Positions 1 to 31,409 of a DNA stretch of 31,409 bases are shown piece by piece (the first letter of the stretch is position 1; every line of letters begins with the position of its first letter). The position numbers and the translations under genes are program-made. This DNA comes from a virus. Below the pieces are notes generated by a model. It ran no database searches. It was given only the letters and a program-made list of their open reading frames with translations, and was not told where the DNA came from. Where the stretch lies: the IMG/VR virus record IMGVR_UViG_3300009152_000129, positions 1-31,409 of that record; one strand, written 5' to 3'.

Positions 1-364
1 AACTCCAAACTGGTATTCCATCTGACAATACTTGTACCACACTTTCTGGAGTGTTTACTAGATTAACTTTCTGAAATTCATTGTTACACATAGCAGCATA
101 TAAATTCTGTGCATATGCATCACTGGATCTTACCTTCTCTAGAATCCAATCAGTGCTACACAAATCATATTCCATGTTGTTTTTCTTCCAGTCATCATTC
201 TCTTCGTTACTACGATGTCTTTCATCTATTAGATTGAAATAATCAAGCATAGCTGCTACATTACTACTATTTTCTGCGGTTTTTCCCTGCTCAGCCATAT
301 TCGCTAGATATCTTTCTTTTTGAAAAGTATTACGATGTGGGCTGCGGCTTAATTTAGTTAGCAT
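1..364 (-). CDS. Phage hypothetical protein, partial (C-terminus beyond window)
   Basis: An open frame of 121 codons runs from ATG at 364 off the left edge without a stop. The start lies inside the last codons of the kinase gene (stop at 354), and an AAGGA Shine-Dalgarno lies about 9 nt upstream, so the two are translationally coupled. The visible part is hydrophilic and rich in Asn, Glu and Lys, begins MLTKLSRSPHRNTFQKERYL, and has no signal peptide or membrane segment. It loosely recalls conserved hypothetical proteins of large phages, but I cannot assign a function. An alternative internal Met at 298 is in frame. Confidence 0.6.
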   Translation of the reverse strand, partial: MLTKLSRSPHRNTFQKERYLANMAEQGKTAENSSNVAAMLDYFNLIDERHRSNEENDDWKKNNMEYDLCSTDWILEKVRSSDAYAQNLYAAMCNNEFQKVNLVNTPESVVQVLSDGIPVWS

Positions 365-818
365 ACCAAATTTCCTTAAATCCTTCGGTTTCTGATGGAA
401 TTTCATAATTATCAATCATTGATGATACAGCACTCCATGGAATATTTTTTCCAATTCTATTGGCCAATCGCTGCTTCAATTCGCTAGTAGACGGAGTTTT
501 GAATGTAACGGCAATATGATAGTAATCTGGCAACATCTTAAATTTCTTTTTGCGACTGTTGACAGTTGTTGAGGTTTGATCCCAAATAACATCCAGTTCA
601 CGCTCACGAGCGTTGACTACATCTTGTGTCATTAGCTTGACGGCAGTGGGCATATATTCATCAAATACTTCACTGTATGTTTTTCCTACCGCAGCAGCAT
701 ATTTTTCAACATGAGCATCAGTAGATACTATCACACAATCATTTAGCCAAGTTTGTGTTGCAATCCAGGTGGACTTACCACTACCCGGGACTCCGACTAA
801 TTGATAACATGTTGGCAT
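354..818 (-). CDS. P-loop kinase-like ATPase (polynucleotide/nucleotide kinase type)
   Basis: A 154-aa protein with a clear Walker A motif near the N-terminus (GVPGSGKST, residues about 9-17), followed by a VSTDAHVE segment resembling the substrate/Asp motif of the T4 Pnkp 5'-kinase domain, and an Arg-rich lid region (LKQRLANRIGK). The size fits a lone kinase domain without the Pnkp phosphatase half. A TTG start at 824 is possible, but ATG at 818 overlaps the stop of the upstream gene as TAATG and has GGAG about 8 nt upstream, so I prefer it. Family knowledge: such AAA_33/zeta-toxin-like kinases phosphorylate nucleic acid ends, nucleotides or small molecules. The substrate here is unknown. 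RNA-end repair is only a guess from the neighbouring tRNA cluster. Confidence 0.75.
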   Translation of the reverse strand: MPTCYQLVGVPGSGKSTWIATQTWLNDCVIVSTDAHVEKYAAAVGKTYSEVFDEYMPTAVKLMTQDVVNARERELDVIWDQTSTTVNSRKKKFKMLPDYYHIAVTFKTPSTSELKQRLANRIGKNIPWSAVSSMIDNYEIPSETEGFKEIWYAN

Positions 819-1009
819 TACCAATTCTCCACACTTGATACCACGATCTCAAAAGTTCCCTCTATGTCATTGACGACTGTTTGTACTTTCATTGTAACTT
901 CTGCACCAATGCCGCTGATGTTATCAGAGTATAACTCAAATACTTGAGCATTTGGAAACTTTTCAATTAATTCACCAATTTTTTTGATGTCATCACGATG
1001 TAGAAACAT
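818..1009 (-). CDS. Small hypothetical protein (63 aa)
   Basis: Short ORF with a strong AAGGAG about 8 nt before its ATG. It overlaps the phosphatase gene upstream by 17 nt and the kinase downstream as TAATG. The first half (RDDIKKIGELIEKFPNAQVF) looks helical and the second half is beta-rich and ends VENW. Similar short proteins that begin with a helix and continue with polar strands are common in phage accessory operons. No function can be assigned. Confidence 0.6.
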   Translation of the reverse strand: MFLHRDDIKKIGELIEKFPNAQVFELYSDNISGIGAEVTMKVQTVVNDIEGTFEIVVSSVENW

Positions 1010-1481
1010 TGTTCTTGCTCCTTAAGTAATTGCGATATTCTTCTTGCCATCTATGCTCCGCCGGCGGCTCATATGGCAAACTCAATTCTTCCATCATTAG
1101 TCGCATAACACGAGTATTAGGACTGCGAAAGCCCTCTACCAACATAAATCCCATCTGTTCACCGACAGTAGCTACCGCGCCACTACGACTAACCCCCGCA
1201 TAGCAGTGTACTACTACATTAATATTTTTGTCAAGTGCATGACGCAATAATCTAACCAATTCTTTGGCCTGTTCTGTGCTAATAAACATTTCTGGATCAT
1301 CAGCCTCGTCACCATCCTCAATATCCAAGAATTCGAAATGGTGTGTTTCCTTGAATTCATGTTTTGGTTCTGGACGCCAACTAGCGGGATCTGTTATTTG
1401 GATCAGCATAGAGTTTGGTCCAGCATCGTGATGGAATCTTAGCGGTATATCAGCCGCTGCTACATTTTCAATCCAGGGCAT
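993..1481 (-). CDS. Dual-specificity/tyrosine phosphatase-like protein
   Basis: A 162-aa protein with the PTP signature HCYAGVSRS (HCx5RS; residues about 111-119), preceded by a VVV beta strand as in the cysteine phosphatase fold. The catalytic Cys and Arg are present, and an upstream acidic region around residues 50-62 could supply the general-acid Asp. The size matches compact DSPs. An AGGA sits 8 nt before ATG 1481. The family hydrolyses phosphoprotein, RNA 5'-triphosphate or phosphoinositide substrates, and the substrate cannot be read from sequence. It lies in one minus-strand operon with the kinase-like gene, so they may act on related substrates (inference). Confidence 0.85.
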   Translation of the reverse strand: MPWIENVAAADIPLRFHHDAGPNSMLIQITDPASWRPEPKHEFKETHHFEFLDIEDGDEADDPEMFISTEQAKELVRLLRHALDKNINVVVHCYAGVSRSGAVATVGEQMGFMLVEGFRSPNTRVMRLMMEELSLPYEPPAEHRWQEEYRNYLRSKNNVSTS

Positions 1482-1504
1482 TTTTATTTCCTATTGTTAA
1501 TCTC

Positions 1505-1681
1505 TTACTTACTACTGTATTTCCAGTCTACTACCTGCCAGTATCCTTCAGAATATTCTTCAATCTGACCCATGGCATTTATTCTAATATCCCCGTGAAC
1601 ATCAGTTGTTCTATTCAATAATACTACACTATGTTCTACTGTGTCAAGTTTGCTATCTTCCATATTTTTATTCTCCATCAT
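1505..1681 (-). CDS. Small hypothetical protein (58 aa)
   Basis: ORF from ATG 1681 to TAA 1505, with an alternative start at ATG 1678. It is acidic and polar, with a Trp-rich C-terminus (EGYWQVVDWKYSS). It fills the gap upstream of the phosphatase gene in the same orientation. No strong Shine-Dalgarno is visible and I do not recognise a family. Confidence 0.45.
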   Translation of the reverse strand: MMENKNMEDSKLDTVEHSVVLLNRTTDVHGDIRINAMGQIEEYSEGYWQVVDWKYSSK

Positions 1682-1780
1682 AACTATTTACTGCACTATT
1701 CAAGCACACAATATTATTGTGTACTTAAGTACATACAACGATATCTAATACAATCTTAAATAATCAAAAGGATATAAAAC
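1682..1780. promoter_or_regulatory. Divergent intergenic region with two abutting palindromes
   Basis: This gap separates the minus-strand operon (1-1681) from the plus-strand pair starting at 1781. A 17-bp palindrome lies at 1706-1722 (ACACAATA-T-TATTGTGT) and a perfect 14-bp palindrome at 1720-1733 (TGTACTTAAGTACA), sharing 3 bp. On the minus strand TTGTAT and TAATAT with 16 bp between them give a plausible promoter embedded in the palindromes. They could be operator sites for a dimeric repressor or RNA hairpins. This is inference. Confidence 0.45.
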
Positions 1781-2068
1781 ATGAGCAAAGATCGTGAATT
1801 ATTACAACGATATCTTCAAATTATAAATGAAGCTACTACTGTTATTGCAGAAAAATGGGGAGTTAGTGGTGCTGTTAATCCCAGTGAGCGCGGAAAGTAT
1901 GCTGGAAAAACAAAACAAGAATTATTGCGAGCATACAATGCACTTAAAAGAAGCGGCCCACATTCAAAAGATAGTAAAGAATACGGAAGAATGCGCGAAC
2001 TGGCATTTGCTATCCGTGCAAAAAGTAGTTGGGGTAAAGTTGCGGAAGAAGATTATCGCAATGAATAA
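1781..2068 (+). CDS. Hypothetical phage protein (95 aa)
   Basis: ORF with AAAAGGA about 9 nt before ATG. The protein is basic and mostly helical. Residues 38-95 contain a conserved-looking block (KYAGKTKQELLRAYNALK, then a Ser/Gly/Lys-rich turn, then FAIRAKSSWGKV). This arrangement resembles a conserved small protein of large phages, but I cannot name a function. It is one of only four plus-strand genes supported in the window and is coupled to the next ORF, which starts 2 nt after its stop. Confidence 0.65.
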   Translation: MSKDRELLQRYLQIINEATTVIAEKWGVSGAVNPSERGKYAGKTKQELLRAYNALKRSGPHSKDSKEYGRMRELAFAIRAKSSWGKVAEEDYRNE

Positions 2069-2070
2069 CC

Positions 2071-2274
2071 ATGAGTTGCTGCGAATATATAACTCTTACA
2101 GAATTAGGAGTAGGATCAATATTCGTCAAATACAGTGATATCATTAGCATAGAGCTTACTGGTCCATGTGCTAGTCGCATAACACTTAGCAATGGTTACA
2201 CAAAAATCGTAGCAGAAGAACCATGTGAGATTGTTCGTATCATCACACGAACTAAAAAATTATGCGAAAATTGA
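2071..2274 (+). CDS. Small hypothetical protein (67 aa)
   Basis: Starts 2 nt after the stop of the preceding plus-strand gene. It begins MSCCEYITLTELGVGSIFVK and has a beta-rich pattern (IFVKYSDIISIEL, RITLSNGYTKIVAEE) reminiscent of small beta-barrel proteins. No independent Shine-Dalgarno is obvious, so translational coupling is likely. It ends 8 nt before the 3' end of the convergent tRNA-Thr gene. Function unknown. Confidence 0.5.
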   Translation: MSCCEYITLTELGVGSIFVKYSDIISIELTGPCASRITLSNGYTKIVAEEPCEIVRIITRTKKLCEN

Positions 2275-2281
2275 TAGTTGG

Positions 2282-2352
2282 TGCCCCAACCTGGTTACGA
2301 TCCAGGGTCTCCGCATTACCAATACGGTGTACTACCATTGTACTATAAGGGC
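2282..2352 (-). tRNA. tRNA-Thr(GGU)
   Basis: Cloverleaf by eye: acceptor GCCCTTA/TTGGGGC with one mismatch, anticodon stem CCGTA/TGCGG around TTGGTAA (anticodon GGT), T-stem CCTGG/CCAGG. The T-loop is ATCGTAA rather than TTCRANY. No genomic CCA in register. Confidence 0.85.
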
Positions 2353-2359
2353 GAAAATT

Positions 2360-2391
2360 GTTTGGCTACTCTCACCACAAGAGCCCCAAAC
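2360..2391 (-). terminator. Stable hairpin upstream of tRNA-Thr
   Basis: A long hairpin (outer GTTTGG/CCAAAC, inner GGCTCT/AGAG-AGCC, loop TGTGGTG) followed by AATTTTC. It could be a weak terminator or a processing signal before tRNA-Thr. The decamer GCTCTTGTGG also occurs about 30 nt further upstream in the transcript. Confidence 0.35.
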
Positions 2392-2398
2392 TGAGTGG

Positions 2399-2503
2399 TT
2401 ACCCTGTCCACAAGAGCTTATCTAGGTCTGCCCTTGAACTCCCAGCAATGTTACGAGTCGCCCATGTAACGCGGGCCTCAGCAGCAGATTGCTTCGCCGA
2501 CAT
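2399..2503 (-). CDS. Possible 34-aa ORF
   Basis: A short ORF starting MSAKQSAAEARVTWATRNIA between tRNA-Gly and tRNA-Thr. Its composition is protein-like (amphipathic helix ending DLDKLLWTG), but no Shine-Dalgarno is visible and the surrounding sequence may simply be tRNA precursor spacer. Low confidence. Confidence 0.25.
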   Translation of the reverse strand: MSAKQSAAEARVTWATRNIAGSSRADLDKLLWTG

Positions 2504-2564
2504 CTTTATGGCATGATGTGTTTGCCCACTTTTGTTAACGCTCAAAGTGTAACGCGGGGATTGG

Positions 2565-2636
2565 AGCGGGTAGTCGGGGTCGAACCGACGACATTTTCCT
2601 TGGCAAGGAAACATTCTACCACTGAATTATACCCGC
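2565..2636 (-). tRNA. tRNA-Gly(GCC)
   Basis: Acceptor GCGGGTA/TACCCGC, U73 as usual for Gly, anticodon stem TTTCC/GGAAA around TTGCCAA (anticodon GCC), canonical T-loop TTCGACC. Confidence 0.93.
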
Positions 2637-2683
2637 AGTATTACTATTATTTACTATTTTCGTTCACTATGCAAATATTTTGG

Positions 2684-2772
2684 TGGACAGAGTGGGATTC
2701 GAACCCACGGACCTCTTTCGAAGCCGACAGTTTTCAAGACTGTTCCAATAAGCCGGACTCTGGCACCTGTCC
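2684..2772 (-). tRNA. tRNA-Ser(UGA)
   Basis: Class II tRNA with acceptor GGACAGG/TCTGTCC, anticodon stem ACAGT/ACTGT around CTTGAAA (anticodon TGA), a long variable arm and T-arm GTGGG/CCCAC. CCA is encoded (2681-2683). Residue 73 is A, whereas Ser tRNAs usually have G73. Confidence 0.9.
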
Positions 2773-2783
2773 TATAAATATGG

Positions 2784-2855
2784 TGGACCCGGGGAGGATC
2801 GAACTCCCACTAAAGGCTTGCAAAGCCCCTGTGCTCCCATTATCACTACGAGCCC
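2784..2855 (-). tRNA. tRNA-Ala(UGC)
   Basis: Acceptor GGGCTCG/CGGGTCC (G3:U70, the alanine identity pair), anticodon loop TTTGCAA (anticodon TGC), T-loop TTCGATC, CCA encoded at 2781-2783. Confidence 0.92.
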
Positions 2856-2912
2856 ACGTTGTTCGTTAACACACTACTTATCACATTGTACACCGTGTGT
2901 CATGGTGAAGTT

Positions 2913-2940
2913 TGGCGTCCCGTTACGGAGTCGAACCGCA
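2913..2940 (-). pseudogene. tRNA 3'-half remnant (T-arm, acceptor strand, CCA)
   Basis: The sequence reads as an intact T-arm (TGCGG-TTCGACT-CCGTA), acceptor strand ACGGGAC, G73 and CCA, but the upstream 50 nt contain no matching 5' acceptor strand, D-arm or anticodon arm. A matching GTCCCGT was not seen nearby. It sits just beyond the 5' end of the plus-strand HNH gene, so invasion or deletion by that element is the likely cause (inference). Confidence 0.55.
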
Positions 2941-3070
2941 AATATGCCGAAACTCTATCGTAATGATAAATAAACATGAACCATAAGATTGTTTACTTGG
3001 AACTAAACAATCAACCACACGAGGAGTGATGGCTGTCTGGTTCGCAAGTATTTATAACGAGGAGATTCAC

Positions 3071-3937
3071 ATGAATTATAAATCACCACTGTGCTCATGT
3101 ATAGCATGTCACGAAATAAAGTCCGCTAAAGGAATAAATTGTCATTTTTTGACTATGCACACTGATGCAGAAACTAAAAAACGTCTGGTAGGACGAGAGA
3201 ATAAAAAATCTCCAAACATGTCCAAACAGAAAGAAAAATGTGAACAAGACAGATTAGTATCATTTGAGAGATATCTGATATCTCCTAATCAATGTAAGTG
3301 TTGTAATGCGATATTATCGTATGATAAAAGAAAACAGAAATTTTGTGGACGTTCTTGTTCCGCATCTTATAACAATTCTAATCGTGATGAAACGATTAAA
3401 AATAAAACGATAGCGACTTTGAAAAATACTATCGCCACAAAATCTCAAATTAAAAATCAATTTGGAGTTTTTAATAGACGCACATCGTTTACTCCAGATG
3501 GTCCATACACTAAAATTTACTTATGTATATGTAAATATTCTGGGCAGAAATTTTATTCTGCAACTGTAAAAACCGTTCATCCAAATTTGACTATCTCTAA
3601 AGAAAGATACAATTATGCCTGCAAATTTACATTTGGAATATCAAATTACACAGAATGGTTCTCTACTGCAAGCGAACTGATAAGAAAACACGGATGGTAT
3701 TCCACTCCTGGTTCACGCAAAGGAACAACAAATTTAAATGGAATCAGCAGAGATCATCTTTATTCGGTGCATGATGGCTGGATAAATTCTGTTCCACCGC
3801 ACATATTACGTCATCCTGCAAATTGCAATTTAGTCACTCATAAAGAGAATCAATCAAAGAACAGAAAATCTAAAATAACTCTATATGAACTTTATGAGCG
3901 TATAGAAAGATTTAACAGAATTTATGGCGAGAGGTGA
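3071..3937 (+). CDS. HNH homing endonuclease with N-terminal zinc-binding region
   Basis: The start at ATG 3071 (288 aa) is chosen because GAGGAG precedes it by 6 nt; an in-frame ATG at 3026 lacks such a site. Cys pairs in the first 20 residues (CSCIAC) and again in CKCCNAIL...KFCGRSCSASYNN form two putative zinc knuckles. The C-terminal third has the HNH core: ISRDHLYSVHDGW, then ILRHPANCNLVTHKENQSK, with His, Asn and Lys in the expected order. Such free-standing endonucleases nick intron-less or tRNA targets and spread by repair. The gene opposes its tRNA neighbours, and its last codons and TGA lie inside the 3' end of tRNA-Trp. Confidence 0.85.
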   Translation: MNYKSPLCSCIACHEIKSAKGINCHFLTMHTDAETKKRLVGRENKKSPNMSKQKEKCEQDRLVSFERYLISPNQCKCCNAILSYDKRKQKFCGRSCSASYNNSNRDETIKNKTIATLKNTIATKSQIKNQFGVFNRRTSFTPDGPYTKIYLCICKYSGQKFYSATVKTVHPNLTISKERYNYACKFTFGISNYTEWFSTASELIRKHGWYSTPGSRKGTTNLNGISRDHLYSVHDGWINSVPPHILRHPANCNLVTHKENQSKNRKSKITLYELYERIERFNRIYGER

Positions 3938-4009
3938 GGGACTCGAACCCCCGTGGGTATTAACCGATGGTTTTGGAAACCATTGCAATCGCCGCTATGC
4001 GAACCTCTC
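3928..4009 (-). tRNA. tRNA with Trp anticodon (CCA) and a long variable arm
   Basis: Acceptor GAGAGGT/ACCTCTC, G73, CCA encoded at 3925-3927, anticodon stem ATGGT/ACCAT around TTCCAAA (anticodon CCA). The variable region is 14 nt with a GGT/ACC hairpin, class II-like, although tRNA-Trp is normally class I. The D-arm also resembles Ser/Tyr types. Its 3' end is overlapped by the HNH gene on the other strand. Confidence 0.8.
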
Positions 4010-4116
4010 ACTACGAATTCATATGGTTGATTATCACACTGTTTGTCCTAAAATACACAGAATGTCATGATGATGTTTATCATGATTCTAGTGAAAAAAA
4101 CTTTCACCAAAGAGCA

Positions 4117-4152
4117 TGAAAGACCGACATAATGCCATTATACCAGAGAGAC
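4117..4152 (-). pseudogene. tRNA-Glu-like 5'-half remnant
   Basis: The 5' strand, D-arm (GTATAATGGCATTAT) and 5' side of an anticodon arm ending CTTTCA (Glu anticodon UUC) are recognisable. Pairing then stops abruptly after the anticodon, and no acceptor complement follows within 100 nt. This is a truncated tRNA gene between tRNA-Ser and tRNA-Trp. Confidence 0.45.
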
Positions 4153-4163
4153 AATAATATTGG

Positions 4164-4250
4164 CGGAGAGTGTGGGAGTCGAACCCACTCAGCGGCTTCT
4201 AACCACCGTCGGATTAGCAATCCGATGCCTTACCATCCGGCCCACTCTCC
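4164..4250 (-). tRNA. tRNA-Ser(GCU)
   Basis: Class II: acceptor GGAGAGT/ACTCTCC, G73, CCA encoded, anticodon stem TCGGA/TCCGA around TTGCTAA (anticodon GCT), long variable arm, T-arm GTGGG/CCCAC. Confidence 0.94.
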
Positions 4251-4272
4251 TAAATCTTAACTATATCGTTGG

Positions 4273-4346
4273 TGCCCTAGGAGAGACTCGAACCCCCAGA
4301 ATTTACGTTCTAAGCGTAACACGTATACCAATTCCGTCACGTGAGC
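4273..4346 (-). tRNA. tRNA-Leu(UAG) with short variable loop
   Basis: Anticodon stem TTACG/CGTAA around CTTAGAA (anticodon TAG), a Leu-like D-arm (ACGGAATTGGTATACG), A73 and encoded CCA. Two acceptor mismatches (A5-A68, C6-U67). The variable region is only 5 nt, although Leu tRNAs are normally class II, so this may be degenerate. Confidence 0.75.
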
Positions 4347-4366
4347 TTGATTTCTATTTATCTTGG

Positions 4367-4439
4367 TGCTGCCTCGTGGGATCGAACCACGTTCCAAGGC
4401 TCTTCAGGCCTCCGCTATGACCACATCAGCTAAAGCAGC
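4367..4439 (-). tRNA. tRNA-Phe(GAA)
   Basis: Acceptor GCTGCTT/AGGCAGC, A73, CCA encoded, anticodon loop CTGAAGA (anticodon GAA), D-stem GCTG/TAGC, T-loop TTCGATC. Confidence 0.92.
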
Positions 4440-4449
4440 ATTAACTTGG

Positions 4450-4520
4450 TACCGAGTACTGGTTACGCTCCAGTGATTCACGATTATCAGTCGTGTATTT
4501 TACTATTAAATTAACCCGGC
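4450..4520 (-). tRNA. tRNA-Ile(GAU)
   Basis: Acceptor GCCGGGT/ACTCGGT, anticodon stem CACGA/TCGTG around CTGATAA (anticodon GAT), T-stem ACTGG/CCAGT with a non-canonical loop AGCGTAA, A73 and encoded CCA. The first 15 nt also encode the C-terminus and stop of the upstream endonuclease gene. Confidence 0.88.
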
Positions 4521-5255
4521 AATGAATTCTTTTGATAAATTTTTTTCTAAGATAACAATTACTTTAACCTGATTCTGTTCTTGTGCTAGACGAATTTTTT
4601 CTGCATCCAACTTTGCTTTGTAGTTGTTCTTAGGATCAAGATAAATCCCATGATCCACAAGATAGAAATCTGCAAAATAATTACGTCCATTGTATTTTAA
4701 TGCCTTAGGACGAATCCAACGAACATTCATTTCGGTGAGAATTTCAAAACATTTATATTCATAGGAACTTTGTAAAGTCGTTGAATTTCCAAATGAGTCA
4801 ATAACTTTATATTTTTTGCTTCTACCAGCATTTTCTCTATAACCGCCAAGCCCTCGTTCTTTGGCTTGCTTAGAACGTCTCTCACGTTCTGCACTAGTTA
4901 TTTCTTTGGCTATTATTCTACCAGATTCATATCCATTTTTTAATTTTTCAGCACTTCTGCGAATGATGTGATTAGTTTCTTTTGTCTGACCTTTGTTCCA
5001 AGAAGTATGTCCAACGGAATAATTTTTGTAAACTCTGTCTTTGTTTTGAGGACAAGTTCTTGTATGCTGAGTGTGACTAATTTTATTTTTGCAAATTTTA
5101 CCACAATACGCGCAGTTTAGACTTATCGGATCTGAAATTTTATTCCAGATAATTTTGCCGCCCTTGATGATACAACGACTGTGGTGTTTAGATAAATTAT
5201 TTGTCGTGAATTCATCTTTACAATTTATACAACAGTATCTTACTTTATTGTTCAT
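4506..5255 (-). CDS. PD-(D/E)XK (Vsr-like/EDxHD-type) homing endonuclease
   Basis: A 249-aa protein. The N-terminus has two Cys/His fingers (CCINC...HHSRC and CAYCG...HTRTC). Around residues 88-100 is a NUMOD-like GHTSWNKGQTKE motif. The C-terminal domain has the nuclease core: SYEYKCFE (Glu), YFADFYL (Asp) and YLDPKN (D-x-K). This matches the Vsr-related endonucleases associated with fractured phage genes. AGGAG precedes ATG 5255. The last residues (AGLI, stop TAA) are read through the first 15 nt of tRNA-Ile, and a truncated tRNA lies just upstream, as if the element had landed in a tRNA pair. Confidence 0.8.
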   Translation of the reverse strand: MNNKVRYCCINCKDEFTTNNLSKHHSRCIIKGGKIIWNKISDPISLNCAYCGKICKNKISHTQHTRTCPQNKDRVYKNYSVGHTSWNKGQTKETNHIIRRSAEKLKNGYESGRIIAKEITSAERERRSKQAKERGLGGYRENAGRSKKYKVIDSFGNSTTLQSSYEYKCFEILTEMNVRWIRPKALKYNGRNYFADFYLVDHGIYLDPKNNYKAKLDAEKIRLAQEQNQVKVIVILEKNLSKEFIAGLI

Positions 5256-5282
5256 GAATATTCTCCTAATCTATTTATCACA

Positions 5283-5318
5283 GATAAAGAGAATGCTCTA
5301 CCTTTGAGTTACGCGGGC
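5283..5318 (-). pseudogene. tRNA 5'-half remnant upstream of the endonuclease gene
   Basis: Reads GCCCGCG-TA, then a D-arm (CTC-AAAGGTA-GAG) and the 5' side of an anticodon arm (TTCTC TTT...). It then runs straight into the leader of the 4506-5255 endonuclease gene, with no 3' half. Lys-like by eye. Consistent with an element inserted at the anticodon loop. Confidence 0.5.
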
Positions 5319-5330
5319 AATTATAAAACA

Positions 5331-5382
5331 GGATGCTTATTTTTCAATTATAAGTTGAATTATAAGTTTGCTGAACGCATCC
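5331..5382. repeat. Short inverted repeat enclosing a direct repeat
   Basis: GGATGC at 5331 and GCATCC at 5377 enclose two copies of AATTATAAGTT. It may be an RNA hairpin between tRNA precursors. No U-tract is adjacent, so it is not an obvious terminator. Confidence 0.35.
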
Positions 5383-5392
5383 TAAAACTTGG

Positions 5393-5485
5393 ACCGTCGA
5401 ACAGGATTCGAACCTGCATCAGTATACAGTGATACCACTCCAAATTACCTTTGTTCTCGTTCGTAGCGAGAGAGGATACCGACGG
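5393..5485 (-). pseudogene. Aberrant composite tRNA-like gene
   Basis: A 3' half with a T-arm (GCAGG-TTCGAAT-CCTGT), acceptor strand TCGACGG, U73 and CCA pairs with a 5' strand CCGTCGG 85 nt away, giving a good 7-bp acceptor. The middle is abnormal: a perfect hairpin at 5455-5471 (TCTCG-CTACGAA-CGAGA) is identical in design to a tRNA-Arg(ACG) anticodon arm, and a second possible anticodon arm with an 8-nt loop (CTGTATAC) follows. No standard cloverleaf can be drawn. Confidence 0.5.
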
Positions 5486-5499
5486 ATTGTTATTACTGG

Positions 5500-5572
5500 G
5501 CAGACGCTACGGATACGAACCGTTCCCTACTCTTTCACGGAGAGTAATGCTTCCAACTACACCAAACGCTGC
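5500..5572 (-). tRNA. tRNA-His(GUG)
   Basis: G-1 at 5572 can face C73 at 5500, the histidine identity pair. Anticodon stem ACTCT/AGAGT around CCGTGAA (anticodon GTG), D-stem GTGT/GCAT. The acceptor pairs fully only if one base is bulged. CCA encoded. Confidence 0.82.
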
Positions 5573-5586
5573 ACTGAATTTTTTGG

Positions 5587-5659
5587 CGGTCTTAGGGGGT
5601 AACGATCCCCACTCTTACGGCGTGACAAGCCGTCGTGCGTCCATGAACACTTTAAGACC
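5587..5659 (-). tRNA. tRNA-Asp(GUC)
   Basis: Acceptor GGTCTTA/TAAGACC, G73, CCA encoded, anticodon stem ACGGC/GCCGT around TTGTCAC (anticodon GTC). The T-loop is ATCGTTA, with A54 and U58. Confidence 0.9.
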
Positions 5660-5668
5660 TAAATTTGG

Positions 5669-5944
5669 TAGGACCAGCGAGGTTCGAACTCGCGACCAAC
5701 GGATTAACTTACCACTATAGTTTTCACCACCAGATCGCTCTGTTTGTGGTCTGGACTATACCTTCATCATAGCATTTCTGCCTTAGATGCCCGCCGTCTA
5801 GTCTCTACACGTTCCCATTACTGGGCTTCGCTCGGTATCGCCATTTTACAGGGTTCACCGAATTTGACGGGTTCTACTTACAAAATTTCTTTTGTAGCAC
5901 TCCTATTTTAAAGTCCGCTGCTCTACCGGCTGAGCTATAGTCCC
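5669..5944 (-). tRNA. tRNA-Lys(UUU) interrupted by a group I intron
   Basis: The exons join to acceptor GGGACTA/TGGTCCT, D-stem GCTC/GAGC, anticodon stem GCGGA/TCCGT around CTTTTAA (anticodon TTT) and T-arm GCGAG/CTCGC, with A73 and CCA at 5666-5668. The 5' exon spans 5911-5944 and the 3' exon 5669-5707. A consensus promoter lies just upstream at 5965-5993. Confidence 0.88.
5708..5910 (-). ncRNA. Group I intron in tRNA-Lys anticodon loop
   Basis: A 203-nt intron without an ORF. The 5' exon ends in U and the intron ends in G, as group I splicing requires. P7 can form from AGACTA and TATAGTC, P8 from GCAT/ATGC around CTAAGGCAGAA, P9 from CCAGA/TCTGG. The core (TACCGAGCGAAGCCCAG, GGGAACGTGTAGAGACT, CTAAGGCAGAAATGCTATG) is shared with the intron at 13604-13798. 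Exact junctions are inferred from cloverleaf restoration. Confidence 0.85.
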
Positions 5945-5964
5945 TCTATCAAACAACAGAACAC

Positions 5965-5993
5965 AGTGTAGCACTGTGTGTATTATTTGTCAA
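5965..5993 (-). promoter_or_regulatory. Sigma70 promoter for tRNA-Lys and downstream tRNAs
   Basis: TTGACA (5988-5993), 17-bp spacer, TACACT (5965-5970), with predicted start about 13 nt before tRNA-Lys. Confidence 0.8.
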
Positions 5994-6004
5994 ATATTTT
6001 GTGG

Positions 6005-6086
6005 TCGGAGTGGCAGGATTCGAACCTGCGATGCTTTCGCGCTAGCTCCCAAAGCTAGTGACTTGACCAGGCTAGCCTACACTCCG
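6005..6086 (-). tRNA. tRNA-Pro(UGG) with enlarged variable region
   Basis: Acceptor CGGAGTG/CACTCCG, A73, CCA encoded, anticodon stem CTAGC/GCTAG around TTTGGGA (anticodon TGG), T-arm GCAGG/CCTGC. The variable region is about 12 nt (CGCGAAAGCATC), much longer than in normal tRNA-Pro. Confidence 0.87.
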
Positions 6087-6096
6087 AGTTGTTTGG

Positions 6097-6170
6097 TAGG
6101 AGATGACGAGTTCGAACCAACATCGTCCTCCTTGTAAGGGAGGTGCATAACCTCTCTGCTCAACTACCCT
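6097..6170 (-). tRNA. tRNA-Val(UAC), degenerate acceptor and D-stem
   Basis: Anticodon arm CCTCC-CTTACAA-GGAGG is identical to that of E. coli tRNA-Val(UAC), and the 3' end GTCATCTCCTACCA is similar. The 5' strand AGGGTAG mismatches ATCTCCT at two positions and the D-stem is poor. The first 11 nt double as the stop region of the upstream HNH gene, which may have altered the 5' end. Confidence 0.72.
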
Positions 6171-6687
6171 TATATTCTCTTAAATAAGAATTTCTCTTAG
6201 TTACTTTTTTGTATCTACTACCTTTTCCCTTACTGCCAAAGTTTTCTGTTTGACTGTGACAGTTAGGACATAACAGTCTTAAATTATTGATATTGTTGTT
6301 ATCACTATCTCCGTCAATATGATCTAATTGTAGCACAAGAGATTTATTATTCCAAGTATCTCCTTGCTCGCATTCAAAACATTTCTTATCAAATTTTTCA
6401 ATAAGATATTTCTTTAATGTATAAGAGGAATTACTCGTGCATTTATTAGATTCAATTCGTGGAATAGTTTCATTAATCCATTTGTACTTACCTTGACAAA
6501 CGTTGTCACAAAATTTGTTAATTTTGCTACGACCACTTAAATTCTCTTTACCGCAATGTAAACACGAATAGAATTTTGAATCTTTTTTTCTATCTATAAA
6601 AAAGCCTGTTTTGCGACTATGTGATCCAACATGACCACCATATTTTTGTCCAGAATCAAATGTTGCTCCGCAATGACAAATATACAT
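6160..6687 (-). CDS. HNH homing endonuclease
   Basis: A 175-aa protein with an N-terminal C2H2-like finger (CHCGATFD...GGHVGSH), a second Cys cluster (CLHCGKENL...FCDNVCQGKY) and a canonical HNH/zinc core at about residues 118-150 (LQLDHIDGDSDNNNINNL, then LLCPNCHSQT, with DHIDG and CPNCH). It is closely similar in layout to the 13843-14442 gene. The Shine-Dalgarno is weak (AGGAAAC, rather far upstream). Its final codons and TGA lie in the 5' end of tRNA-Val, the same arrangement as the 4506-5255 gene with tRNA-Ile. Confidence 0.88.
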   Translation of the reverse strand: MYICHCGATFDSGQKYGGHVGSHSRKTGFFIDRKKDSKFYSCLHCGKENLSGRSKINKFCDNVCQGKYKWINETIPRIESNKCTSNSSYTLKKYLIEKFDKKCFECEQGDTWNNKSLVLQLDHIDGDSDNNNINNLRLLCPNCHSQTENFGSKGKGSRYKKVTKRNSYLREYKGS

Positions 6688-6715
6688 AATGATTCAAGTT
6701 TCCTATAAATTTTGG

Positions 6716-6786
6716 AGCGGGATAGGAGAATCGAACTCCTGACTTTAGCTTGGAAGGCTAAGGTAATGCCATTTTACGAATCCCGC
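6716..6786 (-). tRNA. tRNA-Gly(UCC)
   Basis: Acceptor GCGGGAT/ATCCCGC, U73, CCA encoded, anticodon stem TTAGC/GCTAA around CTTCCAA (anticodon TCC), T-loop TTCGATT. Confidence 0.93.
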
Positions 6787-6800
6787 GTATCTAATTCTGG

Positions 6801-6886
6801 TTGCGGAACCTGGATTCGAACCAGGACAATGCATTAGATGTCTCAGGGTTATGAGCCCTGCGCTTTACCAATTAAACTATTCCGCT
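6801..6886 (-). tRNA. Initiator-like tRNA-Met(CAU) with long variable arm
   Basis: The anticodon arm CAGGG-CTCATAA-CCCTG has the three consecutive G:C pairs typical of initiator tRNA. With a 7-bp acceptor the first pair is A1-A72, i.e. unpaired as in initiators, and the 3' end GCAACCA matches E. coli tRNA-fMet. The variable region is about 18 nt with GACA/TGTC pairing, which is abnormal for Met. T-arm CCTGG/CCAGG. Confidence 0.82.
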
Positions 6887-7029
6887 ATAATTATTTATAC
6901 TGGCACATTGCTATGACAGATTTTTTGTATACCTGGCCCCCACTGTTCACGCCGATATACATGGCACCCGCTTTATTTGACGGTACGAGGGCCCCCTATA
7001 ACCGTACAGTCATTTAAGACTGTTTTGTG
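6887..7029 (-). other. Intergenic spacer with hairpins
   Basis: Downstream of the 7030-7389 gene the transcript can form ACAGTC-ATTTAA-GACTGT (7006-7023), and then a GC-rich stem around GGGCCC at 6982-7003. No U-tract follows, so these are processing or weak termination structures. A 24-codon ORF is present but unconvincing. Confidence 0.35.
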
Positions 7030-7389
7030 CTAGAGTAGCAGACTCTTTCGTCCACTCTCTAGAGCACACTTCATTGCAATTCCCAGCGCTGCGGCACATG
7101 GAAACCTATTGCCACGTTTGAACTTGAAGCCATTTAGCGTAAACGGCTTAAGAACCTCATCGCCATTCCACCATCCACGTTGGACATAAATATACCCGTC
7201 ACGTTCAAGAGACTCACGTAACTTGGTGAATTCTGGATGATCTATAGTACTGATCGCATAACTAGTATTTTCGTAGACTAGCGCATCTACTAATTCATCT
7301 GGCGTTAGTGTTTCTTTATTAGCAAAACGACTAAGACTAGTCTTTTGTGTAACACTAGTTAAATATTCTGATTCAATTGTAAAATTCAT
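7030..7389 (-). CDS. Hypothetical phage protein (119 aa)
   Basis: ORF with TTAGGAG 8 nt before the ATG. The N-terminal half is Thr/Ser-rich and contains TPDELVDALVYE, predicted helical. The C-terminal half contains a compact block (GYIYVQRGWWNGDEVLKPFTLNGFKFKR). No catalytic motif, signal peptide or membrane helix is visible. It is unusual in being an ordinary protein gene embedded in the tRNA cluster. Its ATG overlaps the stop of a 12-codon leader ORF (TAATG), so its translation is probably coupled to that leader. Function unknown. Confidence 0.65.
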   Translation of the reverse strand: MNFTIESEYLTSVTQKTSLSRFANKETLTPDELVDALVYENTSYAISTIDHPEFTKLRESLERDGYIYVQRGWWNGDEVLKPFTLNGFKFKRGNRFPCAAALGIAMKCALESGRKSLLL

Positions 7390-7427
7390 TACGATCTCCT
7401 AACATTTCTATATACACCTGCTGACAT
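7389..7427 (-). CDS. 12-aa leader peptide (MSAGVYRNVRRS)
   Basis: A 13-codon reading frame with a strong Shine-Dalgarno (AAGGAGAT) 5 nt before its ATG; its TAA overlaps the ATG of the next gene. The leader's last codons (AGG AGA TCG) themselves form the Shine-Dalgarno of the 7030-7389 gene. This geometry suggests translational coupling rather than a functional peptide. Confidence 0.5.
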   Translation of the reverse strand: MSAGVYRNVRRS

Positions 7428-7430
7428 ACG

Positions 7431-7451
7431 ATCTCCTTAATAAGAGGAGAT
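7431..7451 (-). promoter_or_regulatory. Hairpin sequestering the leader Shine-Dalgarno
   Basis: A perfect inverted repeat in the RNA: ATCTCCT, 7-nt loop, AGGAGAT. The 3' arm is the leader's Shine-Dalgarno, so folding would block initiation of the leader and of the coupled gene. The same ATCTCCT could alternatively pair with the second AGGAGAT further downstream. Confidence 0.5.
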
Positions 7452-7634
7452 TAGATTTTTTACAGCCGACGATTACCCTACACGGCATCATGAATAGTGT
7501 AGGCTTTACCTGGCATATTTATAAGATAATTGCCAGCATCTAACGAAGGGTGTCTTACCACCCCAAACTAATATATAGTATAAGTATATTATTAATAAGA
7601 CATATATCAGCATGTGTATATAGAAAACGACTGG

Positions 7635-7709
7635 AGCACAGGGCCGGATTCGAACCGGCGGTTTTACGGTTTTGCAAACCGTTGCATTGGGCCTCTCTGC
7701 CACCTGTGC
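7635..7709 (-). tRNA. tRNA-Cys(GCA)
   Basis: Acceptor GCACAGG/CCTGTGC, U73 (Cys identity), CCA encoded, anticodon stem ACGGT/ACCGT around TTGCAAA (anticodon GCA), T-arm GCCGG/CCGGC. Confidence 0.93.
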
Positions 7710-7715
7710 GTTTGG

Positions 7716-7789
7716 TGGTGACGGGCAGGTTCGAACTGCCTTCATTCAGCCTTATGAGGGCTGCGTATTTCCACTAATACTACATCACC
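7716..7789 (-). tRNA. tRNA with CAU anticodon (elongator Met or Ile2)
   Basis: Acceptor GGTGATG/CGTCACC, A73, CCA encoded, D-stem GTAT/ATAC, anticodon stem CAGCC/GGCTG around CTCATAA, T-arm GGCAG/CTGCC. It lacks initiator features, so it is elongator Met or a lysidine-modified Ile2; sequence alone does not decide. Confidence 0.9.
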
Positions 7790-7805
7790 AAATATAAATA
7801 ACAAC

Positions 7806-8084
7806 GTGAGTAAAGAACGTATACCACTCAACTTACGCAGACGTGTCATTGAACGTGACGGTCTACGGTGTGTCTATTGCGATGACGACTTAACTGGTGC
7901 GGAAGTACACCTTGATCATGTAGTGCCTGAAAGCTGTGGTGGTCCAACAACATACGACAACTTACAAGTTACCTGCCGTAAATGCAATCTTGCAAAAGGC
8001 GTACTTACTGAAGGTGAGTTCACGGCTAAATTACGTCAACGTGCAATAAACATACTGGCTAGACTAGGTCCTGGTTCAATATAA
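7806..8084 (+). CDS. Small HNH endonuclease
   Basis: A 92-aa protein with the classic compact HNH fold: RRRVIERDGLRCVYCDDDL, LDHVVPESCGGPTTYDNL, CRKCNLAKG. The CxxC pairs and the DHVVP metal-binding His are present. Initiation appears to use GTG 7806. No Shine-Dalgarno is visible, but TATAAATA, the T4-type late promoter sequence, ends 4 nt upstream, which would give an almost leaderless mRNA. It lies on the plus strand against the tRNA genes and is probably a free-standing homing or nicking enzyme. Confidence 0.85.
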   Translation: MSKERIPLNLRRRVIERDGLRCVYCDDDLTGAEVHLDHVVPESCGGPTTYDNLQVTCRKCNLAKGVLTEGEFTAKLRQRAINILARLGPGSI

Positions 8085-8096
8085 CAGACAAGCGAC

Positions 8097-8221
8097 CACT
8101 TCATACAGTCCAGTCGGACATTTTCTAATTTTGATGGAGGCACTGAGTTACGAGTCAGACTATGCCCCTAGTTATCGTAATCGCTAGGTAATTTCAAGTC
8201 AGACAGAAGTGTGTTCTTTAT
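8097..8221 (-). ncRNA. Structured RNA module H (predicted)
   Basis: Closed by CACTTC/GAAGTG. Inside are hairpins CCTAG/CTAGG and GTCC-GACT-GGAC and a T-arm-like stem around CTCGTAAC. No ORF. It is the last and weakest module of the array. Confidence 0.35.
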
Positions 8222-8251
8222 AGACGCACAACATTTCCTTTTGCATATGGC

Positions 8252-8343
8252 GCTGTATTTTCTCCAAGAAGATTGACCTATCGTTCTTCTCTTTACACTG
8301 CGACAGCTTTGAACTGAGAGATCGCAGTAACTTGGAATACAGC
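8252..8343 (-). ncRNA. Structured RNA module G (predicted)
   Basis: Outer stem GCTGTATT/AATACAGC (8 bp), with inner hairpins ACTGCGA/TCGCAGT and AGAAGA/TCTTCT, which gives a three-way junction. No protein-coding potential. Confidence 0.5.
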
Positions 8344-8353
8344 ATAACTTGGC

Positions 8354-8421
8354 GTACATGGAGATCATTTCAATCGTCTTTCGCTCTCGCAAGAGTACCC
8401 TCAATCTTCGGGCTCATGTAC
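8354..8421 (-). ncRNA. Structured RNA module F (predicted)
   Basis: Outer stem GTACATG/CATGTAC extended by AG/CT, with inner hairpin CTCT-TGCG-AGAG. It lies directly downstream of the tRNA-Tyr-like gene. Confidence 0.4.
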
Positions 8422-8430
8422 ATATCTTGG

Positions 8431-8515
8431 TGGGGACTGAAGGAATCGAACCTAATTGCCGCCACTCTGCATATTATGGCAAGTGATTTACAGTCACCCG
8501 CAGAGAACAGCCCCC
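8431..8515 (-). tRNA. tRNA-Tyr(GUA)-like, D-arm almost absent
   Basis: Acceptor GGGGGCT/AGTCCCC, A73, CCA encoded, anticodon stem GGTGA/TCACT around CTGTAAA (anticodon GTA), class II variable region with TTGCC/GGCAA. Only about 10 nt separate acceptor and anticodon arm, too few for a D-arm. The T-stem is weak (AGG/CCT). It may be a pseudogene. Confidence 0.6.
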
Positions 8516-8525
8516 AAAATTCTTT

Positions 8526-8633
8526 ACCATATTTCAACACACTGATGGGCTTCTTTTAAGTCGAACTAACCCCGCACCCTAGTGATTTATTCCTCCCTGG
8601 TCAGAGGTTGTTTTCAATGTGTTGAAATATGGT
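8526..8633 (-). ncRNA. Structured RNA module with 16-bp terminal stem
   Basis: ACCATATTTCAACACA at one end pairs perfectly with TGTGTTGAAATATGGT at the other. Inside are hairpins CCTC/GAGG and CAC-TAGG-GTG. The 16-mer recurs once more at 8794-8809. No ORF; RNA processed at the stem is the simplest reading. Confidence 0.6.
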
Positions 8634-8697
8634 TTCCTACTTTGCGCGACCGTTCGGAACAATTCAAGACGCACCCACTAAGCACAGTGTCCTTGAT

Positions 8698-8783
8698 TCT
8701 CAGACCTGGGACTCGAACCCAGCACACTATCTTAGTTAGTAAGAGTGCAATCTTATTAACTTACGGTGTGAACCTATCTCTGA
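8698..8783 (-). pseudogene. Degenerate class II tRNA-like sequence
   Basis: A perfect T-arm (CTGGG-TTCGAGT-CCCAG) and a possible anticodon arm TAAGA/TCTTA with a 6-nt loop TTGCAC, plus a variable arm ACTA/TAGT. The acceptor strands pair poorly and CCA is not encoded. Confidence 0.4.
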
Positions 8784-8799
8784 TATTGCTTTTACCATA

Positions 8800-8858
8800 T
8801 TTCAACACACTCGTTGCATCAGTCGATAAGAGCAGTCGATACAAAAAATGTGTTGAAA
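8800..8858 (-). ncRNA. Structured RNA module E (predicted)
   Basis: Closed by TTTCAACACA/TGTGTTGAAA (10 bp), enclosing two copies of ATCGACTG. It lies downstream of the promoter at 8914-8942 and its hairpin/boxA leader. Confidence 0.5.
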
Positions 8859-8873
8859 AAAAACTCTATGCTA

Positions 8874-8905
8874 ATTGTATAAAGAACTGTGTTGATTTCT
8901 CAACA
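8874..8905 (-). promoter_or_regulatory. rrn-like leader: GNRA hairpin plus boxA (E)
   Basis: Transcript order: TGTTGA-GAAA-TCAACA hairpin (8890-8905), then AGTTCTTTATACAAT (8874-8888), which resembles the rrn boxA TGCTCTTTAACAAT. It lies immediately after the predicted start of the 8914-8942 promoter. Confidence 0.55.
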
Positions 8906-8913
8906 TTGATGAC

Positions 8914-8942
8914 AGTATATCAGTGTCCTGATTTATTGTCAA
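8914..8942 (-). promoter_or_regulatory. Sigma70 promoter
   Basis: TTGACA (8937-8942), 17 bp, TATACT (8914-8919). The spacer begins ATAAATC, shared with three sister promoters. Confidence 0.85.
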
Positions 8943-8944
8943 GA

Positions 8945-9060
8945 AACTGTCGGGTAGCTTAATGTGTGATTTCCACTACCCTGTTACTCTGTATCAGTCT
9001 AGGCTAATCATTGCTGAAAATTCCTAGCATCAACCTGCGTCACACTGTGTTCAGACAGTT
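8945..9060 (-). ncRNA. Structured RNA module D (predicted)
   Basis: Closed by AACTGTC/GACAGTT, with inner stems GGGTAG/CTACCC and CTAGG/CCTAG. It starts almost exactly at the predicted start of the 9064-9092 promoter and ends 2 nt before the next -35 box. Confidence 0.6.
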
Positions 9061-9063
9061 ATA

Positions 9064-9092
9064 ACTATAACAGGACCGTGATTTATTGTCAA
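9064..9092 (-). promoter_or_regulatory. Sigma70 promoter
   Basis: TTGACA (9087-9092), 17 bp, TATAGT (9064-9069). Confidence 0.83.
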
Positions 9093-9102
9093 CAACTTTC
9101 AA

Positions 9103-9217
9103 TGATTAGATCGAAGTGCACTCGCATCTGCTTTTTGAGCCGCGTGTTCTCCGCCCTTGATTCCTAGACTAGTACTAGGGGCGTGTGCCCATTTACACTA
9201 GCACTTCGATCTAATCA
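9103..9217 (-). ncRNA. Structured RNA module C with 17-bp terminal stem
   Basis: TGATTAGATCGAAGTGC and GCACTTCGATCTAATCA pair perfectly across about 80 nt that themselves fold as GGGC-ACAC-GCCC and CCTAG-TACTAGT-CTAGG hairpins. No coding potential. It follows the hairpin/boxA leader at 9221-9251. Confidence 0.65.
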
Positions 9218-9220
9218 CTG

Positions 9221-9251
9221 AATTTTAAAGAACTACGCTGATTTCTCAACG
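9221..9251 (-). promoter_or_regulatory. rrn-like leader: GNRA hairpin plus boxA (C)
   Basis: CGTTGA-GAAA-TCAGCG hairpin (9236-9251), then AGTTCTTTAAAATT (9221-9234). Compared with the leader at 8874-8905 the stem has changed on both sides (U-A to C-G), i.e. compensatory change. Confidence 0.55.
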
Positions 9252-9259
9252 TTAGAGAC

Positions 9260-9288
9260 AGTATATCAAACTTCTGATTTACTGTCAA
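9260..9288 (-). promoter_or_regulatory. Sigma70 promoter
   Basis: TTGACA (9283-9288), 17 bp, TATACT (9260-9265). Confidence 0.85.
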
Positions 9289-9292
9289 GTTT

Positions 9293-9432
9293 CTGTAGTG
9301 ATCTTGATTCAACACATGATACTATCTAGATGATTCAGTAGCTGTATCGGCCGATTATCTACTATCTGTCACCCTACGCTCCCTTGGTCCTTTGGGAATG
9401 GCTTACCCTGTGCTGAATCAAGATCACTACAG
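9293..9432 (-). ncRNA. Structured RNA module B with 19-bp terminal stem
   Basis: CTGTAGTGATCTTGATTCA pairs perfectly with its reverse complement 100 nt later. The inside contains ATCGGCCGAT within GTAG/CTAC, and TCCC/GGGA. A near-perfect boxA lies directly upstream. A double-stranded stalk of this length is a typical RNase III substrate, as in pre-rRNA. Confidence 0.68.
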
Positions 9433-9463
9433 ATTGTTAAAGAACAGCAGTTTACGCTACTGC
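9433..9463 (-). promoter_or_regulatory. rrn-like leader: hairpin plus boxA (B)
   Basis: GCAGT-AGCGTAA-ACTGC hairpin (9447-9463) followed directly by TGTTCTTTAACAAT (9433-9446), which matches the E. coli rrn boxA TGCTCTTTAACAAT at 13 of 14 positions. Confidence 0.6.
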
Positions 9464-9474
9464 CAAACGAAGAC

Positions 9475-9500
9475 CTGTGGGTTCTCAGGCTACCCCACAC
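9475..9500 (-). ncRNA. Hairpin between modules A and B
   Basis: GTGTGGG and CCCACAG flank a short loop (stem GTGGG/CCCAC), a further stable element in the same transcript. Confidence 0.4.
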
Positions 9501-9510
9501 TAGACGTTAT

Positions 9511-9613
9511 ACTGACAACTGGGATTGTGCTTCCCGAAACATTCTGTAGCGGCGGTGGGAGTTTGTTGTCCCTCGTTTATGCCGACTACACTCAGACCCT
9601 GTTTGTTGTCAGT
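9511..9613 (-). ncRNA. Structured RNA module A (predicted)
   Basis: Closed by ACTGACAAC/GTTGTCAGT. Inner stems: GTAG-CGGC/GCCG-CTAC enclosing GGGA/TCCC, and GGGA-AGCACAA-TCCC. It lies 12 nt after the predicted start of the strongest promoter (9632-9660). No protein-coding potential. Confidence 0.6.
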
Positions 9614-9631
9614 TCTCTAGCGTATGAATAC

Positions 9632-9660
9632 ATTATAGACGAGGCTTGATTTATTGTCAA
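9632..9660 (-). promoter_or_regulatory. Perfect-consensus sigma70 promoter for the RNA array
   Basis: TTGACA (9655-9660), 17 bp, TATAAT (9632-9637). The TGA stop of the 9657-9920 gene is part of the -35 hexamer. Confidence 0.88.
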
Positions 9661-9920
9661 ATTACGGCAAGACCAAAATGTTGCTTCAGTCCATTAACTG
9701 AGGCATTACGCATGCCTTTCTCGATTTGGTCACGATAATCACCGTAGCCAAGAGGCGTACTATCAACAACCTCCATGCATTCCCTAACAATCAACTCGGC
9801 GAACTTATCCAATGCTGCTTGACTGATAATAAAGCCTTCCAAATCAGGATGCTTTGGGTCCCAGTATTTGTGCCTATTACATCCAGCCTCAAACGCAAAT
9901 TCATCAATTCGTTCGTTCAT
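9657..9920 (-). CDS. Small paralogous phage protein (MNERI...FAELIV family), copy 1
   Basis: An 87-aa protein. The start at ATG 9920 is preferred over ATG 9926 because AAAGGAG lies 7 nt before the former but only 1 nt before the latter. It has the family pattern: N-terminal MNERIDEFAFEAG helix, central KFAELIVRECMEVV, C-terminal QHFG. Seven copies of this layout occur between 9.6 and 13.2 kb. The family is common in large phage genomes and uncharacterised. The stop codon overlaps the -35 box of the next promoter. Confidence 0.8.
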   Translation of the reverse strand: MNERIDEFAFEAGCNRHKYWDPKHPDLEGFIISQAALDKFAELIVRECMEVVDSTPLGYGDYRDQIEKGMRNASVNGLKQHFGLAVI

Positions 9921-9932
9921 TCTCATGCTCCT

Positions 9933-10097
9933 TTATTGCTCTTGTACCTTACGCAGAGTGGCGATCAGTTGGGGCAGCAGATTGATGCCAACGGAGCAGA
10001 CAAATTCGCTTTCTGCTTCACCGGGTTCACCAACCCATACCTCTACCAAGTTGCTGCCGATTTGACGAGTTTGAAACGGATTGATTGTGACTTTCAT
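9933..10097 (-). CDS. Small hypothetical protein (54 aa)
   Basis: Start at ATG 10097, chosen because AAGGAG lies 8 nt upstream and a consensus promoter ends about 30 nt upstream; longer in-frame starts would cross that promoter. The protein is beta-rich (VTINPFQTRQIGSNLVEVWV) with an acidic middle (GEPGEAESEF) and a helical tail. It is the first gene of a short promoter-proximal unit with the 9657-9920 gene. Function unknown. Confidence 0.65.
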   Translation of the reverse strand: MKVTINPFQTRQIGSNLVEVWVGEPGEAESEFVCSVGINLLPQLIATLRKVQEQ

Positions 10098-10127
10098 CGT
10101 GTGCTCCTTGCTGTCTACTATGAATAC

Positions 10128-10156
10128 AGTATAGCAAAGATCCGATTTATTGTCAA
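10128..10156 (-). promoter_or_regulatory. Sigma70 promoter within the small-gene operon
   Basis: TTGACA (10151-10156), 17 bp, TATACT (10128-10133). The -35 box contains the TGA stop of the 10153-10299 ORF, as at 9657. Confidence 0.86.
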
Positions 10157-10299
10157 ATGGTCTTTTCCAACCACAGACTACAGAATAGAACGGCAGTGAC
10201 CAGCAGTGCTCGCATTTCCCCGTAGTTCTTGTCACTCCTTGCGAATCCTGCCAGACACATTGTTGCTACGAATCCAGCGAAATAAAAATATTCCATCAT
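10153..10299 (-). CDS. Small membrane protein (48 aa)
   Basis: ORF starting MMEYFYFAGFVATMCLAGFA, overlapping the stop of the upstream gene as ATGATG, with AGGAG about 5 nt upstream. Two hydrophobic segments (residues about 4-19 and 31-43) are separated by a polar loop (RSDKNYGEMR), suggesting a two-helix inner-membrane peptide. The TGA stop falls inside the -35 box of the following promoter. Function unknown. Confidence 0.6.
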   Translation of the reverse strand: MMEYFYFAGFVATMCLAGFARSDKNYGEMRALLVTAVLFCSLWLEKTI

Positions 10300-10550
10300 T
10301 CAACTCCTAGATAATCTTCAATATACTGTTTGACAGAAATAGCACCCGACGCTTCTTTTTCTAGACCATATGTAAGATACCCCACTTGAGCAACCTCACA
10401 CATTCTCATACATTCCTGAACAATAAGTTCGGCGAACTTTTCCAAATCATAAGGTATTACTGTAGCAGTATCAACGCCATAGTTGTCAGAAGAAACATCA
10501 AATTCGATGTCAGCCTGCTTGGCCAGTTCCCGAATTCGTTCGTTCATCAT
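10296..10550 (-). CDS. MNERI...FAELIV family paralogue, copy 2
   Basis: An 84-aa protein. The N-terminal MNERIRELAKQADIEF helix, then a variable 25-residue stretch, then KFAELIVQECMRMC and a C-terminal YIEDYLGVE. Start is ATG 10550 or, matching the family better, the next codon at 10547; GAGG precedes both. It overlaps both neighbours by 4 nt. Function unknown. Confidence 0.78.
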   Translation of the reverse strand: MMNERIRELAKQADIEFDVSSDNYGVDTATVIPYDLEKFAELIVQECMRMCEVAQVGYLTYGLEKEASGAISVKQYIEDYLGVE

Positions 10551-10729
10551 TCAACCTCAAAACTGTCCAGGATCTGTCTACCGATACCTACTCGGCCCTC
10601 GTGTTCCATAATACCAGCAACAAGGGCACATTCCCGAACAATCAGTTCGGCAAGTTTATTGGCCCTGCTAGCAATTTCAGGAGCAGCATACCCTGCTTCC
10701 TGCATTAATTGATTTAATCGTTCGTTCAT
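10547..10729 (-). CDS. MNERI...FAELIV family paralogue, copy 3 (short)
   Basis: A 60-aa protein starting MNERLNQLMQEAGY at ATG 10729. This start overlaps the TGA of the preceding membrane-peptide gene (ATGA), which rules out the longer frame to 10807. Core KLAELIVRECALVAG, end ILDSFEVE. The spacer between motifs is shorter than in its paralogues. Confidence 0.75.
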   Translation of the reverse strand: MNERLNQLMQEAGYAAPEIASRANKLAELIVRECALVAGIMEHEGRVGIGRQILDSFEVE

Positions 10730-10881
10730 TTTACAAATCTTCCCCAAATAAACTTTAGACTCAAACCGTCGATCAGGCTCTGTTTGTAAGGTGTTGTAGG
10801 TGCCCAAATAATATATCCCAAAATAATACCGTCAATCCAAGCAAGAATTAGCAGTAAGGTAATTTCTAATTCAGCCATCAT
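10726..10881 (-). CDS. Small membrane protein (51 aa)
   Basis: Starts MMAELEITLLLILAWIDGII with AGTTG/GGGAG upstream and ends by an ATGA overlap with the next gene. One strongly hydrophobic helix (residues 8-27) is followed by a short amphipathic, basic tail (LKFIWGRFVK), as expected for a single-pass peptide. Function unknown. Confidence 0.6.
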   Translation of the reverse strand: MMAELEITLLLILAWIDGIILGYIIWAPTTPYKQSLIDGLSLKFIWGRFVK

Positions 10882-11028
10882 TCAACTCCCGTTCTTCTTA
10901 CGTTGTTGGATATAGTATTCATTCATTCGCTTTTTCCATTCTTCGGGCGTTGGATCACGAAAGGAACCTTGTGGCTTACTTGAACCACGCCCGCTTTTGA
11001 AACTGTAATACGCTGTTCTAAAACTCAC
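10882..11028 (-). CDS. Small basic hypothetical protein (48 aa)
   Basis: GTG start overlapping the upstream TGA (GTGA). The protein is Ser/Gly/Lys-rich at the N-terminus (FKSGRGSSKPQGSFRDP), then a charged helix (TPEEWKKRMNEYYIQQRKK). The TPEEW motif resembles short adaptor-like phage proteins. No function assigned. Confidence 0.5.
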   Translation of the reverse strand: MSFRTAYYSFKSGRGSSKPQGSFRDPTPEEWKKRMNEYYIQQRKKNGS

Positions 11029-11309
11029 GATTCAACTCCGAAATGTTGTTCAAATCTTGTTCGCCATTCATTCAACCATGAAATATATTCGGTTGGCCTT
11101 TCACTTGGCTCAAAACAATGATAGCAATCATCCTCGGTTTGCTCCATCATACCGCACATTTCTTTGATAATCAACTCGGCGAACCGTTCGGCACTACGAT
11201 CACCACCCCAATATACGGTAGGAGGATTGCCACCACGCATAGGATCATCTTCCGGATATTCTCGCACCATGTGAGCCTGCTGGTATAGTTCTTTTAGACG
11301 TTCGTTCAT
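11025..11309 (-). CDS. MNERI...FAELIV family paralogue, copy 4
   Basis: A 94-aa protein, the longest family member. MNERLKELYQQAHMV, then a Pro/Gly/Asp-rich insert, RFAELIIKEMCGMMEQ, an acidic Cys/His stretch (DDCYHC) and the C-terminal RFEQHFGVES. ATG 11309 overlaps the upstream stop (ATGA). Confidence 0.8.
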   Translation of the reverse strand: MNERLKELYQQAHMVREYPEDDPMRGGNPPTVYWGGDRSAERFAELIIKEMCGMMEQTEDDCYHCFEPSERPTEYISWLNEWRTRFEQHFGVES

Positions 11310-11485
11310 TTTTTATTCCCGTTGACAATTTCATTAATTTTTTCAACAAAGTCTGGGTTTCGTTGAATGATTTCATCAATTACATCATCAAGTTCTGCTA
11401 GACTTCTTTTACCTACAGGATTACGTAGGTGATGGATCATTTCCTCCACTGTAAATTCTGGAGCAGATTCTTCATACTTGCTCAT
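11306..11485 (-). CDS. Small acidic hypothetical protein (59 aa)
   Basis: ORF from ATG 11485 (ATGA overlap with the upstream gene) to TGA 11306 (ATGA overlap with the downstream gene). It is predicted almost wholly helical, with the segment VEEMIHHLRNPVGKRSLAEL and an acidic DDVIDEII stretch. Function unknown. Confidence 0.6.
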   Translation of the reverse strand: MSKYEESAPEFTVEEMIHHLRNPVGKRSLAELDDVIDEIIQRNPDFVEKINEIVNGNKK

Positions 11486-11814
11486 TTGTTACTCACTCCA
11501 TACTTCTTCTTCAGTCGGTTGATCTCGGCCTTGAGATTACGATTTTCGTAGTCTGCCCAACCAGCGCGATCTTGCATTTCCTTCATCTGCTTTGCGAAGT
11601 CTCTATCACTCGGTGTTAGGTCTTCTTCTGGCGTGATAATAAACTTACCACTGTCCCAGTCAAAGCCCATCTGGATATTTTTTATCTTAACAGTGGGCAA
11701 TCCACCAACAGTAGAGTACGGCAGTTTGATCTTAACCACCACCTCTGGGTCTTCGTGGTGGCCATCACGGTGAGATAGTTCAACAATACGTTTTAGTTCA
11801 CTGAATTTCATCAT
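11482..11814 (-). CDS. Conserved hypothetical phage protein (110 aa)
   Basis: N-terminal MMKFSELKRIVELSH, then a beta-rich domain (PEVVVKIKLPYSTVGGLPTV, IQMGFDWDSGKFIITPEEDL) and a C-terminal coiled-coil-like helix (NRNLKAEINRLKKKYG). The layout resembles conserved hypothetical proteins of several large phages. The Shine-Dalgarno AGGAG is supplied by the end of the preceding gene. No catalytic motif is visible. Confidence 0.7.
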   Translation of the reverse strand: MMKFSELKRIVELSHRDGHHEDPEVVVKIKLPYSTVGGLPTVKIKNIQMGFDWDSGKFIITPEEDLTPSDRDFAKQMKEMQDRAGWADYENRNLKAEINRLKKKYGVSNK

Positions 11815-11982
11815 TCAACTCCTGTTTAACAATGCCTGTAGAGCATAAACGGCATCGTGTGTAGTAAAGAGTATAACATCATTTTCAATTACTGTATATA
11901 GATTAGGTTGATACTGATGTTGTGAATCATTAAGATCGTTTACCGTCTTTTCAACTTTTAGAACTACCGTTTCAGTTTTCAC
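11815..11982 (-). CDS. Small hypothetical protein (55 aa)
   Basis: GTG start, 3 nt after the TGA of the preceding membrane peptide, with GGAG about 7 nt upstream. Alternating polar/hydrophobic strands (TETVVLKVEKTV, YTVIENDVILFT) and a short helix (DAVYALQALL). It ends AGGAGTTGA, which provides the Shine-Dalgarno of the next gene. Function unknown. Confidence 0.55.
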   Translation of the reverse strand: MKTETVVLKVEKTVNDLNDSQHQYQPNLYTVIENDVILFTTHDAVYALQALLNRS

Positions 11983-11985
11983 GAT

Positions 11986-12078
11986 TCAACTCCAAATAAT
12001 ATGATAAAACATTGGGCCAAACATTGCCGCAATGATAATAACAAACACAACTGCTGATCTCCAATGCCACGGCATCAT
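11986..12078 (-). CDS. 30-aa single-pass membrane peptide
   Basis: Starts MMPWHWRSAVVFVIIIAAMF in an ATGATG overlap with the upstream gene. One hydrophobic helix of about 19 residues, then FYHIIWS. Recognised only because it fits the overlapping-gene pattern of this operon, with a Shine-Dalgarno in front and a coupled gene behind. Confidence 0.5.
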   Translation of the reverse strand: MMPWHWRSAVVFVIIIAAMFGPMFYHIIWS

Positions 12079-12293
12079 TCAACTCCAAACTTTCTTCGAA
12101 TGGCAGAAGCAAGAATAATTGCCGTTTCACTAGTACCATCGGGCATCGCATACAAGTCACACAATGCCGCACATTCCTGAACAATCAAATCACCAAACTC
12201 GCGCCAATCAAAGTCACCAATGTACTCACGATCACTAGCATGTTCCTTTTTCAATCCAGCTTGTTTGGCTAGTTCTAGCATTCGTGTGTTCAT
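12075..12293 (-). CDS. MNERI...FAELIV family paralogue, copy 5
   Basis: A 72-aa protein: MNTRMLELAKQAGLKKEH, core EFGDLIVQECAALCD, end IRRKFGVE. Same helix-spacer-helix-helix plan as the other copies. It overlaps the upstream gene by 4 nt. Confidence 0.78.
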   Translation of the reverse strand: MNTRMLELAKQAGLKKEHASDREYIGDFDWREFGDLIVQECAALCDLYAMPDGTSETAIILASAIRRKFGVE

Positions 12294-12490
12294 TTTTTAA
12301 ACCTTGGAATACCGCCTGCTGTGCCTACATATTGAAAGTTGTCTAGCACAGGAACAAGCCCGGCTAGATCACTGGTAGAATGACGGCAAATCTGTTTTGA
12401 GTCTGCACCATCATGTAACATAAAATACAAGATGGTAGTACCTTCATCAATCTGTGGCTTAAAAATGTATTCCAAATCTTCTAGTATCAT
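12290..12490 (-). CDS. Small hypothetical protein (66 aa)
   Basis: ORF with ATGA overlaps on both sides. It begins MILEDLEYIFKPQIDEGTTI, followed by a beta strand (LYFMLHD), a polar stretch with Cys and His (KQICRHSTSDLAGL) and a C-terminal GGIPRFKK. No recognised domain. Confidence 0.6.
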   Translation of the reverse strand: MILEDLEYIFKPQIDEGTTILYFMLHDGADSKQICRHSTSDLAGLVPVLDNFQYVGTAGGIPRFKK

Positions 12491-12756
12491 TTATCAACTC
12501 CAAAAATCTTATTAATCAGTGTAGCACAGTTAACCGCGGTAGCCTTGGTTTTTCTGGCCATTTCTCCGTTATTGACTAGTTCAGCTTGTTCAGCAACCGA
12601 GTAGCAAATACCAGAACACTGCTTTACGATCAATTCAACGAAATTAGTCAAATCAATGCCGCCGGCGTTGTTTCCTATCGCGTCATGATACATACCGTGG
12701 CTGTCACGCAACATGCCGGCACGATTTGCCAACCGTTCAATTAGTTCTTTATTCAT
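12487..12756 (-). CDS. MNERI...FAELIV family paralogue, copy 6
   Basis: An 89-aa, more divergent member: MNKELIERLANRAGMLRD, core NFVELIVKQCSGICY, then a longer helical stretch and LINKIFGVDK. It overlaps the neighbouring genes by 4 nt at each end. Confidence 0.75.
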   Translation of the reverse strand: MNKELIERLANRAGMLRDSHGMYHDAIGNNAGGIDLTNFVELIVKQCSGICYSVAEQAELVNNGEMARKTKATAVNCATLINKIFGVDK

Positions 12757-12950
12757 ACCAGCAAACCTCCGCGGCGCTGATCACTAACAAGATGCTCTTC
12801 TAGGCTACGGTTTACACACAGCCCGCCGTCATATGTCATTGGTTGACCAAGCCAACTCCACCACTCTAAATGAGATGGTGTGAATTTAGTTCCGGTCACG
12901 TTCCATGCTTTTTTGAAGCCCTCGGCAATTCCTTCTCTATGGGGCATCAT
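12753..12950 (-). CDS. Small hypothetical protein (65 aa)
   Basis: Starts MMPHREGIAEGFKKAWNVTG. It is rich in Trp (HLEWWSWLGQP) and ends with RRGGLLV. ATGATG overlap with the upstream gene. No membrane helix or known motif. Confidence 0.55.
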   Translation of the reverse strand: MMPHREGIAEGFKKAWNVTGTKFTPSHLEWWSWLGQPMTYDGGLCVNRSLEEHLVSDQRRGGLLV

Positions 12951-13165
12951 TCGACTCCGAAATGTTCCTCAATCAATGAGATAGCATACAAATATGCTTC
13001 TGGGTCTTTAGTAAAGGGATGATGCTGTTCTAACCTAGTGACACATTCTTTCACAATCAACTCGGCGAACTTTTCTTCCCACATTGCATCAAAATCATCT
13101 TGATTTGGTTGCCTGACACACCAAATAGTGGCTTGCCGTCCAAGTTCACGAATTCGTTCTTTCAT
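12947..13165 (-). CDS. MNERI...FAELIV family paralogue, copy 7
   Basis: A 72-aa protein: MKERIRELGRQATIWCVRQP, core KFAELIVKECVTRLEQ, end LIEEHFGVE. It is the promoter-proximal member of the family. Its only visible ribosome signal is a weak AGGG. Confidence 0.75.
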   Translation of the reverse strand: MKERIRELGRQATIWCVRQPNQDDFDAMWEEKFAELIVKECVTRLEQHHPFTKDPEAYLYAISLIEEHFGVE

Positions 13166-13192
13166 AATACACCCTACACAAAATACTGTATA

Positions 13193-13414
13193 TTACACAC
13201 ACTTTGTTGTATTGTAGTCAACTACACACCCTGCAGGGATACAACGAGTGTGATTTCTGAATTGTATCAACAGCATGTTGTTTTTGGCTTCACCAAGTAC
13301 CATGCCACTACGACCGATATACTTGCGAACATAACGATGCATTCGGCCACTCTTACTCATGATGCTAACTACCCACACACGTTTGTTTTTCCAAAGTGCC
13401 TCTTGATATGTCAT
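13193..13414 (-). CDS. Small basic hypothetical protein (73 aa)
   Basis: ORF starting MTYQEALWKNKRVWVVSIMS. Beta-rich and basic (MHRYVRKYIGRSGMVLGEAK, MLLIQFRNHTRCIPAGCVV), the pattern of an SH3-like or OB-like small barrel, though no family is recognised. It directly follows tRNA-Arg in the transcript and has no strong Shine-Dalgarno. Confidence 0.55.
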   Translation of the reverse strand: MTYQEALWKNKRVWVVSIMSKSGRMHRYVRKYIGRSGMVLGEAKNNMLLIQFRNHTRCIPAGCVVDYNTTKCV

Positions 13415-13441
13415 GGTATGTTGCCCGTTGATGATGTTTGG

Positions 13442-13514
13442 CGCGACTGGAGCGATTCGAACGCCCGACAGACCGGGTAGAAGCCGGTTATTCTATCCAC
13501 TGAATTACAGTCGC
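13442..13514 (-). tRNA. tRNA-Arg(UCU)
   Basis: Acceptor GCGACTG/CAGTCGC, G73, CCA encoded at 13439-13441, anticodon stem ACCGG/CCGGT around CTTCTAC (anticodon TCT), T-arm GGGCG/CGCTC. Confidence 0.93.
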
Positions 13515-13523
13515 AATATTGTT

Positions 13524-13552
13524 AGTATAAGTTAAGCTGAATTATTTGTCAA
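13524..13552 (-). promoter_or_regulatory. Sigma70 promoter upstream of tRNA-Arg
   Basis: TTGACA (13547-13552), 17 bp, TATACT (13524-13529), just upstream of tRNA-Arg and the small-gene operon. Confidence 0.86.
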
Positions 13553-13566
13553 GAGAAATTTTTTGG

Positions 13567-13833
13567 CTCCCTGTCGTGGGGTCGAACCACGGACCAACAG
13601 ATTCCGGTTTGTGTGACTTTCGCCACTCCCTGGACTTTATCTTGACCATAGCATTTCTGCCTTAGGTCCCTGCCGTCAAGTCTCTACACGTTCCCGTTTC
13701 TGGGCTTCGCTCGGTATTGCCATATGCTTTCGCACTTAGGTTTCACCGAATTTGACAGGATTTTCAACTACTGTTTCCAATAGAAGTGTCCATTTCTAAA
13801 CAGTCTGCTGCTCTACCTCTGAGCTAACAGGGA
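13567..13833 (-). tRNA. tRNA-Asn(GUU) interrupted by a group I intron
   Basis: The exons give acceptor TCCCTGT/ACAGGGA (7 pairs), G73 and CCA (13564-13566), D-stem GCTC/GAGC, anticodon stem GCAGA/TCTGT around CTGTTAA (anticodon GTT) and T-arm CGTGG/CCACG. 5' exon 13799-13833, 3' exon 13567-13603. G73 fits Asn. The junction is inferred from restoring a 7-nt loop. Confidence 0.82.
13604..13798 (-). ncRNA. Group I intron in tRNA-Asn anticodon loop
   Basis: A 195-nt intron, no ORF, ending in G. AACAGT inside it can pair with ACTGTT of the 5' exon (P1-like guide). Core blocks ATACCGAGCGAAGCCCAG, GGGAACGTGTAGAGACT and CTAAGGCAGAAATGCTATG are shared with the tRNA-Lys intron; peripheral stems differ. 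Confidence 0.84.
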
Positions 13834-13842
13834 ATTGATTTT

Positions 13843-14442
13843 TTAATAACTTTTTCCTTCAAGATATCGTTTCATTCTTAAATGTCTACCGTTTCCTTTG
13901 TTTTTTCCTTTATAAGTCGGCGTTTGACTATGACAATTAGGACAAAGCAAAGACAAATTACTAATTTCGTTGTTCGTGCTGTTTCCGTCTATATGCTCTA
14001 GTTCCATAACTAGTTCTTTGCCGTTCCACTCCGTTATACCACAATTCCAGCATTTATTTCCGTATTTGTCTAAAAGAAATTTCTTCATCGTCTTTGAAGA
14101 CGCAATCTTTTCTTCTATTTTTTGAAGAGACTGATAATCTTGCTGACACTTGATACTACAATATTTGTTCTTGTTTGCTCTATAATACAGAGTCGTCGTA
14201 TTACAGAATATACAGTTAAAGAAACTTTTCTTTTTATCCTTGGCTAAATTATTAAATGTAGCAGAGCAGGAACTATTACAAAACGCTTTCTTTCTTTTGA
14301 AGTCATCATAAGACAGTGAAGTATTACAATGTTTACACAATTTTGGAGATTTGTTATATGCTATCTCATTGGCTTCTTTTATTTTAGCCCATGTTTTAGC
14401 AGACTCAACCGCTCCTAATTTTCCTGCTTCCGATCTATTCAT
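13843..14442 (-). CDS. HNH homing endonuclease
   Basis: A 199-aa protein with Cys clusters CKHCNTSLSY...FCNSSCSATFNN and CIFCNTTTL...YCSIKCQQDY, then the HNH core (MELEHIDGNSTNNEISNL, LLCPNCHSQT). It is clearly related to the 6160-6687 gene (same HIDG and CPNCHSQT blocks). It lies between tRNA-Thr and the intron-bearing tRNA-Asn, suggesting a tRNA-targeting mobile gene; it is not inside either intron. The Shine-Dalgarno is weak. Confidence 0.88.
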   Translation of the reverse strand: MNRSEAGKLGAVESAKTWAKIKEANEIAYNKSPKLCKHCNTSLSYDDFKRKKAFCNSSCSATFNNLAKDKKKSFFNCIFCNTTTLYYRANKNKYCSIKCQQDYQSLQKIEEKIASSKTMKKFLLDKYGNKCWNCGITEWNGKELVMELEHIDGNSTNNEISNLSLLCPNCHSQTPTYKGKNKGNGRHLRMKRYLEGKSY

Positions 14443-14457
14443 AATTTTATCAAATGG

Positions 14458-14528
14458 TTCCCCGTGACGGTTACGCTCCGCCGACTAATGCTTACAAGGC
14501 AATCGTTATGCTATTTAACTAACGGGGA
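14458..14528 (-). tRNA. tRNA-Thr(UGU)
   Basis: Acceptor TCCCCGT/ACGGGGA, A73, CCA encoded, anticodon loop CTTGTAA (anticodon TGT) on stem ATTGC/GCATT with one U-U mismatch. T-loop AGCGTAA. Confidence 0.85.
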
Positions 14529-14572
14529 ATAATTTTGGCTATATCTTTCAAATAACTAATCTATTTAGACAC

Positions 14573-14601
14573 AGTGTAACACTACAAAATTTTTTTGTCA
14601 A
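14573..14601 (-). promoter_or_regulatory. Sigma70 promoter upstream of tRNA-Thr
   Basis: TTGACA (14596-14601), 17 bp, TACACT (14573-14578). Confidence 0.8.
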
Positions 14602-14603
14602 AT

Positions 14604-14675
14604 TTATTTGAACCAAAATGCATATGTAGTGCACAATATGTTCCATGCATTTACTAAAATAGTATCATCTTTCAT
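14604..14675 (-). CDS. Possible 23-aa peptide
   Basis: Begins MKDDTILVNAWNILC with AGGAG 7 nt upstream and ends 2 nt before the -35 box of the tRNA-Thr promoter. Good initiation signal but too short for certainty. Confidence 0.4.
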   Translation of the reverse strand: MKDDTILVNAWNILCTTYAFWFK

Positions 14676-14880
14676 TTTCATCTCCTGTTTTCACACTCTG
14701 TTTGAATGTGCATAGTAAAGAACACCACCGGATGCACTTTACTATATGTGAGACACCATACTAGTGTCTCACAATAGATTTCCCTTTATCGCACTCAGTC
14801 AGCCTAAAGAGTACTCGGCTGCTTCTTAGCGGTCCGGCGCTATTTCTATACCGCGATTTCCTGACGCGGTTTTATTCTGT
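14676..14880 (-). ncRNA. Hairpin-rich region, probable structured leader RNA
   Basis: Successive perfect hairpins: ACCGCG/CGCGGT, TAGCG/CGCTA, CAGCC/GGCTG, TGTGAGACAC/GTGTCTCACA (10 bp) and ATAGTAAAG/CTTTACTAT. No ORF other than the 23-codon one at its end and no clear promoter of its own; it may be read through from 15068. Confidence 0.4.
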
Positions 14881-14883
14881 TAC

Positions 14884-14919
14884 AAAAACAAAAAAACCCT
14901 AGAATTTTTGGTTCTAGGG
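14884..14919 (-). terminator. Rho-independent terminator
   Basis: CCCTAGAA, 7-nt loop, TTCTAGGG followed by a run of seven U in the minus-strand RNA. Confidence 0.85.
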
Positions 14920-14963
14920 TTCAAGTATTTGTAGTATTCTACTTTAGTTCTATACTTGAACCC
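14917..14963 (-). promoter_or_regulatory. Inverted repeat overlapping the terminator (possible anti-terminator)
   Basis: GGGTTCAAGTAT pairs perfectly with ATACTTGAACCC. The terminal CCC is also the 5' end of the terminator stem, so the two hairpins compete for 3 nt. Confidence 0.45.
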
Positions 14964-15057
14964 CGATTAGACCATCATTATAGGCACGGCTAAAGCAGGG
15001 CATAGACCATGTGGTCTGCTCTGATTTCACTGCGATAATGGAATGCTTGTGATTCAT
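14950..15057 (-). CDS. Possible 35-aa leader ORF
   Basis: Begins MNHKHSIIAVKSEQTTW about 4 nt after the predicted transcription start and stops (TAG) inside the 5' arm of the hairpin before the terminator. It has no Shine-Dalgarno, so it would be nearly leaderless. The alternative is a short non-coding RNA with hairpin AGACC-ACAT-GGTCT. Confidence 0.3.
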   Translation of the reverse strand: MNHKHSIIAVKSEQTTWSMPCFSRAYNDGLIGVQV

Positions 15058-15067
15058 AATAGTTACA

Positions 15068-15096
15068 AATATATTATATTTATCAGATCGTGTCAA
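15068..15096 (-). promoter_or_regulatory. Sigma70-like promoter
   Basis: TTGACA (15091-15096), 17 bp, TATATT (15068-15073), driving the short terminated transcript to 14884. Confidence 0.7.
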
Positions 15097-15182
15097 AACA
15101 ATTGGATAACTGCGTTTTTTTGATTGTCTTATATTTTTGAGTTGTTTTCTGACAAATATATATTTTATTTATTCAATAATAA

Positions 15183-15779
15183 TTATTGCTGTGTGTTATT
15201 GCGTTTTTTTGCATAAAAAATATGATTTCCAACAGTCATTACTTTTTCATATTTCCAATTTGGATTTACTGTTGTGTTATGAAAGAACAGCACATTATTT
15301 GGCACTACATCATTCCATGCGTTTTCAGTCAGCACTTTTCGTGCTATATCTTCAGCCTGACGATATGCTAGATTTCTTTCTGGAGTTTGTTTGCCCTCGC
15401 ACACCCAATTAAATTGACAGACTGTTTTATATTGTTCACTGTCTAGCTCAACTTGATTTTTTGCATAAATTACAGCACATGGATTTTTTGCGAAACCATG
15501 TTTGATACGGTTCATTACTACTCTTGCTACCATAACCTGTCCCATGAAGGGTTCGTTGCCTGCTTCGTGGTATATATTTGTGGCCATGCATCTTAGATAT
15601 TCTTTATTAATTGATGCATATGATTTAGCTTGAAATCTTTTTGACTCAATGATTGAGTATATTGCATCATTATAATCCAGTTGTTGCCGATACAGCATGC
15701 CAGAATAAAAAGAAGAGAGCATAATCACCGTGATTAAAAAAAATAAAAAATAAAGTCTACTCTTGCCAGATGTCGGCAT
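15183..15779 (-). CDS. SleB-type cell wall hydrolase (candidate endolysin)
   Basis: A 198-aa protein with a hydrophobic N-terminal segment (about residues 9-28, LYFLFFLITVIMLSSFYSG), which may be a signal anchor. The Hydrolase_2/SleB domain follows: CMATNIYHEAGNEPFMGQV with the catalytic Glu, VARVVMNR, then VIYAKNQVEL and QFNWVCEG. The family cleaves peptidoglycan glycan strands. With a membrane anchor and no separate holin in view it could act as a signal-anchor-release endolysin (inference). GGAGA precedes ATG 15779. It leads the virion-gene block, and no terminator is seen before the RNA genes downstream. Confidence 0.83.
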   Translation of the reverse strand: MPTSGKSRLYFLFFLITVIMLSSFYSGMLYRQQLDYNDAIYSIIESKRFQAKSYASINKEYLRCMATNIYHEAGNEPFMGQVMVARVVMNRIKHGFAKNPCAVIYAKNQVELDSEQYKTVCQFNWVCEGKQTPERNLAYRQAEDIARKVLTENAWNDVVPNNVLFFHNTTVNPNWKYEKVMTVGNHIFYAKKRNNTQQ

Positions 15780-15806
15780 GTTATGTCTCCTATACTATTA
15801 ATTAGT

Positions 15807-18725
15807 TCAGCAATCGCAGTTACATATAGTTACTGTATCTATAGCATCTGTAGTACTATAACTTGCATCATCCGTGGTCACTAGATTATCTGGAACTGGA
15901 TCTGTTCCTGTGTATGGAGATCCAGCAAAGCTACCGGGAACAGTGGTGTTTCCCAGTCTGACGGGTGTTGGGGGTGGATCTATCTGCACTGACAAACATG
16001 CGTTGCCTAGATTGTATCCACTGCCACTATTGACGACAACTATTTTAGATATGCTTCCATTTTCAACAACAGCTTGTGCTACTGCCCCAGACCCAGAACC
16101 ACCGAATACACCACCGCATGGTCCAATTCTTACAGATGGTGGATTTTGATTGCTGTATCCATTTCCTTCGGACAGTATACCGATACTTGCTATTCCTCCG
16201 TTATTTGTCAACTCAAATACTTCTGCTGTTGCTTGATTAGTAATCACTGTATCGGGCACATCATTATCCAATTCACCGCCAACATTTATTATTCTTTGTG
16301 CGTTGCGACTTTCTCTCATCATAGCAATTAAGGATTGTCCGCCCAATAAGGTATTATCTGAAATTGCCTCAAGCACTGGTGCCTCTTGTCCGTATTCTGT
16401 TTTAAGTGCGTAATTTTCTACACTTCGGACAAAAGACTGAAATTCTGTTCCATTGATAAATCCATAAATTTCTTCATTTGTAGTAATTGCCAGTGGTATA
16501 GCTCGCTGTTCAATATATAACTGCTGTCCGATTTTATCCCAGTAGTAATTTAATTTTTCATATAACTGTGGATCTGTAGTAGTTAATTTTAATATTTCTA
16601 AATTAGCTGCATCAATCAAGTCTTGAATTGAATTTTCATATTCTGTTTCATATATGTATATCGCAGTGTATGCGTCTACTCTACTTGTTAGTGGTTGCGT
16701 GACTGTTACTACAGTGTTAGTTCCATTAAAGCTACTACTTAAAACAGTATAGCTATTTGCACCGGTTGAATTAAAAGATATTATTTTTCCACTGGTCAGT
16801 ATTGCGGTCAGATTATGCTGCACAACAATTGTTGTTGTGCTAGCTAAAGCAGTTTCTTGTGTGCAAAATAAAGTGTAGGCGTATTTTGCTTCCCAGCTTG
16901 GTGCTGGATTAACGATAGTATCTTGATATCCTTTTCCACGACTAATTAGAGCCCAATTATTGTTTAATGATTTTTGATACAATTTGTCGTACACAATCTT
17001 GAGCGTGGTATCGGGAACTCTGCTAATTGTTTCTATAAATTGTTGATAATAATCGCGATACGGGTATCCGCTTGCTGCTCCAAAGAAATCACACTGTCTG
17101 TAAGTACCGCCATTTCCACTACCAAGTGCAATCAAGCTTAGCATATCGTTGACTGTTGTTAAGTTAACCGCACTGCTATCTGCGCTATTAATTAACGGTA
17201 GTGCTTTGTCTGTTACTTCAAGATTAGCAACAGTTTGTGCTAGCTTTTCGGTATTCATTAGACGAATGTTTTTAATTTGACTCATGGTCATCATGAAAGC
17301 GCCGGCAGCAATAGTCAACTCATCTGACAATATTCCCGATAGATACTCTCCCCAATTTTCTATTCTGTTGTTAACGCCAGTTTCAGTATAGATGAAATCA
17401 TATACTTTGCTTGTTGCTGGATTATTAATACTGTATTTTGGAATAGTAAGTGTTCTATAACTATTAGGAAACATTTTTTGTGGGTTTAATAGATCCACAA
17501 GAGAAACTAGATTTTCAGTTGTACAATTTAGTATCAACTTTATGTTTTCCAGATCTTGTCCCCGTATTAAATCCAGAGCCGCATATATCTGTTTTTCTTG
17601 TGCAACAGATGGTATGTAAAAGCTTTCAAATATCTTACTTAATTCAATTGTTGTTAGATCGTTGTACAACAATGCCAACTTCAATGCGTCTGTAAGAGCT
17701 CCGTGCGCCTGTAAATTTAATAAAAATTTACTTGGTAATCCAAATTTATCTATATTGGACATGTTCAATGATTTGCCCAATTTAATCATATCATTTCCAA
17801 ATAGTTTGAATGCTAAACTGACTCCAGCAATATCACTGGTGGTCAAATCATTCATGTTACTGAAGTTACCTTTTAGAAAAGTTTTGCTATTTACAAATGA
17901 TGCAATTTCTAAATTTTTAGATTGTTTCCAATTATGACAGTGTTCAAAGCTTTTTATTATTTCTGTGTATTGATTTTTTCTTCTTGTTAGATGATCGGAC
18001 CATAATTCATAGTATGCTTGTCTTGCAACTGTTGCTATAAATCCATGCTTAAAATATTCATCATATTCAATTAGATTTTTATCTCGCTCTCTTAAATCTG
18101 GTCTTGGAAAATACGCGAATTCATAAGTATCAGACCAATACACATTGTTTTCAAATTTATTTCTTGATGGCCAACCAATTACCCATCCATATGGGTGATT
18201 CCATTGATGCTCATATGAGTACGGACCACTAGTTGTTGATCCCCATGTGTTGTATACATAACTGTATGCTCCAGATTTAGGATAATCTTTCGGCGGATAG
18301 ATTTCATTTACTATAGTAATATCGGAAGTAGTTACTGATGTATTACCAAACTCATCAACTGTTTGATAATTCCAGGTACCGTAACCAGCATAGCTAGTCT
18401 TAAATGTATCGGGTCTGCTGTTTCCTAATGCAGGACAATTTATTCTGTTGTCGTTTGCGCGATTAATTGGTCTTCCAATTTTTAATATATTTCTGTAGAG
18501 TTCAACACTGATTATATTATTTTTTGCGAGATTGTAGAAATTCGGAATTGATTGTGTCAGCTTGTTTAACACTGTGGAAGTAGTAATTGTTCCCTGGGTA
18601 TAATTATTAGAAGACCAAGTACCCTGAAAAGAACGAGCGATATCGGATACAAAGAATACTCTGTTTTTTTGTAGTTCTCCGTAGACATTTAGTCCCAGAG
18701 AAGTAAATTTTCCCGTAAAACTCAT
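15807..18725 (-). CDS. Large virion structural protein (tail/baseplate-associated, unknown)
   Basis: A 972-aa protein without enzymatic motifs. The N-terminal 240 residues are aromatic and Gly/Asn-rich; the middle (250-650) is largely helical. Around residues 630-700 are beta-rich repeats, and residues about 850-930 contain GNGYSNQNPP and NSGSGYNLGN with a Gly/Ser-rich GGSGSGAVAQ linker. This pattern is seen in structural proteins of marine T4-like phages. It ends CNCDC. Its gene overlaps the PAAR gene by 4 nt, so I infer a baseplate or tail-tip role. No Shine-Dalgarno was needed to choose the start: the ATG overlaps the PAAR stop. Confidence 0.65.
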   Translation of the reverse strand: MSFTGKFTSLGLNVYGELQKNRVFFVSDIARSFQGTWSSNNYTQGTITTSTVLNKLTQSIPNFYNLAKNNIISVELYRNILKIGRPINRANDNRINCPALGNSRPDTFKTSYAGYGTWNYQTVDEFGNTSVTTSDITIVNEIYPPKDYPKSGAYSYVYNTWGSTTSGPYSYEHQWNHPYGWVIGWPSRNKFENNVYWSDTYEFAYFPRPDLRERDKNLIEYDEYFKHGFIATVARQAYYELWSDHLTRRKNQYTEIIKSFEHCHNWKQSKNLEIASFVNSKTFLKGNFSNMNDLTTSDIAGVSLAFKLFGNDMIKLGKSLNMSNIDKFGLPSKFLLNLQAHGALTDALKLALLYNDLTTIELSKIFESFYIPSVAQEKQIYAALDLIRGQDLENIKLILNCTTENLVSLVDLLNPQKMFPNSYRTLTIPKYSINNPATSKVYDFIYTETGVNNRIENWGEYLSGILSDELTIAAGAFMMTMSQIKNIRLMNTEKLAQTVANLEVTDKALPLINSADSSAVNLTTVNDMLSLIALGSGNGGTYRQCDFFGAASGYPYRDYYQQFIETISRVPDTTLKIVYDKLYQKSLNNNWALISRGKGYQDTIVNPAPSWEAKYAYTLFCTQETALASTTTIVVQHNLTAILTSGKIISFNSTGANSYTVLSSSFNGTNTVVTVTQPLTSRVDAYTAIYIYETEYENSIQDLIDAANLEILKLTTTDPQLYEKLNYYWDKIGQQLYIEQRAIPLAITTNEEIYGFINGTEFQSFVRSVENYALKTEYGQEAPVLEAISDNTLLGGQSLIAMMRESRNAQRIINVGGELDNDVPDTVITNQATAEVFELTNNGGIASIGILSEGNGYSNQNPPSVRIGPCGGVFGGSGSGAVAQAVVENGSISKIVVVNSGSGYNLGNACLSVQIDPPPTPVRLGNTTVPGSFAGSPYTGTDPVPDNLVTTDDASYSTTDAIDTVTICNCDC

Positions 18726-19009
18726 GATACTATTACATCTTCGCTTCCCTCAACAATGCTGTGCCCGCAACTATTTCCACTAGTTATTCGTAGTACATTT
18801 GCACCTTCGCATATTACATCTGTACTAGCACTAGTAGTGCGAGCTTTCTTGTGAGGGGGATGTCTCTTTCTATTCCAGGGAGCGTGAGGAGAAATAGGAC
18901 TTACATGTAATCCAACTGGAATTCCATTGCATAACACATCCGTGGCGCCGCGTTCTATAGCTCCGCCAACTTGATTTTTATCGCCTTTTCTACTCAGTTT
19001 ATTTCCCAT
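18722..19009 (-). CDS. PAAR-domain tail spike-tip protein
   Basis: A 95-aa protein with the PAAR layout: GGAIERGATDVLCNGIPVGL, then HVSPISPHAPW and HPPHKKA His clusters, TDVICEGANVLRI, and CGHSIVEGSEDVIV. The conserved His/Cys residues would bind the metal that sharpens the spike. Size and fold match T4 gp5.4 and the single-domain PAAR family. It sits between the beta-barrel gene and the 972-aa structural gene, indicating baseplate assembly. Confidence 0.88.
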   Translation of the reverse strand: MGNKLSRKGDKNQVGGAIERGATDVLCNGIPVGLHVSPISPHAPWNRKRHPPHKKARTTSASTDVICEGANVLRITSGNSCGHSIVEGSEDVIVS

Positions 19010-19011
19010 TT

Positions 19012-19317
19012 TTATCCTAACACTATTTTTTTACTGGTGGTTGCTATTCCAGTAGTCGCTTCAATATACTTCATTCTGATTGCATCGGCTGTTTCACAAT
19101 GCATCGTGACTGTATTAGTATTTAGTGTTACTGGTTTATCATGTTCGGCAGTAAACATACTTGGAACTAAACCCATGCCTTGATGATTTGGGGCAACACT
19201 AAGTGGCTCTGATAGCAATAGAGTCGTTGCTGTGACTTCAATTACTTTGCCGATGACTTCCTCTCCCGATGAGAGTTTAAAAGTCACCACCTCTCCGACT
19301 AAATTAGAATAACTCAT
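19012..19317 (-). CDS. Small Sm-like beta-barrel protein (101 aa)
   Basis: Begins MSYSNLVGEVVTFKLSSGEE, a typical start of an SH3/Sm-like barrel (strand, turn GEEVIGKVIEVTATTLLLSE). The centre is Met/Pro-rich and the C-terminus beta-rich. It overlaps the glutaredoxin gene by 4 nt and precedes the PAAR gene. Function unknown. Confidence 0.6.
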   Translation of the reverse strand: MSYSNLVGEVVTFKLSSGEEVIGKVIEVTATTLLLSEPLSVAPNHQGMGLVPSMFTAEHDKPVTLNTNTVTMHCETADAIRMKYIEATTGIATTSKKIVLG

Positions 19318-19535
19318 AACAATCTTTCTTGTAATTCTTTAAATCCACCAACGCACACATCACCAAAAAATATCTGCGGAACTGATCTGGCGCTTGGCGC
19401 AACTGCTAATAAATCGTCTCTGGTCCAGCCGTCTCCGATTTTTCTTTCTTCGTAGTCTACGCTCTTGCTCTTTAAAAGAGCCTTTGATTGCTCACATTGT
19501 GAGCAATTCTCTTTACTCCATACTATAACTTTCAT
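19314..19535 (-). CDS. nrdC: Glutaredoxin-like redox protein
   Basis: A 73-aa thioredoxin-fold protein with redox motif CSQC at residues 11-14, a cis-Pro segment SVPQIFF and the GG-FKEL glutathione-side motif. It is one domain, in line with T4 NrdC and NrdH-type glutaredoxins. Family role: electron donor for class Ia ribonucleotide reductase. Its location directly downstream of nrdB supports that. AAGGAGAA lies about 6 nt before the ATG. The symbol is given by analogy to T4. Confidence 0.85.
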   Translation of the reverse strand: MKVIVWSKENCSQCEQSKALLKSKSVDYEERKIGDGWTRDDLLAVAPSARSVPQIFFGDVCVGGFKELQERLL

Positions 19536-19559
19536 ATTATTCTCCTTATTTACTTAGCA

Positions 19560-20660
19560 TCAAATATCAGGCAGCAAAAGTTTATCAACGCTATCACTTA
19601 ATACTCCAATAACATAGTTCGTACTTTCAGACTCTTGAAGTGCTACCTGCTTTTTATTAATATTGGTATGTTTTGTGAACCATGGAATAGGAGTGCTTTT
19701 TGGATGCTGTACTTGATACTTGATTCCAATATCTTTTAGACGAGTGTAGGCTGTCCAATCCACAAAATCTTTAAGAATTTCGGCATTTAGCCCAATTACT
19801 GGTCCTTTCTTGAACAGATAATCAGCCCATGCTTTTTCTTCTGCAATCACAGACTCGTACATGCTGTAAACTTCAGCAGCACACTCGTCAACAACGACTG
19901 CAAAACGTGAATCTTCCTTTACTACTTGATTAATAATCCATGCAGTCCAGTCAGCGTGTAGTAATTCATCCTGTAGTATTAGACTAATAATATTACCATT
20001 GCCGATGTAGATTTTGTTTTCTACCATGGCTAGACTTGTAGCAAATGAAACCATAAAACGCAGTGCCTCAAGTGCGTAACTGGCATGTAGTGCTAGCCAT
20101 ATTGCTTTGATGTGATGACTTTCAGCGACATCGGTACCTGTTTCTTTGAAACAATTCAGTGTGTGTAAGGCATCATAATACTTACCAACACTGCTGGCCA
20201 TTTCAACGATTTCACTCGTGTCGTGAATGGTATTAAATACATCCTTAGGGACACCATAGATGTTTCTGATGATGTGTGAGTATGACTTAGAGTGAATGTT
20301 TGTTTCAAAAAAACTCCAGTTACTAACCAATGCTTCTAACTCTGGGATAGAGATAACTGGTCCGAATACTTGTGCAGGAGCACGACCTTGAATACTGTCC
20401 AGTGCAGTTTGCCGCAATAAGTTACTAGTAAAGATATGCTTGATGGCCTCAGTGGCATCTTTATGATCCATCTTGTCTTTTGTCAATGAGATTTCTTCTG
20501 GAACCCAAAAGAATCCCCGCGCCGTATCCTCGTACTTTTGAAGTTTGGGATACTTAACTTCTTCAAACCTTTGAATTACTACCGGACCCTCTGGGTCTAG
20601 AAACATTGTTCGCTGTAGATAGTTTGTTTTCTTTGATAAATTGTATTGTTCTTTAGACAT
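19560..20660 (-). CDS. nrdB: Ribonucleotide reductase class Ia small subunit
   Basis: A 366-aa NrdB. Diiron ligands and radical residues can be matched to E. coli: FFETNIHSKSYSHIIRNI gives Glu115, His118 and Tyr122 (radical Tyr present), ASYALEALRF gives Glu204, and LILQDELLHADW gives Glu238 and His241. An early DKMDHKDA/AIKHIF region supplies the Asp ligand side. Length fits the family (375 in E. coli). It supplies the tyrosyl radical to NrdA for dNTP synthesis. AAAGGA precedes ATG 20660. No intein is present here, in contrast to nrdA. Confidence 0.95.
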   Translation of the reverse strand: MSKEQYNLSKKTNYLQRTMFLDPEGPVVIQRFEEVKYPKLQKYEDTARGFFWVPEEISLTKDKMDHKDATEAIKHIFTSNLLRQTALDSIQGRAPAQVFGPVISIPELEALVSNWSFFETNIHSKSYSHIIRNIYGVPKDVFNTIHDTSEIVEMASSVGKYYDALHTLNCFKETGTDVAESHHIKAIWLALHASYALEALRFMVSFATSLAMVENKIYIGNGNIISLILQDELLHADWTAWIINQVVKEDSRFAVVVDECAAEVYSMYESVIAEEKAWADYLFKKGPVIGLNAEILKDFVDWTAYTRLKDIGIKYQVQHPKSTPIPWFTKHTNINKKQVALQESESTNYVIGVLSDSVDKLLLPDI

Positions 20661-20702
20661 TTGATTGTTCCTTTTATAGTAATCCTGCAGTTCTACTGGT
20701 TG

Positions 20703-21314
20703 TCATTTTCTATATTTCCCACTCGTCAATACGATCTTACAAATATGTTCCATTCTCTCTGCATGTTCAAATGCACGCCAGGGACTAGTGTCTACTGCAA
20801 CTATGCCGTGCCTGTCTATTCCCACAATGTGATTGTAGACTCCGCCATCACTGTGTAAATTTAGTGCTGATATAGACTCATCAGCAAGTACTTGACTAAT
20901 TGGTGGGACATTAGGTACATTTCTCCCAACACGAGTATATCGTCCTAGTTCTGGAAATTCCTTGACTAGGTCGGCAAGTTGGATTCCAGCATACATAGCA
21001 GCAACTGTATATGTAGGATGCATGTGTAACACAACACGCACCTCAGTATCAATTTTGCGTTGTAGACCCCAGTGTAGAGGTAATTCTCCACTGGGTTTCA
21101 GTGCGCCACTTAGATCGGTGTATGATAACGCACACTGTGCATTGATGTCCCATTTGATAAACATTTCTGGCTGTAGTGTTTGCTTTCGTATACCACTTGG
21201 TGTGATATACATATGATCGCGATCACGCCAACGAACACTGGCATTACCATCACGAGCAGTAATCCAATTACGCTTATATGCTTCTTGAAATATTTCGCTT
21301 ACTGTTTCTAACAT
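20703..21314 (-). CDS. Class II aldolase/adducin-family protein
   Basis: A 203-aa protein with the metal-dependent class II aldolase fold: GNASVRWRDRDHMYITPSG near the N-terminus, catalytic-type Glu in KPSGELPLHWGL, zinc ligands in VVLHMHPTY, and a later His in FEHAERMEH. Family members act on fuculose-, rhamnulose- or methylthioribulose-phosphate. The substrate here is unknown. It is placed between nrdA-C and nrdB in the same orientation, which suggests a part in sugar-phosphate or nucleotide metabolism during infection (inference). Confidence 0.85.
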   Translation of the reverse strand: MLETVSEIFQEAYKRNWITARDGNASVRWRDRDHMYITPSGIRKQTLQPEMFIKWDINAQCALSYTDLSGALKPSGELPLHWGLQRKIDTEVRVVLHMHPTYTVAAMYAGIQLADLVKEFPELGRYTRVGRNVPNVPPISQVLADESISALNLHSDGGVYNHIVGIDRHGIVAVDTSPWRAFEHAERMEHICKIVLTSGKYRK

Positions 21315-21325
21315 TTAATTATTTC

Positions 21326-22309
21326 CTATAATTTGCAGCTTTCGCATTGTGATTCATCATCTTGTGTCATTTCTGTTGAGGTAGTAAACTGAACTACATT
21401 ATCAGCTTCAGACAACCCTTTCTTAGCGCCCATCTTATTGATCAAACTATAATATACGGTTTTTCCACCCCAGTAGTTATACAACATAAGATTCTTTGCT
21501 ACTAGCGTGGCTGGAACCTTATTACCTTCATAATGAGCGGGATTATAGAAAGTATTAGTACTAATACTCTGATCTACATATGCGGCTAGCACTGCCGCAG
21601 TCTTTAGATAATCAAGACAGTCGTTTTGATCCCACATCAATTGATACTTGTTCTTTAGTCGCTTGTACTCTGGTACGACTTGAACAAAGCTTCCTGCTTT
21701 GCTTTCTTTTACACTGACCAGTTCCATAGGCATTTCAATGCCATTAGTGCTGTTCAATACTACACTAGAACTTTCAACAGGGGCGATTGCGAGAAGCACA
21801 GCATTACGAATGCCAGACTTTAGTAACCGACTGCGTAACGGCTCCCAATCTAGACTTGGCGTAAAATCGGTTAGATCATTAACACCTTCTGCTCTACGCT
21901 CCCACGGGAAAACACCACGGCCATACCAGGTGTGTTCGCTACGAGCACATGCGCCTCGTTCCTCTGCTAGTTCAATACTAGCTTCAGTTAAGTAATATGC
22001 CTGATGTTCTATAAACTTTTTTGTTATTGCTAATCCTTCAGAAGAACCGTAAGTGAGGTTTCTTTTAGCCAGAAAATATGCTAAGTTGGTAATACCGATA
22101 CCCAATGGTTCGAAATCACGATTAGCTAGTTCACTTTGAATGCTTAGAAAGTCTTGATAATTTAGTAGATTACTCAATGAACGAACTAATATACGGCAAG
22201 CTTTACGCATATCTTGTGGATTTCGAAAAGCACCCCAATTGATACTCCCAAGAGTACAAAGAGCCACTCTACCACCTTCATTAATACATTCTTTTTTTAC
22301 TATTTTCAT
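21326..22309 (-). CDS. nrdA: Ribonucleotide reductase large subunit, C-terminal piece
   Basis: A 327-aa protein. From residue 12, GGRVALCTLGSINWGAF aligns with E. coli NrdA NGEIALCTLSAFNLGAI (redox Cys462). Then ESSSVVLNSTNGIEMP, the DQSISTNTFYNP segment and the C-terminal CESCKL, i.e. the shuttle Cys pair. The first 11 residues (MKIVKKECINE) are not NrdA; MKIVKKE resembles the start of a C-intein, but the rest of a C-intein and the terminal His-Asn are missing. AAGGA lies 8 nt before the ATG. It overlaps no gene but abuts the GIY-YIG gene. Whether it joins the middle piece covalently is unclear. Confidence 0.93.
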   Translation of the reverse strand: MKIVKKECINEGGRVALCTLGSINWGAFRNPQDMRKACRILVRSLSNLLNYQDFLSIQSELANRDFEPLGIGITNLAYFLAKRNLTYGSSEGLAITKKFIEHQAYYLTEASIELAEERGACARSEHTWYGRGVFPWERRAEGVNDLTDFTPSLDWEPLRSRLLKSGIRNAVLLAIAPVESSSVVLNSTNGIEMPMELVSVKESKAGSFVQVVPEYKRLKNKYQLMWDQNDCLDYLKTAAVLAAYVDQSISTNTFYNPAHYEGNKVPATLVAKNLMLYNYWGGKTVYYSLINKMGAKKGLSEADNVVQFTTSTEMTQDDESQCESCKL

Positions 22310-23002
22310 TTATTTTTCCTTATTTTTACAATTTTCAAAATGCCATCTTTTCATCTGACTAATTCCGCCAAATAATCCACAGTGCAGGCATTCTATTTTT
22401 TCTCTAGGTCCTCTAAGATTATTTTTATGAGATTCTGATTTGGGTTTTCTCATATTACGCTTATGCTGTTCAGATTTAGGAACACCTTTGGTAGACTCTG
22501 AAATTGAGTTTGCCATTTTTAGTAAAGAGTTTTTTGATAATTTTCTGCCGGTGGATGATGCTACCCTTTTCATTCTCAGTTCATTGGCTTTTGTATTGCC
22601 ATATATTTCTTCATAAGTTTTACCTTTAGAAGAACTCTCAACACCCCACATTGGATTTTTATCTCCAGACATGTCTCTATTGACGATGCCTTTTATATAA
22701 TTTTCACACATAGACGTATCGCCACCATCGCCAGATTCAGGTCTTATGTTAGCCCACTCATTACTTTCTACTATGTTCCATAGATTGCTGTAATAAATTC
22801 CCCATTCCTTCAATTCTTCCGTAGTCTGACATTCTCTGAGAATCTCAGTAGTAACATCATTACCGTGTTTGTTGATATGATTACACCAGTATGTTCCAGA
22901 ACCCTGATACTTGAACGGGTCTTGGGTAGTTTTACCTAAATACTTTAGTCCAGTAGTATTGTGAGTTTTCTTGTATAGATACGATAATTTATGTGTTTTC
23001 AT
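22310..23002 (-). CDS. GIY-YIG homing endonuclease
   Basis: A 230-aa protein. An N-terminal GIY-YIG variant, SYLYKKTHNTTGLKYLGKTT, continues with FKYQGSGTYW and a distal Glu region. NUMOD3-like DNA-binding repeats follow (GDKNPMWG, KSEQHKRNMR, KSESHKNNLRG), and the C-terminus has a Cys/His finger (CLHCGLFG...HFENC). AAGGG precedes ATG 23002. It sits exactly in the second break of nrdA, between the middle and C-terminal pieces, and ends one base before the nrdA-C stop-to-start boundary, which is consistent with the gene being the agent or beneficiary of the break. Confidence 0.85.
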   Translation of the reverse strand: MKTHKLSYLYKKTHNTTGLKYLGKTTQDPFKYQGSGTYWCNHINKHGNDVTTEILRECQTTEELKEWGIYYSNLWNIVESNEWANIRPESGDGGDTSMCENYIKGIVNRDMSGDKNPMWGVESSSKGKTYEEIYGNTKANELRMKRVASSTGRKLSKNSLLKMANSISESTKGVPKSEQHKRNMRKPKSESHKNNLRGPREKIECLHCGLFGGISQMKRWHFENCKNKEK

Positions 23003-23155
23003 TGGTATCCCTTGTCAATTTTTCTACTCTATCTATCCATTCAGTTAGATTCCGTAGAATTTCAGAGAGAGAGGCTTCTTATTCCTATTTTCAAATAAAT
23101 GTTTATTTTTCTCTCTCCACTCTAAAACTTCTCTTGGTATATAATATTCGCTCAT
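22989..23155 (-). pseudogene. Small ORF broken by a frameshift in a TC repeat
   Basis: ATG 23155 overlaps the stop of the nrdA middle piece (ATGA). The frame reads MSEYYIPREVLEWREKNKHL and onward to a stop at 23045. Removing one CT unit from the CCTCTCTCTCTG run joins it in frame to LRNLTEWIDRVEKLTRDTN, ending at 22989 just inside the GIY-YIG gene, about 54 aa in all. Either a genuine slippage mutation or a sequencing error. Confidence 0.45.
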
Positions 23156-23439
23156 ACCAATAAGTTCTCAATATCATCATCTTCAGTCAACTCACGAACT
23201 TTTTTACGGGTACCGTCAGTCAGCAATACTTTATGTTCGCCTCTCAACGTAACTTCTTGTCCATCATCTAGCGTCAATTTTAATGTGCCCTCGTCTTCTA
23301 GTCGCTGAAATGGCTTAGTTGGAAGAAGAATTTCGCAGTTGTGAACGAGAATGTTGTTGGCAAAAAAACAGTGGGTATCTTCAACTGTTATGTCGTATAC
23401 ATCTGTGGGCTCTACCTGAACTTTTCTAATTTTTATCAT
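23152..23439 (-). CDS. nrdA: NrdA middle piece: C-intein + extein + Hint-like remnant
   Basis: A 95-aa protein. Residues 1-34 (ending CFFANNILVHN) form a C-intein with block F/G and the terminal His-Asn. Residues 35-51 (CEILLPTKPFQRLEDEG) are NrdA extein, aligning with E. coli LEIALPTKPLNDVNDENG and carrying the catalytic Glu441 equivalent. Residues 52-95 (LTLDDGQEVTLRGEHKVL, then ELTEDDDIENLLV) look like the later half of an N-intein, but no block A with Cys1 precedes it. AAAGG precedes ATG 23439. The first splice junction appears complete; the second appears defective. Confidence 0.88.
   Translation of the reverse strand: MIKIRKVQVEPTDVYDITVEDTHCFFANNILVHNCEILLPTKPFQRLEDEGTLKLTLDDGQEVTLRGEHKVLLTDGTRKKVRELTEDDDIENLLV
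23338..23439 (-). other. C-terminal fragment of split intein 2
   Basis: Thirty-four residues from MIKIRKVQVEPTDVYDITVE to VHN, followed by Cys+1. It resembles the C-fragments of the NrdA-2/gp41-type split inteins known from metagenomic phage data. Confidence 0.9.
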
Positions 23440-23440
23440 G

Positions 23441-24388
23441 TTATACCTTTATTTTTCCTGGGACATAGTGATCATAAGTTTTAATGAATTCTTCTATGTT
23501 GGTTATACGGATGTTATTAATGCCGTCATTATACCATCGATGTTTGCTTGATTCAATCGACAGTTTTTCTTTTTGTGAGTTGCTTCTGTGATAAGGATTG
23601 TATTTTATGTTAGTTCCAATATGCTTATTAACTTCGTCAACCAGATCGTTGAAAGATTGATAGTTGTTTTCTATCCACTTTAGTGAAATTTTCTTGAACT
23701 CACCAAACTCTTTAGACATTTCTATTTTCAATATGTTCAGTTTCAAGTGCTCATCTTCTGTGGCTTTAGCAACACACTGCCATAATCTTTCTCTTCGATC
23801 TTGTGTAAGCTCTTTGTAGTTGTTATTGTTGGATCCACGTTGTGATTTTCTATTTTCAGTCTTTGTTGGGGATGGCACCCCCTTACTATGATGCACCCAT
23901 TCTCCAGATAGTACTTTTTCATGATTTACTGACACTGATCCCATACTTTCGCGAGTTATAGCGTCAACGACTGGCATCATTCCTCTTCTTGCTTTGCTTA
24001 TGCTTTCGTTTCCTATTTTTCTAAGATGTTCCATTTGTGTAAGTAACTCACGATCAACATCTGACAGATTTACTTGTCTAGCATGATTGCTAACTGCTTT
24101 AGTAAAGAAAAACTGTAGCGCCGATCCCGCTGAGTACTCATAACGAGTGCCTTTGTAGATTTCATAAAGATAATAATGACACATCAAGTGCTCCGCAAAA
24201 GTTAGTAGCACGATATTTTCTTTACTATTTGGATTGCCATCTAAATGGCCCATTGGGCCTTTTCTCTTTCTGTTTTTGAAAAGAAAGTCTGGAACTACAT
24301 GATGCTTTTCGTAATAGAAATCTCTACCCTTGACTCTGTTCTCTGAACGAGCGTTATCAATTATTTCTTTATATTTCTGTTTATACAT
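23441..24388 (-). CDS. HNH-type homing endonuclease between split-intein halves
   Basis: A 315-aa protein from ATG 24388, chosen because GGAGA lies about 8 nt upstream; the longer frame from 24436 would overlap the nrdA-N stop. The nuclease core is near the N-terminus: YYEKHHVVPDFLF, then HLDGNPNSKENIVLLTFAEH and CHYYLYEIYKG. The rest is helical and basic with a C-terminal HRWYNDGINNIRI segment of the type that recurs in phage homing endonucleases. Its place between the N- and C-halves of a split intein is the fractured-gene arrangement described for phage split inteins. Confidence 0.82.
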   Translation of the reverse strand: MYKQKYKEIIDNARSENRVKGRDFYYEKHHVVPDFLFKNRKRKGPMGHLDGNPNSKENIVLLTFAEHLMCHYYLYEIYKGTRYEYSAGSALQFFFTKAVSNHARQVNLSDVDRELLTQMEHLRKIGNESISKARRGMMPVVDAITRESMGSVSVNHEKVLSGEWVHHSKGVPSPTKTENRKSQRGSNNNNYKELTQDRRERLWQCVAKATEDEHLKLNILKIEMSKEFGEFKKISLKWIENNYQSFNDLVDEVNKHIGTNIKYNPYHRSNSQKEKLSIESSKHRWYNDGINNIRITNIEEFIKTYDHYVPGKIKV

Positions 24389-24420
24389 ACGAATGTCTCC
24401 ATACGTATTTATTTCGGCAA

Positions 24421-27333
24421 TCAAACTTCTGAACATAACATGTCCGTCTCTACTAATTCATCTGCTCTAACATATCCGCGATTTTTAGTGAAAATTAAGT
24501 GATCGCCTGTGCATCTGATTATATTTCCTTGTTCATCTTCAACCTCGTACAATTCTGTGACTGTTTTTGTTTTTGCAGCGGCAGTCACGGATTTCCATAT
24601 TACTGAATCCTGATCATAGCTCTTTACTTTTGAGTCCGTAAGAGCACCTAATTCCCACCGTTCTACAGCACTTTCAAGAGACATTTTTTCAACTTGTCCA
24701 TTAGAATGTAGAAACTCTAATTGACTGTCGCCGGTCAGACAGCACAGATTACTCATGTAAATTGGATCTTCTTCAGTGTCAAATGGTCCTTGATTGATAA
24801 CATTGTCAATATTGACTAGGTAAATACGACCAGTGTCTGTGCGTTCTTTTAGGATGCCATTCTTGAATATCTCTTCAGCAGATAACACTTTCTTTTTCTT
24901 GGTAGAATCTGATTCATACTTAACATATAATTCTTCAAAACGTTCTACATTACGATAGTATGCTTCGTACAAATCTGGCACTTCATGTGGATCAAACAGT
25001 GTAATATTCTCTCCATTCTTATATCGACGCCAGAACAACTTACTGACGACGACACCATAATCTAATTGTCTGACACGGGTTTCTTCTGTGCCTTGGTTAT
25101 TCTTTAGCACAATGAAGTCTTCAAATTGATAATGCCAAATTGGAAGATATACTGTGCAACTTGCGTTGCGGATTCCACCCTGGGAGCAACTACGCAGATC
25201 ACCATACCACTTCTTTAAGAATGGAATAAGTCCGGTATGTTTGATCTCGCCATTGCGAATAGGTGCACCGAGTGGACGAATACGCCCAATCTCTAGACCA
25301 ATGCCAGCACGTTTGCTAGCATACTTTGCCATCATTTCGCCAGACGCGAATATACTGTCTAGAGTATCGTCTGCACTAATAAGTACGCAATTGTGCACAC
25401 CTACCCCATTAACGGTAAATGATTGAACATTATTTACTTGCAAATCATAAACCATAATCCCATTGGCTTTTCTTTTACTTACTTCTCTTACTTTAGCAAA
25501 ATACATTCCATCGACAACTTTAACATATGGATTTTTATTTCTTTTTTTGCTAATACCTTCAAGTCTAGAATTCTTATCTACCTTTCGTAAAAAGTCTAAA
25601 TTACCAGATAGTCCAAGGGTTATTTTATAACTATCATGTCTGGTAATAATAGTCTTCTCGAATCTATCCTTAGATTTAATCCTATTGTTCTTGTATTCAT
25701 TTATCTTTTCTGCTGTCACAACACCAAGAACTGGGGATAGATCACACCTAATCATAATCTGTGATATTTGTCGAATTAGGTGTCGGTTAGACATACCAAG
25801 ACTTAGCCCATTTTTTGTAACACAACCGTCGCCACGAATAACTCCTATTAGGAAATTCTCTTGATTTTCGCGGGTTGCTTTCATTACAATATCATGCAAA
25901 GTCTTTGTGTTAAACCCATTCCCAACTAACCCAACTAGCAATGTTTTAAAAGCAGCGGAATGCACTGTAATAGAGGTTGAATTATCTGCTCGAATGTGCT
26001 TTGAAATGGGCAAATCAAAGTTACTTTTAATGATTTGTTCTATGTCTTCTAAAAACATTGTTTCTTTTGAAGAAAGCGTAAATCCTACAGAAAAATCTGT
26101 ATTAGCATGACCTTCCGCTGCATAATAACCCAGCAATCTAAATAAGTCAGAATTTAGAATAACCTCATCTGAACATTTCAACACTTTATCGTCATATTCG
26201 CCTGATCTTTTGGAATGGTCTACGGTTGGTTTCCTCAAGAATCCATCATCATCGACCTGAAGATAATCTAGAATCTGTGGGAATTCAACAGAAATTTTAA
26301 TTTTCTCTCGTGGATCGATATATTTTGAATATGGTATTTGAACAAAATCACCCTTCTCAATATTATCTGCACGGGTCCACTGAGGCACACTGTACTTTTT
26401 CTTATTAAAAGACAATGGATGAGATTTTTTTAGTGCCATAATCAAATGGTCTTCGGTAGATTCGAACTCACCATTCAATGAATAAACATTATTAATTTTT
26501 ACCAAATATTCTTGAGGTGCAGATTGTGCTCTCGTAGCAATTACAGGCTGATATGAACCTTCATGTGTTAATACTAAATCTCCTACATTTATGGATTCAA
26601 TATTTTTTTCACCATCAACAGTCCACACTCTTTGACCAGCAGGAAAACAACTAGAAAACTGCTTAGTATTAGTGCCAAGACCAGCCAACACAGGTGTAGC
26701 CAATGTGAAATGCCCTTCACTAGCACATTCATAATATTCTTTAACATACTTTAATCTTTTATCTTTTGGCTCAGCGTGAAATGCTGTAGCTGCTGCAATT
26801 GCATAGCGTACTTGTGGAGTCTCGTAAATTTTTCCGGTGCTACGATTTTGCACTAGATATTTTTCACACAGTTGAGCAATCGCCGCATATGTATATTTTT
26901 CATCTTTGCTGTGATCTAAAAACAGATCAATAATATTCCATTCTTCTTCAGTATACCAGTCTAATAAATCTGGTGTATACATTCCGTGTTCAACATTTTT
27001 CTTTACAATATCCCATAATTTAGATGGGGCGTATTCACCATAGACTTCTTTGCGTAGCATTGAGTTGCGTTGACGACCAGCAACATACTGATAATTTACA
27101 TTATTTACTTCAGTGTCTTCACTTTCATCAATTAGACCTACCATAGCTTGAAGCAACAGTTGGTCAATCGTTTCTGTGGTCATATTATCGTGAAACTGAA
27201 GTTTAGCTCTGAGTTCAATCATTGATGGTGATACACCATCAATGCCTTGGCAGCAGTTGCGTACTTGTCTTTGGATTTTTGAAATATCTAGTGATTCTTT
27301 ATCGCCGTTTCTCTTGATAATACTTATATTCAT
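24421..27333 (-). CDS. nrdA: NrdA N-terminal piece with full intein and split-intein N-half
   Basis: A 970-aa protein. Residues 1-228 are NrdA (ATP-cone MNISIIKRNG onward, ending TKQFSS). Residues 229-648 are a complete LAGLIDADG intein (CFPAGQRVW to VGVHN). NrdA resumes with CVLISADDTLDSI, where the Cys is the E. coli Cys225 equivalent. It continues through CSQGGIRNASC and LKNNQGTEETRVRQLDYG to YMSNLC, the radical Cys439 with its Asn437. The last 106 residues (CLTGDSQLEF to the stop) are the N-half of a split intein. AAAGG precedes ATG 27333 and a promoter lies at 27637-27666. Function depends on cis-splicing of intein 1 and trans-splicing with the middle piece. Confidence 0.93.
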   Translation of the reverse strand: MNISIIKRNGDKESLDISKIQRQVRNCCQGIDGVSPSMIELRAKLQFHDNMTTETIDQLLLQAMVGLIDESEDTEVNNVNYQYVAGRQRNSMLRKEVYGEYAPSKLWDIVKKNVEHGMYTPDLLDWYTEEEWNIIDLFLDHSKDEKYTYAAIAQLCEKYLVQNRSTGKIYETPQVRYAIAAATAFHAEPKDKRLKYVKEYYECASEGHFTLATPVLAGLGTNTKQFSSCFPAGQRVWTVDGEKNIESINVGDLVLTHEGSYQPVIATRAQSAPQEYLVKINNVYSLNGEFESTEDHLIMALKKSHPLSFNKKKYSVPQWTRADNIEKGDFVQIPYSKYIDPREKIKISVEFPQILDYLQVDDDGFLRKPTVDHSKRSGEYDDKVLKCSDEVILNSDLFRLLGYYAAEGHANTDFSVGFTLSSKETMFLEDIEQIIKSNFDLPISKHIRADNSTSITVHSAAFKTLLVGLVGNGFNTKTLHDIVMKATRENQENFLIGVIRGDGCVTKNGLSLGMSNRHLIRQISQIMIRCDLSPVLGVVTAEKINEYKNNRIKSKDRFEKTIITRHDSYKITLGLSGNLDFLRKVDKNSRLEGISKKRNKNPYVKVVDGMYFAKVREVSKRKANGIMVYDLQVNNVQSFTVNGVGVHNCVLISADDTLDSIFASGEMMAKYASKRAGIGLEIGRIRPLGAPIRNGEIKHTGLIPFLKKWYGDLRSCSQGGIRNASCTVYLPIWHYQFEDFIVLKNNQGTEETRVRQLDYGVVVSKLFWRRYKNGENITLFDPHEVPDLYEAYYRNVERFEELYVKYESDSTKKKKVLSAEEIFKNGILKERTDTGRIYLVNIDNVINQGPFDTEEDPIYMSNLCCLTGDSQLEFLHSNGQVEKMSLESAVERWELGALTDSKVKSYDQDSVIWKSVTAAAKTKTVTELYEVEDEQGNIIRCTGDHLIFTKNRGYVRADELVETDMLCSEV
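24424..24741 (-). other. N-terminal fragment of split intein 2
   Basis: A 106-aa segment with Cys1 and CLTGD block A, and a block B TGDH (IIRCTGDHLIFTKNRGYV). It ends at the gene's own stop codon. Partner at 23338-23439. Confidence 0.9.
25390..26649 (-). other. Intein 1 with LAGLIDADG endonuclease
   Basis: A 420-aa intein with Cys1, block B STEDHLIMA, two LAGLIDADG-like motifs (LLGYYAAEG and LIGVIRGDG) and terminal VHN followed by Cys+1. It is inserted directly before the NrdA redox Cys (E. coli 225). Confidence 0.92.
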
Positions 27334-27342
27334 TTTACGCCT

Positions 27343-27609
27343 TTTATTTTTTACATTGTTCAGTCAAAAGTCACTTATTTAAATAGACCATAATTAATAA
27401 AGTAATAAGTATCGTCATTTCTAAGATGAACGCACATACAACATTGTTGATTTATTTTTAATGGATCTAGTAATAGACAGTGACTGATAATAAATTCTAT
27501 TAGATTAATACTTAGTACGACTTCAGTGAAGTAAGAAAGAACATATTTTGCGTTGTCGTCAACGACTAAATTATGCTATTCCATGTGGTCATTCACTAGA
27601 TGCATAATG
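27343..27609 (-). other. Long 5' leader of nrdA
   Basis: About 300 nt between promoter and nrdA, with no ORF worth calling. A CGTTG-ACGA-CAACG hairpin (27551-27564) followed by TGTTCTTTC (27536-27544) recalls the hairpin/boxA leaders of the RNA array, but the spacing differs. Confidence 0.35.
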
Positions 27610-27636
27610 CAAGTTTATGACATAGAACATCTGCTA

Positions 27637-27666
27637 AGTATAGCAAATTGTAATGTCACGTGTCAA
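27637..27666 (-). promoter_or_regulatory. Sigma70 promoter upstream of nrdA
   Basis: TTGACA (27661-27666), 18 bp, TATACT (27637-27642). A second TTGACA lies 9 bp further upstream. Confidence 0.75.
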
Positions 27667-27673
27667 CTGTCAA

Positions 27674-27697
27674 CTATACGGCGGTGAAACCGTATAG
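27674..27697 (-). terminator. Hairpin after the Ig-like protein gene
   Basis: CTATACGG/CCGTATAG with an 8-nt loop, 9 nt after the stop of the 27706-29316 gene. There is no U-run, so it may be a weak terminator or an mRNA 3'-end stabiliser. Confidence 0.5.
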
Positions 27698-27705
27698 TCC
27701 AAATA

Positions 27706-29316
27706 TCAGCCTACGGTACCTCGTCCTAGCGATATGGTTGTATCCACCGAAACACAAGATCCAGATTTATCACTGGCAATTACAGAAATATCATATGGTT
27801 GACCTCTTCTTGCTGGAATTCCAGAAAAAGTAATACTAGCATAATTAATTGGTCCAACTTTAGTGGTGCTGATAGTAGTTGTAATGTCAGAGGGTAAGAT
27901 TGAACTGGGTGATAATTGCAGTGATGTAGCGTTTGCTACTGATACAACTCCGTTAAATCTTACTCCGGCTCGCATAGAAGCTAGCGTGCTGCTAGTCAGT
28001 GACGCTAATCCAATAGATGGAACTGCACACTGAGACCCAAGTACAGTGCCTGAACTCGCGCTAATATCATTTTTAGTAGCTGCAACTAATTTAGGAGTAG
28101 TAACTGGATCATTAGTAGCATTTACTTTGATGTTAAACGATTGATTTGATGTGGTTGGTGTTCCGGTAACAGTTATTACAAAGTTGTTTCCGCTTTTAGC
28201 TCCGGTCCAATTTAGACCATTTGGAAGAGTACCTGCTACTATGTTGGCAGAAGTTGCGTTTTTAACTAGAATAGTTCCATTATATTGAATGCCTCGCTGA
28301 AAAATTGAATTTCCAGATTGTTTACTCAATGTATTACTAGTTATAGAGTCAACCGTTGGAGCTGGCGCACCTGCGGCCAAAGTTACACCACTTGCTATTA
28401 CCGCCGTGCTAGTACTTTCGCTGCAACTGGATGATGATTTATTGTAGGCAGTGACACTAATTGAATATGACTGTGCGGCAACAGTTGGAGTTCCTGATAC
28501 TGTCAAAACAAGATTAGTTCCACTGATACCACTGACTATATTAATGCCAGTTGGCACTCCACTGAATATGACTCTAGTGGCATTTTGTATAATTACGATT
28601 TCACGGTATGCAAGACCCTGTTGAAATATATTATTTGAAAGTTGTGAAATAACAGGAGTAGAACATGGAATCAAATCAACAGTTCCAGAACTAATACTAC
28701 TCGGAGTAGTAGTATTGTTATAAGATACGGTTGCACAATTTGTTCCGGCATTTGATGCAGTCAATGTAATATTATAGTTTTGTGAGCCCGTTGTTGGAGT
28801 TCCACTTAGCTTAAATTCATAATTTGATCCAACTCTGTTACCAGTTGCAGTTACTCCTGTTGGCAGACCACCCAATGCGGCAGTTGTTGCATTATTTACG
28901 GTAAAACTAAGATTAGTTGCTTGTCCTAGCGTAAATATAAGTGACGGCAAGCTGAGTGTAGGAGCCGGACCACATGCAGTAGCAGTGACTGCTACGTATA
29001 CTGATTTAAGTGTTACAGTGTCTTGCGGTGCATGAGAGCTACTACAGGTGGGATTTCTAGCAGAGAGTTTAACTTCATAGGTGCCGGCAGTAGTTGGTGA
29101 CCCAGAAATTGTAACTTGATGACTCATACTAGATAATGATTGAACTCCACTACTACGTAGTCCGGGTGGTAGTCCAGATATACTAAAGTCAGTTTTAGAT
29201 GTATTATCAACACCGATTATAAATTCAACTGAATTATTAATTGTCAATCTACTGGGCATTTTGCGAGTGTCCCACGATGGTCTGAAACACGGCGTGGTAC
29301 CTGTAATTCTACTCAT
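27706..29316 (-). CDS. Ig-like repeat (He_PIG-type) virion/adhesin protein
   Basis: A 536-aa protein made of about five tandem beta-sandwich repeats of roughly 90-100 residues. Each has a GLPxG turn and a LSGTPTTxxQxYxIxLTASN closing strand (for example LPTGVTATGNRVGSNYEFKL, then SGTPTTGSQNYNITLTASNA). A short N-terminal region (MSRITGTTPCFRPSWDTRKM) precedes them. No signal peptide. Single Cys residues recur at repeat boundaries (ATACGP, IPCSTP). Such repeats are usual in phage tail fibres and decoration proteins. AAAGGA precedes the ATG. Confidence 0.78.
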   Translation of the reverse strand: MSRITGTTPCFRPSWDTRKMPSRLTINNSVEFIIGVDNTSKTDFSISGLPPGLRSSGVQSLSSMSHQVTISGSPTTAGTYEVKLSARNPTCSSSHAPQDTVTLKSVYVAVTATACGPAPTLSLPSLIFTLGQATNLSFTVNNATTAALGGLPTGVTATGNRVGSNYEFKLSGTPTTGSQNYNITLTASNAGTNCATVSYNNTTTPSSISSGTVDLIPCSTPVISQLSNNIFQQGLAYREIVIIQNATRVIFSGVPTGINIVSGISGTNLVLTVSGTPTVAAQSYSISVTAYNKSSSSCSESTSTAVIASGVTLAAGAPAPTVDSITSNTLSKQSGNSIFQRGIQYNGTILVKNATSANIVAGTLPNGLNWTGAKSGNNFVITVTGTPTTSNQSFNIKVNATNDPVTTPKLVAATKNDISASSGTVLGSQCAVPSIGLASLTSSTLASMRAGVRFNGVVSVANATSLQLSPSSILPSDITTTISTTKVGPINYASITFSGIPARRGQPYDISVIASDKSGSCVSVDTTISLGRGTVG

Positions 29317-29370
29317 ATTTTTTTCCTTTTATTAATCTATTTAATAGCACATAGAATTAAATAACTTAAG

Positions 29371-31409
29371 TTATTTAACGGTTCCAACTGCCACAGATAC
29401 ATTATTTTTTGTTTTTATTGTGCATCCAGCAGCAGAAATATCTGGGTTATTTGTGGCATTTAATCTAATATCATATCTTTGATTAGCAGTTGTTGGTCGC
29501 CCAGCAAAGTTAAGTATTACTGTACCTCCGTTAGCGGATGAAGTTGTGCTAGATACTAGTCTAATTCCAGTTACACTCAATGAAGTTATAAAATTAAAAC
29601 TTGCAGAAGTGGCGTTTGTTATAGTAACCGTCCCGGTATAATTAACTCCAACCTTAAAGTCATTTGGTAATAATTGTTCAACGATTGGGTCAGCACATTT
29701 ATTTGGTTCAGTGACGCTACCTGCTCCAATACTAAATGGAGCAGGTAATGCAGATGTTGTAAATTCACAAATATTAGATGCAGATATTAATGCATCCCAT
29801 GATTGATTTAATGTACTTGGAGTTCCACTTAGTGTAAATTCATAATTTGAACCAACAACTGCGCCTGTGCTGCTTATTCCAGTTGGTAGACCACTAATAC
29901 TAGCAGTAGTTGCATTGTTAACTACAATTTTTATTGGTCCATATGAGACTCCGACTTTGAATGTAGAAGTCTCTATTCTGGATAGAACTGACGGCAAAGC
30001 ACAATTGCTTACAACACTCAGAGTAATTCCGCACCAGCCACGGGTCCAGGCAGTAGTCGTAATCCCGTTTTTCGTACTGGAAGAATAATTCATTGAATAT
30101 CCAGCCGAGGTAATATTTATTGTGGCTTTTTGCCCAACTTTTATTAGACCAGCATGAACTGCTGCCATAGCAATATTAGAGTCGTCTGTGTAAGGCCCAC
30201 TTCCCCATACAGTACCACCAGTGGTTGCTCCAGTTACCTCAACCGATGCATAGTTTGTTTTACAGATACTGGACTTAGCAACTTGCCCACTTCCAAAACT
30301 GGAATTTGTAATTGATGTAGTAACTTTTCCACCGCCGCATGCGTTTGATGCATTTACTCTTATATCCCAAGACTGCAACTCTTGAGTTGGAGTGCCACTG
30401 AGTATAAATTCATAATTTGCTCCTGTTCTGGAACCAACTGATGATATTCCAGTTGGCAGACCCGAGATAGTAGCAGTGGTTGCATTAAAAATTACTAATT
30501 TGCCGCTGTATGCTCTGTCTTTAGTAAAAGTTATGTTGTCTAAAGAAGAAGATAAACTTGGAGTATCGCATAATGGAGGTGGATTTACTTTTCCATTTCC
30601 CCCGCTGAGATTAGTTGAGGTTGTAGTAAGCTTGCCTGATCCGCAATTATTGGTTGCATCAATAGTAATAGCATAAGTTTCATCAACTTTTGTTGGGGTT
30701 CCGCTTATAGTAAAAACATAATCTGATCCAACTCGTTGTCCTGTTTGACTAATTCCAGTAGGAAGTCCACTAATAGTAGCACTGGTTGCGTTGTTAACTG
30801 TGATTATTCCATTTTGATAAGTTTGTCCCTGAACAAACACATTTGGATTAATAGTCTGCGACGATGAAGCAGAACACAAGTCTGGCGGCAATACAGTTCC
30901 TGCACCAAGTTGAACTGAAGTTAGAGCAGTAGTGATTTTCCCCCCTCCACATGCATTAGTAATATTTGCTATAATGGTATATGCTTTAGAGTTGGCGCTA
31001 AGATCTGGAGTGCCACTCAGAGTAAATTCATAATTTGCCCCAGATCTAGCTCCGCTTGCAGTTACTCCAGTTGGGAATCCACTAATAGTTGCACTAGTCG
31101 CATTGTTAATAATTATTTTAGTCTCAGCAGCTACTGGAACTCCAACCTTAAATGTTCCTGTAAATATTTGTGGTGATGGGATATCACATTGTGGAGCAGC
31201 TAACACAGATATAGGAATGTTTAATCTAGTGGTCGTGGGAGTTTTATCTGCTGAACATGCATTTGTTGCATCTATTACTAAATTATATTGTTTACCCGCA
31301 GCAGACAAATCAGGAGTACCGCTCAATGTATATTCAATATTTGCTCCAACACGAGTGAAATTACCGATGTTCACCCCAGGCGGAAATGTAGATCCTCCAG
31401 CCCCGGTAA
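29371..31409 (-). CDS. Ig-like repeat virion/adhesin protein with LCCL-like insertion, partial
   Basis: The reading frame is still open at the right edge (GGSTFPPGVNIGNF... continues the repeat), so the N-terminus lies outside and the GTG at 31374 is not the start. At least six repeats of about 85-100 residues (ISGLPTGISSTG..., YEFTLSGTP, then A-N-A/N-x-C) are present. Between the fifth and sixth is a different domain with GTVWGSGPYTDDSNIAMAAV, HAGLIKVGQKATINI and WCGITLSV, which matches the LCCL domain pattern. Paralogous to the gene downstream; probably a fibre or capsid decoration protein that contacts surface polymers (inference). Confidence 0.78.
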   Translation of the reverse strand, partial: TGAGGSTFPPGVNIGNFTRVGANIEYTLSGTPDLSAAGKQYNLVIDATNACSADKTPTTTRLNIPISVLAAPQCDIPSPQIFTGTFKVGVPVAAETKIIINNATSATISGFPTGVTASGARSGANYEFTLSGTPDLSANSKAYTIIANITNACGGGKITTALTSVQLGAGTVLPPDLCSASSSQTINPNVFVQGQTYQNGIITVNNATSATISGLPTGISQTGQRVGSDYVFTISGTPTKVDETYAITIDATNNCGSGKLTTTSTNLSGGNGKVNPPPLCDTPSLSSSLDNITFTKDRAYSGKLVIFNATTATISGLPTGISSVGSRTGANYEFILSGTPTQELQSWDIRVNASNACGGGKVTTSITNSSFGSGQVAKSSICKTNYASVEVTGATTGGTVWGSGPYTDDSNIAMAAVHAGLIKVGQKATINITSAGYSMNYSSSTKNGITTTAWTRGWCGITLSVVSNCALPSVLSRIETSTFKVGVSYGPIKIVVNNATTASISGLPTGISSTGAVVGSNYEFTLSGTPSTLNQSWDALISASNICEFTTSALPAPFSIGAGSVTEPNKCADPIVEQLLPNDFKVGVNYTGTVTITNATSASFNFITSLSVTGIRLVSSTTSSANGGTVILNFAGRPTTANQRYDIRLNATNNPDISAAGCTIKTKNNVSVAVGTVK

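Follow-up and report, generated by a model that had tools for sequence, protein, structure and literature searches.

An Azoarcus-like group I intron in a phage tRNA-Asn gene, probably acquired separately from the intron in tRNA-Lys of the same phage

Self-splicing chemistry has been established for the group I intron in the tRNA-Ile gene of Azoarcus. Introns of the Azoarcus type (group IC3) interrupt tRNA-Ile2(CAU) at site 36/37, and introns of the same broad family interrupt tRNA-Leu(UAA) in bacteria and phages at site 34/35. Phage introns tend to occupy conserved protein-coding genes, according to a 2014 review (PMC3984707). Collaborative homing pairs, each consisting of an ORF-less intron and a free-standing homing endonuclease gene beside the host gene, have been described from T7-like phages and from a cyanophage, where the hosts are protein genes such as psbA and terminase (PMC10448857, PMC3984707). 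SegB, encoded by a free-standing gene within the tRNA cluster of T4/T6, is needed for the T4 tRNA region to be inherited preferentially (PMC2988022, PMC3984707); it is a GIY-YIG enzyme and shows no tRNA isotype preference (PMC13096335).

The locus described here lies in 31,409 nucleotides of viral DNA (IMG/VR record IMGVR_UViG_3300009152_000129, positions 1 to 31,409), the whole of which is called the window. The split tRNA-Asn(GUU) gene occupies 13833..13564 on the minus strand and contains a 195-nt ORF-less group I intron (13798..13604). Its P3-P8 catalytic core was matched by RF00028 using Rfam cmscan (13811-13611, minus strand, 61.9 bits; gathering score 50). Exact boundaries of this intron and of a second one in tRNA-Lys were obtained by removing the insert at many candidate 5′ ends and rescoring the joined exons with ARAGORN. 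For tRNA-Asn, one sensible reading resulted, with the cut after U36 (GCAGA-CUGUU/AA-UCUGU), a 5′ exon at 13799..13833 that ends in CUGUU, an intron at site 36/37 that ends in omega-G (13604..13798) and a 3′ exon with CCA included (13564..13603), all on the minus strand. The anticodon stem GCAGA/UCUGU pairs at 5/5 positions, and the joined exons give a complete tRNA with the loop CUGUUAA and match the tRNA-Asn genes of 284 phage records (best 87%, full length). The original prediction of a 195-nt group I intron in tRNA-Asn, removal of which restores an intact anticodon loop, agrees with both the RF00028 match and the exon reconstruction; the span that it gave, 13567-13833, located the gene and left out its last three bases (13566-13564). 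ARAGORN run without the intron option missed both split tRNA genes and with the option miscalled them, as Pro(CGG) and Leu(UAA); a tmRNA call at 7387-7805, which overlaps two tRNAs, was discarded as spurious.

Within the intron, the P1 internal guide GGACA (13787..13791, minus strand), as read from the sequence, pairs with exon UGUU and intron U1 and forms a U36.G pair at the splice site; the intron ends in CCGG, with G as its last base. The P5 extension hairpin AAGUGCGAAAGCAUAU (13722..13737, minus strand) was found in alignments of the site-36 lineage and was absent from the tRNA-Lys intron and its Leu/Thr34 relatives. The P9 domain, GAGUGGCGAAAGUCAC plus ACAAACCGG (13604..13628, minus strand), has the Ile2/Azoarcus-type 3′ end that is common to viral and betaproteobacterial tRNA-Ile2(CAU) introns. 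Insertion site, similar size, P5 extension and P9/3′ end (CACAAACCRG) are those of the Azoarcus-type tRNA-Ile2(CAU) introns, and the likeness presumably extends to the Azoarcus intron sequence itself. The differences are the host, a phage tRNA-Asn(GUU) gene, the guide, changed to GGACA, and compensated changes in P3 and P8. The tRNA-Leu(UAA) introns share the catalytic core, but they differ in site and P9 domain, their phage members have no such P5 extension, and the Asn intron was not grouped with them on whole-intron trees. Among group I introns, the Asn intron is best placed with the Azoarcus-like ones of tRNA genes (IC3-like), and by its features it most likely self-splices.

The proposed fold was tested on an alignment of 12 site-36 introns, using RNAalifold helices plus the P7 pseudoknot, 500 shuffles and slid controls. 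Over 45 pairs including the P7 pseudoknot, 95.3% of cells pair, and both-sided (compensatory) changes were found at 21/45 pairs, with P3, P7 and P8 among the helices concerned; none of the 500 shuffles was as high, and the slid controls gave 27–39%. A P7 pair is A-U in 7 and U-A in 5 of the 12 introns. Two Asn introns of this type were found, one in the window and one in a sister phage; compared with Ile2 introns, both have double changes in P3 and P8. They differ from each other by six substitutions and one indel, and the differences in P2, P5 and P8 stay paired. Because of the covariation and the pairing kept in these sister differences, selection appears to maintain the folding of the Asn intron RNA.

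The second split gene, tRNA-Lys(UUU), is also on the minus strand and was reconstructed in the same way as GCGGA-CUU/UUAA-UCCGU. It consists of a 5′ exon ending in CUU (U34; 5911..5944), a 203-nt ORF-less intron at site 34/35 (5708..5910) and a 3′ exon (5666..5707). The RF00028 match is at 5920-5738 (62.9 bits). In its P1, exon ACUU pairs with guide GGAGU, again with U.G at the splice site, and the intron ends in G. Both introns are ORF-less and too small to hold an endonuclease gene, and both belong to one broad family of tRNA introns. The three core blocks that the original prediction had noticed in both are indeed identical, and the exon guides (GGACA and GGAGU) and periphery (P5 extension and P9 domain) are unlike, as it had said. 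One block, GGGAACGTGTAGAGACT, is common across the intron family; ATACCGAGCGAAGCCCAG is exact only in the window Asn, window Lys and sister Asn introns, and CTAAGGCAGAAATGCTATG only in these three and in locus L196 (tRNA-Thr). Because the latter two blocks are unusual, their sharing goes beyond chance, yet it is no proof of direct copying; both, in P6/P8, look Lys/Thr34-like rather than Ile2-like.

Relatives were gathered by pattern scans of viral contigs and bacterial genomes; since the loci were collected by intron patterns and many are related, lineage counts are not an unbiased sample. In a whole-intron tree of 93 tRNA introns, the site-36 set (11 CAU, 2 Thr and 1 Asn, near-duplicates removed) was split from all others at 100/99, with the 5′ part of the tree blurred by some automatically assigned 5′ ends, a few of wrong length. 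An earlier, smaller set of 42 rows gave the same split at 98/99. On both trees the Asn intron was monophyletic with tRNA-Ile2(CAU) introns, and the viral and betaproteobacterial site-36 Ile2 introns formed one clade with it; in the larger tree it joined the 13 other site-36 introns, which have the P5 extension and a distinct P9 in common, and the Lys intron fell among the Leu, Thr34 and Lys introns. The two window introns are on opposite sides of the split, and their insertion sites, P5 extensions and P9 domains differ. A tree of the catalytic core alone, in which the P5-extension columns dropped below the 30% fill filter, did not keep the two lineages apart: the site label needed 7 changes, the site-36 introns as one clade had p = 0.08 in the AU test, and Asn and Lys were not sisters there either. 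Asn and Lys as sisters gave AU p values of 0.058 for whole introns and 0.363 for the core. By core identity, the best match of the Asn intron was an Ile2 intron, L033 (81%), and that of the Lys intron the site-34 tRNA-Thr intron L196 (88.6%). Because the AU test does not reject sisterhood, separate acquisition is argued from structure and insertion site no less than from likelihood; with these taken together, the two introns are probably not copies of each other, and separate acquisitions are best supported.

The wider family of introns was found in viral contigs at site 33/34 (CAU), at 34/35 (Leu UAA, Lys UUU, Arg UCU, Thr UGU, Ile UAU and Ser UGA), at 35/36 (Asn GUU) and at 36/37 (CAU, Thr UGU and, in two cases only, Asn GUU). 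The 33-35-site lineage occupies Leu, Thr, Lys, Arg and other tRNAs, and the 36/37-site lineage tRNA-Ile2, Thr and Asn. Viral Asn introns occur at 36/37 (site-36 type) and at 35/36 (the other type), and Thr(UGU) introns at 36/37 and 34/35; because Asn and Thr were each invaded at two sites and the P9 domains differ, the periphery follows the site and not the tRNA species. The second, separate class of viral introns in tRNA-Asn(GUU), which sit at site 35/36 and have a Leu-type 3′ end, was seen at L133:4362-4571, L164:810-1008, L170:5904-6119 and L222:287-495, so that tRNA-Asn was invaded twice, at neighbouring positions. In the bacterial survey, RF00028 matched 56/369 genomes. Most of the loci read (the best 30 plus 5 earlier loci) were CAU36; Thr36 and Leu34 also occurred, one locus was read as Lys(CUU)36, and no Asn intron was readable among the best 30 of the 56 matching genomes and the 5 earlier loci. 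The tRNA-Lys(CUU) reading, at site 36/37 in a bacterial genome (L256), is unexpected from the classic bacterial cases. Spread of introns between tRNA anticodon loops, as originally proposed, holds for the family, whose members changed tRNA species repeatedly (20 changes on the tree for 11 tRNA/site labels); it is not supported for the proposed pair, tRNA-Lys and tRNA-Asn of this phage, given the 100/99 split, the structural differences and a sister phage that has one intron only.

The sister phage is represented by contig G008 (L105-L107), which is syntenic with window 14701-27333 at about 67–79% DNA identity. Its tRNA-Asn gene with the intron is 96.4% identical to that of the window, including the GACA of the guide, and at both ends the matching block stops about 7 nt or less from the edge of the gene, where unlike flanks begin. 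Because the identity stops at the gene edges and the flanks differ, the comparison points to a recent exchange of the whole intron-bearing tRNA-Asn gene as a unit. An intronless allele was found for tRNA-Lys(UUU), which is uninterrupted in G008 (L106:9292-9366). Since G008 has the Asn intron and not the Lys intron, the intron content of the two genes varies independently. For tRNA-Asn, locus L095 was considered as an empty site and rejected as a different, divergent tRNA-Asn, which leaves no clean empty allele. The gene order is tRNA-Thr(UGU), HNH gene, tRNA-Asn in the window; in G008, tRNA-Thr(UGU) is directly upstream of tRNA-Asn and there is no HNH gene beside it. Because G008 keeps the intron nevertheless, the HNH gene is dispensable for maintenance of the Asn intron.

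Other regions shared with G008 were also noted. In window 8245-9660, patches are 92–97% identical to G008 despite about 30% genome difference, which suggests recent patchwork exchange in the tRNA region. Window 21326-27333 encodes NrdA (RNR large subunit) with an intein (LAGLIDADG match, about 25391-26642), further broken by two split-intein-like gaps with a homing-endonuclease ORF (23441-24436) and a GIY-YIG-like ORF (22310-23002); the G008 NrdA region is without the first insert and most of the rest. The arrangement resembles the "fractured genes" with split inteins of environmental phages.

The free-standing HNH endonuclease gene beside tRNA-Asn in the window (13843..14442, minus strand, 199 aa; PHROG HNH families, best E 5e-26) lies between tRNA-Thr(UGU) and tRNA-Asn, 9 nt upstream of the latter. 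The tRNA-Thr(UGU) upstream of it (14458..14528, minus strand; RF00005 47.4 bits) is degenerate by comparison with the sister tRNA-Thr and may be an HNH-resistant or decaying allele; its T arm is odd (region 14455-14535), and a similar odd tRNA-like sequence is present in G008 (L106:6929-7011). A second free-standing HNH gene (6160..6687, minus strand, 175 aa; Pfam PF01844 E 1.3e-4, PHROG HNH and adjacency) overlaps tRNA-Val(UAC) and is about 215 nt from tRNA-Lys, with tRNA-Val and tRNA-Pro between. The first HNH has 22 relatives among viral and phage records, and 17 of these are accompanied by a tRNA-Thr(UGU) gene no more than 250 nt away, mostly at 35 nt or less; of the non-adjacent tRNAs at these 22 loci, 1/71 is Thr(UGU). 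Using a family profile, HNH ORFs within 100 nt (≤100 nt) were counted at 19/88 intron-bearing and 10/389 intronless tRNAs of the same viral loci (OR 10, Fisher p 8e-9, a value that overstates independence because the counts include related loci); six further introns, each overlapped by an HNH ORF, were set aside. In the HNH tree, a mostly Leu-linked clade was apart from the Thr-linked members, and the window HNH was nearest by path to L196. That locus (L196:1730-2595) consists of a tRNA-Thr(UGU) gene with a site-34 intron, directly followed by a Thr-type HNH gene, and is the best candidate for a collaborative homing pair in a tRNA gene. The window HNH is probably aimed at tRNA-Thr(UGU), with the Asn gene carried along; because the nuclease looks Thr-linked, the Asn intron would be hitch-hiking rather than homing with a dedicated enzyme. 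Two further ORFs of the tRNA cluster (window 4506-5255 and 3026-3937) had weak or no family matches and are perhaps additional homing-type nucleases; one is weakly Holliday junction resolvase-like, with zinc-finger-like cysteines.

These observations are brought together in the following reading, to which we assign a probability of about 0.64: Azoarcus-like self-splicing, separate acquisition of the two introns, and spread through recombination of DNA around tRNA genes, to which tRNA-linked HNH endonucleases probably contribute. An external guanosine would cut the tRNA-Asn transcript after U36, at a site held by P1 (UGUU with GGACA), and exon ligation would restore the 7-nt loop CUGUUAA. The Asn intron, from a lineage specialized for site 36/37, would have been acquired independently of the Lys intron from the 33-35-site lineage, and would have passed from phage to phage in DNA form, through homologous recombination in tRNA clusters that swaps the entire tRNA gene together with its intron. 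Free-standing HNH homing endonucleases that cut at tRNA genes would be the likely driver, with co-conversion of the adjacent intron-bearing tRNA. The analysis establishes the anatomy of intron and exons, the conserved fold, the lineage placement, the contrast with the sister phage, and the proximity and enrichment of HNH genes; splicing, HNH cleavage and its target, and the direction and route of transfer are what we infer from these. The most likely route would start from breaks that HNH enzymes make at tRNA genes and would carry neighbouring genes along by co-conversion, in the way known for SegB and the collaborative homing pairs. As in those pairs, an ORF-less intron and a free-standing homing-type nuclease gene lie beside each other; here, however, the hosts are tRNA genes, and the HNH gene is missing from the sister phage that has the Asn intron. 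As with SegB, the nuclease gene is free-standing within a tRNA cluster, but it is of the HNH type, tRNA-Thr(UGU)-linked and from a family enriched by intron-bearing tRNAs.

The original prediction was that introns had spread between tRNA anticodon loops, possibly by reverse splicing, as neither intron encodes an endonuclease. In full, this model would have one intron move between tRNA-Lys and tRNA-Asn within this phage line by reverse splicing into the other tRNA, with reverse transcription and recombination to follow. The introns are ORF-less as claimed, but the argument from this is weak because HNH genes lie near both intron-bearing tRNAs and are enriched at such genes. Two of the shared core blocks are rather rare, the Lys intron is the second-best core match of the Asn intron among 89 (76.7%), the P1 guide of each fits its own exon and the AU test does not reject sisterhood, all of which such copying would account for. 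It was set aside on the whole-intron tree and the structure (the core-only tree and the AU test do not reject it), that is, on the 100/99 split and the unlike site, P5 extension and P9 domain. In addition, the sister phage holds the Asn intron only, none of the scanned window proteins was recognized as a reverse transcriptase, and the full reverse-splicing pathway is without direct experimental evidence according to a review (PMC3984707); we regard copying within the phage as improbable. The rare blocks leave room for convergence or a small P6-P8 exchange, and a mosaic origin would explain them by in-phage recombination that joined Ile2-type ends and P5 to P6-P8 of a resident site-34 intron. 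The P8 block is exact in the window Asn, sister Asn, window Lys and L196 introns and has 6–10 mismatches in 13/14 other site-36 introns, and an interval test was weakly positive (p 0.02–0.19, uncorrected). Short hairpins converge easily, however, the interval tests are mixed as well as uncorrected, a like P6 form occurs in the Ile2 intron L033, and the sister phage, in which no Lys intron was found, carries the same blocks. Mosaicism, which is compatible with separate acquisition and recombination as set out above, is rather unlikely.

Dedicated collaborative homing, in which the HNH at 13843-14442 would cut the anticodon region of an intronless tRNA-Asn and home together with the intron, would fit a nuclease gene that ends 9 nt from tRNA-Asn, the enrichment of HNH genes by intron-bearing tRNAs and the precedent of T7-like phages and a cyanophage (PMC10448857, PMC3984707). 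The relatives of this gene track tRNA-Thr(UGU), which flanks it here too, so a dedicated partnership with tRNA-Asn was ranked below one with tRNA-Thr(UGU), and the intron without HNH in the sister phage argues that nuclease and intron are not inherited together; we consider dedicated homing unlikely. That the insert is a decayed, non-splicing relic in a tRNA-Asn pseudogene is very improbable: the neighbouring tRNA-Thr looks degenerate, but the catalytic core of the intron is conserved, the sister differences in P2, P5 and P8 keep pairing and the exons make up a complete tRNA. Separate acquisition with recombination around tRNA genes, probably HNH-assisted, is preferred. A more general proposal is held tentatively, at somewhat less than even odds: free-standing HNH enzymes specific for tRNA isoacceptors would home jointly with ORF-less introns into anticodon loops, any U at loop positions 33-36 could serve as a site, and phage tRNA genes would be a main reservoir for the transfer of introns among tRNA species and between phages and bacteria.

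The Asn intron itself is a known intron type in an unusual host gene. A literature search that covered few subscription journals turned up no work surveying the tRNA genes of phages for group I introns, and the wider pattern (many phage tRNA species, four loop positions and ties to HNH genes) seems undescribed in the literature searched. Phage group I introns have been described mainly from protein genes; here they are found in viral tRNA genes with eight anticodons and at four neighbouring loop positions, and HNH genes are statistically tied to the intron-bearing genes. Counts of phage tRNAs from standard scans are too low because interrupted tRNAs are missed or miscalled. The candidate enzymes and their targets are short and lie next to each other, which makes the movement of ORF-less tRNA introns directly testable.
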